DNA of 64,000 nucleotides. Source: Hexactinellida sp. DTS-2022 (taxonomy: Eukaryota > Porifera > Hexactinellida). Positions 1 through 64,000 of this stretch are shown piece by piece. The stretch is from assembly GCA_028753945.1 (NCBI GenBank), contig JAPNXP010000014.1:310001-374000 (forward strand). Reading direction: 5' to 3'. Under the pieces are notes generated by a model. That model ran no database searches and had not been told where the DNA came from. It worked only from the letters and a program-made list of their open reading frames with translations. Position 1 is the first letter of the stretch; the number at the start of each line of letters is the position of its first letter. Made by a program: the position numbers and the translations under genes.

Positions 1-829
1 CTGGTCTGTATTTGTGTGGGGGAATAACAACATATTGGAATAGTACTCGTCTACTCTAACACTGTTGGTATTAGGAGGCCAGTTACTGTGAGCAGTTGTC
101 CTGAAGTGATTAGCAATTGATAATTAGTGTATTATTCAATCTGTATACTCTCCTTATGGGTTTATAATGAGGCTGAAAATTGTGAAAATATAGTAGAGCC
201 TCGTTAGTAGGAACACCAGGGGACCGTAAAAATCAAAAAATGTGTTCACCTTATCCGGAATTCGTATTAACCAATATCATTTGTATACAAAAGGCTTTGA
301 AGGGGACTGAAATAGTGTTCGTACTAACGAGGTTATACTGTATTTCTTTGTTCCCAAAGCATGTACTTATTACCAGTATCGACTGTATACAATTTGTCTA
401 AAAATATAATAACATTATTACCTTGTTAATATTCCCAATCTATTTTTATCTCTGTCTACCTACATAGAAATAGAATCATTAAATTATTCCTAATTTGGTA
501 CAAATTCCTATCAAGGGTCATTCAAACGTTACCAAACACAAAATTCCGAAAATAAACACGCTTTTTTGACCATTTTTACGACAAAAAGGATGATTTAGTT
601 AAATCGCGTTACGTAACGTTTGAAATTACTGTTTTGACAAAAACAGGACTTTTAAACCTTTTTATAAACTTACAAATGTTCTACGGACAAGCAGATAATC
701 TCTTGACATCATTGGGTACTAAAATAGATTCAAACTAACATAATTAATTAACAACAATAACAACAACACACCACACTTGTTTGTATACAGTAAAAACTCA
801 AATAGCATATCTATGTATATATATCGTAA
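1..829. other. Intergenic, repeats only
   Basis: No coding region is supportable here. The stretch holds one TA-flanked MITE (191-342), a partial copy of a second family with TTACGTAA-type ends (about 525-625), and AT-rich sequence with CAA runs near 750-770. The downstream end abuts the 3' end of the minus-strand DCUN1D gene. Confidence 0.7.
191..342. repeat. MITE family 1 (CTCGTTAGTAGGAACACC type)
   Basis: Terminal inverted repeats read TAGTAGAGCCTCGTTAGTA on the left and ACTAACGAGGTTATACTGTA on the right. Internal modules TTATCCGGAATTCGTATTAA and GGGGACTGAAATAGTGTTCG recur in every other family 1 copy in the window. Confidence 0.85.
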
Positions 830-1579
830 CTAAGCAGTTTTGGTATTTTTCCCTTTTTGAAACTCAAAAAAATCGTCAAATAAACTAGGCCAAGCATCTG
901 TGTCGTCATAATTAGAAAAATCCGCTTGTACGGTTTCCAAAAAATGATAGAACATATTCCAAGTATCCTTGCTTATAAATTTGGCGCTTGATTCTTGTAG
1001 AAAACCCAACCATTGGTCCATTAATTGCGGTTTTTCAGGAGCACCTATAAATAGGCATTGCCAAAGTGGTACAGCCATTTCAATAGGTAGAACACGTTGA
1101 CCTAATTCAAGGCCAAATTGAAATGTGAAATAATACAACTTTTTGAAAATATCTTTTTGTCCAACTTGTGTTTTCAAGTCTGGAAGAGCATTTTTAAAAT
1201 CTCGAATATTGAATGCATTCATTGCAGTGCAACCATTCATGAATTGTTCGCGTGTAAATAAACACATTTGATCCGCGTTGAATTTCCATGCAATTGCAAG
1301 AACTATAAAATCAGTTGGTTCCACATTCAAATCGATACAAAACTTCTCAACACCCCCAGCCATTATTTGGTCACTCAAAGGATCTTTATAAGTTTGGAAA
1401 AAAGCTTCTAATTCTTCTTCTGGTGTACTTTTCACTGTTGGTGACGTTGATTTCGATTTTACCGGTATTTCCATTACTTTTTCAATAACAGGTTCGGTTT
1501 TCTCGGTAATTTTAGGATTTGTAGAATGTTCTTGTTTCGGTTGTTTTTGTTTAGGAGCTTTATTTGGTTGTTGGCCCAT
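830..1579 (-). CDS. DCUN1D: DCN1-like protein (DCUN1D), cullin neddylation factor
   Basis: A 249-residue intronless frame from ATG at 1579 to TAG at 830. Residues about 52-245 match the potentiating-neddylation (DCUN) domain, including the family C-terminal signature in DAWPSLFDDFFEF. The family binds cullins and the acetylated N terminus of UBC12 and promotes NEDD8 transfer to cullin-RING ligases. The first 50 residues are Lys/Pro/Gln-rich and low complexity. The protein begins Met-Gly-Gln as vertebrate DCUN1D3 does, which raises the possibility of N-myristoylation, but residue 6 is Asn rather than Ser/Thr, so that is weak. Length fits the animal family (about 240-300). The paralogue (1/2 versus 3) cannot be fixed by eye. 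The transcription start would lie in the 543-bp gap shared divergently with RPSA. Confidence 0.9.
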   Translation of the reverse strand: MGQQPNKAPKQKQPKQEHSTNPKITEKTEPVIEKVMEIPVKSKSTSPTVKSTPEEELEAFFQTYKDPLSDQIMAGGVEKFCIDLNVEPTDFIVLAIAWKFNADQMCLFTREQFMNGCTAMNAFNIRDFKNALPDLKTQVGQKDIFKKLYYFTFQFGLELGQRVLPIEMAVPLWQCLFIGAPEKPQLMDQWLGFLQESSAKFISKDTWNMFYHFLETVQADFSNYDDTDAWPSLFDDFFEFQKGKNTKTA

Positions 1580-2122
1580 GATTAATTATTTCGATAATCC
1601 TTATTAGTAGGCTCGTATGCTTTCAGTTGATTTATACAATTATGGGTGCACTGAATTTAGTACAGATTGTCTTATCAAATTTCATTGCATCATAATTAGC
1701 TATACAGTTGTTGTAAGAGATTAGATAAGATTATAGGAGTTTGAGTTGCAAATTGTACGTATAATGTTTTGGGAATTTATGGTCAATTTGTGGTGGTATT
1801 GTAATGACCCTTTTAAGGCACTTATTTATTCCATAATTTCACATTTTTTAGGTCAATTTGGTATTTCAACAGATAAATACAGTCAGGTTATTTTATTATG
1901 AACATTCAAGGGACCAAAAATTGTGTTCATAATAGAGACTTTATAATAAGCGACTCAACTTAATACAAACTCTATGTAAGTTGTTAAATTGGGACCATAG
2001 GGCTTGTTCATAATAAAAAGTTTCTTAATAAACAGACGAAAAATTGTTCACAATAAGCAGACCTGACTATATTTTATACATACCAAATTGTTATATCTTA
2101 GTAACGCATCAAGTACATTGGA
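1580..2122. promoter_or_regulatory. Divergent intergenic region DCUN1D / RPSA
   Basis: This 543-bp gap separates the minus-strand DCUN1D start from the plus-strand RPSA start, so it presumably holds both promoters (inference from orientation). About 190 bp of it is a family 3 MITE (1878-2070). I see no clear TATA box or pyrimidine-tract initiator that I would defend. Confidence 0.5.
1878..2070. repeat. MITE family 3 (CAGTCAGGT type)
   Basis: The left end is TACAGTCAGGTTATTTTATTATGA and the right end is its inverse, AATAAGCAGACCTGACTA. Internal GGGACCATAGGGCTTGTTCA and TAATACAAACTCTATGTAAG modules are shared with copies near 5.7, 7.7, 8.0, 24.3, 40.9, 44.6, 50.8 and 63.9 kb. Confidence 0.85.
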
Positions 2123-4114
2123 ATGTCGGGAAGGAGACAAGCTTTAGCTCTGAAAGAGAATGACGTAGCCATGATGCTCTTGGCCAAAACACACCTCGGA
2201 AAAGTAAACATAAACTTCCAAATGGAAGAATATATACATATAAAACGCCCAGATGGTATCCCTATAATAAACGTGAAGAAAATATGGGAAAAGATATTAC
2301 TTGCAGCACGTGTAATTGTGGCAGTAAAAAATCCCGAAGATATTGTAGCCGTAAGCGGTAGCGAACAATGCCAAAGAGCAGTTTTGAAATTCTGTACACA
2401 TACAGGTATTGTTGTAGGGTCGGAAAATTTCCTAGGAAATTTCCAAAAAAATGCCAAATTTCCGGAAATTTTACATGGAAAAATTATTATATATACCTAG
2501 TTTTTTTAATTTTGATAAACGATTTCTATAATGTAGAGTTGTTACTGTGCGCTTGTTATTTTTCCTCATGACAGTCTAACTTAAGTAGCACAAAAATTTT
2601 GGCAATTTCAAATAAAGTTCCTAAGCATAATTTGAAATAGTATGTAATCTTTCCAGAAATTTCCAGAAATTTCCATAGGAATTTTTTTTTTGGAAATTTT
2701 ACTTTTTTTTTTACAAACTACATACAGGTACAACACCTATAGCTGGTAGATTCACACCTGGTACCCTAACCAACCAGATCACGAGCTCATTTCGAGAGCC
2801 ACGGTTGCTTATAGTCTCCGACCCAATAGTAGATCACCAACCTATTTCAGAAGCAAGTTATGTCGGAATTCCGGCTATTGCCTTCTGCAATACAAATGCG
2901 AGTCTCAAGTATATTGACGTTGCTATTCCCTGTAATACGGAGTCTAATCATAGTATTGGACTCATGTGGTGGTTGCTAGCCAGAGAGGTAAGGAATGTTA
3001 TAAATATGTAGTGAACTCCCGTTATAACCAAGTCGGATATAACGAAATGGATATTTTTCCCCAGAGCACTAAATGTATTATTTATTATCCGCTTATAACG
3101 AATATCCGGATAAAACGAAGGGATTTACAGGTCCCAAGCACTTCGTTATAACGAGAGTTCTCTGTAGATTAATGACTTATAGTACAGTAGAACCTCGTTA
3201 GTAGGAACACCAGGGGACCGTTAAAAAATGTGTTCGCCTTACCCGGAAATCGTATTAACCAATATCATTTGTATTGAAAAGGCTTTGAAAGGGACTGAAT
3301 AGTGTTCGTATTAACCGAATTTCGTATTAAGCGTGTTCTTACTACTAATCACCCAACACCTTTTCAATATAAAAACCCGGCTTCGCAAAGGTGAATTTTG
3401 ATGTAGAAAAACTACATTAGAAAAGGTGTTGGCCGATATATAAATACAGCAGATTCTACGAATTCCGGATAATACGAACTTATTTGACGGTCCCCTGGTG
3501 TTCCTATTAACGAGAATTTACTGTATATAACTGTATATATCCCATTAATATTGCTACATTCCATGTACCCATATGTGTATCCAGGTTAGGAGAATTAAGC
3601 TACTGTATCTCATTAAATACAGTTGACTCCGCTTAATAGATTTCTCCGCGGAATCGGGTCAAAGCGACCTGGCCCCGAGGTCACTCTATTAAGCATAGTC
3701 GACTGTATTCTCTACATTCCATGTACCCACATGTGTATCCAGGTTAAGCGTATGCGTGGCGAGCTCAAGCGAGACGAGACGTGGGACGTTATGGTGGATC
3801 TCTATTTCTACAGAGATCCCTTAGACGTAGAGCGACAGGAACAAGATGTGACCACTCCACACGAAGTAGAGTATGATCAGACTTGGGCAACCGATGTAGA
3901 CCCTCAATCCAAACCACAACAACCAGGACAACAACAACAACAACAACAACAACCTACAGAGTGGAATCAGACTCAAGAGAAGCCGCCGGCTGAAACTGAT
4001 TGGGATGAGCCAGCAGCGGCAAATGGGTTGCAACCGATTCCGACGCAATCTTTCCATGCGACGTCTGCTGATCCCGAGGATAACCAGAACTGGGGTGATG
4101 ATACCTGGAACTGA
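2123..4114 (+). CDS. RPSA: 40S ribosomal protein SA (uS2 / laminin receptor family)
   Basis: Three exons, 2123-2405, 2728-2987 and 3743-4114, join in frame (phases 1 and 0, GT-AG introns) to give 304 residues (human about 295). The uS2 core is clear: [15 protein letters not shown] start, IYIINLKRTWEKLLLAAR-like helix, [12 protein letters not shown] loop, [13 protein letters not shown], then [10 protein letters not shown]. The protein is a 40S subunit component needed for late small-subunit assembly. The C-terminal tail is acidic and contains TEW, TDW and NWGDDTW elements like the animal tail repeats, preceded by a CAA-encoded Gln run (about residues 241-250). Intron 1 has AAATTTCC-rich repeats. 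Intron 2 carries three MITE blocks and a duplicated 3' splice site at 3551-3590 and 3711-3750. Confidence 0.95.
3009..3166. repeat. MITE family 5 (CTCCCGTTATAAC type)
   Basis: The element begins GTGAACTCCCGTTATAACCA and ends with the inverse CGTTATAACGAGAGTTCTCTG. It lies in RPSA intron 2 and starts 20 bp after the donor. It matches copies at 40361-40516 and 41962-42120. Confidence 0.85.
3184..3525. repeat. Compound MITE block: family 1 ends around a family 7 element
   Basis: Family 1 left sequence (ACAGTAGAACCTCGTTAGTA) begins at 3184, and a family 1/2 right end (CCCCTGGTGTTCCTATTAAC) finishes at 3525. Between them, about 3350-3452, sits a family 7 hairpin with CCCAACACCTTTTC and GAAAAGGTGTTGGCCGATAT ends. 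The arrangement looks like a nested insertion. Confidence 0.7.
3551..3750 (+). repeat. Duplicated 3' splice-site segment around a family 4 MITE
   Basis: CTACATTCCATGTACCCATA at 3554 onward recurs at 3712 onward with two mismatches, each followed by TGTGTATCCAGGTTA. Each copy contains a complete acceptor (TCCAG before GTTA). The second is the one that keeps the RPSA frame. A family 4 MITE (3618-3707) lies between them. Confidence 0.85.
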
Positions 4115-4342
4115 AACTGAAACTGGAACTAACTAGTTAGATATTAGAGATTGTATTAGTGTAGTTGTTAGCTTAGGTATTAGGTATGTAGAGGCTTATT
4201 AAATGATATGTTTAGGTTATGATATGTGTCTCAACATTAGATATCAACAAAATATTGGGTTTAGATAGAAAAAGGAATTATTATTGGACTGTTTTCAGTT
4301 ATTTGCATGGATTAGAAAAATAATAATTAGTTAGAACAACCT

Positions 4343-4487
4343 ACAGTATAACCTCGTTAATAGGAACATTATTTCAGTCCCCTTCAAAGCCTTTTCAATA
4401 CAAATAATATTGGTTTATACGAATTCCGGATAATACGAACGCATTTTTACGGTCCCTTGGTGTTCCTACTAACGAGGCTCTACTGTA
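4343..4487. repeat. MITE family 1
   Basis: Ends are TACAGTATAACCTCGTTAAT and AACGAGGCTCTACTGTA. The usual internal CCCCTTCAAAGCCTTTTCAA and ATACGAATTCCGGATAATAC modules are present. Confidence 0.85.
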
Positions 4488-4518
4488 ATTCCTTTAAGAA
4501 AACCCCGATTTTTGTACA

Positions 4519-4708
4519 TACAGTCGACTCCGCTTAATAGAGCCACCGGTTAATAGATTTCACCGCTTAATTGGGTCAACATTTCGCAGGATTTATAGGA
4601 CGGAATGACAGTTTGGCTTGAAATATTTTCGGTCAATAGATTTCTCCGCTTAATCGGGTCAAAGCAACCTGGTCCCGAGGTGACTCTATTAAGCGGAGTC
4701 GACTGTAT
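4519..4708. repeat. MITE family 4 (GTCGACTCCGCTTAATAG type)
   Basis: Near-perfect terminal inverted repeats ACAGTCGACTCCGCTTAATA and TATTAAGCGGAGTCGACTGT, flanked by TA. Internal copies of the TTAATAGATTTCTCCGCTTA motif are present. Confidence 0.9.
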
Positions 4709-4759
4709 TTGTTAGATTTTAAGGTCCCAAAAGAGATTCTATAAATAGCAACAACTAAC

Positions 4760-4873
4760 CGGATACTTTACTACCCAGTACAGGAGCTCTTGTTTCGTGT
4801 CTTCGCTTTGGTCGATACAGATTATGTCCGACACATATCTGTCCCAGCTCTTCCGGTAGCTGTTGTCCACCTG

Positions 4874-4909
<36 letters not shown>

Positions 4910-5623
4910 TAGATATATAATAACTACAGCTACTATGGCTACAGTTATAACAACAACAGCAATAAAACAATGACAACAAATAAAAACTACAGCTACTACA
5001 ACAACAACAACAACAAAATAAATAAACAACAACAAATATTAACTACATCAACAACAACACAATAAGAACTGATAATAACAAAACAAAAGGGCCTATATTT
5101 GTTTAGGCGTCTAAAATTTGTAAAAATCCCCATATAATGCAAACCACTTTTATACGTACAATTTCTGTCGCTTAGAATAAAGGAGCGTTAAACTATAATT
5201 AATTAAAAGTCCCAAAATCGTTGAAAAACCTTTGGGCCACATTTCCCTATATCATGGATTTTATAAATTTTGTAATTATATTATTATTCTTACCTGTGTA
5301 AAGAAGAAATCTGAGGCTGATATATCTGTATACCTTCCGAACACTAAATACAAACATTCCTAACTACCAATTGGTTGTCAAGCCGAGTTAATAAGTTACC
5401 TTTATAGATACAAGCTGTTGAATTCGGTTTCGGTTTTCTGAAAATAACCAAATCGGTTTTAGATACCAAACATTCCCAACCATTTTCACAGAATTTCTTT
5501 TTTGTATCATTTGACACTAAAGCGCCTTTCCACCATTCATTGTTACTATTTTTAGATCTCAATTCTTTGGTTGAGTTTTCAGCTGTATTAGGTTGAATAT
5601 TAGGATGTTGATCTTCAAAAACA
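4760..5623 (-). pseudogene. Truncated START-domain gene (PCTP/StARD2-like), N-terminal half only
   Basis: Three minus-strand exons join cleanly: 5623-5400, 5343-5294 and 4870-4760, with GT-AG borders and matching phases. The product reads through NGWECLVSKTDLVIFRKP, KVFGRYTDIS, VDNSYRKSWDRYVSDI and LLYWVVKYP. These match the first half of a START phosphatidylcholine-transfer domain (PCTP/StARD7 type), which bind lipid in a deep pocket. The family normally continues with a MSNRDYVY-like strand and the C-terminal helix that closes the pocket; I cannot find either in the next 600 bp, where RPSA's 3' end and two MITEs lie. The 5' end is also open: 5623 is an acceptor and only a MITE and CAA/GTT repeats lie upstream before QARS. 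The visible exons have no internal stop, so decay is recent or the rest is remote. Confidence 0.65.
4873..5062. repeat. CAA trinucleotide repeats in START intron
   Basis: Several runs of (CAA)n, notably 4877-4910 and 5000-5060, fill the intron between the second and third START exons. Another GTT/CAA run is at 5635-5655. Confidence 0.85.
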
Positions 5624-5671
5624 CTAAAATATTAATGTTGTTGTTGTTGTTGTTGTTTTCATAATATAATT

Positions 5672-5839
5672 AACAGTCAGGTCTGCTTAATATGAAAACT
5701 TTTTATTATGAACAAGCCCTATGGTCCTAATTTAACAAATTACATAGGGTTTATATTAAGTTGAGTTCGCTTATTATAAAGGCTATCAATTCTGAATTTT
5801 TGATCCCTCGAATGTTCATGATAGAATAACCTGACTGTA
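5672..5839. repeat. MITE family 3
   Basis: Begins AACAGTCAGGTCTGCTTAAT and ends with the inverse ATAACCTGACTGTA. It fills most of the gap between the START remnant and the QARS start. Confidence 0.85.
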
Positions 5840-5971
5840 CAATGAAAATAAAATGTTAAATTTGAAGAAAATATGTTCATAAGGTATAAAGTTAAGGTAT
5901 AAAAGACATTTTTTAAAGCAACTTTATATTAAAAATAAATATTTAAATTCGTGAAAATAGAACTAAAAAAA

Positions 5972-8900
5972 ATGGCTGAATCAACCGACAAAGAAACACT
6001 ACAAAAAATCTTCAACTTTTCAAACGAAAAATGCGATGAAACCATAAGAAACAAGTCCCTAACAACCGTTCTACTAAAAGTTGCTCAGGAATGCAATTCC
6101 CAACTTAATACAAAACCGATTCCTATAACAGCACCAACCCTCCTATACACAATAGCCGCTAAACTAAAAGGACAAGACAAACATATCCCATTTATAATTA
6201 GCTACATAATAAATGAGAAAATTAAAACAGATACTAAATTGAATGCTGCAATTCAATATCTGAAATCTAATGTAAATGTAAATGCAGAGGAATTCGAGTT
6301 GTCATGTGGTATTGGGATTGAAGTTTCTGTGGAACAAGTTGAGACAACTGTATTGGAAATAATTGATGCTAATAAAGAGGTTATTTTGGAGAAAAGATAC
6401 AGATATAATAAAGGTGTGAAAATGTTGTTTATGAGTTGCAAAATACAATAAATTATAGTTATTATAAGCACCATAGAATTATTTTCAATTTTCATAAATA
6501 TGTAATAACCGGAACTTAAATAACCGTGTTCTAATAACCAGAGTTATATATGTATACTATTTTCGATTGAATTTCTATAACTTGTTTGTTGCAAATATTT
6601 TTAAAATCTCTTTCATTGATTTGATTGCGCCATCTTGCAAATATAAATTCAGGCGCTTAAATTAAAATAATAACATTGCTAGCCAATGAAATTTCGTTCT
6701 ATTGAATAGGCATTCTACTTTAATATAAAAGAGTTTTGAGTTCCTATATTTGTGTATAATTTATAATTTCCGTTTGTAGGAGAATTGATTGGGAAGGTGC
6801 GTGGTGTATTGAAATGGGCTGATGGTAGAATAATAAAGGAAGTTATTGATTCTAAAATAGAATCTTTGTTGGGACCGAAAACGGTTGAAGATGAAGCTCC
6901 GCAACAGAAATATACTAAAATTCAAGCGAGCAAAGTTTCTGCTCCGAAACAGGTTTTTATTCAAGATTTGAGGAATGGTGTTTAAATACAGTATAACTCG
7001 GTTATAACGTACTCCCTCGGGAAAGGAAAATAAGTCCGTATTATCCGAGTGTAACCAAGTTTACTCTACATACAAGCAGTGTATTATACAGGCATTTGTA
7101 AATACGCTCCTAATCCTTGTTTGATCCAATTTCCATACTCCTAAATCACAAATTAATGTTACGGTATAGGAGAGGATTCCAAATTTTCGCGCTCCTAAAT
7201 CCAAATTTTCCCAAATCATACTCCAAAAGGAGCGTCTGGCGCTCCTGGATAATTCCTTGCATACAAGTATATACTGCTTTATAAACTTGGTTAATTAAAC
7301 AAATTAATACGTACTAACCCAGGTATGTTATAACCAAGTTCTACTGTATAATAAGTGAAAGTTATAATTACAAGGTATTTACTTTGCTTTTTAACACACT
7401 GTATGATTATATGTAGGTCCCAAACCCCGAAGAGATTACGCCAACCGACAACTATGAAGTTTCAGGAGACGCGCTATGTTTCCATATCCCAGGAGAGAAC
7501 TACAAAACAGAGGGATATACAGTAACACCGTACACTATGGAGCTAATTAGAGAGCATTTAAAGGAGACAGGAGGGAAAGTTATAACCAGGTTCCCACCTG
7601 AACCTAATGGGATATTGCATATTGGTAATAATAGTTGTAACACGTACAGTCAGGTTCTTCTATAAGAGATAATCAAGGGATCAATAATTGTGTTCATAAT
7701 AGAGAGACTTCATAATAAGGGAACTCAACTTAATACAAACTCTATGTAAGTTGTTAAATTGCGACCATAGGGCTTTGATATTAGGAACACGAAATAGTGT
7801 TCACAATTAGCAAACCTTACTGTAGTTACATAATCCGAAACATCTTTCTAGAATGGTTTAGCACCTGTACATGTATATAAAAGTCTAAAATTCAAAAATT
7901 ACAGCTGTGCCAACAACAAAGCCCCATGGTCCCAATTTAACAACTTACATAGGGTTTCAAACTTTGTATTAAGTTGAGTTCGCTTATTATAAAGTCGCTC
8001 TATTATGAACACAATTTTTGGTCCCTTGAATGTTCATAATATAATAACCTGATTGTATTTGGTTATTTTAAGAAACCAGTATTAGTTAGAATTAGTTGCG
8101 ATTATGGAATAATACTAATATACTTGATAGGTCACGCTAAGGCAATAAACTTTAACTTTGGGTATGCCAAAGCACTGGGTGGGTTAACTTATCTGCGATA
8201 CGATGATACGAACCCAGAGAAAGAGGAGGAGAGATTCTTCAGAGAAATTATAGAAATGGTAGAATGGTTGGGACACAAACCCTACAAGGTATTGTAATAT
8301 AAACTAATACAATTCCAGTTACATTGTATTTGTTAAAAGCTCTAACAAATGTGATTACTTATCGGCCAACACCTTTTCTAATGCAATTTTCAGGCACTCG
8401 TAAGGTCATTTTTAGATAAAAAATGCTTTTTGAAATAGAGTGTTTATTGAAAGGTTTTGGCCGATATATAAGTAAGCACTAACAATTGAGAGAAACACCT
8501 ATATGGACACACCAATGGACCTGAAAAATTGTCCCTTTAAAGACATAGATGCCCTGGGGTCCAAGGTATAAATAGAAAAAAACTTTCAATTGAAATTCAA
8601 TTCAATTTCACTTTTACTTTCACTTTCAATTGGCAACTAAGAGATTATTAACTTAACGAGAGTTTAAGTCAAATGTTAAAGTATATATAAATAGGGGTCC
8701 CCTATAATTGTATCTACTAATTAGGTGACTCATGCAAGTGACAACTTTCAGAGATTATACGAATTGGCCGTCCAACTTATATTGTCTGGAAATGCGTATG
8801 TGGATCATCAGAAGCCTAGCGAGATACAAGGCGTTAATGTAGCATATTCTCAATGGAGAGATAGACCCGTAGAGGAGAGTATTGTTCTGTTCTCAGATAT

Positions 8901-11606
8901 GAAATGTGGAAAGATAGAAGAGGAGAAGGCAACCCTAAGAATGAAAGTATGTTTGTTTGTTTGTCTGTCTGTTTGTTTGTCTGTTTGTTTGTTTGTCTGT
9001 TTGTACGTCTGTTTGTTTGTGTGTTTGTTTGTTTGTCTGTCTGTTTGTTTGTTTGTTTGTCTGTTTGTTTGTTTGTTTGTTAGATGGCTATTTGGTTCAT
9101 TGTACTACAGTCGACTCTCGTTAATAGGAACACGAATAAAGGAAATATCGGTTAAGGAGTACAAGGTTTAATTCCCCTATCCTATACAAATGCATGCAAG
9201 TGACTCCGATTAATACGAATTCCGGATAATACGAACATATTCGACAGTCCCCTGGTATCCTATTAACGAGAGTTGTTTGATAGTTATTACTAGTTTATTG
9301 TTGTTTATTTAGTTCGTCATGGAAGATGGGAAAATAGACCCAGTGGCCTACCGTATAAAGTTTACACCTCACCCTAGGACAGGGGACAAATGGTGCATAT
9401 ACCCCACATACGATTATACACATTGTCTGTGTGACTCTATAGAAAACATAACACACTCTCTATGTACTAAGGAATTCCAAGCAAGGAGATCCGCTTATTA
9501 TTGGCTGTGTAATACTCTGAAGGTTTATTGCCCTGTCCAATGGGAATACTCTAGACTCAATTTAACACATACTGTTGTATCGAAACGTAAAATAGCGAAG
9601 TTGATACAAGAAGGGATTGTGAAGGATTGGGACGATCCAAGGTTGTTTACTCTCACAGCTCTTAGGAGAAGAGGAGTGCCTCCAGAAGCTATCAACCGAT
9701 TCTGCGCAAAGGTATGTCAGATTATGCAACAGAACCATGCCAATTGAAACTAGTCGAAGTACGAAACAGTAACATTAGTAATACAAATAGTCTTGACATG
9801 CCAATTGAGTATAAGTAACTACTAATGGTGACTCATGATGGTGGGGACATGTGATTTTTGGCCAAATTATCACTACAGTCGACTCCGCTTAATAGAGCCA
9901 CCAGTTAATAGATTTCTCCGCTTAATTGGGGTATTACAAGGAATTATCCAGGAGCGCGAGACGCTCCTTTTGGAGCATGATTTTTTGAAAATTTAAATTA
10001 GGAACGCGAAAATTGGGAATCTTCTCCTATACCGTAACATTAATTTGTGATTTTAGCAGTATGAAAATTAGATCATATCAGGATTAGGAGCGTATTTACA
10101 AATGGCTGTATAATATCCAATATCTCTATATCCGTTATGTACTGTAACTACAATAATACAAACAGGTTGGAGTTACTATGACACAGACAGTGATAGAACC
10201 TAGCATGCTGGATTCCTGTATTTCTGAAGTGTTAGACGTAACCGCAAAACGGGCTATGGGTGTATTCAATCCTTTGAAAGTTGTTATTATTGACTTCCCT
10301 CAAAATGAGCCGATATTCATAGCTGTCCCAGATTACCCAAGAAATGATAAATCTACTTACCATAAAGTGCCTTTGGAAAAGTGAGTTCAAATTACATTAA
10401 ATAATAGGCAACTCTATACTATACGTATAAAATGTGTGTCAGCAATTATTGATGTAATAGTATAGGAATTGCTTAAAAAGTAGAACCTCGTTAATAGGAA
10501 CACGGTTTAATAATACGAACACTATTTCAGTCCCCTTCAATCCTTTTCAGTACAAATTATATTGGTTAATACGAATTCTGGATAAGGATAACACATTTGT
10601 ACTAATCCCATTTGTTTTATGTATACTATACCCCCATAGAGTTGTGTACATAGATCGCAGTGACGTATCAGAAACACTTCTACCTGACTTTAGGCGATTA
10701 GCGCCAGGTCAGCCAGTAGGCTTAAGTCATACATGGTATCTCATAGCGCTGGAGAGTATAACTAAGGATGATAATGGGTCTATCACGGAGATTAGTGTGA
10801 CATGTTCGTTATCGAAAGAGGCTGATAAACCTAAGGCTTGGATCCATTGGGTTAGCCAGCCTATACAGTGTGAAGTTAGATTGTATGAGAGGTTGTTCCT
10901 ACATGCAAACCCCGAGGATAGCAAGGTTAGTGCTGAATACTATTCAACCAAGTTATAATGTATAGGTTAAGGAATTATCCAGCTCCTTTTGGAGTACGAT
11001 CTTTGGAAAATATTAATTAGGAGCGCGAAAATTTGGAATCCTCTCCTATACCGTACATTAATTTGTGATTTAGGAGTATTAAAATTGGATCAGACCAGGA
11101 TTAGGAGCGTATTTACAAATCGCTGTATAATACACTGAATACAGTAGATGTGGATATAAGAACACCGGTTATAAGAACATTCTACTGGAAAACGGTTGCC
11201 ATATACCCTATATAATTTATGCCGGTTATAAGAACATGTCGAATATACGTAAGAACATTATATGCAGTTCCCGACGAAGTTCTTATAACCGACATAAATT
11301 ATATAGGGTATATGGCAACCGTTTTCCAACATAGTGTTCTTATATCCGATATGTTCTTATATCCGACATCTACTGTATAATCTCCCTTAGGTTGTGCCAG
11401 GTGGTTTCGTCACTGACTGCAATACGAATACTCTCAGTGTTATAACTGCATTGATGGACAGGAGCGTTGAGGGAGCTCAACCGATGGACAGATTCCAATT
11501 TGAGAGAATAGGATTCTTTGTGGTAGACTTTGATTCTACCGTCGATAAGCTAGTGTTTAACCGGACCCTGTCTCTTAAGGAGAGTGCTGGTAAGGCAGTG
11601 AACTAG
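5972..11606 (+). CDS. QARS1: Glutaminyl-tRNA synthetase, cytosolic
   Basis: Nine exons (5972-6413, 6780-6952, 7417-7624, 8131-8288, 8725-8946, 9313-9711, 10166-10380, 10640-10925, 11391-11606) join in frame with GT-AG introns into 772 residues (human 775). The enzyme charges tRNA-Gln with glutamine. Residues about 1-190 are the eukaryotic YqeY-like appended domain ([14 protein letters not shown]). The class I signature is HIGH at 273-276, in [12 protein letters not shown] split across exons 3 and 4. The KMSKS-like loop is VVSKRK at 489-494. The C-terminal beta-barrel anticodon-binding domains end in FNRTLSLKE. The ATG at 5972 is chosen because the in-frame GTG further 5' is not a eukaryotic start. 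Introns are loaded with MITEs; intron 5 opens with a TTTG/TCTG microsatellite directly at the donor. Confidence 0.97.
6985..7349. repeat. MITE family 6 (CTCGGTTATAACGTAC type) with family 8 nested inside
   Basis: The outer element starts ACAGTATAACTCGGTTATAA and ends TAACCAAGTTCTACTGTA. A family 8 element (7077-7259) interrupts it with an 8-bp duplication CATACAAG on both sides. The uninterrupted version of the outer element is at 61522-61656. Confidence 0.85.
7077..7259. mobile_element. MITE family 8, hAT-type, 8-bp target duplication CATACAAG
   Basis: The 183-bp element runs from CAGTGTATTATACAGG to GGATAATTCCTTG. The ends are an imperfect inverted repeat (CAGTGTATTATAC against CAAGGAATTATCC). 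CATACAAG flanks it exactly at 7069-7076 and 7260-7267. Confidence 0.9.
7645..8057. repeat. Two family 3 MITEs in QARS intron 3
   Basis: The first copy runs about 7645-7824 (ACAGTCAGGTTCTTCTATAA start). The second, partial copy is about 7901-8057 and ends ATAACCTGATTGTA. Both carry the shared CCCAATTTAACAACTTACAT module. Confidence 0.8.
8361..8477. repeat. MITE family 7 (GGCCAACACCTTTTC hairpin)
   Basis: Terminal inverted repeat TTATCGGCCAACACCTTTTC and GAAAGGTTTTGGCCGATATA. The short internal stretch has the GGTCATTTTTAGATAAAAAA hairpin seen in sister copies. It lies in QARS intron 4. Confidence 0.75.
8947..9082 (+). repeat. TTTG/TCTG microsatellite at the QARS intron 5 donor
   Basis: About 130 bp of TTTG and TCTG tetranucleotides begin at the GTATG donor of exon 5. 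The open frame through it (Val-Cys-Leu-Phe repeats) is an artefact of intron retention. Confidence 0.9.
9106..9274. repeat. MITE family 2 (CTCTCGTTAATAGGAACACG type)
   Basis: Starts TACAGTCGACTCTCGTTAAT and has the family core AGCCTATACAAATGCATGCA-like segment and CGGATAATACGAACATATT. The right end is slightly eroded. It sits in QARS intron 5. Confidence 0.8.
9874..10113. repeat. Partial family 4 MITE followed by family 8 copy
   Basis: ACAGTCGACTCCGCTTAATA marks a family 4 left half (about 9874-9932). It is followed by a family 8 copy (about 9937-10113) starting CAAGGAATTATCCAGGAGCG, with a degraded right end and no clear target duplication. Confidence 0.75.
10479..10610. repeat. Partial family 1 MITE in QARS intron 7
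   Basis: The left end AGTAGAACCTCGTTAATAGG and the internal TTCAGTCCCCTTCAATCCTT module are present; the right end is missing before exon 8. Confidence 0.7.
10968..11138. repeat. MITE family 8 copy in QARS intron 8
   Basis: AAGGAATTATCCAGCTCC at the left and GTATAATACACTG at the right mark a family 8 copy with internal TTAGGAGCGTATTTACAAAT. The left terminus is eroded, so I do not claim a target duplication. Confidence 0.75.
11148..11380. repeat. MITE family 9 (GGATATAAGAACACCGG type) abutting QARS acceptor
   Basis: Ends TACAGTAGATGTGGATATAA and ATATCCGACATCTACTGTA are inverse of each other. The interior has two facing copies of TATATAGGGTATATGGCAAC and its inverse. It ends about 10 bp before the exon 9 acceptor at 11390. 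The sister copy is at 55433-55610. Confidence 0.85.
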
Positions 11607-12056
11607 ATATACTGTTTGTAGATTGTAGAGAGACATTAGTTAAACGATAGTTCTTATATAATGCAGTCTGTTTGTAAAGGGAGATGTTAATTGGGTCTTT
11701 TCACTTGGGGTTTAATATTCTGAGTTTTGGTAAAAATAGTTAGAATCTATGCCAACAATTCCTAACTGTCCTAATTACACATACAGTAGACTCTCGTTAA
11801 TAGGAACACGGATAAGGGAAATATCGGTTAAGGAGTACAAGGTTTAAATCTTCTAGCCTATACAAATGCATGCAAGTGACTCCGGTTAATACGAACGGTC
11901 CCTTGGTGTCCCTATTAACGAAAGTCTCCTGTATGTTTAATTAGCTATTGTTCGATGTGTGAAGTATTTCCTTGGATAATTCGGTCAATTTTTTCAATTT
12001 GTTCCCCTAATTGCAACTCCTCTCCTTTTAACAGCAAAAATTTAGCCGTAGTCAAA
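11607..12056. other. QARS 3' flank and caspase A 5' flank
   Basis: Contains a family 2 MITE (11782-11933). The rest is AT-rich with no supportable gene. An in-frame ATG at 11955 exists upstream of caspase A, but the Met at 12057 begins the recognisable domain. Confidence 0.6.
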
Positions 12057-13520
12057 ATGGACCCCGAATTAAGCTCCTTGATTGACAAACACAATCTCTC
12101 TCACAAAAGGCATACATTCACTACAATGGGAATAAAAACCTTCAAACAAATGGCCCAAATACAAAGTTCAGCTCTGAAAGAAGATCATTTATTCAACTAT
12201 GCAGATATTCGAGCTTTTGACACTTTTCGAGATATTTGTATACAAAAATTGGAAGAAAATGAAAATTTACAACAAAAAGTAAAAAAACGTGCTTCTACTA
12301 CAACATCACCAGGTAGACAAATACTTACAGAAATCGGAGTTGCAAGAAAACCAGAAATTCCTGGGATGATCCCACCTCCACAAATGACAAATCCTCCTAT
12401 GATTGATCCCATTACCCTTCCAATGTACCCACAATCAATTAGTGAGAGACCTAATATATACATGGATCAACCTCATTCAATGCATATTGAAGCTCAATAC
12501 AGTCCACGTATAATTGCTCCTCCATATTCAATGTTTTCACCACCCCCTCAAACTCAAACTACATTTCAAACATACGAACAATGTTTTCATACAATGCAGC
12601 CAGAAGAACACCACTATACGATTGGCCCTGACCACCAACAAAGATACCAATCACTACCAAGCTCCCAAAGGATATATTACCCAGAATTGAGACCTCAAAT
12701 TCATCCACAAAGGCCCCCAATTTGTCCATTGACCTCAGATTTATTCCAATCTACTGGAGAGCCTAGAATTCACTTTCGTGATTATCAGATTTATCATGGT
12801 GACAACTTACACGGCATTGGACTAATCTTTACAAATGAAACATTTACAAATCATCCCAAGAGAGATGGTGCTAAAAATGATGAAAATAATTTTCAATCTT
12901 TATTTATGATGATGGGACTTAGAATCTATAAATATCCTGAAAAAACAACTGATGAAATACTTAATATTTTGTCGACTTTTGCCAGAGATGACTTATCAAA
13001 TATTGAATTGTTTGCGGTTGCTTTTAGCACGCATGGCGACAAAGGAGATTTCCTATACGGTAGTGACAATAAGCCTTTCTCCCTCTATAAACAAGTTATA
13101 AATATATTCAAAATAAGCAACTGTGTAACACTCAGGGGTAAACCTAAGCTTTTCTTCATTCAAGCATGCCGTGGTGATAAAACTGATTCAACAATATCAT
13201 CACAAGGTATACAAGCAGATTGCGATGAAAGGGTTAGTGTAACTCTTGAATCAGATTTCCTTGTAGCTCACTCTTCTGTGGAAGGTTATAAGGCTTATCG
13301 ACATGTAAACGAAGGTTCTTGGTTTGTTACACAATTGAAACGAGCTTTTGATATGTATGCAGATGAGTGTACAATGTTAGAGATTCTGTCATTGGCAAAT
13401 CAACTTGTAGTTGAGAAATCGATAATGTCAAGTGATGGCAGTGATAGGTATATACAAACTTGTCAGTTTGAGTCAACACTCACAAAACTACTAAGAATAA
13501 AACCTGTTAGGTTAAACTAG
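12057..13520 (+). CDS. Caspase A: SAM-like prodomain plus C14 caspase domain
   Basis: Intronless, 487 residues from ATG 12057 (the frame stays open to an ATG at 11955, which would add 34 unconserved residues). Residues about 5-65 look like a SAM helix bundle (LIDKHNLSHKRHTFTTMGIK, then FKQMAQ and ADIRAFDTFRD), not a CARD or DED. A Pro/Gln/Tyr-rich linker spans about 95-250. The caspase fold follows: GLIFTNETF, the Arg of KRDGAKND, catalytic His326 in FSTHGD, Cys371 in FIQACRGD, and the small-subunit NEGSWFVTQL loop. The active site looks complete. Caspases are Cys proteases cleaving after Asp in apoptosis and immunity. It is first in a same-strand run with B and C. The SAM assignment is by eye and should be held at moderate certainty. 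Confidence 0.9.
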   Translation: MDPELSSLIDKHNLSHKRHTFTTMGIKTFKQMAQIQSSALKEDHLFNYADIRAFDTFRDICIQKLEENENLQQKVKKRASTTTSPGRQILTEIGVARKPEIPGMIPPPQMTNPPMIDPITLPMYPQSISERPNIYMDQPHSMHIEAQYSPRIIAPPYSMFSPPPQTQTTFQTYEQCFHTMQPEEHHYTIGPDHQQRYQSLPSSQRIYYPELRPQIHPQRPPICPLTSDLFQSTGEPRIHFRDYQIYHGDNLHGIGLIFTNETFTNHPKRDGAKNDENNFQSLFMMMGLRIYKYPEKTTDEILNILSTFARDDLSNIELFAVAFSTHGDKGDFLYGSDNKPFSLYKQVINIFKISNCVTLRGKPKLFFIQACRGDKTDSTISSQGIQADCDERVSVTLESDFLVAHSSVEGYKAYRHVNEGSWFVTQLKRAFDMYADECTMLEILSLANQLVVEKSIMSSDGSDRYIQTCQFESTLTKLLRIKPVRLN

Positions 13521-13936
13521 CAAGTTTAATACAAACTGAATTTTATACTTTTACATACATAGCTCAATTGTTTACATTTTTACAATTCTTTAATAATTAT
13601 TTTTGTATTTAGCTTCTGATTTATATATTTGACTTTCTAACTACAATCAACTCCAGTTATATCGTAATGGTTCGGAATTTAATTCAATTGAAGGTAATTT
13701 AAGAGCATTCTACTATTTCGATATAACGAGAGTTGACAGTCAAGTTCAATTTAATTTCCCGCTTAAAATAAGAGTATAACTATCTGTTGGAAAAACAAGC
13801 GCTGATTAACAAAAAATCCTTAAAATTATATTTCATATGTTAGATTATCAAATGGGGGAAAAAAACAAAAGTGCCAATCAACAACAAAATTCCTAAATTG
13901 TATTTTATATGTTAGATTTATTATAAGCAGAGTCAA
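13521..13936. other. Caspase A-B spacer with a degenerate tandem duplication
   Basis: A worn inverted repeat pair (AACTCCAGTTATATCG and CGATATAACGAGAGTT, about 13650-13737) is a family 5 relative. After it, 13795-13850 and 13865-13925 are two diverged copies of one segment ending TATATTTCATATGTTAGATT / TATTTTATATGTTAGATT, just before the caspase B start. Confidence 0.6.
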
Positions 13937-15070
13937 ATGGCAAACAGATATCCATCATATTGTCCCATAAACCACCCTGGTTTTCAATTCCCACAAAATA
14001 TAGAACAAATTCCATGGACGTATTTCAACCCAAGAACACCACCACCCAGCAGACAAGTTCATATTTATTGCAGTACGAATTCAACATATAATAATTACAA
14101 TCCAGATTATAACCTTGATGTGTCAAATCAACGAGAATTGAGCCGTCAAAGCTCGAAATTGTACAAAAGTGTATTTCCACTTGCGATGCAAGGAAATATT
14201 CAATTTGTGACATCAACGCCGCCACCTTCTTCCTATTCTGATTCCTATGATGATTGTGATGAAATTTATAGCGACAAACTTTCGTATTCAGATAAACGAA
14301 TTTTGGATGCAAATCTTGAGTATTATATGCCAGAATCTAATAGGGGCATTGGTGCTGTTTTTATAAATGAATCGTTTCCAGATCGACCCAAAAGGCCTGG
14401 GGTTGGAAAAGATAAAGAATATCTTAATAACATTTTTTCAATGATGGGTCTGAAATTTGAAATTTTTCTCGATAAAACGAGAGCTGAAGTTTTAGCTGAG
14501 TTAGAAAAATTAGCAAAATTTGCAAAACATTCGCATTTTGTGCTTTGTGTTGCATTCAGTACTCACGGTGATACCAATGATACCATATATGGTAGCGACG
14601 GTAGGGAAATATCTTTACGAACAGACATTACACCTATTTTTAAACCGATTAATTGCAGAGCTTTGGAAGGAAAACCGAAAGTATTTATCATACAAGCGTG
14701 TCGTGGTGATAAAATTGATTATATAGGACCTAATGTATATTCGGACGCTTGTGAAAAAGATGAATTAGTTTCATCCGAAACCGATTTTCTAATTTCCTAT
14801 GCCTGTGCACCAGAATACATGGCATTTCGTACTGAGAGAGAAGGCGCTTGGTTTTTAAGCGAATTATATAACGCGTACAAAATATATTCAGAAAAGTACC
14901 ATTTTATGGATATTCTAACTTTAACTAATCAACGCTTGATGTTGCGAGCTAAAAATAGCAAAGAATTCAACAAAAATATAGCGCAACCTTCTCATATAGA
15001 GTCTACTTTGAAGAAATTTTTGTGGCTCAAATTCAACAGTTCTATTACCTGGAACCCTTTAGGTTTGTAA
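13937..15070 (+). CDS. Caspase B: caspase domain with Pro/Ser/Tyr-rich N terminus
   Basis: Intronless, 377 residues from ATG 13937. The first 130 residues are Pro/Tyr/Ser/Asn-rich with no SAM, CARD or DED that I can recognise. The caspase domain runs from GIGAVFINESF (about 137) to the C terminus: Arg in KRPGVGKDKE, His210 in FSTHGD, Cys255 in IIQACRGD, and the small-subunit loop REGAWFLSEL, where Ala replaces the usual Ser of GSWF. Closest in this array to caspase A (shared MMGLK and HGD segments). It ends with a short unrelated tail after FLWLK. Catalytically plausible. It could be an executioner-like caspase, but a disordered prodomain does not settle that. Confidence 0.9.
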   Translation: MANRYPSYCPINHPGFQFPQNIEQIPWTYFNPRTPPPSRQVHIYCSTNSTYNNYNPDYNLDVSNQRELSRQSSKLYKSVFPLAMQGNIQFVTSTPPPSSYSDSYDDCDEIYSDKLSYSDKRILDANLEYYMPESNRGIGAVFINESFPDRPKRPGVGKDKEYLNNIFSMMGLKFEIFLDKTRAEVLAELEKLAKFAKHSHFVLCVAFSTHGDTNDTIYGSDGREISLRTDITPIFKPINCRALEGKPKVFIIQACRGDKIDYIGPNVYSDACEKDELVSSETDFLISYACAPEYMAFRTEREGAWFLSELYNAYKIYSEKYHFMDILTLTNQRLMLRAKNSKEFNKNIAQPSHIESTLKKFLWLKFNSSITWNPLGL

Positions 15071-15373
15071 GTTTAGTATTATTTTGATGTAATTTAGGAC
15101 AAGTATAAGGTGAGTTTTCTTGAGACAAAACATTAAGGGACAAAATTCTTAAAAACTAGACACACCTTCAGACTCTTTTAAACACCAAATTTTGCAGTTT
15201 TGTAATACAAAAATAAGGTCTGTCACGTATTAGTTAACTTTCCTTTTGAAAGCGTTATATAACGTTTGAATGCCCCTAACATTTTTAGACAAAATTTTTA
15301 CCATCTTAAAAGAAGGATGATAAAAAATGCCGAATTTGAATACTAAAATAATTCAATAATTCTGTATTTCTAG
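15071..15373. other. Caspase B-C spacer / possible caspase C 5' region
   Basis: Contains a partial TTACGTAA-class repeat (about 15196-15270: GGTCTGTCACGTATTAGTTA, GAAAGCGTTATATAACGTTT). No convincing first exon for caspase C: the GTGAGT site near 15112 gives the wrong phase with a stop codon. Confidence 0.5.
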
Positions 15374-16332
15374 TTAATTCTCAAGACTTGCCAGCATTTG
15401 ACCAATCAAGTTTTTATCGATTCGACGGTCCCCAAGCATTAAGGTCCATTTCCAGGCCAGAAAGCCCAACACTTTTGTTCTCTTCAAGTGATGATACTCC
15501 CATAAATTCCTTGAACAGCGAAGTGTACGATTGGAACAACAAAAATAGGTTTATAGGCACACTAGTGCAAGAAAATGATAAACGCTACTTAAAATTCGAT
15601 AGTCCTATGATCGATTGTTTGCCTGTTTACAATTTGGATAAAGGAGAGTATACTGGGTTGGGGATAATAATAGTCAACCATGCTTGTGGGAAAATAAAGC
15701 GTGCAGGTTCAACCTTGGATCTTGCGAATTTTATATACATTTTTGAAGGTTTGAAGTTGAAAGTAGTTGTCATGGAAAATATTAAAAATATGATATATTC
15801 AGGTGAATTGGGTTTGGAGGGAGAAATAAAAAAAGAGATTGAAAATAACCTCGAAATGAACAGTTTTTTCCTAGCAATATCAACGCATGGGGATGGAGAG
15901 TGTGGTTTAGCTGGCTATGATGGAATTTCTGTTGAATTATGTTCGATTCTTTCGCTTTTTAGAGTAAAAAAACTTGCTGGAAAACCTAAAATTGTGATCA
16001 TACAAGCTTGCCGTGGTACAAATTCGGATATTCAAGTTAGAGTTCAGGCTGATAGTGTCCCAAAAGTTGCCACACTTGAAACAGACTTGTTAATAGTGTA
16101 TTCATGTGCACATGGTTATAAAGCCTGGCGTGATGACGTAAATGGTTCTTGGTTTGTCGTTTCACTACGGAAATGTTATGAGAAATTAAAGGGACGATCG
16201 AATATTCTAGAATTATTTACAGCCACGACAAATTATATGCTTAATGAATTCGAGTTTCAAAATCAAATGGGGATTTGTTATAAACAGCCGGCAGAAATTA
16301 GATGCACACTTAGTGCACTGTTAAACATATAG
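15374..16332 (+). CDS. Caspase C: caspase domain, 5' end unresolved
   Basis: The open frame has no ATG at its 5' edge. A plausible acceptor TTTCTAG ends at 15373 and would need an upstream exon ending with one base of a codon, which I could not find. The next in-frame Met lies about 80 codons in. The caspase domain is intact from GLGIIIVNHACG: ISTHGD, IIQACRGT, and VNGSWFVVSL in the small subunit. The N-terminal 65 residues shown are Ser/Pro-rich, without SAM. Loops are shorter than in A and B: the first catalytic-subunit helix region is GSTLDLANFIYIF with only a weak match to the usual substrate-pocket Arg segment (KIKRAGS). It could be a real gene with a small unseen first exon or a copy that has lost its start. 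Confidence 0.75.
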
Positions 16333-17077
16333 AAAAGTATTTTTATAAGAAATTAACTGAAAATATAAATTATTTATAAATGCCTTTTTGAATATTTCTT
16401 AAGGTGAAAGTTTTTTATTTTTATTATATATTATTTCTCTATTTATTTTCCTATTTACGTGTTATTATGGTGTGAAGTTAAATTGCTCTTTGCAAAAGTC
16501 AACAAGGCAAATTATTTTATTTCCCGACACCTTTTCAATATAAAAACTCGGCTTCGCAAAAGTTAATTTTTGATGTTTAAAAAATTCATTAAATGTGTTG
16601 GTCGAGATATAAGTAATTCATAAGTAACTCCTTAGTAATTCCTTAATCTGATGGAAAGTTTCACCTAGTACTGACGATACAAAGTGCATGACATCAGAGT
16701 GGATCAACATTTGTGACCCATCGATCCATGGTCTACTATAGGGGTTTATCTAGGTGCCTGGCCGGCACTTTTAGGTTGCAGCCAGGCATCGGTTGAGGTG
16801 CAAAAGTGCTTGCAGTGTAAATGTGTAATTCCATTTTGGTGCCAGACCTCTAACAAGATTTTTTGGCAATATAAATTCCTAGATAAATCCCTGTTTGGTA
16901 GCTTACATATTTAGCTCCTTTAAATAATGCCTCAACATTGAATTATACCGATTATCTATATCGGCTAACACCTTTAGGGTGCCATAAATATTAACTTTTA
17001 TAAAAAAGGTGCCAACCAATATATCCTAGATCTGTAATTAAATTAAATATATCTCACTAATTCTAGCCTCTACACAG
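16333..17077. other. Caspase C-D spacer with three MITE remnants
   Basis: Holds a family 7 hairpin (about 16522-16613), a separate element with AGGGGTTTATCTAGG and CCTAGATAAATCCCTG ends (16739-16894), and a short family 7 remnant (about 16968-17030). No coding sequence is supportable. Confidence 0.7.
16739..16894. repeat. MITE with TTTATCTAGG terminal inverted repeats (hAT-like)
   Basis: Left end AGGGGTTTATCTAGGTGCC, right end TTCCTAGATAAATCCCTG; the arms are inverse with one mismatch. The interior is unusually GC-rich (GGCCGGCACTTTTAGGTTGC). Flanks give no clear target duplication. Single copy in this window. Confidence 0.75.
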
Positions 17078-18355
17078 ATGGATGCCCATATTATACATCT
17101 ACTCGAAAAGTACAATCTTCAAGCGTTTCAAGAGAAATTCCAATTGAATGGAGTTAATACTTTGCAAGATTTAGCAGAGATTGATAAAACAGCTCTCCGA
17201 TCACGATTCTTAATGCTAGAAGCGGACATTAATAAATACGAGAAATTACGAGATGAATGTATCCTATCTACCAAGTTGCCACCAGCAGGTTTTCTTCCCC
17301 CTTCTATGCCAATAATCCATTCTTTGCCTTCAATGTCATCTTTGCCAACAATGTCATCTTTGCCAACAATGTCATCTTTGCCAACAATACCTTCAATGTC
17401 TACAATGCCATCAATGTCATCATTGTCTGTTAGCCCTCCTATTGCTACTGCTAGTAACATATCTTCACAGTCACCGATTATTATGGATAGAAGCCTTGAG
17501 GCCATTGGACATTCCATTCGACCTGACTCGTTTGTTGTTGTTGACTCTGAAACTCACAATCCTATTGGCGAGGTTCATGAGCAGGGAGGTGCTTATTTTA
17601 TGAAACGTTTTGAAACTGGTGGATTAAAGCAACAAACTAAGATTCAAAAATACGATTTGGAAACATCAAGTGGGTGTAAAGGATTAGGCCTCATTTTTGT
17701 GGTAAAACTTTTTGATAATGGTCACGTTAGACATGGAGCTGTTGAGGACGTTTCAAACCTTGAAAACCTTTTTCTTAAAATGCATTTAAAAGTAATTAAA
17801 TTCTTAAATCCTTCGCGAGAAAAAATATTGTATGAGATCGCCAACCAAGTTGCAATTAATTGGGAAAGTAAAAGTTTTTTCATTGCAATCTCAAGTCATG
17901 GGAAAGAAGGAAACCAAATTATATGTGCAGATAATAAACTAGTGTCCGTAGCCGAGATCCTTGCATCCTTCCAAATACCCCCGTTACTAGGGAAACCAAA
18001 GGTATTTATAATAGAAGCTTGTAGGGGAGATAAACACGACTCAATAATCCTAACAGACAACTATTTTCCAGATAAGATTAATACTTATCCGGCTGCAACG
18101 AAAGAAAGTGATATTTTAGTGGTGTATGCTTGTGTGCCTGGATATGTAGCTTATAGAGAACCAAATAAAGGATCTTGGTTTATAACATCGCTTTGTCAGG
18201 CGTATGATCTGTTAGAAGATGAAAAAGTGGATTTCGTTGGAATATTAACCTATGCTAATTATATTATGTTGCAAAAGAATTATGGGAAGGAAGAAAATAT
18301 AAATAAACAGCCAATGCACTTAGAATCAACCTTAAGTAAACTCCTTATAATTTAA
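17078..18355 (+). CDS. Caspase D: SAM-like prodomain, EACRG active-site variant
   Basis: Intronless, 425 residues from ATG 17078. Residues 4-65 are the clearest SAM-like domain in the array (LLEKYNLQAFQEKFQLNGVN, then TLQDLAEIDKTAL). A low-complexity linker (about 75-125) is built from an 18-bp tandem repeat encoding Ser-Leu-Pro-Thr-Met-Ser. The caspase domain begins near GLGLIFVVKLF, with VRHGAVED holding the pocket Arg, His274 in ISSHGK, and Cys315 in IIEACRGD. The pentapeptide is EACRG, not QACRG: Glu313 replaces a Gln conserved in most active caspases and lining the substrate pocket, so specificity or activity may differ. The small-subunit loop NKGSWFITSL is normal. Over 90 percent alike to caspase E from MDRSLEAI onward, including the 3' flank. 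Confidence 0.9.
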   Translation: MDAHIIHLLEKYNLQAFQEKFQLNGVNTLQDLAEIDKTALRSRFLMLEADINKYEKLRDECILSTKLPPAGFLPPSMPIIHSLPSMSSLPTMSSLPTMSSLPTIPSMSTMPSMSSLSVSPPIATASNISSQSPIIMDRSLEAIGHSIRPDSFVVVDSETHNPIGEVHEQGGAYFMKRFETGGLKQQTKIQKYDLETSSGCKGLGLIFVVKLFDNGHVRHGAVEDVSNLENLFLKMHLKVIKFLNPSREKILYEIANQVAINWESKSFFIAISSHGKEGNQIICADNKLVSVAEILASFQIPPLLGKPKVFIIEACRGDKHDSIILTDNYFPDKINTYPAATKESDILVVYACVPGYVAYREPNKGSWFITSLCQAYDLLEDEKVDFVGILTYANYIMLQKNYGKEENINKQPMHLESTLSKLLII

Positions 18356-18477
18356 AACAAACAAACAATATTTTTGAATTCGTAATTTCTTTATTCGCAT
18401 TTTATATACTAACTTATTATTGAAAATACAACTAACTTTTCTATTCAAATTATGGGGTAAAGATATACAGTTAGCGT

Positions 18478-18914
18478 TTACAATCCCGGACTATTTTAAC
18501 AATCCCGGGATTTCGGGATCTGATTTTTCAAAATCCCGGGATCCCGGGATTAGAAATACATTAATAATATATTGTCATGACTCAAGAGTATAAAAATATA
18601 GTAGATTTACAGACAACTCCCAGTTATAACGAAGCCGGATATTATATCTAGTATTTTGATGAATTATTTAATTAAAAATGAATGAATAATGAATTAAGAT
18701 GAACAAATATTGAATTATTTTCTTTCTTAAGATTGTTTCGGATAAAAATAGATCGCCAGCCTAGTTTTCAAAACGCAATACGTATCATGTTAGAGATCTA
18801 ACATAGAATAATGGATTATTAACCTGGTGGTCGGGATCCCGGGATTGGAAAATCAAATCCCGGGATTCAATCCCTAGTGAAATAGCATCGGGATCCCGGG
18901 ATTAAAAACCCTAT
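18478..18914. mobile_element. Non-autonomous element with repeated ATCCCGGGAT ends
   Basis: The left subterminal block has GATTTTTCAAAATCCCGGGA and similar; the right block has TCGGGATCCCGGGATT twice, ending TTAAAAACCCT. The blocks face each other over an AT-rich core. AGGGTTTTTAATCCCGGG-type ends resemble hAT or related elements, but no target duplication is clear. Confidence 0.65.
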
Positions 18915-18915
18915 A

Positions 18916-19094
18916 TACAGTATATACTCTCGTTAATAGGAACACGGATAAGGGAAATATCGGTTAAGGAGTACAAGGTTAATTCCCATAGCCTATACAA
19001 GTGCATGCAATTGACTCCGGTTAATACGAATTTCCGGATAATACGAACATATTAAGACGGTCCCCTGGTGTTCCTATTAACAGAGTATATTGTA
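18916..19094. repeat. MITE family 2 directly upstream of caspase E
   Basis: TACAGTATATACTCTCGTTA start and CAGAGTATATTGTA end. The following 28 bp to the ATG match the leader of caspase G, which is also preceded by a family 2 copy. Confidence 0.85.
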
Positions 19095-19122
19095 TATAGT
19101 GTTTAGTGTTTCCTGTTAGATA

Positions 19123-20253
19123 ATGGCTACCAAAGAAGAGCCTAGTTTAGGGGAAAACGAGTTAATCGAAATAACTTCAGATTGGGAGAGAAATCTCTTG
19201 GAATTGTTGGACAGATTACGCATTAAGACGGTCGGTTTGATAATGTACCTTAACATGCGTGGCATAAAAACACTAGAAGATTTCTACAATGAAAAACCAG
19301 ACAATATGCAAAGGTTTCTCAGCCCAGTTCAATTTGAGAAATTGAAAAATAATTCAACGAATAATATGGATAGAAGCCTTGAGGCCATTCTACATTCCAT
19401 TCGACCTGACTCGTTTGTTGTTGTTGACTCAGAAACTCACAATCCTATTGGCGACGTTCATGAGCAGGGAGGTGCTTATTTTATGAAACGTTTTGAAACT
19501 GGTGGACTTAAGGAGAACATAATTAAGCAACAAACTAAGATTCAAAAATACGATTTGGAAACATCAAGTGGGTGTAAAGGATTAGGCCTCATCTTTGCGG
19601 TAAAACTTTTTAATAATGGTCACGTTAGACATGGAGCTGTTGAGGACGTTTCAAACCTTGAAAACCTTTTTCTTAAAATGCATTTAAAAGTAATTAAATT
19701 CTTAAATCCCTCGCGAGAAAAAATAATGTCGGAGATCGCCAACCAAGTTGCAATTCATTTGGAAAGTCCAAGTTTTTTCATTGCAATCTCAAGTCATGGG
19801 AAAGAAGGCAACCAAATTATATGTGCAGATAATAAACTAGTGTCCGTAGCCGAAATCCTTGCACTCTTCCAAATACCTCAGTTACTAGGGAAACCAAAGG
19901 TATTTATAATAGAAGCATGCAGGGGGGATAAACACGACTCAATAATCCTAACAGACAACTATTTTCCAGATAAGATCAATACTTATCCGGCTGCAACGAA
20001 AGAAAGTGATATTTTAGTGGCGTATGCTTGTGTGCCTGGATATGTAGCATATAGAGAACCAAATAAAGGGTCTTGGTTTATAACATCGCTTTGTCAGGCG
20101 TATGATCTGTTAGAAGATGAAAGAGTGGATTTCTATGGAATATTAACCTATGCTAATCATATTATGTTGCAAAAGAATTATGGGAAGGAAGAAAATATAA
20201 ATAAACAGCCAATGCACTTAGAATCAACCTTAAGTAAACTCCTTATAATTTAA
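19123..20253 (+). CDS. Caspase E: mosaic of caspase G N terminus and caspase D protease
   Basis: Intronless, 376 residues. Residues 1-80 (MATKEEPSLGENELIEITSD, then a SAM-like LLDRLRIKTVGLIMYLNMRG) match caspase G almost exactly. From MDRSLEAI (about residue 84) to the stop it matches caspase D, and the D match continues through about 120 bp of 3' flank. The linker repeats of D are absent, and there is a five-residue insertion (ENIIK) relative to D. Catalytic His225 is in ISSHGK, Cys266 in IIEACRGD; the EACRG variant is shared with D. The active site is otherwise complete. The simplest origin is recombination or gene conversion between D-like and G-like copies, recent because few substitutions separate the halves from their sources. 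Confidence 0.92.
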   Translation: MATKEEPSLGENELIEITSDWERNLLELLDRLRIKTVGLIMYLNMRGIKTLEDFYNEKPDNMQRFLSPVQFEKLKNNSTNNMDRSLEAILHSIRPDSFVVVDSETHNPIGDVHEQGGAYFMKRFETGGLKENIIKQQTKIQKYDLETSSGCKGLGLIFAVKLFNNGHVRHGAVEDVSNLENLFLKMHLKVIKFLNPSREKIMSEIANQVAIHLESPSFFIAISSHGKEGNQIICADNKLVSVAEILALFQIPQLLGKPKVFIIEACRGDKHDSIILTDNYFPDKINTYPAATKESDILVAYACVPGYVAYREPNKGSWFITSLCQAYDLLEDERVDFYGILTYANHIMLQKNYGKEENINKQPMHLESTLSKLLII

Positions 20254-20598
20254 AAACAAACAAACAATATTTTTGAATTCGTAATTTCTTTATTCGCATT
20301 TTATATACTAACTTATTATTGAAAATATAACCAACTTTTCTATTCAAATTATGGGGTAAAGATATACAATATATATACTCTGTTAGTAGGAACACAGATA
20401 AGGGAAATATAGGTAAGGTCACTAAGGAGTACAAGTTAAAATGTTAGTTACTAATGCTTTGGATTTGTGATAAATAATTTGATAAAGTAGGTCACGCTTT
20501 TTCGAGCATTTGTAATATAAAAAGGATGGTCTGTCACACATTTATAAATACTTTTTAAAAATCATTTTATTTCAAATGTAACATTTTATTAGGATAGT
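20254..20598. other. Caspase E-F spacer
   Basis: The first about 120 bp duplicate the caspase D 3' flank. A family 2 left-end fragment (about 20373-20430) and a TTACGTAA-class fragment with GGATGGTCTGTCACACATTT (about 20487-20545) follow. Confidence 0.65.
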
Positions 20599-21807
20599 AT
20601 GGCACAATATATGGACACTCCAATGGACGACCAAATTCGCCATATTTTCATCAAACACGAATTGCAATCCAGATATGAACTAATATCAGAATTAGGTGTC
20701 AACACACTGTTGGACGTCACAATTGTAAGTACAGAAGATATGAAAAAAGTCTATAAATTTACTTACATAGAGCAACGTAAACTACGAAACATACAAATCG
20801 AATGTGCGGAATTATTGGGTATCGATCCATTAAAATCCGATATTAATATTGCCACTCCTATACATACACAAACTACACAGTCATTTCTATTAGAAAGCTC
20901 GCATTTCAATATCAGCGAAGATACTGAATCTATTGACGATGTTTATCAATCTTTGTTAACTAACTTACCAGATTTACAACAAGAACCAGTTAGTTTAACT
21001 GGATACGAAACCCCACCTACACATCAACCTATAGACCAGTATCCTATTGTAAAGAATAAAGATGGTTTTATCGGGGTTGGCATGTTGATTATAAACAAGG
21101 ATTATTTGGGAGCTAAATCTACCAGATTAGGTGCTGAACAGGATATGAGCATGATAAAAGAAGTTTTCACCGACATTGGACTTTACATTGATGAATCTCT
21201 AGTATTGATTAATGAAAATGGTTCTAATCTTTTGAAAAAAATCGAGAAAATTTTGGAGTCTCTTAGTCAATTACTTGAAGATACGTGTTGTATTTTCGTA
21301 GCTATTTCTTCGCATGGAAATGAGGACTCGATTTGTTGTGTAGACGATACAGAAATTTCAATCATAAACGAACTTCTACCACTCTTCAAAAACGATCGTT
21401 GTAAAGCACTCCTTGGAAAACCTAAAGTTTTCTTAATACAAACATGTCGAGGAGAAGAAATTGATCATGAAGTAGTAAAAGCTGATCATATTGGTGAAAA
21501 TCCTTTCTGGCAAAAGCAACTAAGGAATGTATCTACTATAGAAACGGATATTGTACTTGGGTATGCATGTGTTTATGCCTATACTGCACTCAGGGATGTG
21601 GAGAAAGGTTCTTGGTTTATTCAAGCATTCAAGCAAGCTTATTTCCAAATGAAATATAGGGATTTTTGTGATATTTACAGCATTTTGACACTCACAAACC
21701 ATTTAATGGTTTCAGAATTTGAACACAAATTACGTAAACAACCAAGTCAGTTCACTTCAAGCCTTACTCGCTCACTTATTTTACCAAAAAATGATAAACA
21801 AATTTGA
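20599..21807 (+). CDS. Caspase F: SAM-like prodomain, QTCRG active-site variant
   Basis: Intronless, 402 residues from ATG 20599. Residues about 12-72 are SAM-like (FIKHELQSRYELISELGVNT, then a TEDMKKV helix). A Ser/Thr/Gln-rich linker precedes the caspase domain, which starts near GVGMLIINKDYLG. The pocket Arg is in TRLGAEQD, His239 in ISSHGN, and Cys283 in LIQTCRGE, with Thr in place of the usual Ala of QACRG. The linker after the Cys is long and acidic (DHIGENPFWQK), a likely processing region before the small subunit VEKGSWFIQAF. Not closely paired with another array member. Likely active, given the conserved dyad. Followed 317 bp later by ATG10 on the same strand. Confidence 0.9.
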   Translation: MAQYMDTPMDDQIRHIFIKHELQSRYELISELGVNTLLDVTIVSTEDMKKVYKFTYIEQRKLRNIQIECAELLGIDPLKSDINIATPIHTQTTQSFLLESSHFNISEDTESIDDVYQSLLTNLPDLQQEPVSLTGYETPPTHQPIDQYPIVKNKDGFIGVGMLIINKDYLGAKSTRLGAEQDMSMIKEVFTDIGLYIDESLVLINENGSNLLKKIEKILESLSQLLEDTCCIFVAISSHGNEDSICCVDDTEISIINELLPLFKNDRCKALLGKPKVFLIQTCRGEEIDHEVVKADHIGENPFWQKQLRNVSTIETDIVLGYACVYAYTALRDVEKGSWFIQAFKQAYFQMKYRDFCDIYSILTLTNHLMVSEFEHKLRKQPSQFTSSLTRSLILPKNDKQI

Positions 21808-22123
21808 CTCTTTAGTTTGAAATGAACTTACACGTATATATATTTATATTTATAATTGCACTATTAATAATTAAATATTGTAAAAAAATTCCGTTTATAT
21901 CTAAATCTCTGTAAGTTTTGCAATGAAAGTACCATGGATACGCTATGGACTATCTGTATTACAAACTCTCTAATGTTACTGTCAGGCCTTTACACAGTGG
22001 TTGTCTTGTTAATATAATTTATGCAAATTCTATTGAATAAAAACAAAATAGGTCCACAAATATGTGTATAAAAAGGAAAGAAATTTAAAACTGTATTTGC
22101 CAATAATTAGCATATAAACTGAG
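21808..22123. other. Caspase F-ATG10 spacer, nothing recognised
   Basis: AT-rich sequence with no repeat family or ORF that I can support; presumably the 3' end of caspase F and the ATG10 promoter. Confidence 0.5.
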
Positions 22124-22702
22124 ATGATAAGTGAAGAAGATTTCGTTCGAGAAATTAAATATTTCCATTCAATTTCCGAAAAAATCAACGACCAATGGCA
22201 AATCCATAAACCAGACAAAAATGCATTTTACCAAACACCTTGGCTTTCTAAAAAGTACCTAATTAAACTGAAATCAGAAAAGACAATAGTGAAAACCGTT
22301 GATGATATCCCGTGTGATTCTTCAGAAGCAATAAAACCAATGACAGAATATATTAACGGAGATTATCACTTTGTATTCAGTCATATTTATAAAGTACCAG
22401 TTCTGTTCTTTAACCTGTCGTATCCTAATGGTGTTAAACTGAAACTGGAAGAAGTATGGGAGCTTAATAAAGAGGTGATTGGGAATTCTGATAAATGGTC
22501 ATTCATTACAGAAGACGAACACCCAATTTTATCGATTCCTTATTTCTGTTTGCATCCTTGTAACACGGGAAAATTAATGGACACAATATTACAGCCAAAT
22601 GAAGGGCCAACGTCCTATCTGTTAATGTGGTTAAGTGTAGTAGCCACTGTGATGAAATTAGAAATTCCAGTAACCCTATACTGTAGTTACTATAAAATAT
22701 GA
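22124..22702 (+). CDS. ATG10: Ubiquitin-like-conjugating enzyme ATG10
   Basis: Intronless, 192 residues from ATG 22124 (human ATG10 is 220). The protein has the E2-like core with HFVFSHIYKVPVLFFN strands and the diagnostic active-site segment IPYFCLHPCNT, making Cys146 the catalytic residue. It is followed by the family C-terminal helix and strand YLLMWLSVVATVMKLEIPV. ATG10 accepts ATG12 from ATG7 and passes it to ATG5 during autophagosome formation. It sits on the same strand between caspases F and G, so the caspase expansion has happened around it. The N terminus (EEDFVREIKYFHSISEKIND) fits the family start, supporting this ATG. Confidence 0.9.
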   Translation: MISEEDFVREIKYFHSISEKINDQWQIHKPDKNAFYQTPWLSKKYLIKLKSEKTIVKTVDDIPCDSSEAIKPMTEYINGDYHFVFSHIYKVPVLFFNLSYPNGVKLKLEEVWELNKEVIGNSDKWSFITEDEHPILSIPYFCLHPCNTGKLMDTILQPNEGPTSYLLMWLSVVATVMKLEIPVTLYCSYYKI

Positions 22703-23057
22703 GTTAATTTGAATAGCAAATATTATACACGTATAGTCATATTGAATTTGTATATTATAACATTTGTTGAATATAATTGGCATAAAGAAATGGTTAATTG
22801 GGAGACATAAATATTAAATAAAATTAGCTTTCAGCTCTTAACTTAGAACTTTAAAATTAATTTTATATAATAATACAGTGGACTCTCATTAATATCGGTT
22901 AAGGAGTACAAGGTTTAATTCCCCTAGCCTATACAAATGCATGTAAGTGACTCCGGTTAATACGAATTCCGGATAATACGAACATATTTCTACGGTCCCC
23001 TGGTGTTCCTATTAACAGAGTATACTGTATATAGTGTTTAGTGTATCCTGTTAGATA
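22703..23057. other. ATG10-caspase G spacer with family 2 MITE
   Basis: AT-rich sequence followed by a family 2 MITE (22874-23029) that lacks about 20 bp near its left end. The last 28 bp before the caspase G ATG match the caspase E leader. Confidence 0.75.
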
Positions 23058-24164
23058 ATGGCTACCAAAGAAGAACCTAGTTTAGGGGAAAACGAGTTAA
23101 TCGAAATAACTTCGGATTGGGAGAGAAATCTCCTGGAATTGTTGGACAGATTACGGATTAAGACGGTCGGTTTGATAATTTACCTTAAAATGCGTGGCAT
23201 AAAAACACTAGAAGATTTCTACAATGAAAAACTAGACCCTATGCAAAGGTTTCTTACCCCAATTCAATTTGAGAAACTGAAAACGGAAATCGAGGATAAT
23301 CAAATGAACTTGGCGTGTAAAAGTATCGACATTTGCAAGCATAGGATGTCCGTTTCTGACTATGATAAAAAAGTAGTTTTGACCAAGCCTGATTTTCCAA
23401 AACAGAAATTGGGAAAGGAAGACGGTTTTTTCAACTATGATATGAAAAAAGATTTCGAAGGTTACATTGGCAGAGCAGTTATAATCGTAAACAAATATTT
23501 CAACGGTTCGACACGGGAAGGCGCCGAGAAAGATCGAGAAAATCTCCAAAATATGTTCACCAGTTTACATGTAGATTTCACAGTATATGAAAATAAGAGA
23601 TCAGAGGAGATGAAAAATATTCTGAAAGATTTTGCCAATTTGGCGAAGGAAACTTCGATTGTGTTTGTAGCCATTTCAACTCACGGAGGGGAGAATAATT
23701 CGATCCAAGGTGTTGATAATGCGTCAATTAAAATCGATGATGTAATCGATTTATTTCAGAAAAATGAAAAATTACGGGGGAAACCCAAAGTATTCTTAAT
23801 CCAGGCTTGCAGGGGAACTTTAGTAGATTTCTCTTCGGCACATTCTTCAGATAATTATGAATCCGGTGCCTACGAATGCGATGCTCAACCAACAGAACAA
23901 ACTTTTGCTTCTAACACCAGTGACGTATTAATTGCATACGCAACTTCTAACAAACATAAAGCATGGAGAGATAAAACAAATGGGTCTTGGTTTATTACGG
24001 AGCTCAAAAAAACATTCGATAATTTCCCGGATAATCATTTGATTGATATACTCACGTTATGTGCCCATAGTGTTATTCGTAACTATCAAATTGTGAATAA
24101 CGGTCAGATAGCCACTGAAGCTTGTAATTTTCACTCAAGTCTTACAAAATTTATTTACTTTTGA
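23058..24164 (+). CDS. Caspase G: SAM-like prodomain caspase
   Basis: Intronless, 368 residues from ATG 23058. Residues 1-78 are nearly identical to caspase E and SAM-like (WERNLLELLDRLRIKTVG, then KMRGIKTLEDFYNEK). After residue 80 the protein differs from E and has its own protease: IGRAVIIVNKYF, pocket Arg in STREGAEKD, His209 in ISTHGG, and Cys251 in LIQACRGT. The inter-subunit linker has many Ser/Asp/Glu, and the small-subunit loop is TNGSWFITEL. The canonical QACRG and the whole fold suggest an active enzyme. The 5' leader and upstream family 2 MITE are shared with E, so the E and G starts descend from one duplication. Confidence 0.93.
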   Translation: MATKEEPSLGENELIEITSDWERNLLELLDRLRIKTVGLIIYLKMRGIKTLEDFYNEKLDPMQRFLTPIQFEKLKTEIEDNQMNLACKSIDICKHRMSVSDYDKKVVLTKPDFPKQKLGKEDGFFNYDMKKDFEGYIGRAVIIVNKYFNGSTREGAEKDRENLQNMFTSLHVDFTVYENKRSEEMKNILKDFANLAKETSIVFVAISTHGGENNSIQGVDNASIKIDDVIDLFQKNEKLRGKPKVFLIQACRGTLVDFSSAHSSDNYESGAYECDAQPTEQTFASNTSDVLIAYATSNKHKAWRDKTNGSWFITELKKTFDNFPDNHLIDILTLCAHSVIRNYQIVNNGQIATEACNFHSSLTKFIYF

Positions 24165-24486
24165 ATTACATTCTAACTTGTTTATCTCTATTTTTGAAGT
24201 TTGAAAGTATGTTTTTGCAAATAAAATGCTCAATTTTATTAATAACAAATTGTTTATATATAAATTTTGTTATGAACATTCAAGGGACTACAAATTGTGT
24301 TCATAATAAATATAGACTTCATAATAAGCGAACTCAACATAATACAAACCCTATGTAATTGTTAAATAGGGACCATAAGGCTTGTTCATAATAAAGTCTT
24401 TATAGTAAGCAGACCTGACATAAATTAACAAATTTACTAGCAACTTTATTATACAACTTACGTAGTTTAAAACAAAATAGGACAAC
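24165..24486. other. Caspase G 3' flank with partial family 3 MITE
   Basis: A family 3 MITE lacking its left end runs about 24264-24421 (TGTTCATAATAAATATAGAC, ending AAGCAGACCTGACA). No gene is seen. Confidence 0.7.
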
Positions 24487-24795
24487 TTACTGTTCTAATT
24501 CTTCATCTTTAATCCCTTGCTTTTCAAATGTGAAAAAAGCTGCTCCTAACAAACTTCCACCTTTCCAAAGCCCCCATCTTTGTTCTCTCATTTTCAACAA
24601 ACACCTCATCCATTTTTTCCTTCTCTGTTGCCACAGTTGTGCCCAAGTTAGAATGTAAATAACATTCCGAAGTGACCATGATATAGACTTCAATTGTATG
24701 AAATTTGGGAATATATTTATCTTGGAAAACGAGTGAAAAAGGTTTTTCTTGAAGATATTGTTTGAAATAATACGTGTTGTTGTTTGTGAAGTCAT
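24487..24795 (-). CDS. Doubtful small ORF, 102 residues
   Basis: An intact ATG-to-stop minus-strand frame (24795 to 24487). The product is basic with Ser/Thr/Asn and Phe and no acidic residue in the first 75 residues, which would suit a mitochondrial targeting sequence. It ends with a short hydrophobic stretch and an acidic tail (FFTFEKQGIKDEELEQ). I do not recognise a family. It could be a small mitochondrial protein, one exon of a larger gene, or chance. A neighbouring frame is also open over its first third of coding bases (KWMRC region), which lowers confidence. Confidence 0.3.
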   Translation of the reverse strand: MTSQTTTRIISNNIFKKNLFHSFSKINIFPNFIQLKSISWSLRNVIYILTWAQLWQQRRKKWMRCLLKMREQRWGLWKGGSLLGAAFFTFEKQGIKDEELEQ

Positions 24796-25312
24796 CTAAT
24801 GTAAGTACAGTAGACTCCGCTTAATAGAGCCACCGGTTATTTGGGTCAACTTTTCACATTTTCGGTTAATAGAGCCACCGGTTATTTGGGTCAACTTTTC
24901 ACATTTTCGGTTAATAGGGTTCTCTGTTTTTGGGTCACACTCGGACCAAAAACCAAAGTGAATTTAAAAGTGACCCAATTAAGCGGTCAATAAACACTAT
25001 CCAATTATTTTGCAACATAGTATTCAATTCAAGTAAAGGAATTATCAACGGAAAACACGGTCGGTTAATAATCGGTAATAAAGTGATACTGTATTTGTAA
25101 AATCTGGTTCTATTTTAAAAGAATAATTTGAAGGAATTTCAGCTGACTTATAGAATTAACAAGAAAGGAAAATAAATAACTTACACAAAATAGCAAACAA
25201 ATACCTGAATTATCTAAATGCGAACTAAAATGTAAATTCAAATTCAATAATAAAATGAACACATCGAATTTGGATTCACAAGGACAAGTTAACTATTATT
25301 GTACGCAACTAT
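24796..25312. other. Spacer with expanded family 4 MITE
   Basis: A family 4 element (24806 to about 25093) has an internal tandem copy of about 52 bp (GAGCCACCGGTTATTTGGGT twice). The rest is AT-rich caspase H 3' flank. Confidence 0.7.
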
Positions 25313-26373
25313 CTAAACCAGTGGTTCCGTTCTTTTACGAAAGCGAAGAAGTTTCTTCAAAGTAGATTGATATGAAACAGTTTGAGTTATATTTCCTTTA
25401 CAAGTCTTCGTTACTGGACATTCCTTTCTAATAACCAAATCGATGCATATGGTCAGGATATCTACAAAATGCATATCCTCATAAGGCTTGTAATGTACGC
25501 AAAGACAAAGTAATTTGACAAACCAAGACCCATTCACAGAATCTCGCCAGGATTTACAACCTGCACCAGTTGAATATGCAATCAGCGTATTACTCATGCC
25601 AGTGGCTATATTGGAAGTTTCTCGAATTTCTTGTGAGAGTGAAAAAGACATTTTTTCAACAATTCTCTCTTCAGTTTGCCCCCCTCTACAAGCCTGTATC
25701 AAGAATACTTTAGGAACATTCGATAAATCACCAAAATCAAAAAATTTAAAAATGTTTCGAAGAGAAATCATTATCTCATCTGTCCCATAAATATCACCCT
25801 GTTCGCCCCCATGAGTAGAAATAGCTACCATTAGCACGGAATAACGTTCTTCAGCGCACAATTTAGCAAACTTTTTTAATTCTTCCCACATTTCTTCAGC
25901 TTTCAAATTAAAATGGCTCCTATCCTTATAATCAATTGCACATTTGTCAAAAATTGCTTGGAAATTTTCTTGATCCTTTTCAGCACCAGCTCTTTTTAGT
26001 TTTATATCTACAAAGTCTTTATTTACAATTATTATGCCTAAACCTGCTTTGCCTTCATCAGAATAGGTTAGTTTGTAGTCAGTTTCTATAAGAATATGAA
26101 ATTTAGATTACTAGACATCTATGAAAAATGTATAAGTTGAGTCAATTGAATAAATTTCGTTGGAATCAAGATGTTGACCAGAATTACAAAAAATATTATA
26201 CATAGCAAAGTAATAAACTAACTTTCCAAGGCAATTACTTTAATAGGTCAAATAGACAGTATAAACTTACTCTTTTGAATGTCTTCAATGGGTTTTGATT
26301 TTGGTGAATTTATGAAGGGTTTGTGATCTGACTCAGGAGCGAAAGGCTCTACTGGCTCTTCATTGGAACACAT
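25313..26373 (-). CDS. Caspase H: short-prodomain caspase, two exons
   Basis: Two minus-strand exons, 26373-26271 and 26085-25313, join at phase 1 (GTAAGT donor, TTATAG acceptor) into 291 residues. The N terminus is a 34-residue acidic/Pro-rich leader (MCSNEEPVEPFAPESD) with no SAM, CARD or DED. The caspase domain starts at GLGIIIVNKDF; the pocket Arg is in LKRAGAEKDQ, His126 in ISTHGG, Cys167 in LIQACRGG, and the small-subunit loop is VNGSWFVKLL. The active site looks complete, and the short prodomain resembles an effector type. It is head-to-head with caspase I, whose exon structure and leader are homologous (EEPVEPFAPESD against EKEPVMQSDTRP), so the pair arose by inverted duplication and only I decayed. 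Confidence 0.9.
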
Positions 26374-26687
26374 ATTGAATTAAGAATCTGGGTTAATTAA
26401 TGAGGAATATTGATGGGATATATCCCTATTTATAATGTAATGAGTCTCAACATAATACGTATATTACTGTGACCTTTTGGAAATAATATCTCAAATGACT
26501 ACAGAATCAAATGACATTACTTAAGTTAATTAATTCTATTTTAATATCGAAATATTATTTAACAAATAATATATGAGAATTAAGGCAATCTGCATAAATT
26601 AAAACACAAGGCTAGCTGTATGCATATATACGGTATATATATTGTCTGTATGTCCCGAGTTGATTGAACTCCATTTCTTAATAGAAA
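26374..26687. promoter_or_regulatory. Divergent promoter region of caspases H and I
   Basis: A 314-bp AT-rich gap between the two divergent start regions, with TATATACGGTATATATATTG near 26628. It is the only space for both promoters, so shared control is likely (inference). No MITE is visible. Confidence 0.5.
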
Positions 26688-28191
26688 ATGGCTACTAATG
26701 ATAGTATTAAAGGTGAGTTAATTAATTTATGTCCAACGATTATAATGTGTCGGTATTTTCCGTTTTATCGTGGAAAATATATAATTTTTAAGATATTGAG
26801 AAACATAATTAAGTTTCAGACAACTGATTATTGATTAGTTTGTAATTAATAGAAACTGGTTGGAAAAAAAGGTTATCAAACAGAATAAAAAGTTCTTTCC
26901 ACAGGAGTACTGATTCTCCAGCTACAGCCACAGAAAAGGAACCAGTAATGCAATCTGACACAAGACCACCTACAGAATTCGCGACAAGAACCAAAATACA
27001 ACCAATAGACATTGATACTATTGCTCAAAGTAAGTTAAATTAATTTCCATTGATTTTCTATTCAGAGACATGGAGAATTTGAATTTTTATTTTTTATTTC
27101 AAGCCAAATCAGTTAAATTAGGCCAGTTCAAATCACTGTCTTTGTTATTTTTCCATGCAAGAGAATTTCTATGTAGGTTGATTCGGTTAGTACAGTGGTT
27201 CCCAACCTGGGGTCCACGGATGTCAATAAGGGTCCACAAAATCTCCAGATTTGGGATGGGAGGGGGTTCATTATAGAATGTGTGATATTTGCTATAGGGG
27301 GTCCACGGTTGAAAAAGGTTGTGAATCGCTTGGTTATTACGTAGAATGGAATCACACGTGTTCACCAATGAACCGAAATTTTTGTTCTGTATATGTTTAA
27401 AGCATTGATGTAAGTAATGTAATTATTCTTATTCTCGCTTAGGTGTTGATTCACTATTCTATCCTCTCAAACGAAATGAATCGAAAGTAGGAAAAGGCAT
27501 AATTATTGTCAACGAATCATCTGAGAATCATGATGAAGAGTCAAGAGTAGTAGGTGCTGAAAAGCATAAAGAACAATTTGAAGAAATTTTTGATAAACTA
27601 GGAATTGATTATAAAGATAGGAGTTTCCTTAACCTCACAATTGACAAGATGTGGAAGGAATTAAAGGAATTTGCCAATAGTGAAGTACCAGAAGATTGTG
27701 TGTTTTTCGTCGCCATCTCTACTAATAGTGAACAAATGGGAGAAATAACTGGTGCAGACAATTTTGTGATTCCTCTCGAGCATATTTATAATTATTTCTA
27801 CAAAAACATAAATCTATTGACCATACCCAAAGTGTTTCTGATAGATGCTAGCAAAGTTATCCCGATCCCGAAAAGTGAGTTAGAATCAGACATGTTACCA
27901 CCTAAAGCAACAGCAATAATAGACCGTTTTAAAGTACAAAGTTTTATTTCTGCTACTTCGATTAGCGATACTCTAATTGTTCAATCGTATTTAGAAATTT
28001 GTGAAGAAGAGACAGGTTCTGGGTTTATACAAGAGTTACTTAAGACCATTGAAAACCCACTATATGAAAACTTACATTTTGTCGAAATCCTGACCTTGTG
28101 TAATGGATCTATAATGGAAAAATTTCCAGGTTTTTTTACATCGATTCACTCAACTCTTAGGTTGAAACTCAGCTTTAAACATTTTCATTAA
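26688..28191 (+). CDS. Caspase I: catalytically dead caspase homologue
   Basis: Exons 26905-27029 and 27443-28191 join at phase 1. From the in-frame ATG at 26948 the product is 276 residues. The caspase fold is retained (GKGIIIVNESS, VVGAEKHKEQFEEIFDKLG, VFFVAISTN, IPKVFLI, FVEILTLC). The dyad is lost: the His-Gly of STHG is now STNS, and QACRG is now DASKV, so no nucleophile remains. GSWF is GSGF. The frame is open over the whole domain, which suggests selection as a pseudoenzyme (c-FLIP-like role is inference). A further 25-bp candidate exon at 26688-26712 (ATG plus GTGAGT donor) would splice into exon 2 one base out of frame and reach a stop, so the start is uncertain. Intron 2 holds a hAT-like MITE. 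Confidence 0.75.
27192..27337. mobile_element. hAT-like MITE (CAGTGGTTCCCAACC type)
   Basis: Left end CAGTGGTTCCCAACCTGGGG, right end GGTTGAAAAAGGTTGTGAATCGCTT. Flanking octamers GGTTAGTA and GGTTATTA match at seven of eight positions, as expected for a hAT 8-bp duplication. A relative lies at about 50226-50300. Confidence 0.8.
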
Positions 28192-28912
28192 TTAAAATAG
28201 CTATAATTCAGGGCTTTTTAATCAACTTTTGGATTAGTATTCAGGCTATACTTTGATACTGTGTATTGTGTTTATATCTGGAGGAATTGTTATGTTTGTA
28301 ATTATTCATAGTTATTGTGTGAATTATAGCAGATTTTGGAAATTATTATGCAAATTGATAAAACAAATTCAAAAGTTATAAAAGGAGTGGACCCCAGTTT
28401 AGTGTAAGATAAAAAAACTTTCCATAAATGTTTACATTCCTACATTTATACGTACATAAATAAATAAATATATTAAATTACTTACTTGAGTCCAAAATTT
28501 CTTGAAGAGAAAAATAATTTGTGTAAATATAAAAGAACAGTTTACATTTCAAACAATTATAATTCTTTTATACTTGTCGTTCTGCCTATTGTTCTACCCG
28601 ACCAATCAAATCGCTACCTCTCTGACGCATTTCTCAACCCACTCAAAAGAAATTCTATTTATTGACATTTCCCAAATAATATTTTCGTTTATAGTTTAGC
28701 TCATTTATTATAAATTTGTTTATTAATTTATTAATTAAATAAATGATTACAATTTACAACCCCTGCCAAATTTCATTTTGACAATTTTTACGAAACTATT
28801 ACTAACTAGATTCGTATTATCCGTATTTTATTATCCGTATTTTCAGAAAAAATCTGGATGATATACAATTTATTTATTTTACCTCGTTTACAAACTAGAT
28901 TTGGATTATACA
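28192..28912. other. Intergenic, AT-rich, nothing recognised
   Basis: About 720 bp of very AT-rich sequence with a small open frame (28502-28699) that has no recognisable features. No MITE ends are visible. Presumably caspase I 3' flank and the promoter of the giant gene. Confidence 0.55.
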
Positions 28913-31900
28913 ATGGGCACAGGTTGTTCTGTAGCAAGAGACATACAACCAACAATTCAACACACGAATAACAGTATTAGTTGGAGACTAGTCGAACCAA
29001 TTCAGACACGTAAAATCACCATACTTCAATCATTGCCAACTTCCCCTATCAAACTCTCATTATCAACAAACGATTGTGTTCTATGGACATTCAACCATGG
29101 GCTGGTAAATAAATGGAGAATTATAGAAGTATTCAAAAACGGTTCAAATTATCTACCTATTGAAGGGGGTATGAATATTGTATTGGACAATGAAAATAAC
29201 GAAATTGAGACGATATTCCATTTCCCTATAAAAATGATATTCGCTGTTATAGAGGAAGGAATTGAGTTCGATTCAAGTCTCAATATTTTTTATTTTATTA
29301 GAATTATTGTCGCTACTAGAAACCCAATTCGTTGTCCCATCACTGAAAGTGGATTCGAATTCCCGCATCTAATTGGTCAAATTGGTTTGCCTGTCGTATT
29401 TAGTTGGAAAAATCTGAGTTTTCCTATTTCAATAGCTCGAGGCGAAATCGATTTACAACTCCAATCTTTTCGCGTTTTCACACATTATGATTCTGAGCTT
29501 GGTAGGTCTGGCCAGATTATTTTCACACCTAACAGATCAGGAATTGCTACTTTTGCGATTTTAGGTGGAATCGATGAGGTTTTAGGAATTTGTAGTATTC
29601 GTAGTTATACACAAACATTATCGCATTTAGTGGAAATCGGAAATGGCTCAATAAACCCTTTAGTTTCAGAAATAATAAGTGGAACCCCGGTTTTATTCCA
29701 TCTTTCAGACACTGACATATCTTTCACAGATAAAACAATCGATTCTTCATCGCATTCTAAAATAAAACGCCCGTACTTATACAAAACATTTACTCAACAA
29801 GGCATTTATAACTTTATGACCAGGGATGAAACAACAACAACAACAACAACAAGTGTGTCCGGTTTTATAATGGTATTACCCGCACCAAGGCGCCACCAAA
29901 TACAGTATTCATCTCATGGATTCGATACTGTATTACTCAAATGCAAAGTTGGAGATTTTATATGTTTCAACAGTCAATTTCTTATGGACCCGCCGGTAAT
30001 CAGTGTAATCTCAGCTCAAGCGAGCCAATCAAATGACCGCGATCTCTTTGTTCTAAGCGGTAGGCTTATAGAAACTTGTTTTTCATGTGGTTATGTTGAA
30101 TATAGAGTTTCTAATATGGGCGTACATTTATTTAAAACAAGCCAACATTTAGTTGTAGTCGCCTCTAATTCACCACAAACACATAATATTTTAATCACCC
30201 ATAAAGGTTTTCATCCATTTACAAATGAAATATTACAAGGTGACAGTGTGCTATGGTATTGGGGTCGAGATACCTCACCACATAATATAATACAAGTGTC
30301 ATTTGGAGGCGAACGGATTCAAGATGATTTAACCCCATTTCATAGCGGCATTCCAATGTCCAACTATGGTTTCTACCATCAGTTTGATAAAGTTGGGAAT
30401 TATTATTACATCAGTGAAGGTCATGATGAACCAGTGAGAGGTGAAATCGTTGTTTGGCCGCAACGAAAAATGCATACAATTGTGTGTTCGCCTTCAATCG
30501 TTTTAAAGCCTATTCATTCACAAATCTCCGTTAATGATTGGTTGGTTTGGGTGAGTCCACCTCATTTACAAATAAATATTGAATTTGAAAGTGCCTTGTT
30601 TGATATCGGTGATTATTTAACTCATCTTAGTCCAAATTGTTGTGCGTTATTTGTCCCAGTGAAAGGTTTGATACAGTTAACCTTGAATTTAAGGTTTATT
30701 GAAATAGAAAATACTACATCTATTCCAGTCCCATATTTTATTGTTTGTGATGAAATATTGGTTCATAACACAATAAATTTACCCTTGTTTCTATCTAAAA
30801 GTGAACGGTTTTTAAACCCAAGTGATTTCATTCTTTTAAATTCAAACTGCGACACACAAATTACAGTTTTTCTCAATTCAGTGACCGTCGTTGAAACCCA
30901 ACCGATTGCAATACCCTTAGGCCCTCTCGATCATATAATGATAACTTTCTGGAAAGAAGGTTTATATCAAATCGAATTCATGAACCAGATTATTATGATT
31001 CATATTTCACTCCAAACTCCAATTTGCCAGGCCCCAAGTATGCCTATCATCGAATGGAATGAGACAACCGTTCAAGATTCAGTTATTTTCGAAACGGGAC
31101 AAAATATACTTTACACTCTTGATAGTTCCTATCCGATTATAAATTCCCCAAACACTCACATTATGACACAAAATACTCTGAAATTTAACAATGAAGGATT
31201 CGTTATTTTACGAGTAATAGCAATTCAAGAAAACACTCGTTTTAGCAAAGTACATACATCACCACCAATTCATATTTCCAACAGCGTAGATAATTTCTGT
31301 TTTCGTCCTACCTTTTCTTACGAAATTATTTCCCACACAAGTGTTAGTGTAAATTGGAACTATAGTCGCCCTTGTTTTGAAAATATCTACAAACATACTC
31401 TGTTTCATCTGGGAGACAAAGTTGCTCTTGAAACTCAAAATTCTGTCATTTTGGATAATCTTAGCCCAGAAAGAGATCAACTTATAACTTTAGAAATTTC
31501 AGATTTCGAGAGTTGTACTCTACTCGAATCGATTGGTTTCAAATTCTATTTTCCATTTTACAAAGACACGATTGCACCGGAAGTTCTCATAGACAAAGAT
31601 CCGCCAATGAATTTAGCGCGTATTATATGGGAGCGACATATAAACACACTTCCAATTGTAAACGAATACACTTTATATGTAGACGGTCAACTCCATTGTA
31701 CAATCCCGGTTGTTTATAAAGAAGGACCTATCGATAAAGGTGATAAATACCAGTGTATAGTGTTGCTAGAAGATTTAGAGGAAAGCGAAGTTTATAATAT
31801 ACAGGTATCAGCAATGGCTGTAACTATTGAGGGAGAAATTCGGGCATTTAAATCACCTCAAATTCGATTCCATAATTTGCATAGTAAAAGTAATACAACA

Positions 31901-34900
31901 GAATCTCCTAAGGTTTCTACTTCTGATGTGGAAAGTGGAGCGTTTAGTGTTGAAAGCGACGAGGCTAATGGGACAGCTGATAATATAGGCAAACTGGAAC
32001 TTAAACTGGAACCTAGAATAGAAACACAATTCGTTGAAGAGGGCAAACAGATAAATTTAGGGAATTTGGAAGGAAAAAAAACTGAGAATGAAATCAAAAT
32101 TTTAGGCCATACACATGAAGAAAAAACCGAAACTTTTGTGACAGGATTTTTCCCTGAAATAGAACAACCACTAACTGTTAATTATAAGGACGAAGTTTCC
32201 CATGATAGTTTAACAGAATCTACTCTCACTAGCAAACATTCAGTTATTATAGATAGCGAAAAGATAATAAAAAGATCTGTGGACAGTAACTTCAAAGTGG
32301 AACTAACAGTTAATGAATATGGAACTAACTTTATAGAAGTCTCCTGGTGTACTCGAGATGAAAAATTGGAAATAATTGAAGCAAATTTTGATAGTATTGT
32401 CCTTGAACTTAATGGGGATCGTATTTATACAGGCACCCAATCAAATGGTGAGTTTAAGGTAGAAGGTTTTGAAGATGGGTACATTAATTGTTTGTGTTTA
32501 ATCGCTTTTGTTTACGAATATAGTATTAACCCAACCAGACATACGAGTAATATTTTCTTTGCAAAAGTTGGTAGGTTACCCGAATCGCTTACATTTCAGC
32601 AAAATACCAATCCATTGAAGAATAAAATGGAATTTTATTTTGATGGGCAGATAAATATCCCATTTTCGTCTTTGTCTTTGTTTTATACGAATCAAACTGA
32701 ATTTTTGAAGCAAGAATTAACCACAAAATCATCTATTATACAAAGTGATTTTCTCAAATATGAAATTACAGAAATATCGACTAACGGACAACAAAACATA
32801 TTTTCAAACTCAACTTTTCTACATACAGATAATGATGCTATAAATAGTAACAATGACATCCCTTATATTTCATGTCAAACCGATCATAATCTGATGACTG
32901 TCCATAACACCAAACCCGGATATTCGTATACTATTTCATTGACAATGGTATACTCAAAATCTATTATTAACACCTCTCAAAATACTTTAGACATTCTTCC
33001 AGTGGAAACTGTTGCTGACGAAATTCAGTTTATTTCACCAGCCCCACCTAATGTATCAAAGCCAATTCTCAAATCCATAAATCGGTCAGGAATTACAATT
33101 GAATGGAAGGAAGCTACCTTGGTTACGGCACTGGTCATTGGGTATGTTGTATTTATTAACGACACTGCTCACGACGAAATATTCACAATTTCACACCTAC
33201 ACTTCAAATTAGATAATCCAGAACCTGGCACAAGTTATTCATTTACAATTCTAGGATTGACCAATCATCCTTGTGGGAATTCTGCTGGCATTTTATTTGA
33301 GGAAATTCGACCAATCATTGCTTATGATTCTTGTCATTTTAGTCCACCTTTAGTAGTGGAATTTAGTGGAATTTTGCCTTTACCCTCCATTAAAGAAATA
33401 GTACCTTGTTTTGGTACAAGTGTAAAAATAATTTGGGAACTAGAAATGAAAGTTGGGGTATTTCTGAAACCAAATTGTTTCGCTTTGCTATGGAAACCAG
33501 TTCATGCCCCTTTGGAATGTGATACGAAACAAATTGTGCACAAACCAGCAAACACGTATTCTTACAAACTCCTGGGTTTGTTACCATGGACTGAATACGA
33601 GTTGGAAATAACTGTTCACACAAATGATCCGAATGGAAAGGGAAAGTCAATTGAAACCTATACTGAAACTTGCATTTTTATTTCCCCTGGCCCCCCCTTG
33701 CCGCCAATGAATCTCAATTCTGAAATTGTATGGTTCGATAAAATCCGTGTTAGTTGGGAGCCAATGAGAAGAGAGCTTTTTAAATTAGTTTCATTTCATA
33801 TTTGGGCGTTTGTTTATTACGAAAATAGAGTATTTGTTCGTTTTGAGAAAGTAGTTTTCGAGAATTCTTACTTTGAAATGGATGGGTTAAAATCGGACAC
33901 TGCTTATATAATCGAATATTACAGCGTCAGAGATGATTTAAAGCTTTTATACGAAAAGAGTGTCGATGCAATTGAGGCGTACGAAGTTAAATCTAGGATA
34001 GTTTTATCCCTGCACACCTGTGTGAGATATAATGTGAGAACTTTGTCATTGAATATCGATGTTAAATTACAAGTTGTTGCTAATGTACAAAGTGAATTAG
34101 AAGTATTTTGGGGTGAAATTATTTTTCCAGAAACAATGGAATTGTATTCATATACACTTGAATGTGGACTTTGTAATAAAATAGAAAATATTGTTTGTGA
34201 AGAATCATCAAATTGGCGACAAAATTTCACTTTAAATCCGGAACAAACTAATTATACCATTAACAATGTTGTCACTGGATTATTGTACCAAATACAGTTA
34301 AAAGCCAATTTTCTACAACCAAATGGTAACGAAAGACCTGTTCCATTCACAGTTCTACTCAAAGAAAGTTCTTTTCGCTTACCTGCGCCACCGGAAAAAC
34401 CGGTTTTATTTATTTCAGAAATAAATCCAACAACGTTAACTATTTCCTGGAACAAATCCTTGACACACCATTCAGCCGACTCAAATATTAAAACTTGCTT
34501 CAAAGGTTACAATTTTTATTTGAACGACTTTTCACAACGCATTTTGCAGCGAGGTGCGACTAAATACAGTGTCTGTCTAAATCGATCAAAATCAGATTCA
34601 CCGAATATATATAAAATTAAATTAGTAGCGCTTGGTAATACATTATGTAAAACGAAGGACGAAAAAACTTTGACTTTTGAAGAAACAAATGAATCAAAAG
34701 TCCTCGAAATTGATTTTGCTTTTTTTTGTGAATATTTCCGTTTTTGTACGATGCATTACATTGACCTCAGAGACTGTACTAGCCAATCAGATTCCATTAA
34801 AGGCTGTGTGACAGTATCATGGTGTTTGAATCCATCAATTATAAGCGAGGTTCTTACAATAAAGATAATTTGGTGGTACAAATGTGAAGAAACGAAATAT

Positions 34901-37591
34901 GAATCCATGCTCCTACCAACACAAACAGAATTCCAAATACAAAATCCTATTCCAAAACTTATTTGTGTCGCTCAAATTTCACTCAATTTTGCTGAAAATA
35001 CAATTTGTTCGCCGATTTTTGAATGTCAAATACCATCATCCCCTGATGCGCCATTTATTTACAAGTCAGATGACACTAATTCCAAAGGTGTGATTGTAAA
35101 ATGGCATGAACCACGACAATATGGGGACATACTAATCTTAGGTTATCAAATGTATAGCGACGACATTGTTATAGGCTCAGTTCTAGAACCAATCAGTTTT
35201 GAAGCTTTCCTTCCAATCACATCTACAGAAGATTACAATTTGAAACTACAAGCTTTGACAAAACATCAACTTCCAAAGAGAATATTTTCAAACACCTTAA
35301 GTATTATTTATAAACCAAAAGAATCCACGAAAATAAGCATAAAACACAGGTCAATCGAAGCATTTTTAAAAGAAGTTAAAAGCCAATCGATTGAGATACG
35401 TTGGATTTACACACCATCAGGTGACAAAGTTCCTAACCATTTCCGAATTGAATGGAGTTGCGTTTCAAATCCAGTTCCAAAAGTCTCCATGTTACCACAT
35501 ACCCTCTCTTCTCACACAATCCGAGAGTGTGTTCCTGGTGTGAAATACTTTATACACGTCAAAGCAATGAGTAAGTTCCAGAAAGTTCTTTCTGTGTCAG
35601 CTCAAATAATTATACAAACCCCAGCACAACCTTCTACGCCACAAATCGAACTAAACCACTCAAATTCAGAAAAAATAAATTTGGAATGGAAAACTCCTAT
35701 TCATTATGGTGAAGCTAAAATTAGTGGTTTTATCCTATTTGTAGATCAAACTAACAAAATAAAAATCGACAGGAATGCAAATTCCTATGAGTTTGATGCG
35801 TTGCCATGTAGAGAGTACACTTTTCGACTGCAGGCTTTGACAAATCATATTGTCGGAAATTCAAAGTTGTCGAATATTCTAATTATATCTACTACAGGTC
35901 TTAAAGTACCCTTGCCCAATCAAATTTCATCCGGCAAAGTAGATTCTATTGCCGTTACCTGGGATACCATTGTGGGTATTGGAAATGTGAGAGTGAATAG
36001 GATTGATGTATTTTGCGCGCCAAAGAATGATTATATAGACAATGTAGAAAACTACTTATTGCATCCAGATTGCATTTCACATGTTGACTTGAAACCTGAC
36101 ACTTTTGAAGACACATTCCATTCACTCAAGAACCAATCAAAATATCATGTTTTCTTACGAGCAATTGATATTCAAGGCGCCAATTATTATTCCGAATTAA
36201 CTGAAATGTCAACTGCTATGAGGCCCGAAGCGCCAATAGTTACATTCACAAATCTTAGTCTCAACAAACGAAATAAGTGCATTGAAGAACTCATGTTTGC
36301 GGTTAACGAAAGAGATTGTTTGTTGTTAAAACTGTGTTGGCAACAAACAAAGACAATAGATATTCGGACACCAAAGGGACAGAAAATATGCCAGGAAATC
36401 GCCGATCTTTCAGGGGACCTTCTCCTTATAGAAAAAAGTATTTTAGTGAAACTTAAATACCTTTATTCACATTCCAGCATCATTTCTGTGTTGCTACGCT
36501 GGGAACAAGTTATGGATACACCGGAAGTAGTGATAAGTGGATATGAGGTGTTAGTAAATGGAACCAAACATTTGATCCTGTCACAAAAACAAACAAATTG
36601 TACTGTTGAAGTAAACAGAAGTAAATTTCCTAAATGTGTGTCAATAAGTTTACGAGCGCTAACTGACCATTTAATTGGAACTGGTAAAGAATCTGAAAAG
36701 TTGATATTCGATTGGGAGCAAAATTTTCCAACTTTTTCCTTGTTTTGTTTGACTAATTGTCACTCAGAAGAGTCATCTTGTTGTTATTTACCTTCTTTTG
36801 AGGCTGAACGTTCGAATACAAGGTTTACAAGTTTGAAACAATTGATAACTCGTGGCCATTTCGATTCCCAGGATACGCCATTAATTTCAAAAATTTGGAA
36901 TATTTTTGAAGAAAAGATCGAAAAATTTCCACTCAAAAGTCATTTTGGGTCACAAAGCATTGCAATTTTCTGGACTTTTTGGTGCGAATCTTCTCGAAAA
37001 TCGGTTGAATTATTTGCTAAATTTGCTGAGTCACATTCTACAGAAATGAATTTCGTTTGCATTTGTGTAAACAGCAGCGATAGTTGTACGAAATCTGAAC
37101 ATATTTCTTGTGTCAGGGATTTCATACATTCCCAATCTTTTGACACAAATGCTATCGAATTCTTGTGTGCATGTGGGGACAAAATTTCCCCAAATCCTTC
37201 GGAAATATATTCCATAATTGGTGTACCTACTTTGGCTATTTTCTATCCAAACGGATCACTTGGTTGGTTAGGTCGCCATGCTTCCAAAGATTTTTCAGAT
37301 TTTGAAACTTTCTTAGTTCACACGAGTAAAAAGGTGTTAGAAAACAAATGCACAATCAAAACATGCCATTATTGTGTCCCTAAATCTCGCCCAGTTTCAT
37401 CATCTTTTTCAATCGCAAGTGAAGGGAAATCTAGATTGATAAAATCAGGTGACTCAAGTAAATCTTTTTCTACAAATCCCACTGTGAATTCAAGACAAGG
37501 CTCTCCTAGAAAAGATCATTCGTTTGGTGTTTATTCCGCACTAATGAAACCGAAATATTACGAAAACCCTGTCGCTTATGAAAAAAAATAA
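28913..37591 (+). CDS. Giant intronless protein: acylation signal, cupredoxin-like repeats, FN3 array, thioredoxin-like domain
   Basis: One uninterrupted 2892-residue frame from ATG 28913 (the in-frame TTG 12 bp upstream is not a start). It begins MGTGCSVA: Gly2 and Ser6 fit N-myristoylation and Cys5 could be palmitoylated, so an inner-membrane-leaflet location is likely and there is no signal peptide. Residues about 20-620 contain several beta-rich repeats with VLWTF, VLWYW and LVWV strands. The best (about 424-520) looks like a cupredoxin fold, with HKGFHPF, SPHNIIQV and GNYYYISEGH. Then come roughly 14 FN3-like domains (about 780-2620; recurring xxIxWxx and LxALTNH motifs), with a Ser/Glu-rich linker near 990-1110. 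The C terminus (about 2655-2800) is thioredoxin-like: FWTFWCESSRKS at Cys2691 lacks the second active-site Cys, and a cis-Pro loop GVPTLAIF is at 2772. I do not recognise the family; a cytoplasmic scaffold is inference. Confidence 0.85.
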   Translation: MGTGCSVARDIQPTIQHTNNSISWRLVEPIQTRKITILQSLPTSPIKLSLSTNDCVLWTFNHGLVNKWRIIEVFKNGSNYLPIEGGMNIVLDNENNEIETIFHFPIKMIFAVIEEGIEFDSSLNIFYFIRIIVATRNPIRCPITESGFEFPHLIGQIGLPVVFSWKNLSFPISIARGEIDLQLQSFRVFTHYDSELGRSGQIIFTPNRSGIATFAILGGIDEVLGICSIRSYTQTLSHLVEIGNGSINPLVSEIISGTPVLFHLSDTDISFTDKTIDSSSHSKIKRPYLYKTFTQQGIYNFMTRDETTTTTTTSVSGFIMVLPAPRRHQIQYSSHGFDTVLLKCKVGDFICFNSQFLMDPPVISVISAQASQSNDRDLFVLSGRLIETCFSCGYVEYRVSNMGVHLFKTSQHLVVVASNSPQTHNILITHKGFHPFTNEILQGDSVLWYWGRDTSPHNIIQVSFGGERIQDDLTPFHSGIPMSNYGFYHQFDKVGNYYYISEGHDEPVRGEIVVWPQRKMHTIVCSPSIVLKPIHSQISVNDWLVWVSPPHLQINIEFESALFDIGDYLTHLSPNCCALFVPVKGLIQLTLNLRFIEIENTTSIPVPYFIVCDEILVHNTINLPLFLSKSERFLNPSDFILLNSNCDTQITVFLNSVTVVETQPIAIPLGPLDHIMITFWKEGLYQIEFMNQIIMIHISLQTPICQAPSMPIIEWNETTVQDSVIFETGQNILYTLDSSYPIINSPNTHIMTQNTLKFNNEGFVILRVIAIQENTRFSKVHTSPPIHISNSVDNFCFRPTFSYEIISHTSVSVNWNYSRPCFENIYKHTLFHLGDKVALETQNSVILDNLSPERDQLITLEISDFESCTLLESIGFKFYFPFYKDTIAPEVLIDKDPPMNLARIIWERHINTLPIVNEYTLYVDGQLHCTIPVVYKEGPIDKGDKYQCIVLLEDLEESEVYNIQVSAMAVTIEGEIRAFKSPQIRFHNLHSKSNTTESPKVSTSDVESGAFSVESDEANGTADNIGKLELKLEPRIETQFVEEGKQINLGNLEGKKTENEIKILGHTHEEKTETFVTGFFPEIEQPLTVNYKDEVSHDSLTESTLTSKHSVIIDSEKIIKRSVDSNFKVELTVNEYGTNFIEVSWCTRDEKLEIIEANFDSIVLELNGDRIYTGTQSNGEFKVEGFEDGYINCLCLIAFVYEYSINPTRHTSNIFFAKVGRLPESLTFQQNTNPLKNKMEFYFDGQINIPFSSLSLFYTNQTEFLKQELTTKSSIIQSDFLKYEITEISTNGQQNIFSNSTFLHTDNDAINSNNDIPYISCQTDHNLMTVHNTKPGYSYTISLTMVYSKSIINTSQNTLDILPVETVADEIQFISPAPPNVSKPILKSINRSGITIEWKEATLVTALVIGYVVFINDTAHDEIFTISHLHFKLDNPEPGTSYSFTILGLTNHPCGNSAGILFEEIRPIIAYDSCHFSPPLVVEFSGILPLPSIKEIVPCFGTSVKIIWELEMKVGVFLKPNCFALLWKPVHAPLECDTKQIVHKPANTYSYKLLGLLPWTEYELEITVHTNDPNGKGKSIETYTETCIFISPGPPLPPMNLNSEIVWFDKIRVSWEPMRRELFKLVSFHIWAFVYYENRVFVRFEKVVFENSYFEMDGLKSDTAYIIEYYSVRDDLKLLYEKSVDAIEAYEVKSRIVLSLHTCVRYNVRTLSLNIDVKLQVVANVQSELEVFWGEIIFPETMELYSYTLECGLCNKIENIVCEESSNWRQNFTLNPEQTNYTINNVVTGLLYQIQLKANFLQPNGNERPVPFTVLLKESSFRLPAPPEKPVLFISEINPTTLTISWNKSLTHHSADSNIKTCFKGYNFYLNDFSQRILQRGATKYSVCLNRSKSDSPNIYKIKLVALGNTLCKTKDEKTLTFEETNESKVLEIDFAFFCEYFRFCTMHYIDLRDCTSQSDSIKGCVTVSWCLNPSIISEVLTIKIIWWYKCEETKYESMLLPTQTEFQIQNPIPKLICVAQISLNFAENTICSPIFECQIPSSPDAPFIYKSDDTNSKGVIVKWHEPRQYGDILILGYQMYSDDIVIGSVLEPISFEAFLPITSTEDYNLKLQALTKHQLPKRIFSNTLSIIYKPKESTKISIKHRSIEAFLKEVKSQSIEIRWIYTPSGDKVPNHFRIEWSCVSNPVPKVSMLPHTLSSHTIRECVPGVKYFIHVKAMSKFQKVLSVSAQIIIQTPAQPSTPQIELNHSNSEKINLEWKTPIHYGEAKISGFILFVDQTNKIKIDRNANSYEFDALPCREYTFRLQALTNHIVGNSKLSNILIISTTGLKVPLPNQISSGKVDSIAVTWDTIVGIGNVRVNRIDVFCAPKNDYIDNVENYLLHPDCISHVDLKPDTFEDTFHSLKNQSKYHVFLRAIDIQGANYYSELTEMSTAMRPEAPIVTFTNLSLNKRNKCIEELMFAVNERDCLLLKLCWQQTKTIDIRTPKGQKICQEIADLSGDLLLIEKSILVKLKYLYSHSSIISVLLRWEQVMDTPEVVISGYEVLVNGTKHLILSQKQTNCTVEVNRSKFPKCVSISLRALTDHLIGTGKESEKLIFDWEQNFPTFSLFCLTNCHSEESSCCYLPSFEAERSNTRFTSLKQLITRGHFDSQDTPLISKIWNIFEEKIEKFPLKSHFGSQSIAIFWTFWCESSRKSVELFAKFAESHSTEMNFVCICVNSSDSCTKSEHISCVRDFIHSQSFDTNAIEFLCACGDKISPNPSEIYSIIGVPTLAIFYPNGSLGWLGRHASKDFSDFETFLVHTSKKVLENKCTIKTCHYCVPKSRPVSSSFSIASEGKSRLIKSGDSSKSFSTNPTVNSRQGSPRKDHSFGVYSALMKPKYYENPVAYEKK

Positions 37592-38326
37592 CTTTATTAT
37601 TTTTATATAAATTTCCTAATTTATATCCTACAAATTTATATTTATTAAATTGAGTTGAGTTTGTAATGCATATTATTTCATTATTTCTGGCGCGTAAATG
37701 TTCTTGAAATTAGAGGCAATACTATTCAATCAAATTACTTCGTGGCTGAATGGAAACCATTTTCTATTAGGACCTATTTCTACTGAAAGCGTACAAATTA
37801 GGCAAATAATGCAATCCAATTTATGAATAATAAATTGGCAGATGCCATATGTACAATACATACCGTAACATATATAAATATAAGTTTATATAACGTCCTT
37901 TTATCATTGAAATCTAATTTCTGGTTTACAACATTTGTTTGGTAATTAACTGTTTATGTGGTTGTATTTCAAGTTACGGAGACAAATAATTATACTGAAG
38001 ATTACTACACATTATGTGTACACAATTTAGTAATGAGGTCAATCATTTTTCTAGGAAATTATTATAAATTTTTATTTCACACGCAAGTTTACGGTGGCAA
38101 GTTTCACATATAAATATAGAATTAATTGCTTGTTCAATAATAAAAATAATGGATTTATTTGTTCTAGATATTTCTAGTGAAAATTAGTTGAGCTTCCAAC
38201 TACATTAATAGTGGTTTTCTCAATTCAATAGGCCATAACATTAAATTATATAGGAAAATATTTCATTTTCTTGCACTACTTTTTGAATATTATCTATTTA
38301 TCTTTCGGTTAGTAGTTCGATAGGTA
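37592..38326. other. Intergenic, AT-rich, nothing recognised
   Basis: 735 bp between the giant gene and PUM3. No MITE ends, ORFs of interest or RNA genes are visible. It is one of the few long stretches here with no recognisable transposon. Confidence 0.6.
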
Positions 38327-40198
38327 ATGACCAAGAATATACAACAGTCACGACGGAATACTAAAGGAAAACTTAGTAAGAATAAACTCAAGTCGAAATC
38401 TACTCAAAAACAATTTAGAACGAAAAGGTTCGATCGTAAGAAGACCAAAAAAACTATTTCTAACAAACGAAATTCTTCAAAATCTAATAATCTATCTCTG
38501 CAATCTACTGACATACAAGAACGAACTCCAAAAGTTACCAAAAAACCTATAAAATCTCCTTTGCCGAAGAAAAAAACGAAATTGAATGAAGAAGGGAACA
38601 AAACCATTACTAAAATCCCAAAATTACGAACTCTTCCAAGGAAAAAACGCAAGCTAATTCGCCAACAATTAAAACCAAATTTTGAATTAGCAAAAACAAG
38701 CAAATCTGCTTGGGAAAAATTACGTTTGAAAAAAGGCGATCCTACAAAACGTGAAGCGTTGATAGGTCAATTATTGACCAGTTTGGAAGGCAAATTACAT
38801 TTATTTGCGTTACGTCACGACACAAGCCGGGTTATACAAACAATGTTGAAGTATGGGAATCAAACGCAAATGGCGCTAATTCTTGAAGAACTAAAAAAGC
38901 ACATCATTCCAATTTGTAAAACACGATATTCGAAATTCCTAATCACAAGTTTTCTAAAGAACGGGACTTCACAAATACGCGCTGAAATTATTTCTGAATT
39001 ATTGAGTCATGTCCGTGAGTTATTACGTCATACTGAAGGCGGGCAAATTCTCGAATTAGCTTACAACGATTACGCAAACAAGGAACAGCGAAGGGAAATA
39101 CATTTGGAAATATTTTCTCCTGAATTCAAACATTTCAAACCCGATTTGTATTCTCTCAAAGAAGTTGTCGAGGGTGATGAAACGAAACGAACGAAAATAT
39201 CGAAAAATCTGAAAGATTTTATCGTATCCATGGAAACCAAGAATGTATGGAGGTATTCGCTAATCCATCGTGTTTTAGTTGAATTTTTTTCGATCGCATT
39301 GGATCAAGATAAAACCGATTTAGTCCAAATTTTGTCTAAAAAATGTGTTGAAATGGTACATACCAGAGATGGTGCGCTTTCAGTAATGCATTTTATTTGG
39401 AACGGAACTGCCAAAGATCGTAAAAATATCGTAAATTCATTCAAACCGTATTTGAAGAAAATATGCATTGAGGACCATGGATATCTACCTATTATTTCAA
39501 TTTTCGATTCGGTTGATGACACTGTTTTAGTTGCAAAAGTTTTTCAAAGTTTGTCTCCAAATGAATTTACTGAAATTCTGGCTCATCATCACGGTAGGAA
39601 AATATATTTATATTTAGTAACACCTCGTGATCCGAAATTCTTTCATCCAGATATCTTAAAAATATTGAAATTAGGCGACGGTAATACCAACAGTAAGAAA
39701 CCGAGTAATTTGAGAATTTCAGAATTACAAGAAAAACTTCTTCCTTCCTTCATAACCTCTTTAGCTGTCACGCTTTCGGATTTTATTCAGAATAAATCCA
39801 ATTCTCTTCTTTACTTATCTGCTATTCAATCTCAAATCCCGTTACAGGAATTATTCGTATCCATGGTTCAGGCTATTAGAAACTCCCCAGAATTAGTTGA
39901 ACACGACAGTGCACATATCGTTATTATTTCCGCCTTCAAGCGACACAATTCTAACACCTCCAGCCTGCTAGAATTATCAATCGAGTCAATTGGAATTCCG
40001 GAAATGGCAAAATGGGCAAATTCAAATCGTGGCGCTTTGGTTTTGGAGGCTGCAATGACAAACGCCGATTCTAAAATAAGAAATGATTTGTATGAAGAAG
40101 TTTTCGGTAGAGATTTACGCGTGGGAGAAAACAAAGGTATTTCTCTTCTACTCGCGACTCTGCAACCTGATTCGTCAATAGGCCTTGCGTTAGTATAA
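38327..40198 (+). CDS. PUM3: Pumilio homologue 3 (PUM3/Puf6 family)
   Basis: Intronless, 623 residues from ATG 38327 (human PUM3 648). Residues 1-115 are extremely Lys/Arg-rich, as expected for nucleolar targeting. The Puf repeat region follows (LFALRHDTSRVIQTMLKYGN, SKFLITSFLKNG, HTEGGQILELAY, HTRDGALSVMHF, ILAHHHGRKIYLYLVTPRD). The CPL domain is at the C terminus (HDSAHIVIISAF, SNRGALVLEAAM, GRDLRVGENKGI). The family binds structured RNA and DNA without strict sequence preference and acts in large-subunit rRNA processing in the nucleolus. The repeat order and length argue for PUM3 rather than the translational-repressor PUM1/2 type. Confidence 0.92.
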   Translation: MTKNIQQSRRNTKGKLSKNKLKSKSTQKQFRTKRFDRKKTKKTISNKRNSSKSNNLSLQSTDIQERTPKVTKKPIKSPLPKKKTKLNEEGNKTITKIPKLRTLPRKKRKLIRQQLKPNFELAKTSKSAWEKLRLKKGDPTKREALIGQLLTSLEGKLHLFALRHDTSRVIQTMLKYGNQTQMALILEELKKHIIPICKTRYSKFLITSFLKNGTSQIRAEIISELLSHVRELLRHTEGGQILELAYNDYANKEQRREIHLEIFSPEFKHFKPDLYSLKEVVEGDETKRTKISKNLKDFIVSMETKNVWRYSLIHRVLVEFFSIALDQDKTDLVQILSKKCVEMVHTRDGALSVMHFIWNGTAKDRKNIVNSFKPYLKKICIEDHGYLPIISIFDSVDDTVLVAKVFQSLSPNEFTEILAHHHGRKIYLYLVTPRDPKFFHPDILKILKLGDGNTNSKKPSNLRISELQEKLLPSFITSLAVTLSDFIQNKSNSLLYLSAIQSQIPLQELFVSMVQAIRNSPELVEHDSAHIVIISAFKRHNSNTSSLLELSIESIGIPEMAKWANSNRGALVLEAAMTNADSKIRNDLYEEVFGRDLRVGENKGISLLLATLQPDSSIGLALV

Positions 40199-40360
40199 AA
40201 GCAGATTCATTCTGTTCGAACGATAACTAATTATAAAATTTAGGTCCAATTTTTGGCTGAATTTTAGAATTTCGTTCGAAAATTAGTTTTTTCTTTTTCC
40301 TTCCAAATTTGAAATAAGTCGATACCGCTTAATTGGAATTAATTTCCATAAACAGACTAT

Positions 40361-40516
40361 AATTAACTCCCGTTATAACGAATTCTAAGGGCCTTCATTT
40401 AACTTCGTTATAAGCGGAGTAAATCACTTACTTTATCCGTCTGGGGAATATATATAACTTCGTTATAAGCGGGTTTTTGGTTATATCCTACTTCGTTATA
40501 ACGGGAGTTTACTGTA
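40361..40516. repeat. MITE family 5
   Basis: AACTCCCGTTATAACGAATT at the left and the inverse CGTTATAACGGGAGTTTACT at the right, with internal CTTCGTTATAAGCGG twice. Confidence 0.85.
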
Positions 40517-40748
40517 CCCAAATTTTTGCTATTTAATCGGCAAAATTTCAACCAACATCCACAATTGAACAGAGTATACTATGAAATATACATATGTGAC
40601 TCTATGGCATTTAAAATGAATAGGAGACTATACATTTCCCACACACTCAACATTATCTGCTATATAGCAATATAATTGTTTATGCCATATAATGGTTTAT
40701 GCCTTATATAGCATATATAACAATATAAGGGTTTATGCCTCAAATATT

Positions 40749-41104
40749 ACAGTAGAACCTCGTTAATACGTACACCAAGGGACCGTCAATATATGCACTT
40801 TGTATTACAGTCAGGTCTGCTTATTATGAACAAGATTTCGTCTGCTTAATGTGAAGATTTTTATTATGAACAAGCCCTATGGTCCCAATTTAACAACTTA
40901 CATAAGGTTTGTATTAAGTTGAATTCGCTTATTATGAAGTCTCTATTATGAACACAATTTTTGGTCCCTTGAATGTTCATAATAAAAGAACCTGACTGTA
41001 TTATTATCATTTGTATTGAAAAGGCTTTCAAGGGACTGAAATAGTGTTCGTATTAACCAAATTTCATATTATAACCGTGTTCATACTAACGAGGTTCTAC
41101 TGTA
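40749..41104. repeat. Family 1 MITE with nested family 3 MITE (40806-41000)
   Basis: The outer ends are ACAGTAGAACCTCGTTAATA and AACGAGGTTCTACTGTA. At 40806 a family 3 element begins TACAGTCAGGTCTGCTTATT and ends CCTGACTGTA at 41000. The interrupted family 1 core resumes with TCATTTGTATTGAAAAGGCT. Family 3 was therefore active after this family 1 copy inserted. Confidence 0.9.
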
Positions 41105-41140
41105 TTTAACTACGAATTTCTGATAAAATTAGATCTCAAA

Positions 41141-41704
41141 ATGGCGCATTCACAAGATGCCAACCAAGGCATTCACTCGGGACCCTCTATTTTATGTCGG
41201 GCGGGCTGTGGATTCTTCGGCTCACCAAATACGGACGGATTTTGCTCGAAATGTTTCAAAGATCACACAAAATCTCGTGAGGACATAGCTGCAGCTGTAG
41301 GTGTTACTCCCATACCGGATTTAGGCGCCAATAAACCGGTTAACAAACCGGTTTACGGCCTTGGTGCGAACCCCCCAGCACTTGATGCTTGTCAGAAATT
41401 CGATCTTATAGAAGATGACGTCATCGATAACGAAGCTCCGAAAAGCGACAAACAAACGGAAGGCGCGTCTCGACTCATTATGGAACTAACACCTGAGTCT
41501 CAGAAGAAGAAACGAAATCGCTGCGATATTTGCCATAAAAAAGTCGGTTTAACCGGTTTTACGTGTCGCTGTAAACGTCTATTTTGCCCTGAACACCAAT
41601 ACCCTGACGAACATAACTGTGAAATCGATTACAAACAATTAGGACGAGACCAACTTAAAAAGGCAAACCCTGTTGTTGTAGCAGAGAAAATTAAAAAACT
41701 TTGA
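41141..41704 (+). CDS. ZFAND5/6: AN1-type zinc finger protein 5/6 (A20 + AN1)
   Basis: Intronless, 187 residues from ATG 41141. The A20 finger uses Cys19, Cys23, Cys35 and Cys38 (LCRAGCGFFGS, then GFCSKCF). The AN1 finger uses Cys128, Cys131, Cys142, Cys144, Cys149, His152, His158 and Cys160 (RCDICHKKVGL, CRCKRLFCPEH). Every metal ligand is present. The spacer has tandem NKPV repeats and an acidic patch. ZFAND5/6 proteins bind ubiquitin through A20 and help deliver substrates to the proteasome; they also modulate NF-kB signalling in vertebrates. ZFAND5 and ZFAND6 cannot be told apart by eye and the gene may predate their split. Confidence 0.93.
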   Translation: MAHSQDANQGIHSGPSILCRAGCGFFGSPNTDGFCSKCFKDHTKSREDIAAAVGVTPIPDLGANKPVNKPVYGLGANPPALDACQKFDLIEDDVIDNEAPKSDKQTEGASRLIMELTPESQKKKRNRCDICHKKVGLTGFTCRCKRLFCPEHQYPDEHNCEIDYKQLGRDQLKKANPVVVAEKIKKL

Positions 41705-41884
41705 CTGTATTTCCAGCGTGTATCACAAAAACTGTATATGCATCACGTCTGTTTGTGTTCTTTAAAATACTGTTAAATTACCAATAATATTATATGTGCT
41801 GTGATATGTGTTGTGTACTCATTTAATCTTTTCTCTCACGAAATCGTAAATCGGGTCAAATCGAATATTGGTTTTCAAAGGGAC

Positions 41885-42187
41885 TGTTCAAACGTTATTA
41901 CCTGATAATTTTTGGTATAAAATGGTAAAAAGGCTTTCATATGTGACGCTTTTTACCATTTTACAGTGAACTCCCGTTATAACCAAGTCGGATATAACCA
42001 AATGGTGATTTCCCCCAGAGCACTAAATTAATTAATTATTATCCGCTTATAACGAATATCCGGATATAACGAAGGGATTTACAGGTCCCAAGCACTTCGT
42101 TATAACGAGAGTTTATTGTATATACAAAATTTTTGGTTTGTCACACATTGGTTAACCCTCCTTGGAAGCGTTGTGTAATGTTTGAAA
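41885..42187. repeat. Family 10 MITE (AACGTTACGTAACG type) with nested family 5 (41962-42120)
   Basis: The outer element starts TCAAACGTTATTACCTG and resumes at 42121 through GGTTTGTCACACATTGGTTA to GTGTAATGTTTGAA. The nested family 5 element begins TACAGTGAACTCCCGTTATA and ends ACGAGAGTTTATTGTA. A sister family 10 copy without the insertion is at 42984-43124. Confidence 0.8.
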
Positions 42188-42274
42188 TATATTTTTGGTG
42201 GAGTATGATTTTGTTTGTTATTTAGGACAATTTTTAGGTGCATGGGTTTACCAAATAAATAGGTTTTATTAAAG

Positions 42275-42367
42275 GGCTTACTTATATATCGGGCAAATGT
42301 GAATTTCAAAAATGACCTTTCAAGTGCCTGAAAATTGCGGTAGAAAAGGTGTTGGCTGATATTGGAT
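42275..42367. repeat. MITE family 7
   Basis: TTATATCGGGCAAATG at the left and GAAAAGGTGTTGGCTGATAT at the right, with the AATGACCTTTCAAGTGCCTG core shared with the QARS intron 4 copy. Confidence 0.7.
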
Positions 42368-42566
42368 AAGTGATTTATTAAAAATAGTTCGCTTATTATG
42401 TACATACTAGAGCGTGCTTATTTTAGCGCCTAAAATACAGGTTTTCTATTTAATCAAAGGATTTCTTTTCGCGCGCCAAACACAATAAAAGCCATTTTTC
42501 GCGTGTTTCGAAATCAGGATTTAGAGTGGTAAATTTAAAATTGGTTAACAATTGTATAATGAAAAT

Positions 42567-42726
42567 ACAGTTGAACCTCGTTAGTAGGAACACCAGGGGA
42601 CCGTCAAAATGTATTCGCCTTATCCGGAATTCATATTAACCAATATCATTTGTATTGAAAAAGCTTTGAAGGGGACTGAAATAAAGTTCGTATTAACCGT
42701 GTTCGTACTAACGAGGTTCTACTGTA
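42567..42726. repeat. MITE family 1
   Basis: TACAGTTGAACCTCGTTAGT and the inverse ACTAACGAGGTTCTACTGTA, with complete internal modules. Confidence 0.9.
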
Positions 42727-42983
42727 TAATCCTTATTGTTTATGTAAACAGTTATTTATCTTCGCGTTTGTTTGTATTCCCATAAGGACAGCCACCACAC
42801 TATTCATGCATGAATCGAACTTTAAATTACACTTGTTTAAAGAGCCAGAGTTTCATTTAAACTGGCTTCCATTTGGTGACATAATATGATATATGGTATC
42901 TCACTTTAATTTCACAACTTTATATACAGTTACTCTGGAACAAAACTGGCCTTATTAAGCGGAGTCAACTGTATTTAGATTTA

Positions 42984-43124
42984 TGTTAAAACATTACGTA
43001 ACACAAATTCCCGAAAATTAGATACTCCTCCTAATGTCACGCTTTTTAATAATTTTGTAATTCACAAAAAGATGGTCTGTCACACATTGGTTAACCCCCT
43101 TGGAAGCGTTACGTAACGTTTCAA
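42984..43124. repeat. MITE family 10 (ACGTTACGTAACG ends)
   Basis: AACATTACGTAACACAAATT and the right end GAAGCGTTACGTAACGTTTC, with internal ATGGTCTGTCACACATTGGT. Related fragments lie at about 525-625, 15196-15270 and 20487-20545. Confidence 0.8.
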
Positions 43125-43749
43125 CAGACATTCAAATATTGGCATAGCGATTCAATTAAGTTAATTATAAACCTTGCTAATACGCGCCTAAATATACTCA
43201 TTTATTCGATTTTCGCGCGCCTAGAAAAATTTCCTTTCGTCACAAGAGTTGTAAGAATCCTTGCTCGCAAAAACAGATTGTATCTTTGGTTAAAACAATT
43301 AACTTTATAGTTTCAGTTATTATGCAATTATTAACTTAGTTTCAGTTCCAATTATACAATAGAACCCATTCTTATTGGCTAAGGATATACATTAATTCAT
43401 GCATTTTATAGGGTTTCAACCGAATAGTTCAATATTCGGTTATAGTTAAACTAATTGAGTACTAATTGGCAAATGTTAACTTTATTAGCTAAATATTAAA
43501 TTGAATAACTATTCAGTTAAACACTATTCAATTAAACAACGATCTTCCTTATATGTAGACGGTATATAAAGTTTGTGAACTAAAATCTCTGCCGTCTATG
43601 GTAATAGTATTTAAATAAAAACCTGGTCTAGAAATAGAGGGTCACATTTAAGTTATTTCTAAAAACATCTACAGTCAAAAGCGGTTTTTTCTAACCACTT
43701 CTTTCCTAGAAATAAAGTAAGAAAAATTCGATAGTTAGAATAAACCGAA

Positions 43750-43915
43750 TACAGTCGACTCCGCTTAATAGAGTCACCTCGGGACCAGGTTGTTTTGACC
43801 CGATTAAGCGGAGAAACCGATTAACCGAAAATATTGTAACCCAAACTGTAATTCTGTCCTATAAATCCTGTGAAATTTTGACCCGATTAGGCTCTATTAA
43901 GCGGAGTTGACTGTA
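43750..43915. repeat. MITE family 4
   Basis: TACAGTCGACTCCGCTTAAT and the inverse TATTAAGCGGAGTTGACTGT, flanked by TA. Confidence 0.9.
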
Positions 43916-44109
43916 GTTAGAAAAAACCGGTGTTGGAAAACCGGTTTCAACTGTATTTGATTAAATAAGTACTTATTTAGTTGCCACGGTTTCACTCCTG
44001 ATGGCTGGAATATCCATGGTTATAATAATACAAGGTAGTTAAACTGTCATACAACAGTACTATTACAATACGGTTAATACTGCTATTTACTAACCAGTAG
44101 CTATCACCC

Positions 44110-47100
44110 ATGAGTCGTACAGAAGGCATATTCCTCCCCAGACTCCCTACCTCCCACATGCGTGTGGGCACCCTCCCCGTAACGGCCCAGAGCTATTCCT
44201 GGCTGAGAGAGCAAACCCGGGAGTTACAAACCGACCCCCTAGGGGCCCTTATACCCCCCGAGCCGGCACACAAGGGGTACCTAGGGTCCCCTAGATATGA
44301 CCTGCCGCCTAACGTGTATACAGACCCTGTCATGTATGAAGAGGTGTTCGTTAAAGAGGTCCCTCCCATTAGGAAGTTAGTGTGTATCCATAGTAGTAGT
44401 AGTGTGTTCTCGTTAGTAGGAATACTAGGGATTATAGGGTATTCGTATTAACCGAGTCACTTGCATGCATTTGTATAGGCTAGGGGAATTAAACCTTGTA
44501 CTCCTTAACCGATATTCCCTTATCCGTGTTCCTAATAACGAGAGTATACTGTAGTTTTATTCCTGGTATTTTAACTGATACTTATTTACAGTCAGGTACT
44601 TTTAATTATGAACATCAAAGGGACCAAAAGTGTGTTCATAATAGAGACTTCATAATAAGCACTCAACTTAACACAGTTGTTAAATTGGGACATAGGGCTT
44701 GTTCATAATAATAGTTTCAATAAGCAGACCTGACTGTATATGTATATTCATGGTCATATTACTGATCCTAACTATATTATACGGAAAGTTAACGACTCAT
44801 CCCTAACTGTATTAATTATGCACTATTCCCATTTATACTGTCTATATATGTACATTATAACCTCGTTAATATGAACACCAACGGACGGTAGAATTTGCAT
44901 CGTCTTATCCGGAATTCGTATTAACCCGATTAATAACAATTGAATAGCCATTGTAGGGACCTGATTTTGTGGAACTGTTTGTTCCTATTATCCGGAAATT
45001 CGTATTAACCGTGTTCGTACTAACGAGGTTCTACTGTATATATATATAGAGCCCTATTTATACTGTCTAAATATGCCTATTACTAGGCTGTAATCTAATT
45101 GGTTGTCTCCCACAGAATCCCAGAAGGCTCACTAGAGCGCCCATTGGCCTACAATTCATACGACATACATTGCCGTCCCTGTATTAATACAGTGGAAGCC
45201 GCTTAATCGGGAAATTCGGTTATATGGGACGAGGCTTTGGAAACCAATTCGTATCAAATAGTATAATGTATATCGGTTAATCGGGAGAACCGGATAAAGG
45301 GGACTAAATGCCTACTTCCGACCGAGCCGTCCCGATTAAGCGGCTCCCACTGTAATTGACTATTTCCTTTTATACTGTCTAAATACGCCTATTACTAGGC
45401 TGTAATCTAATTGGTTGTCTCCCACAGAATACCAGAAGGTTCACTAGAGCGCCCGCTAGCCTACAACTCTTACGAGAGTCTACACGACACACATTGTAGG
45501 CCCTTCCTCCTAAGGAGCCGCGTGTTCCGCAGACACCTGGAGCGACAGGGGCTGGTTACCTCCGACATGCGAGTGGTGGCAGCTCCCTGCGAGCAGCGAC
45601 AGCGGGTGAGGGCACATGAGCTGCTGGAGAGAAGGGAAATGCTGATAGAGAAGGTAACTTATTAGTTATAACTATTCCAAGGTAAATAGTAATTTCACTT
45701 TAAAAAAAATTCCTCACTATTCCAAGGAACTAGTATTTTCACTTTAAAAAATATATTTACGGGAAATGCTAGTAGAGAAGGTAACAAATTAGTTTATAAC
45801 TTTTAAGACTTGTAATGTTATAACATAATATTATTTCCACATTTTTCCACTTTTGCTAATAGAGAAGGTAACTTAGTTTATAACTTTTCTAAGGTAACTA
45901 GTATTAATTCCTCACTTTTCCAAGGTAAATACAGTAGAACTCGGTTTTAACGTACCCCTCGGAATAAGTACGTACTAACCAAGTGTATGCACACTCGAAA
46001 AATTCGCTAGGGGAATTTCTGATTGCCTAGGACCTAGGCTATAAGCTATCAAATTTATATTAGTTTACACTGTATGTATAGTAATACTGCTTACCCAATC
46101 AATTTGTAGAGCTTATGCATATTTATGTGGAAATTAAAGTTGAATTCTTGTTAAGTATTTAGTTCACTAGAAAACTTTTTTCACTCATAATTACTTACAA
46201 CAATTCTGTTTACAGTGATGTTCGCCTAATCGAAAAATTGCTCTATTAGAAAGTTATTTTAGTCCCCAAGCGAGCATTTAATGTTAATTCAGTTCCTCTA
46301 ATAGCAAGTTCGCCGTTTAGCAAGCAAATTTCGTGCAAAATTCGACTTAGGCAAACACTTTTGTATTTTAATACCTCTCAAAATATATAATTATTTCCTT
46401 TAAATATATCCTAAATAGCTCCGGGAGAGGAATGAAGATAGGAAACTCCGTTTGAGGGAAACCCCGCCTAAACTTCCCAGAATATTAAAGTGGACAGCGG
46501 AGAGAACCGAGGCGAGGGAGAAACAGAAAGAGTTCAATCTCGGAAAACTCAAGAGCGAGAAGAGACTCAAAGAAATAGAAGATAAGAAAGCTAGCAAGGA
46601 TTCCGCAATGAGAGAAGGTAATCCATAGTACTTTTGTATATACAGTTCTATTAATAGCCATAGCTACTGTATTAAGGCTCTGTCGTAACATTAAGAGTTG
46701 GTAATACAGATTGTTAATTAATTAATTAACTTCAAATAAGCGCCCTGCGCTTATTGTTTTCGTGGGCCAAAATTATCCTGAAATCTTTTTGAAAAGTCCA
46801 TAATATAATAATATTTAGGTCGGTTCTAATGGTTTCCACCAACAGTATACATACCGAAGTTGCCAAAATCAATGGAATTACACTCCAGTGATCAACTAAT
46901 GTGTTTAAATTTTATCATACAAATGTCATTTTATTGACCCGGCGCTTATTCGGGAAATACGGTAACCATATATAGCGTATCCATGGTACTTTGTAGATAA
47001 TGTAAAATGTTACTTTTATTGTTTGTGTATTTGTAGCGAATAGGCTGAAAGCCCTCCTTAAAGATTTGGGAATTGAAAGAGAAAAACAGAGAATTGAAAA

Positions 47101-49357
47101 TGAAAGCAAATTCAATAGACGAATGAAACAAGAATATGAGGTGTTAATTCATATACAGTAGAACCTCGTTAGTAGGAACACCAGGGGACCGTAAATATGT
47201 GTTCGCCTTATCCGGAATTCGTATTAACCGATATCATTTGTATTGAAAAGGCTTTGAAGGGGACTGAATAGTGTTCGTATTAACGAGGTTCTACTGTTAT
47301 TATTAATTTATTGATTAATTTAATACAATTTTCAAATATCTTTTAGCGACGGTTTGCCGACAAAAAGCGAGGGAAAGATATCGCCTTTTGGCGGATGGAA
47401 TCTGACAGAATTCATAACAGAATTATTCACATGACTCTACTCAAGTGGGGAGATAGGATACCTCAAATACCTTCTGCATTCCAAAGGGACACTATTGTAT
47501 CCAGGTAAACAACCATAGTACATACACTATTCAATACATATCAATAATTATATACCGTGTTTTAATTCTAATTCCAAATACGTAATTAGTATATGTATTA
47601 CTCCGTTTAATTGGGTTTCATAGATTTAATTTAATTTATAAAGCATTTAAATTTAAATTAAATACAATACTTACTCACCAAGGAATGTCATGTTTAATTT
47701 CTCCAAATTTGTCACAAAAGTTCGAGAAAGAGTTAACATAACACACGAGTACAATAAATAATAATTTTAATATAATTAAACTCCTTTCTATTTATATAAA
47801 TCACCTTTAATAGTGTGAACACCTGCATCAACTTTTCTACTAGTATAAGTTAAATACCAATTCTGTTGCCTAAATTAATATTTATAATTTATTCTTTTGA
47901 ATTCTTTTGCAAACACTGATCCTCTGAAATACGAAATATCTAAGTGTACTTATAGTTACCATACAATATAATTTGGAATATGGGTACATTTGATCCCCTA
48001 GGGGTAAATTATATTATCGTTAATATCCGTAAATATATTTCCTTTTCTTTTGACAATATATTATGTAAATAATTATTTTATATTAAATCAATTTCATTTC
48101 TATTTATTAGTGACTATTTATGTTACTAGTATCTTTAAATTACACCAATTAAATTACAGTCTCAGTTAGGCATTCTATAATGCACACTTAAAACCGATAA
48201 AGACACTAAAATCAATTTACATATACTAATTGAATGAATTCGCTTATTATGAAGTCTCTCTACTATGAACACAATTTTAGTCCCTTGAATGTTCATACAA
48301 TAACTGACTGTACTTTAACTATTGAGTATATATACAGTAGAACCTCGTTAGAACACGGTTAATACAAATTTCCGGATAAGACAGTTCCACAAAATCAGAC
48401 CCCTACAATGGCTATTCAATGGGTATACTCCGATTAATACGAACTCCGAATAAAGCGAACAATTTTTCCTTCCGTTGGTGTTCGTATTAACGAGTTCTAC
48501 TGTAATTATATTAGTAACAATTGAATTTACATTTGTGTTAAATTTTATCACATACATACAGTAAAACAAAATGAAATGAACACAATTTTGGTCCCTTGAA
48601 TGTTCATAATAAGAACTTGTCTGTACATAACTAACGGTATCTATATTTAGTTACATTTCCGAGGATCAGTTCCAAGGCCTAATAGAGCCTCTAAGCGATA
48701 AGAGAGAATCACAGATGTTGAAGGACGAATCAGATGCTCAGGTTAACAGACAGGAAATTATTGAAAGAATTATCTCTGGTAAGTTTATTAGGCGCACGAA
48801 AAATTTCATATATAAAATGCAAATTAATATTTTAGGCTTATAAGTTATAATACAGGCTAGGCGTCAATAATATTGCGCTTTCAATTACTGCAATTTGGTT
48901 CTTTAAAGGTACTTAATAATTTCTAGGGTACTTAATAACTAGCAAACTCTACTGTATACCAAGGAATTATCCAGGATCGCGAGACGCTCCTTTGGAGTCT
49001 GATTTTTGGAAAATTTTAATTAGGAGCGAGAAAATTGGAATCCTCTCCTATACCGCAACATAAATTTGTGATTTAGGCGTATGGAAATTGCATCAGGCCA
49101 GGATTAGGAGCGTATTTACGAATGGCTATATAATACACTACTGTATACAATAACCATATTTCTATGTAGATATATCAGTGGAAGTGGCTACACCGTTCGT
49201 AGAAGAAAAGATAGAATTAGGCACAGGTGATGACGTCATTAAATCTCCAGCTGTTTCAGACCGAGACTACGAAGTTATAGAAATAGTGTACACACCCACT
49301 GAGCAAACGGATTTGGAGCCGGATAGTAGAGGCGAGACAACTGATGGTGAGTAGAGT

Positions 49358-49393
<36 letters not shown>

Positions 49394-52300
49394 AACAACA
49401 ACAACAAAAGTAGACTCGTTAATAGGAACACGGATAAGGAGTACAAGGTTTAATTCCCCTAGCCTATACAAATGCATGCAAGTGACTCCGATTAATACGA
49501 ATTCCGGATAATACGAACATATTAAGACAGTCCCCTGGTGTTCCTATTTACTAGTCAGTCAATTAGTTAGTTTATTAGTTACAGTAGAACCTCGTTAAAA
49601 CGAACACCAACGGACGGTAAACATTTGTTCGCTTTATCCGGAGTTCGTATAACTGGTGTAATACCCATTGAATAGCCATTGTAGGGACCTGATTAAGTGA
49701 AACTGTTTGTTCGTCTTATCCAGAAATTCGTATTAACGAGATTCTACTGTAGTTAGTTAGTATTAGTTAGTTAGTTAGTTAGTTAGTCAGTTAGTTAGCT
49801 AGTCAGTCAGTTGCTAGTTAGTTAGTTAGTTATTAGTTAGCTAGTTAGTTAGTCAGCTAGTTATCTAGTTAGCTAGTTAGTTAGTTAGTTAGTTAGTTAC
49901 TACATATATCCTGTTTAGACGACATAGGTCACAAGCTATCATTAGAGACTCGGGTTTACGAAGACACAACCAGTGACCTAGAGAGGCCTTCTGAGACAGA
50001 CGCCTTATCTGGAGAGGAAGAGAGATCCCAAGTGGATATGTACCACTTGTCACCTATCGAGAAATTCTATTACGTCATGAATGAGTCTCTGAGATCTGTG
50101 GATCCCGAAGAGACAGGAACTGTTGTGTTGGAAGGTCTCTTGCAAGTATTGAGACAGCCAAACTTAGGTAGCTAATAGCTATGGTAACTTATGCTTAGCG
50201 TTTGTAGGAGAGGGTTGAGTTATACCAGCGATTCCCAACCTTTTTCAACCGTGGACCCTCTATAGTCATTCTGTGGACCCCCTCCCATTGACCGTCAACC
50301 AGCACCAGATTATTACCTAAGTTCCACTCTGTTGTGGACAGGCCAAGGTTGTTCTTCCCTCTTTAGCTACGCCGCCTGACCTGCTTGCTATAGTTGTCTC
50401 TGCAAGTATGTATTGATACAGCCAAACTTAGGTTGCTGCAATTTGAAGAGCAGTTTGGTAACCCTCACTTGCAAGCAGTGTATTATACAGCCATTTGTAA
50501 ATACGCTCCTAATCCTGGTCTGATCCAATTTTCATACGCTAAATCACAAATTAATGTTACGGTATAGGAGAGGATTCCAAATTTTCGCGCTCCTAAATGA
50601 AATTTTCCAAAAATCATACTCCAAAAAGGAGCGACTCGCCTCCTGGATAATTCCTTGCTTGCAAGTATTTGAAGAGCAGTTTGGTAACCCGGATTTGCTT
50701 AGTATCTGGTGCCTGTTATAAAATAATCAAATCAAATTACACTTTTAAGACAGAGCTAATGATTCGAAATAACTACAGTCAGGTCTGCTTATTATGAACA
50801 AGATTTCGTCTGCTTAATATTAACATTTTTATTATGAACAAGCCCTATGTATGTTCCCAATTAACAACTTACATAGGGTTTGTATTAAGTTGAGTTCGCT
50901 TATTGTGAACACAATTTTTGGTCCCTTGAATGTTCATGATAAAAGAACCTACTGTATTTTTCAGCGCTTAAGAAATATGCTGGCACAGGTGTAATTTTTG
51001 ATTTTTCTCTAAAATTACAACAGATTCAAATTCAAGTAAAGATTTCTCTGTTTCCGCACAAAAATTTAATGATTTTATTTGTAACCAAGTTAGGTTCTAG
51101 TTCCATAGTACGGCACACCTTATAAATAGTTCTAAATATAGTATATTATCTTAATAGTCTGTAAATACTAATACGTATTCAATAATAAGGGCCATTTGAA
51201 TCTAATTGAGTGAACACTTTTATTGAATCAATGAATAAACTAATAATAAATACTACAAATTAGAAACATTGCAAAGGATAATTAGGATTATTGGACACGA
51301 CACAAATAGTTCCTAAGTTGGAAATACAAACTCCAAGGGGCCCAATAAACTCTCCCCTTCCCTCCCCTTTCCTTCCCATGGTGATAATATGCTTTCCAGA
51401 TTCCGTATATATTATGATGGTATTACTCGCATAGCAGCTAATGATAATATTGCCAGCTGAGTCCAAACAGAAGAAGTAAGGTTTAGCGACCAAACTGTCC
51501 TCTGTCCCTTGAGAGACACAGGAACTGAGGGGGTGTCCTTCTCGAGAGAAGAAATGGACACATTTGGGACTCCTGTCTAGCACCACGATTCGATCAGCTG
51601 ACAGCTTAACGTCTCTAGGGTGAAGCAGCTGTCCTATTCCGATGCAGGACTTGAATTTAAGGAGTTTCGAGTAAACGCACACTCTGTTGTTGCCCCTATC
51701 TGCAACTAACACATCTCCGTTAGTGTCGGTACAGAGTCCACGGGGATAGTTAAACTCTCCTTCCTTGTTGCCTTCAGTTCCAGTTCTGTTGATGAGTTTG
51801 GAATCTTTCTTTCGGAACTGTAACAATGCATGGTGCCATATGTTGGTTACGAATATTGACTCTTTGTTAACAGCTATTCCCCATGGACACTCTAGCTTAT
51901 CATTTCTGAATTGTGCCACAAACTCTTCCTTTAAAGACACTATTTGCACACGATCGTTCCCAGTATCTGCTATGTATATTAGCTCAGTGGATTCATCGAG
52001 TGCTATTCCTGTGGCATTCAACTCATTAGCACCTGCACCATACTTCCCAGCTGTTAATACCGGTTCTCGCTTGAGAGAATAGTCCGGTATCTCACACGGG
52101 ACTATCTCTCCTAGCTCGGATATCAGCTGTCGGATTGTGTCCGTATTTTGACACCTTAAGACGGGACATAGGAATGTGGCAGATGGTCCCAGTTTCTTAA
52201 TGCCCTGTTGGTAGACTTGTTTGGCCTGTTCATGGAACTCTAGGTTTGGGTTAACCTTTATGCTCATTTCCATCATTTGTTGCTGTACCCTTTCGAGTTC

Positions 52301-54438
52301 TTCTATGGCAGCGATACGAGTGGCCTCTTTGTTCCTGTGGTCCTCTCGCAGCTCACGGACCCTCTGGAGGAGAGCGTCCCTCCTCGCGATCAGCTGATCG
52401 ATTAGGGGATCAAATGTTTGGTGGATCATAGTGGCGACATTGTCGAAATGTGCCATTTTATCGGAAATAACATTTGTAGGCATATTAGTGGCCATTTTAG
52501 TTTCAGTTACGAATTGAGTTTATTCAAATAATATAATTAATCTAATACAGATCTACCTTATACTTGTGTAATTTGAGAATACCAAAGTACGTCAATGGTT
52601 ACTATGGTGATATCTGGAAAGTTAGGGAATTTTTATTTGGTTATCTAATATCTTACAGTATCTTGTGTAATTTGAGAATATCAAAGTACGTCAATGGTTG
52701 TTATGAATTAACTGGAAATTAAGGGAATTTTATTTGGTTAATTGTGTCTACTGTGGCACAATTGCATAGTACAGTAAACTCTCATTTTCGAACACGGATA
52801 AGTGAAATATCGGTTAAGGAGTACAAGGTTTAATTCCCCTAGCCTATACAAATGCATGCAAGTGACTCCGGTTTATACGAATTCCGGATAATACGAACAT
52901 ATTTCGATGATCTCCTGGTGTTCCTATTAACAGAGTATACTGTACATTGCATTTTTGCGCCAAATTTCAAGTAACTAATATTCTCCCTTTAATTCAGGGC
53001 CATATCATAAAACACAGTTGTTATTCATTGTGTGTTTAGGCCTATACCTAACTGATGAAGAACTGCATTTCATTGGCGCTCAGTTCGGCACCAACAGATT
53101 CCAAACGGTTAATTACAATACAATTCTACCCGCGTTGCCTCAACTATTATCTTCGCTATACCATCAGAGGTCCCAACAACAGCTAATTAACTACAGCTAT
53201 TCATTTGAGGAAGTGTGGTGTCAACTGTTCCATCCCAGTACAGGATACATATACTTTAACAAGTTCTCTAAACAGGTATTTGAGCTACTACAGTAGAACC
53301 TCGTTAGTACGAACACGGTTAATACGAACTCCGGATAATACGAACAAACAGTTCCACTTAATCAGGTCTCTACAATGGCTATTCAAAATGTCTTAATCTG
53401 GTTAATACGAACTCAGGATAAGACGAATAAACAGTTCCACTTAATCAGGTCCCTACAATGGTTATTCAATGGGTATTACTCTGGTTAATACGAACTCTGG
53501 ATAAAGCGAACAATGTATTATAGTTAAAAGCAAGCGGTTACATAATACAGTAGAACCTCGTTAATACGAACACCAACGGACGCTAAAAATTTGTTCTCTT
53601 TATCCGGAGTTCGTATTAACCGGTGTAATACCCATTGAATAGCCATTGTAGGGACCTGATTAAGTGGAACTGTTTGTTCGCTTTATCCGGAGTTCGTATT
53701 AACGGATTAATATTCATTGAATAGCCATTGTAGGGACCTGATTAAGTGGAACCGACATTTTTCTCTAACCGACATTTTTCTCTTATGCAGGTTCTACTGT
53801 ATTTGCTATTTAAATGAAGAGTTTACTTATACAGCGATCATCGGCGTTTGTATTAAAAAACCTGGCTAGTTTCTACCGATTGTTTTTTTATGTTTATATG
53901 AACAATCGGTAGAAAGTAGCCAGGTTATTTAATACAAACGCCGATGATCCCTGTATAAGTAAATTCTTAAATGAAATACGTTGAATGTCATTATTAACCT
54001 GTTAAATATAAATCACTTCAAGTAGGAGTTGTATTATAATTTATTCTCTATGCATATTATGTAGCTGCTGGCTTTCATTGTCAATTTTGAATGAAAACTT
54101 AGTTATTTGCATTAACTAATTCCGTTGGCTAAATCTGAACTAATTCACAAAGCAAACCTTTGTTAGTTAAAATTAGTTACCGTACTTAGAAAATAGTCTA
54201 AATTTAGTTCGAATTTTCTTTATTTTTAAAACAAAGGAAAAGTTAAGTCTTAGTAGACATTATTAACTGTTTATTTCATCCTGTAGGCAATAATTTAATT
54301 TAAGGAAATATACTTGGTTACAATGGTTAGTATTTATCGGCCAACACCTTTTCAATATAATTTTCGGATAATTTTTTTACATCAAAAATTAACCTTTTTA
54401 TCAACAACAACATTAACAACAACAACAACATCAACATC

Positions 54439-54470
<32 letters not shown>

Positions 54471-56400
54471 GCCTAGCAAGTCTACTGTATAAGTAAACCT
54501 AAATTAAAATATCTATTTTCAGATGACAGACATTCGTCCCGAAGATTTCAGGCCATCTCTTCGAGACGATTTATTTGAAGAAGTTATAATAGAAATGATT
54601 TTCCTAACAGACACACGAAAAGACGGTGTAATAGACCAAGACGAATTCAACAATTTCCTATCTTTACAAACAGCAACACCTTTAACAAGCAACCAGTTAT
54701 TAGAGCTACGAGACAAGTTCACTAATATATCTAGTGTTACCCCTGACGGGGCTTTCTATATACACTACGGAGAATTCGTGTCTTTAGCTCATCAGCTGAT
54801 TATGTACTTGTATCAGAATATGGTGCCGGGCAAGTCTGTGTGGGTTGAACTGCCAAGCACAAAGGTAAATAGGGAGAGGTGTTACATATGTATGTTTAGG
54901 TGTTTTATATGTACTACACTTACTGTGGAGTTCGCTTAATAGCAACCCGTGTTTGCCACTAAATCAGGTTGCTAATAGAGGAATGAAATTAACAGTAATA
55001 TCACGATTGGGACCCGAAAATCGGTTGCTAATAAATAAAGCAATATATTTATATAGCTAATAAGGGAGTTGCTAATAAGCAAACACCACTGTATACACTT
55101 ACTAACATCGTTGTAAATAGAGAAATACAGTCTTTACTACTGTATGTTTGTATTAAGGTTAAGTCCTTCTGGTTTAACAAGCAGACGGGAGAGACCAGTC
55201 TAACCGCTCCCAAGCGAGAGGACAGTCCGGATAAGCGGACCGCTATGGGCTCCCGTCCCCAGGTCCTGCCTGCCATAGAGGAAGTGCCTAGTAGAGCCAG
55301 CTCTGCGGTACCTGCTGCTCTTATAGGGCCCGAGGGGGTGACCCCCACCCCGCCCTCTCTCAAGAGGAGAGAGACACCTAGGCACTCGTCCAGACACTCT
55401 ATAAGGGAGAGGGAGATTGCACAGGTATATAGTACAGTGGATGCCGGTTATAAGCACATCATCGGGAACTGCATATAAGGTGCTTATAACCGGCATGTTC
55501 TTATAACCGACATAAATTATACAGGTTATATGGCAACCGTTTTCAAACATAGTGTGCTTATATCCGATATGTTCTTATAACCGGTGTGCTTATATCCGAC
55601 ATCTACTGTATATAGTAATCTGTAGATATGTAGTAGATCCACTAATATGTACCTTATTTCCACTAAAAATGACCGTATTTCCACTAAATTTACCGTATTT
55701 CCCTAAAATTTACCGTATTTTCCCTAAACTCGGTTATAACGTACCCCTCGGGAGAGAAAACTAACCGAGTTCTACAGTACGGTATACGGCCATAGAGGAG
55801 GCGCCCAGTCGAGCTACCTGCCCTTATAGGGTCCGAGGGGGCAAGTATAATTATGGGGGTCATTGCATCATGAGCCTATGGAATGGAAATTGGAACTATA
55901 GAGCCAGTTGGTACCAATTTGTTTAGCATTTAAAGGAACTGACAATATTTTGTTCATATTAAGTAGCTGTTGTAGTCGGAACAAGATGCACTAATATGCA
56001 CAGCCAAAGTTTTAGATTTGTAAGAATGCTTAATTAACCACAAGCATTAGAAATGCCGTTATAACGAACTACAGTAGACTCGTTAATAGGAATACAGATA
56101 AGGGAAATATCGGTTAAGGAGTACAAGGTTTAATTCCCCTAGCCTATACAAATGCATGCAAGTGACTCCGGTTAATACGAACATATTTCTACGGTCCCCT
56201 GTCTATAATATATTTGTTTACAGGTTGTTGACACCAAATCGGAACCAAGAACAGAATCTGATATTGAAGTTAAACTTGCCAATAAGCTCTCTTCTCTCTC
56301 CACCAGCCCTCAACCAATCAGTGAAGAGAATACTTTCCATACCGATAATTTAGGCGCAATCGATATACAATCTGTTTCTCTAGCAACACAAATTGTTTAA
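44110..56400 (+). CDS. Coiled-coil, EF-hand and WW-like domain protein, 12 exons
   Basis: Exons 44110-44375, 45428-45653, 46419-46617, 47037-47140, 47347-47504, 48651-48778, 49170-49346, 49919-50167, 53040-53275, 54523-54864, 55158-55424 and 56224-56400 join in frame with GT-AG introns into 842 residues. Exons 3-4 encode a highly charged helix (KWTAERTEAREKQKEF, KQRIENESKFNRRMKQEYE), likely coiled coil. Exons 9-10 look like a helical EF-hand module; LTDTRKDGVIDQDEF is a good calcium loop. A WW-like domain is split by intron 10 (SVWVEL, then SFWFNKQTGETSLTAP). The tail is Ser/Pro/Arg-rich. No family name is secure; charged helical EF-hand proteins of this kind are often ciliary or cytoskeletal (inference). 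Exons are GC-richer than nearby intronless genes. Exon 2 has partial duplicate copies on both sides, and intron 8 contains an antisense gene. Confidence 0.8.
44402..44553. repeat. MITE family 2 in intron 1
   Basis: Reverse-oriented copy: TTGCATGCATTTGTATAGGC core, ending CTAATAACGAGAGTATACTG. The exon 1 frame runs on into it, so the last 23 residues of that open frame are not protein. Confidence 0.8.
44587..44738. repeat. MITE family 3 in intron 1
   Basis: TACAGTCAGGTACTTTTAAT to AATAAGCAGACCTGACTGTA, with internal small deletions. Confidence 0.85.
44853..45039. repeat. MITE family 1b (AGTGGAACTGTTTGTTCG core)
   Basis: ATTATAACCTCGTTAATATG at the left and ACTAACGAGGTTCTACTGTA at the right. 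The internal CATTGTAGGGACCTGATTTT and GGAACTGTTTGTTCCTATTA define a subfamily also found at 48333-48504, 49580-49751 and 53288-53802. Confidence 0.8.
45054..45500 (+). repeat. Tandem partial copy of exon 2 and its acceptor, split by a MITE
   Basis: 45057-45180 and 45369-45498 share TACTGTCTAAATA-GCCTATTACTAGG-TGTCTCCCACAG and the first 20 codons of exon 2 (IPEGSLERPLAYNSY). The first copy keeps an intact acceptor but stops at CRP, where a MITE with ends ACAGTGGAAGCCGCTTAATC / GATTAAGCGGCTCCCACTGT (45188-45354) is inserted. Confidence 0.88.
45634..45900 (+). repeat. Three copies of the exon 2 donor segment
   Basis: GGGAAATGCT-GATAGAGAAGGTAAC at 45634 recurs at 45761 (GGGAAATGCTAGTAGAGAAG, then GTAAC) and at 45854 (TTGCTAATAGAGAAGGTAAC). 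All three keep the last codons of exon 2 (EMLIEK or EMLVEK) followed by GTAAC donors. Confidence 0.88.
46208..46355. repeat. Degenerate MITE-like sequence in intron 2
   Basis: ACAGTGATGTTCGCCTAATC resembles the left end of the 54921-55093 element, and TTCGCCGTTTAGCAAGC occurs to the right. The right terminus is not clear, so borders are approximate. Confidence 0.45.
47154..47297. repeat. MITE family 1 in intron 4
   Basis: TACAGTAGAACCTCGTTAGT and the inverse AACGAGGTTCTACTGT with full internal modules. Confidence 0.9.
47505..48650. other. Intron 5, mostly AT-rich with MITE pieces
   Basis: A long AT-rich tract (47520-48230) shows no ORF or repeat I recognise. It is followed by a partial family 3 copy (about 48236-48315), a family 1b MITE (48333-48504) and a family 3 right-end fragment (about 48570-48626). 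Confidence 0.6.
48960..49140. mobile_element. MITE family 8, hAT-type, 8-bp target duplication CTGTATAC
   Basis: The element runs CAAGGAATTATCCAGGATCG to CTATATAATACACTA (181 bp). CTGTATAC flanks it exactly at 48952-48959 and 49141-49148. Confidence 0.9.
49361..49548. repeat. CAA microsatellite followed by family 2 MITE
   Basis: (CAA)n at 49361-49407 runs straight into AGTAGACTCGTTAATAGGAA, a family 2 copy missing its first bases and about 20 bp internally. Confidence 0.8.
49580..49751. repeat. MITE family 1b in intron 7
   Basis: TACAGTAGAACCTCGTTAAA and ATTAACGAGATTCTACTGTA with the AGTGAAACTGTTTGTTCGTC module. Confidence 0.85.
49745..49905 (+). repeat. (TAGT)n microsatellite before exon 8 acceptor
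   Basis: About 160 bp of TTAG/TAGT tetranucleotides with CAG and CTAG variants end just before the acceptor at 49918. A near-identical array precedes MTRF1L exon 2. Confidence 0.9.
50226..50400. repeat. hAT-like MITE fragment
   Basis: CAGCGATTCCCAACCTTTTTCAACCGTGGACCC resembles the inverted end of the element in caspase I intron 2. The right boundary is unclear, and AAGAGCAGTTTGGTAACC is repeated on either side of the next MITE. Confidence 0.6.
50476..50657. mobile_element. MITE family 8, hAT-type, 8-bp target duplication CTTGCAAG
   Basis: The element runs CAGTGTATTATACAGCCATT to GGATAATTCCTTG (182 bp). CTTGCAAG flanks it exactly at 50468-50475 and 50658-50665. Confidence 0.92.
50774..50956. 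repeat. MITE family 3 in intron 8
   Basis: TACAGTCAGGTCTGCTTATT and AAAGAACCTACTGTA ends, with the AACAAGCCCTATGTATGTTC internal module. Confidence 0.85.
51260..52495 (-). CDS. Coiled-coil plus NHL-repeat protein (TRIM-NHL-like without RING), nested antisense
   Basis: Intronless, 411 residues from ATG 52495 to the stop at 51260, lying wholly inside intron 8 of the 44.1-56.4 kb gene on the other strand. Residues about 30-80 form a charged helix with heptad spacing (ALLQRVRELREDHRNKEATR), as in the B-box C-terminal coiled coil of TRIM proteins. Residues about 150-411 are NHL repeats (TGIALDESTELIYIADTGND, PRGLCTDTNGDVLVADRGNN, GPLGVCISNLGTICVV). About five or six blades would make a propeller. 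There is no RING or B-box Cys/His set, so it lacks E3 ligase hardware. NHL propellers bind RNA or protein. It may be a domain-loss derivative of a TRIM2/3/71-type gene. The coding sequence is GC-richer than surrounding intron, consistent with selection. Confidence 0.88.
   Translation of the reverse strand: MATNMPTNVISDKMAHFDNVATMIHQTFDPLIDQLIARRDALLQRVRELREDHRNKEATRIAAIEELERVQQQMMEMSIKVNPNLEFHEQAKQVYQQGIKKLGPSATFLCPVLRCQNTDTIRQLISELGEIVPCEIPDYSLKREPVLTAGKYGAGANELNATGIALDESTELIYIADTGNDRVQIVSLKEEFVAQFRNDKLECPWGIAVNKESIFVTNIWHHALLQFRKKDSKLINRTGTEGNKEGEFNYPRGLCTDTNGDVLVADRGNNRVCVYSKLLKFKSCIGIGQLLHPRDVKLSADRIVVLDRSPKCVHFFSREGHPLSSCVSQGTEDSLVAKPYFFCLDSAGNIIISCYASNTIIIYTESGKHIITMGRKGEGRGEFIGPLGVCISNLGTICVVSNNPNYPLQCF
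52770..52944. repeat. MITE family 2 in intron 8
   Basis: TACAGTAAACTCTCATTTTC and AACAGAGTATACTGTA ends with complete family 2 core. Just upstream, a 60-bp segment (ACTTGTGTAATTTGAGAATA) is tandemly duplicated at about 52560-52620 and 52663-52722. Confidence 0.85.
53276..54522. other. Intron 9: tandem family 1b elements, a long hairpin and CAA/CAT repeats
   Basis: Two family 1b elements (53288 to about 53520, and 53551-53802) each carry an internal duplication of the AACAGTTCCACTTAATCAGG module. A long hairpin element follows (53817-53970), then AT-rich sequence, a family 7 left half (about 54336-54390) and a CAA/CAT run (54400-54472) ending 50 bp before exon 10. Confidence 0.8.
53817..53970. 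repeat. Long near-perfect inverted repeat (hairpin)
   Basis: Arms of about 67 bp (TTTACTTATACAGCGATCAT onward, through AACCTGGCTAGTTTCTACCG) face each other over a short T-rich loop near 53885-53900. Only a few mismatches separate the arms. No second copy is seen in the window. Confidence 0.9.
54921..55093. repeat. MITE (ACTGTGGAGTTCGCTTAATA type) in intron 10
   Basis: TACTGTGGAGTTCGCTTAAT at the left and GCTAATAAGCAAACACCACT at the right, with repeated TTGCTAATA motifs inside. Confidence 0.7.
55433..55610. repeat. MITE family 9 in intron 11
   Basis: TACAGTGGATGCCGGTTATA and ATATCCGACATCTACTGTA ends; the internal TATATGGCAACCGTTTTCAA module matches the QARS intron 8 copy. It begins 8 bp after the exon 11 donor. 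Confidence 0.85.
55611..56223. other. Rest of intron 11
   Basis: Repeats of CCGTATTTCCACTAAA (55625-55720), a family 6 fragment (about 55728-55785), and a truncated family 2 MITE (56070 to about 56208) that stops just short of the exon 12 acceptor. CATAGAGGAGGCGCCCAGTC at 55790 echoes exon 11 (ATAGAGGAAGTGCCTAGTAG), followed by GTACC/ACCTGCCCTTATAGGG, so a degraded partial copy of exon 11 is likely. Confidence 0.65.
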
Positions 56401-56551
56401 TGGAATTTCGGTAACCCAAACACTTATTATTTTTGTCGCGAATTTTATTATTTGATACTTATATTATTATTTGGTATTTATAACTACAAGTATTCTTATA
56501 TTTACAAAATTTATTTGTTTTTACATTTGTTGGTTAATTTGTTTATCTCAG

Positions 56552-57571
56552 ATGTTTGTTGTTTACAGAAAATTAGTTGTTTACCCTTTGCGAAATACTT
56601 TCACACATTTCTCAACTTTACTAACGAAACCCCCTTCCCCTTCAAGGGACCGAATCCGATTATTTTTAGAAAACTTTCCACCAAAACAAATACAAAATTC
56701 ACCTATAAAAGCACCAAAAATACGCAAAATACAAATATTAAATTCTCAAATAAAAGACTATGAATCTGAATTAGAAGAATTAAGAATTTTAACCGAATCC
56801 AGCCCAGAATTATCCCAATTAGGCCAACAAGATTTACACACAATCACCCAACAAATTAACACTTTACACACAGTAATACTAACTATGCTATACAAGTTAG
56901 TACAAAATACATTTCCTAACGAATGTATTATGGAAATACGTTCAGCAACCGGCGGGGCTGAATCTGCGCTTTTCGCGCGGGACATTTATAACATGTATGT
57001 GCTAATGGCTAACAAACGTAAATGGGTGTTAGAAGAATTCGATGTGAACACGACAGAATTGGGAGGTGTCAGATTTGTGTCGTTTTGTGTCGCGGGAGAT
57101 AAGTGTTTCGATTCGCTACGATTTGAGGCCGGGGTACACAGGGTACAGAGAATACCGTACACCAGTGGCGCCGGTAAGATTCATACGAGCACAATTACAG
57201 TAGCGGTTCTGTCTGTGCCGAGAGATGAAGAGGTCAGTTAGTATCCATGGTTTATTCGATGTGTTGGAAAAGGTGTTGGCTGATATATAAGTACAGTAGA
57301 CTTTGTTAATAGGAACACCAGGGGACCGTCTTAATCTGTTCTAATTATCCGGAGTTTGTATTAACCAGAGTCACTTGCATGCATTTGTATAGGCTAGGGG
57401 AATTAAACCTTGTACTCTTAACCGATATTCCCTTATCCGTGTTCCTAATAACAGAGTTTATTGTATGTAGTTATCTGTTAGTAAGGTATTTTGTGTGTTA
57501 GCTAGTTTGATAGCTAGTTAGTTAGCTAATTAGTTAATTACTTAGTTAGCTAGTTAGCTAGTAAGTTAGTA

Positions 57572-57629
<58 letters not shown>

Positions 57630-58230
57630 CTAGTTAGTTAGCTAGTTAGTTTGCTAGCTAGCTAGCTAGTTAGTTAGTAAGTTAGTTAGTTAGTAAGTTA
57701 GTTGATTAGTTAGCTAGTTAGTTAGTAAGTTAGTTGATTAGTTAACTAGTTAGTTAGTTAGTTAGTTAGTCTCTCTATAGGTAGTGTTGGACCCTGGAGA
57801 GTTACGAATCGAGGCGGTCAGAGCTACGGGTGCCGGCGGTCAATACGTTAACACAACAGACTCCGCTGTTCGTATAACTCACATTCCAACCGGCATTATA
57901 GTATCCTGCCAAATGCGATGCTCTCAAATACAGAATAAAGAAAAAGCTTTGGAAATGTTGCGCGCTAAATTATACGATTTAAAGAACAACGAATTTAAAA
58001 ACGAGCGTGTTACGATTCGTAGGAACCAAGTTGGGTATGGAGATCGATCTGAGAAAATACGGACTTATAACTTTCCATCTGATCGCATTACAGATCATCG
58101 TATTGGTGTAACTATAAAAGGTGTTAGTTCCTATTTAGCTGGTAATATGAGTACCGAGTTTAATTCGGAACTTTCAGAAGTAACAAAAGAGATTCTATTG
58201 GATGAGTTACTCAATTCTGTTGCCAGTTAG
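56552..58230 (+). CDS. MTRF1L: Mitochondrial peptide chain release factor 1-like
   Basis: Two exons, 56552-57232 and 57781-58230 (phase 0), give 376 residues (human MTRF1L 380). The first ATG in frame is 56552; upstream codons are open but have no Met. The N terminus ([20 protein letters not shown]) is basic and hydroxylated without acidic residues, fitting mitochondrial import. The RF1 core includes [17 protein letters not shown] and [12 protein letters not shown]. The catalytic GGQ is at 246-248 in [18 protein letters not shown], followed by [14 protein letters not shown] and [19 protein letters not shown]. It hydrolyses peptidyl-tRNA at UAA/UAG codons on the mitoribosome. The intron is MITE plus a long (TAGT)n array up to the acceptor. 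Confidence 0.94.
57292..57465. repeat. MITE family 2 in MTRF1L intron
   Basis: TACAGTAGACTTTGTTAATA and the inverse AATAACAGAGTTTATTGTA. It is preceded by a family 7 right-end fragment (GTGTTGGAAAAGGTGTTGGC, about 57260-57290). Confidence 0.85.
57500..57772 (+). repeat. (TAGT)n microsatellite before MTRF1L exon 2 acceptor
   Basis: About 270 bp of TTAG/TAGT repeats with CTAG, GTAAG and TTGA variants, ending eight bases before the acceptor CTATAG at 57780. Confidence 0.92.
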
Positions 58231-58702
58231 TTATATGGTCTATGGGGCAATAATTCAATAATTGTACCCCTAACTAATCCAATTTATAACTAACGAAAAT
58301 ACATTTATTTACGCTACTAATGCCAAATCCTTTTAAACAAAGAAATTGTTGTTTTAGATACAGTATACTCTCGTTAATAGGAACACGGATAAGGGAAATA
58401 TCTGTTAAGGAGTACAAGGTTAAATCCCCTAGCCTATACAAATGTATGCAAGTGACTCCGGTTAATACGAACATATTTCGACGGTCCCCTGGTGTTCCTA
58501 TTAACAGAGTCTACTGTTTATACCGAATACAGTCAATCTCCGGGATTTATAGGACGGAATTACAGTTTGGCTTACAATATTTTCGGTTAATAGATTTCTC
58601 CGCTTAATCGGGTCAAAGTAACCTGGTCCCGAGGTGACTCTATTAAGCGGAGTCGACTGTATTTACAGAATATTTATTATTCTACCACAAATTAGCTCCC
58701 AA
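58231..58702. other. MTRF1L 3' flank with family 2 and family 4 MITEs
   Basis: Family 2 at 58359-58517 and family 4 at about 58528-58662, separated by about 10 bp. The family 4 copy ends 40 bp before the next start codon. Confidence 0.85.
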
Positions 58703-59794
58703 ATGCGCTTACTCTCCCTGTTTCTATTCCTACTATTCGTTCTGAGGTGTCACGCTTGGAGGTGTGAAGGCACCTGTAGTGGCATGGATCAACTTGGTTC
58801 ACAAATAGGCGCCACTTGTGTCAAATCCGGTGACTGTCTTATTCTCACCTGCGACACCCCAACAAGGGCCAGTCGCTATGGGGCAGTCGCAAAGCCAAGG
58901 TTTCAAATATATCCATGCACTAATCCAGTTACAGTTAACTTACAAATTAAAGGAAGCTTTTTCGGGCAAACTATTAATGAAAACCGGAATTTTACAGGTG
59001 ATTCCAGTTTTCCTGAATCGATGACATTTTTCGGGAGACGTTATACTGTATATGTTCATGTTACACTCAAGCAAATGATAGGACATATTAAATTAGGCAT
59101 GACTGCCACTTATGGGTCTAAATCATACACTGTTATTCGACAAACTGACATTCCTATTGACAAAAGCAGTTGTGAGGGAGTGTCATCTACAACCCATAAC
59201 CCGCTTTGTATTATAGCAACACCAACACAATTGGTGACAACTTTAACTACAAAGGAATCCACTCATTCAACACTGCATACAACCAAAAGTAATACCGTAA
59301 CAACAAAATCCATTGTTATTCCTATTACAACAAAATCCATGATTGTTCCTATTACAACAAAATCCATTGTTATTCCTAATACTACAAAATCCATTGTTAT
59401 TCCTATTACAACAAAATCCATGATTGTTCCTATTACAACAAAATCCATTGTTATTCCTAATACTACAAAATCCATTGTTATTCCTATTACTACAAAATCC
59501 ATGATTGTTCCTATTACTACAAAATCCATGATACAATCTAATACAACAAAATCTATTGTTATTCATATTACAAATGGGACAAATAATGAGAATACTACTA
59601 TAACAATTTCTCAAAATAATCAACAATTGGTTAATGGTGTTATTTCTGGAAGTGTTGTTGTTGTTGTTGTTGTTGTTATTTTAATCATATCAATAATCTC
59701 GACTTTGGTTATTGTTTATTTTATCATGCAAAAGCGACGAAAAATAATGTCTAATGTCAGTTATTCTAAAATCAAGGAAGAACTCGCTTTGTAA
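58703..59794 (+). CDS. Type I membrane protein with Thr-rich minisatellite stalk
   Basis: Intronless, 363 residues from ATG 58703. This Met is chosen because it begins a classical signal peptide (MRLLSLFLFLLFVLRCHA); the longer frame upstream is MITE sequence. Residues about 18-165 form a Cys-containing ectodomain (WRCEGTCSGMDQ, LILTCDTP, several N-glycosylation sequons) that I do not recognise. A stalk (about 190-290) is built of about ten 9-residue units of TTKSIVIPI / TTKSMIVPI / TTKSIVIPN, rich in O-glycosylation sites. The transmembrane helix (about 318-345) starts with eight Val encoded by (GTT)n. The cytoplasmic tail is basic then acidic (QKRRKIMSNVSYSKIKEELAL). It could be a receptor or mucin-like adhesion protein; the function is unknown. 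Confidence 0.8.
   Translation: MRLLSLFLFLLFVLRCHAWRCEGTCSGMDQLGSQIGATCVKSGDCLILTCDTPTRASRYGAVAKPRFQIYPCTNPVTVNLQIKGSFFGQTINENRNFTGDSSFPESMTFFGRRYTVYVHVTLKQMIGHIKLGMTATYGSKSYTVIRQTDIPIDKSSCEGVSSTTHNPLCIIATPTQLVTTLTTKESTHSTLHTTKSNTVTTKSIVIPITTKSMIVPITTKSIVIPNTTKSIVIPITTKSMIVPITTKSIVIPNTTKSIVIPITTKSMIVPITTKSMIQSNTTKSIVIHITNGTNNENTTITISQNNQQLVNGVISGSVVVVVVVVILIISIISTLVIVYFIMQKRRKIMSNVSYSKIKEELAL
59300..59570 (+). repeat. 27-bp minisatellite coding the Thr-rich stalk
   Basis: About ten units of ACAACAAAATCCATTGTTAT-type 27-mers, with a higher-order period of about 81-135 bp caused by alternation of three unit types. Because the period is a multiple of three, several frames stay open on both strands. 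Confidence 0.92.
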
Positions 59795-59899
59795 AGCTTT
59801 TATTTTCATTATTTTTTCAGGATTTTATCTGTGTACAAAAGGATTTTTTGTAAATATTGCTGTTTTATACATTTGTTTCATTTCAATCTTATTTTTGGG

Positions 59900-60060
59900 T
59901 ATAGTAGAACCTCGTTAGTAGGAACACGGTTAGTACGAACACTATTTCAGTCCCCTTCAAAGACTTTCCAATACAAATGATATTGGTTAATACGAATTCC
60001 GGATAAGGCGAACGCATTTTGACGGTCCCCTGGTGTTCATACTAACGAGGTTCTACTTTA
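59900..60060. repeat. MITE family 1 upstream of RPL11
   Basis: ATAGTAGAACCTCGTTAGTA and ACTAACGAGGTTCTACTTTA ends, complete interior. It ends 66 bp before the RPL11 ATG, inside the presumed promoter. Confidence 0.88.
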
Positions 60061-60126
60061 TTTTTAATGGGTAGTATATAAACAACTTGTTGTTGTTTAC
60101 TTATAAGAAGACTTATAACTTAGAAA

Positions 60127-60717
60127 ATGGCTACGGACGAAAAACCTAAAAAGACCGAAAATAAAATGCGAGATATTTTCATAGAAAAGTTGTGTTTGAA
60201 TATCTGCGTTGGAGAGAGCGGAGATAAACTCACAAAAGCCGCAAAAGTTTTAACCGCAATTTCTGATCAGAAAAAACTTGTTTATTCCAAAGCCAGGTTC
60301 ACAGTTCGTTCGTTTGGAATTCGTAGAAATGAGAAAATCGCGGTTCACTGCACTGTTAGAGGCCCGAAGGCCGAAGCGATTCTCGAAAATGCTCTTAAGG
60401 TTAAGGAGTACGAATTAATTCAGGGCAACTTTTCTGATGGTGGAAATTTCGGTTTTGGGATAAAAGAGCATATCGATTTGGGGATAAAATACGACCCAGG
60501 AATTGGGATATTTGGAATGGACATTTTTGTTGTTTTAGGTCGCGCGGGTTTTAACGTTTCGAAGCGGAAAAGGTGTCAATCTAGGGTAGGTCGTAAACAC
60601 AGGATTGCGAAAGATGAATCTATGAAATGGTTTCAAACTAAATACGATGGAGTAATTCTGCCTGGAAAATCTAGGGGAAAGCGAATGCCATCTGGGGGTA
60701 AGAAAGGAAAGAAATAG
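60127..60717 (+). CDS. RPL11: 60S ribosomal protein L11 (uL5)
   Basis: Intronless, 196 residues from ATG 60127 (human 178). The uL5 core is unmistakable: [27 protein letters not shown]-like helix, [17 protein letters not shown], and [19 protein letters not shown]. It contacts 5S rRNA and the central protuberance of the large subunit; in animals the 5S RNP also restrains MDM2. The N terminus has extra Lys/Glu residues and the C terminus a longer Gly/Lys tail ([17 protein letters not shown]) than vertebrate RPL11. The absence of introns is unusual for an animal ribosomal protein gene and contrasts with RPSA in the same window. Confidence 0.96.
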
Positions 60718-61191
60718 AATCTTTGTAATAATCAGTAATAGAATAGTTGATTAGTAGTCATCTAGTGATTCGTGTTGTTGTTGTTGTTTTATTGATGTTA
60801 GAAATAATATTATTCATTAGGAAATAGTTAAATTATTTGTGTTTACTTTTCTTTTAATTTGGGACAATTCGTTTAGTTAGCTTTCAAACGATTCAAAAAT
60901 ATTTGTTGTTTACTCTTGTTTTGATAAAAACAATCCCTTAATATACAACAAAATTACAATTCATAATACAGTAGAAGGTCGTTAGTACAACACGGTTAAA
61001 AATACGAAATTCCGTTTAATACAAAAACTATTTCAGTCCCCTTCAAAGCCTTTTCAATACAAATGATATTTGTTAATACTAATTCCGGATAAGGCGAACA
61101 CATTTGACAGTCCTGGTGTTCCTACTAACGAGGTTCTACTGTATTACGTAACTATTAACAAACAAATAGGATAGTTAGTTATAGTTCCATA
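60718..61191. other. RPL11-ankyrin gene spacer with family 1 MITE
   Basis: AT-rich RPL11 3' flank with a GTT run near 60775, then a family 1 MITE at 60967-61144 ending 48 bp before the next ATG. Family 1 copies therefore precede both RPL11 and this gene. Confidence 0.8.
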
Positions 61192-64000
61192 ATGAAGAAG
61201 ATAATTGTCCCGAAAACTAAGTCTAAGAAAGAACAGACATTTTGTACCCTCTGCAACACAATTGACCTGAAAGCACATAAATCGGCTATGCTAGGACATG
61301 TCCCTTGTCTGGAGATTTCTCTCAAACAGAAACCCAAACTATTCAAGCTGCAAGATGCAAACGGTGCCACTCCTATACACTTAGCGGCGAGGGAAAATCA
61401 GATCAGGGCTTTCAGGTGGATTCTCACCAACACTGGTATGCCACTTGTGACACTTAATAAGGAATACAAATACAACCCATTACTAATCAAGTATCTAATG
61501 CATTCCTAAATCCTGAAATAAATACAGTATAACTCGGTTATAACGTATCCCTTCGGGAATTGAATAAGTACGTACTAACCGAGTTCACCCTACATAGAAA
61601 TACATACTGCTTTATAAACTTAGTTAGACAATTAGTACGTTATAACCGAGTTCTACTTTTAAAAAGTGGTCTGTCACATAGTATTTCCCCTTATGCCTTA
61701 TACAGAAAAACACGGTTAATACGTACCCTATTTCAGTCCCCTTCAAAGCCTTTTCAATACAATCGAATTTCCTTTTAATAAGTACAAATTGATGGCCCCT
61801 TGGTGTACGTTTTACCGAGGTTCTACTATAGTTAAACAGTTACTAATGTATCTATTTATAGAACTGACTAATACAAAAATATATTGCTCTATTAGCTTAT
61901 TATCAAGCAAATTTCGTGCCAAACGGTTTTACTATAGTTAAACACTTAACACTGTATCTATTCTATTTATAGAACTGACAATATCCTATCTATTTATAGA
62001 ACTGACAATATCCTATCTATTTATAGAACTGACTATATAACACTGTATCTATTTATAGAACTGCTTATATAACAGTGTATCTATTTATAGAACTGACTAT
62101 TTACGAGCGCGCTAAGAACGGAGAGACCCCCAGTCACGTAGCGGCTGCCCAGGGTAATCTGGACATGCTTAAGCTCGTTGTTAACTACGATCTTAACCAC
62201 AGACTTGAGGTCGCTACGCTATACGATAAACTCGGTTTCACACCTCTCAAGCTAGCTATCCTTAGAGACCATCCTGGTATATTGGAATGGCTCCTAGAAG
62301 AGTTCGGATCTGCGGCTTTTGGGGATCCCTCTAAGTCCGAGGAGAGCGATGTGCATATATGCTCAGCGCTGGGACACCTGGCCTGCTTAAAGGTACTTAG
62401 TTACTATTGGAACTAACTTAGTTCTTATTGGAACTAACTTGGTTCTTATTGTAACTAACTTAGTTCTTATTGGAAATAACACTTAGTACTAATTAATTCC
62501 CGAATATAGCATAAATTGTGGGATTACTTTATACTTATCGACCAACCCCTTACATCAAATGTTCACCTTTGCGAAGCCAGGTTTATATATTGAAAGTTGT
62601 TCTCAGATATATTAATAACCTCTTAATAGTGTCCTTATTGTGTCATATAAAGATGTTGAGCAATATATGAGTAAGTCTTTAATTGTGTCCCTATAAAGTG
62701 TTGGCCTGTTATAGCATATAGTGGAAATTTTTGTGCCCCTATTGTGTCCTAAGGTGTTGGCTTTAATACTGTCCATATTATGTTCCTATTATCTCCCTAT
62801 AAGGTGTTGACCTGTCATGTTATATGGTAAGCCTATAGTGTTATTATATCCTTACTGTGTGCTAATACTGTTCATATTGTGTCCCAATTCTGTCCTTATT
62901 ATCTCCTTATTATGCCCTTATAAGGTGTTACTGAAGCACTCGCCCAGTCTGGCCACTCTGTCGGTTGACGACGGCACCACTCCGGTGTACTACGCGGCGC
63001 AAGAGGGGCGGATAGGAGTCCTGGAGCACTTGGTGGGACAGCTGGGCTGTAGTGCCAGCTCCAGGGCCAGGGACGGGATGATGCCTCTGCATGCGGCCTC
63101 CCAGAACGGACACACACGAGTGGTCAGGTATCTCGTGGAGACTCAGGGAAGAGAGGCCATACTCGGGCAGACCGGTTAGTGTGTATGGAACTAATGCTTG
63201 CATGTACTATATTAATTCAGGAATGGTAAAATAATGATTTTTTTAAATAAAATCAAAAGCAAAATCAATTGATTTAAAGTTGATTTTACTATTTTAAAAT
63301 GGTGAAACCTATTTCAATCGTAGTTATTTCGACGTAATATTACAAAGTATACTTACTGCGAAATTTGCAATTGAATACCTATTATATAATTCGAGTTATG
63401 TTCATTCAAATCAATGATTTAAATTTCCAAAAAAAAATAAAAAAATCATAAATTTTCCTAGCCTGTGACAATGAGTCACTACTATTCCTAAGGAGTGTAA
63501 TTGGAACTGACACTAACTTGGTTCCAATTAGGTGACGGTGCTACCCCTATCCACTTCTCGGCTAGCAAGGGGCACGTGGACACCCTTAAGTGGCTGCTTG
63601 ACCACGACACGAGTGGCACAGCTGTTAAAGTGACAGACGAAGTCGGGGGGACCCCTGCTCACGATGCCGCCGACAACGGAGAGTTGGAATGTTTGAAACT
63701 TCTCGTGGACAGAGGGGCAGATGTGTTCGCAGAGGATCTCAATAAGGCGACCCCTTATCTGCTGGGACTCGAGTCAGGGAATGATGCGGTTAAGTCGTAT
63801 CTGCGGACTCTTGCTATCAGTCTGGGTACACAGTTATATAGTTATATATTAGTATTGTACTATGTATAGTCAAGGTTATTTTATTATGAACATTCAAAAC
63901 ACCGAAAATTGTTGACAATAGAGCTTTTTCATAATGAAAAAGCTCATATTAAGCAGACGAAAATTGTTATAATAAGGCAGTGAATACGCAGACCTGGCTG
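61192..64000 (+). CDS. Ankyrin-repeat protein (espin-like), 5' part, runs off the window
   Basis: Exons 61192-61435, 62091-62392, 62925-63174 and 63532-63825 join in frame (all phase 1 or 0, GT-AG). The 363 residues visible hold at least seven ankyrin repeats: NGATPIHLAARENQIRAFRW, NGETPSHVAAAQGNLDML, DDGTTPVYYAAQEGRIGVLE, DGMMPLHAASQNGHTRVVRY, DGATPIHFSASKGHVDTLKW and GGTPAHDAADNGELECLKLL. The long helices and the pattern of nine-residue loops resemble espin-type actin-bundling proteins, but the diagnostic C-terminal actin-binding module would lie beyond the window, so the family is tentative. Exons are markedly GC-rich against AT-rich introns. Introns 1 and 2 end in tandem copies of their own 3' splice sites. 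The last donor (GGTACA at 63825) precedes a family 3 MITE. Confidence 0.82.
61522..61656. repeat. MITE family 6, uninterrupted copy, in intron 1
   Basis: ACAGTATAACTCGGTTATAA and ATAACCGAGTTCTACTTTT ends. This is the empty-site counterpart of the interrupted copy at 6985-7349. Confidence 0.85.
61849..62102 (+). repeat. Six copies of the exon 2 3' splice-site segment
   Basis: CTATTTATAGAACTGACT-like segments occur starting near 61850, 61961, 61988, 62015, 62049 and 62081. Each has a complete TATAG acceptor followed by the first bases of exon 2 (AACTG). Only the last leads into the ankyrin-coding frame. Confidence 0.93.
62393..62475 (+). repeat. Tandem 25-bp repeat immediately after the exon 2 donor
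   Basis: TTATTGGAACTAACTTAGTTC repeats about four times from 62403 to 62475. The exon 4 acceptor region contains a related TTGGAACTGACACTAACTTG. Confidence 0.8.
62684..62935 (+). repeat. Four copies of the exon 3 3' splice-site segment
   Basis: CCCTATAAAGTGTTGGCCTG (62689), GTCCTAAGGTGTTGGC (62746), CCCTATAAGGTGTTGACCTG (62795) and CCCTTATAAGGTGTTACTG (62915) repeat the acceptor plus first exon bases. The last is the acceptor used for the open frame. Confidence 0.82.
63864..64000. repeat. MITE family 3, cut by the window end
   Basis: TATAGTCAAGGTTATTTTATTATGA at the left and AGACCTGGCTG at the last bases of the window. Confidence 0.8.

What the first reader, a model, noticed from the sequence alone, without database searches (positions are those of the whole stretch)
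12057..28191. Nine caspase homologues in 16 kb, five with SAM-like prodomains instead of CARD/DED
Caspases A, D, E, F and G begin with a 60-70 residue helical domain carrying a Gly-(Ile/Val)-(Lys/Asn)-Thr-(Phe/Leu) motif after a KY/KH-N-L helix, the usual look of a SAM domain. Initiator caspases known to me recruit through CARD or DED. SAM domains oligomerise as head-to-tail polymers, so a SAM-caspase would offer a different activation platform. What I see: the motifs and the intact catalytic dyads. Known: the SAM fold signature and the caspase family. Inference: the SAM domain drives clustering and activation.
Basis: partly seen in the sequence, partly recalled or inferred. Interest (0 to 1): 0.88.

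Follow-up and report, generated by a model that had tools for sequence, protein, structure and literature searches.

The report
Glass-sponge caspases with SAM-fold prodomains
A glass-sponge chromosome carries a cluster of nine cell-death protease domains, five of which start with a predicted SAM-type docking domain where other animals use a death-fold domain, which suggests a different way of switching caspases on.

The parts
12057..13520 (+). Caspase A: SAM-like prodomain, about 180-residue linker, C14 domain with FSTHG and QACRG
12057..12257 (+). SAM-fold prodomain of A (residues 1-67), sequence relative of D's prodomain
   Evidence: (E 4e-5)
13937..15070 (+). Caspase B, no SAM; first half of a possible two-caspase protein with C
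15373..16332 (+). Caspase C, 5' end uncertain; homologous to the second half of Oopsacas P0008
17078..18355 (+). Caspase D: SAM-fold prodomain plus C14 (ISSHG, EACRG)
17078..17284 (+). SAM-fold prodomain of D; the part modelled, residues 1-69
19123..20253 (+). Caspase E: chimera of a G-type prodomain and a D-type protease
19349..19353 (+). Recombination junction in E between G-like and D-like sequence
20599..21807 (+). Caspase F: SAM-like prodomain plus C14 (ISSHG, QTCRG)
20617..20817 (+). SAM-like prodomain of F
22124..22702 (+). Autophagy_act_C (ATG3/ATG10-type) gene inside the cluster, not a caspase
23058..24164 (+). Caspase G: second type of SAM-like prodomain plus C14 (ISTHG, QACRG)
23085..23315 (+). 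SAM-like prodomain of G; the part modelled, 77 residues
25313..26107 (-). Caspase H, catalytic exon only, no SAM found upstream
27418..28191 (+). Pseudocaspase I: catalytic His and Cys lost

Best explanation
This is a lineage-specific tandem array of caspases in a probable glass sponge (Hexactinellida) in which A, D, F, G and the chimera E carry an N-terminal SAM-fold domain in the place that CARD, DED or death domains take in known initiator caspases. The most likely working is as a SAM-recruited initiator caspase: SAM-SAM contacts, homotypic or with another SAM protein, bring zymogens together, the protease domains dimerise by proximity and cleave themselves, and they then cut downstream targets. 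Shown here: domain order, intact catalytic and specificity residues, a predicted SAM fold that is strong for the A/D/F type and moderate for the G type, recurrence of the prodomain in relatives, and one natural prodomain swap. Inferred: self-association, recruitment, autoactivation and any role in cell death.
Against: No SAM model is near its Pfam cut-off in the nine proteins (only D hits one, SAM_EPH at 12.8 bits against 27); among prodomain rows the best SAM E-value is 0.0061 (5 of 11 A/D/F-type rows hit SAM_EPH) and 0.12 (1 of 8 G-type rows). Profile comparison with own-genome families goes the other way: A/D/F type against SAM 14.6, CARD 16.1, DED 9.6; G type against SAM 13.1, CARD 18.0, DED 14.2. 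Shuffles reaching those local scores, of 60: A/D/F 2 (SAM), 1 (CARD), 26 (DED); G 3 (SAM), 0 (CARD), 0 (DED). Only the fold prediction favours SAM; no Foldseek match of either model has E under 0.001, and for G the best probability is 0.38. In G the SAM (79/69/71/41/43/28% to P0121-P0126) is less conserved than the protease (81/79/79/55/54/50%). The usual complementary charges of polymerising SAMs are missing in 10 of 11 rows. No other locus with this SAM subtype was found in the genome, so no partner is known. There are no expression or biochemical data.
Confidence: 0.58

Rival explanations
1. The prodomains are shortened, divergent death-fold domains (CARD-like) that merely model as SAM, so these are ordinary CARD-type caspases.
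For: hhalign leans to own-genome CARDs over SAMs for both types; for the G type CARD (18.0) exceeds all 60 shuffles, and for the A/D/F type in global mode too. The Gly-Ile-x-Thr-x-x-(D/E) stretch resembles CARD helix 3 (recalled). A CARD-bearing caspase exists elsewhere in the genome (L002). The G-type model has six helices counting an N-terminal extra one.
Against: The A/D/F domain has about 65 residues and five helices in the D model, starts at Met1 and is followed by a low-complexity linker. Foldseek and VIA rows shown are SAM entries for D, and SAM entries come first for G.
Confidence: 0.14
2. The SAM domain is real but does not drive clustering. It targets the caspase to a membrane, receptor or scaffold, or binds lipid or RNA, and activation is by an upstream protease.
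For: Many SAMs do not polymerise (recalled). The charge pattern is not that of a polymer in 10 of 11 rows. The genome has 45 SAM_1 matches over the cut-off that could be hetero-partners. A long low-complexity linker separates SAM and protease in A and D.
Against: The position equals that of recruitment prodomains in initiator caspases (recalled), and the tandem-SAM relative P0006 fits multivalent assembly.
Confidence: 0.3
3. The cluster is a decaying tandem family with little function, and the prodomains are relics.
For: Copy I has lost its dyad. E is a recombinant that loses the end of the last prodomain helix of G. The G-type SAM is less conserved than its protease.
Against: Eight copies have intact active-site motifs. 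In A, SAM and protease are conserved in relatives while the linker drifts. Relatives of A, G and C are reported with equal longest-contig lengths in several assemblies.
Confidence: 0.05

Closest known systems
Initiator caspases with CARD, DED or death-domain prodomains (caspase-8/10, -9, -2; amphioxus caspases)
   Same: C14A protease domain with dyad and S1 arginines; small helical prodomain; flexible linker; P0006 has tandem prodomains like the twin DEDs of caspase-8 (recalled)
   Different: The prodomain is predicted to be SAM, not a six-helix death fold. The protease domains lie outside a 100/99-supported group that holds the 11 caspases sampled from outside glass sponges plus nine of the 14 other own-genome caspases put in the tree.
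ASK1-3 kinases and SARM1, enzymes of cell death or stress switched through SAM assembly (function recalled)
   Same: SAM coupled to an enzyme acting in death or stress signalling; ASK3 SAM is the best match of the G-type model and SARM1 entries are among D's matches
   Different: Kinase or NADase instead of a caspase; SAM position and subtype differ
Oopsacas minuta hypothetical protein LOD99_3799 (P0004) and 'Caspase-3' (P0008)
   Same: P0004 is an A-type SAM-caspase, 38% identical over 99% of A; P0008 is B and C joined
   Different: Neither carries a SAM label in the listing. The Oopsacas genome paper's main text holds none of the terms caspase, apopto-, SAM domain or cell death (term search).
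Amphioxus and bivalve caspase expansions
   Same: Amphioxus: expansion to 45 caspases by domain recombination and shuffling (PMC3196919, abstract start and passages)
   Different: Amphioxus prodomains are of DD, DED or CARD type (PMC2575513, passages). A whole-word search for 'SAM' gives 0 in PMC3196919 and in the bivalve caspase paper PMC7836458.

Membership tests
Caspase (peptidase C14A) | C14 domain above curated cut-off | tested here: met
   9 of 9
Caspase (peptidase C14A) | His/Cys dyad in SHG and [QE]xCRG motifs, and S1 arginines (positions recalled from caspase-3) | tested here: met
   8 of 9 by motif patterns; copy I fails
Caspase (peptidase C14A) | Asp-specific protease activity | not testable with these tools
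   No biochemistry possible
SAM domain, A/D/F type | Five-helix bundle with long fifth helix matching known SAM structures | tested here: met
   Model of D, pLDDT 89.4; 50 of 50 rows shown are SAM entries in each; A and F were not modelled and stand by homology
SAM domain, E/G type | Same fold | tested here: inconclusive
SAM domain | Pfam SAM model above its cut-off | tested here: not met
   None of the nine proteins; prodomain rows give E-values only, best 0.0061; genome-wide SAM_1 and SAM_2 searches list no match in the cluster
SAM domain | Mid-loop/end-helix polymer interface | tested here: inconclusive
   Charge polarity seen only in F, 1 of 11 rows
Death-fold domain (CARD/DED) | Six-helix bundle of about 80-100 residues | tested here: not met
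   D type, by helix count of the model: five helices in 65 residues. The G-type model has six helices counting an N-terminal extra one, so for G this stays open.
Death-fold domain (CARD/DED) | Profile similarity to CARD or DED | tested here: inconclusive
   CARD scores are above SAM scores and, for the G type, above all 60 shuffles, as is DED; all hhalign probabilities are under 5%

The most novel reading that the evidence does not exclude
Glass sponges, whose tissues are largely syncytial (recalled), have rewired part of their caspase activation from nucleated death-fold polymers to SAM assemblies. Since SAMs are reported not to supersaturate (PMC13012725, passages), this would give a graded, locally confined death or remodelling signal instead of an all-or-none one that could run through a shared cytoplasm. 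The array diversifies by swapping prodomains between protease domains, as caught in E.
Probability: 0.25. Interest if true: 0.88.

Novelty: new variant of a known kind. Interest (0 to 1): 0.68.

Why it matters
Known caspase platforms (apoptosome, DISC, PIDDosome, inflammasome) use death-fold assembly (recalled). The eLife paper PMC13012725 (passages read) states that SAM domains cannot supersaturate and remarks on the dearth of SAM polymers in innate immune signalling. A natural caspase family with SAM in the prodomain position would make the question of whether a nucleation barrier is needed for caspase activation directly testable, with the G/D chimera E as a ready-made domain swap. It also adds a class of caspases in an early animal lineage for whose apoptosis machinery I found no description: term searches of the main texts of the Oopsacas and Aphrocallistes genome papers find neither caspase nor apoptosis.

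Tried and rejected
Sequence-only routes to SAM led nowhere: Pfam, profile searches of the PDB, which gave no SAM, and hhalign against profiles of eight SAMs, four CARDs and four DEDs from the same genome, where CARD came out ahead (one search is void for this because six minus-strand loci were read on the wrong strand, corrected). A search of 5.8 billion proteins with D residues 1-80 scored 20 candidates, none with E up to 10; the relatives came from full-length A and G. No death-fold structure is among the rows listed, which does not exclude that fold. Hidden SAM exons upstream of C, H and I: none found. Other own-genome caspases with this prodomain: none in the ORFs held and none by whole-genome search. 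Trees: SAM-bearing proteases do not form one clade, so a single gain with losses or later swaps cannot be told apart. The joint B-C splice was not settled: reading the sequence, the best acceptor and the best donor are out of phase with each other. Papers: the Mya arenaria paper's SAM passages concern p53, not caspases; the amphioxus network paper lists TIR-SAM and LRR-caspase but no SAM-caspase in the passages read. Two papers and most of the 16 were seen as listings only.

Full report
What is there. The window is bases 310001-374000 of contig 6 of a 112.4-Mb, 18-contig genome. Its nearest named protein relatives are from Oopsacas minuta, a hexactinellid, so it is read here as a probable glass sponge; the species is not known to me. 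Between 12057 and 28191 lie nine stretches that match PF00656: A, B, C, D, E, F and G on +, H on - and I on +, with an Autophagy_act_C gene between F and G. A, B, D, E, F and G are single open frames from a Met. C, H and I lack a clear start and probably have upstream exons. The genome-wide search for PF00656 lists 64 matches, 8 of them in this cluster; copy I is not among the 64, so that count is a lower bound.

Catalysis. The His motif (STHG or SSHG), the Cys motif ([QE]xCRG), the p10 arginine before G[SA]WF and the S1 arginine before G are present in A-H, 8 of 9; copy I matches none of the four patterns. Which arginines shape the S1 pocket is recalled from caspase-3. Eight proteases are therefore expected to be active and Asp-specific, and one is a pseudocaspase.

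Contrary results. In the nine full proteins only D hits a SAM model, SAM_EPH at 12.8 bits against a cut-off of 27. Of 11 A/D/F-type rows, 5 hit SAM_EPH (best 0.0061) and one each SAM_2 and SAM_CEP-1_C. Of 8 G-type rows 1 hits SAM_EPH at 0.12, while 3 hit DUF5659, best 0.0057. Profiles of eight SAMs, four CARDs and four DEDs from the same genome, compared with the two prodomain profiles, give local scores of 9.6-18.0 against shuffled means of 9.4-10.0. CARD is ahead of SAM for both types (16.1 against 14.6; 18.0 against 13.1). CARD and DED exceed all 60 shuffles for the G type and CARD does so for the A/D/F type in global mode; SAM never does, with 2 and 3 of 60 shuffles reaching it in local mode and 8 and 2 of 60 in global mode. 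All hhalign probabilities in these comparisons are under 5%. So sequence does not settle the fold and leans away from SAM; structure prediction speaks for SAM, for one type clearly. No own-genome CARD was modelled as a control.

Conservation. Full-length A finds relatives covering 98-100% of it in P0001 (77%), P0002 and P0003 (54%), P0004 from Oopsacas (38%) and P0006 (32%); P0005 and P0007 also begin with the domain. All but P0004 and P0008 among P0001-P0008 are unnamed ENA records; that they are glass sponges is inferred. Of the 145 proteins listed (120 of 170 shown; 25 of 25), none carries PF00536 or PF07647, while CARD, DED and one PYRIN occur; P0013 carries PF22569, which I did not look up. 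The SAM-caspases themselves are unlabelled, so this does not exclude SAM elsewhere. In A, SAM identity to P0001/2/3/4 is 91/70/76/42%, linker 64/31/33/18%, catalytic 85/68/70/51%. In G, against P0121-P0126, SAM is 79/69/71/41/43/28%, linker 71/51/42/20/13/20% and catalytic 81/79/79/55/54/50%: here the SAM is kept better than the linker but less well than the protease. Relatives of A and G share longest-contig lengths in three assemblies (480363, 125798, 1250588), C too in the first, and P0004 and P0008 share 549444. I infer a conserved cluster; contig identity was not checked.

A natural prodomain swap. E matches G over 18956-19348 (93.9%) and D over 19354-20368 (94.8%), with the junction in five bases. 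Over 294 codons against D there are 13 synonymous-only and 18 non-synonymous codon differences (dN/dS 0.45); over 75 codons against G, 6 and 6 (0.27). The frame is open and weakly constrained by these small counts.

Phylogeny. In a tree of 50 C14 domains (235 columns), for which I chose 14 of the own-genome caspase frames outside the window, the 11 caspases sampled from outside glass sponges (one of unstated organism) and nine of those 14 form one side of a branch with support 100/99. The cluster copies, their relatives and this genome's NHL-fused, L028 and L041 caspases lie on the other. SAM-bearing copies are not one clade: A groups with its relatives (99/98), G with H and I (100/98), and D and E with C and F (94/86, not starred). 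L041 and L004 have long branches and uncertain places.

Mechanism. Prodomain, linker and protease is the plan of an initiator caspase (recalled). I propose SAM-mediated assembly, proximity dimerisation and autocleavage. Assembly is inferred only. The acidic mid-loop and basic end-helix of known polymers (recalled) appear in F alone among 11 rows, so hetero-recruitment by another SAM protein is a serious rival; 45 SAM_1 matches over the cut-off exist in the genome, and searches with this subtype found only the cluster copies. P0006 with two SAM-like repeats suggests multivalency.

What is in print. Searches with caspase and SAM terms returned no paper that I could recognise as being on a SAM-caspase: searches (16 papers; 2; 0; 2), judged by titles and abstract starts except where passages were read, in an open-access library that lacks most subscription journals. 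Main-text term searches of the Oopsacas and Aphrocallistes genome papers find no caspase or apoptosis. PMC13012725 (passages) says SAMs cannot supersaturate and are rare in innate immune signalling, which is why this architecture matters.

Noticed in passing
L026 (G000:C1:16160000-16168000); also L002, L003, L006, L007: Other caspases of this genome sit in large open frames (1548-1859 aa). L026 has a Roc match (E 1.1e-9), a weak CARD and the protease at its C-terminal side; L002 has a CARD over the cut-off before the protease; L003, L006 and L007 (read in part only) have COR-A matches below the cut-off. Possibly ROCO-caspase fusions.
   Followed up: partly
L029, L032, L033: Caspase domains followed by NHL/beta-propeller repeats in one open frame.
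   Followed up: no
window 13937-16332; P0008: The Oopsacas 'Caspase-3' record (673 aa) is B and C in one protein, and the part of C upstream of its protease aligns to the Oopsacas linker, so B and C may be one two-caspase gene with an intron near 15067-15373.
   Followed up: partly
P0006: An unnamed relative with two SAM-like prodomains in tandem before the caspase.
   Followed up: partly
L001:865-2256, L004:553-2229: Two own-genome caspases have longer helical N termini that look DED-like by eye, with no Pfam hit besides C14.
   Followed up: no
window 28862-37591: Single open frame of 2909 codons with fibronectin type III domains, no intron needed.
   Followed up: no
window 18911-19094, 22891-23029, 52766-52944, 57291-57470 and others: Dispersed short repeats of about 110-200 bases recur through the window, also just upstream of E and G, and may have aided the E recombination.
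   Followed up: no
DED search hits on C1, C10, C13, C16, C18: Many open frames of about 1100-1200 aa carry weak DED-like matches below the cut-off; possibly a large receptor family.
   Followed up: no
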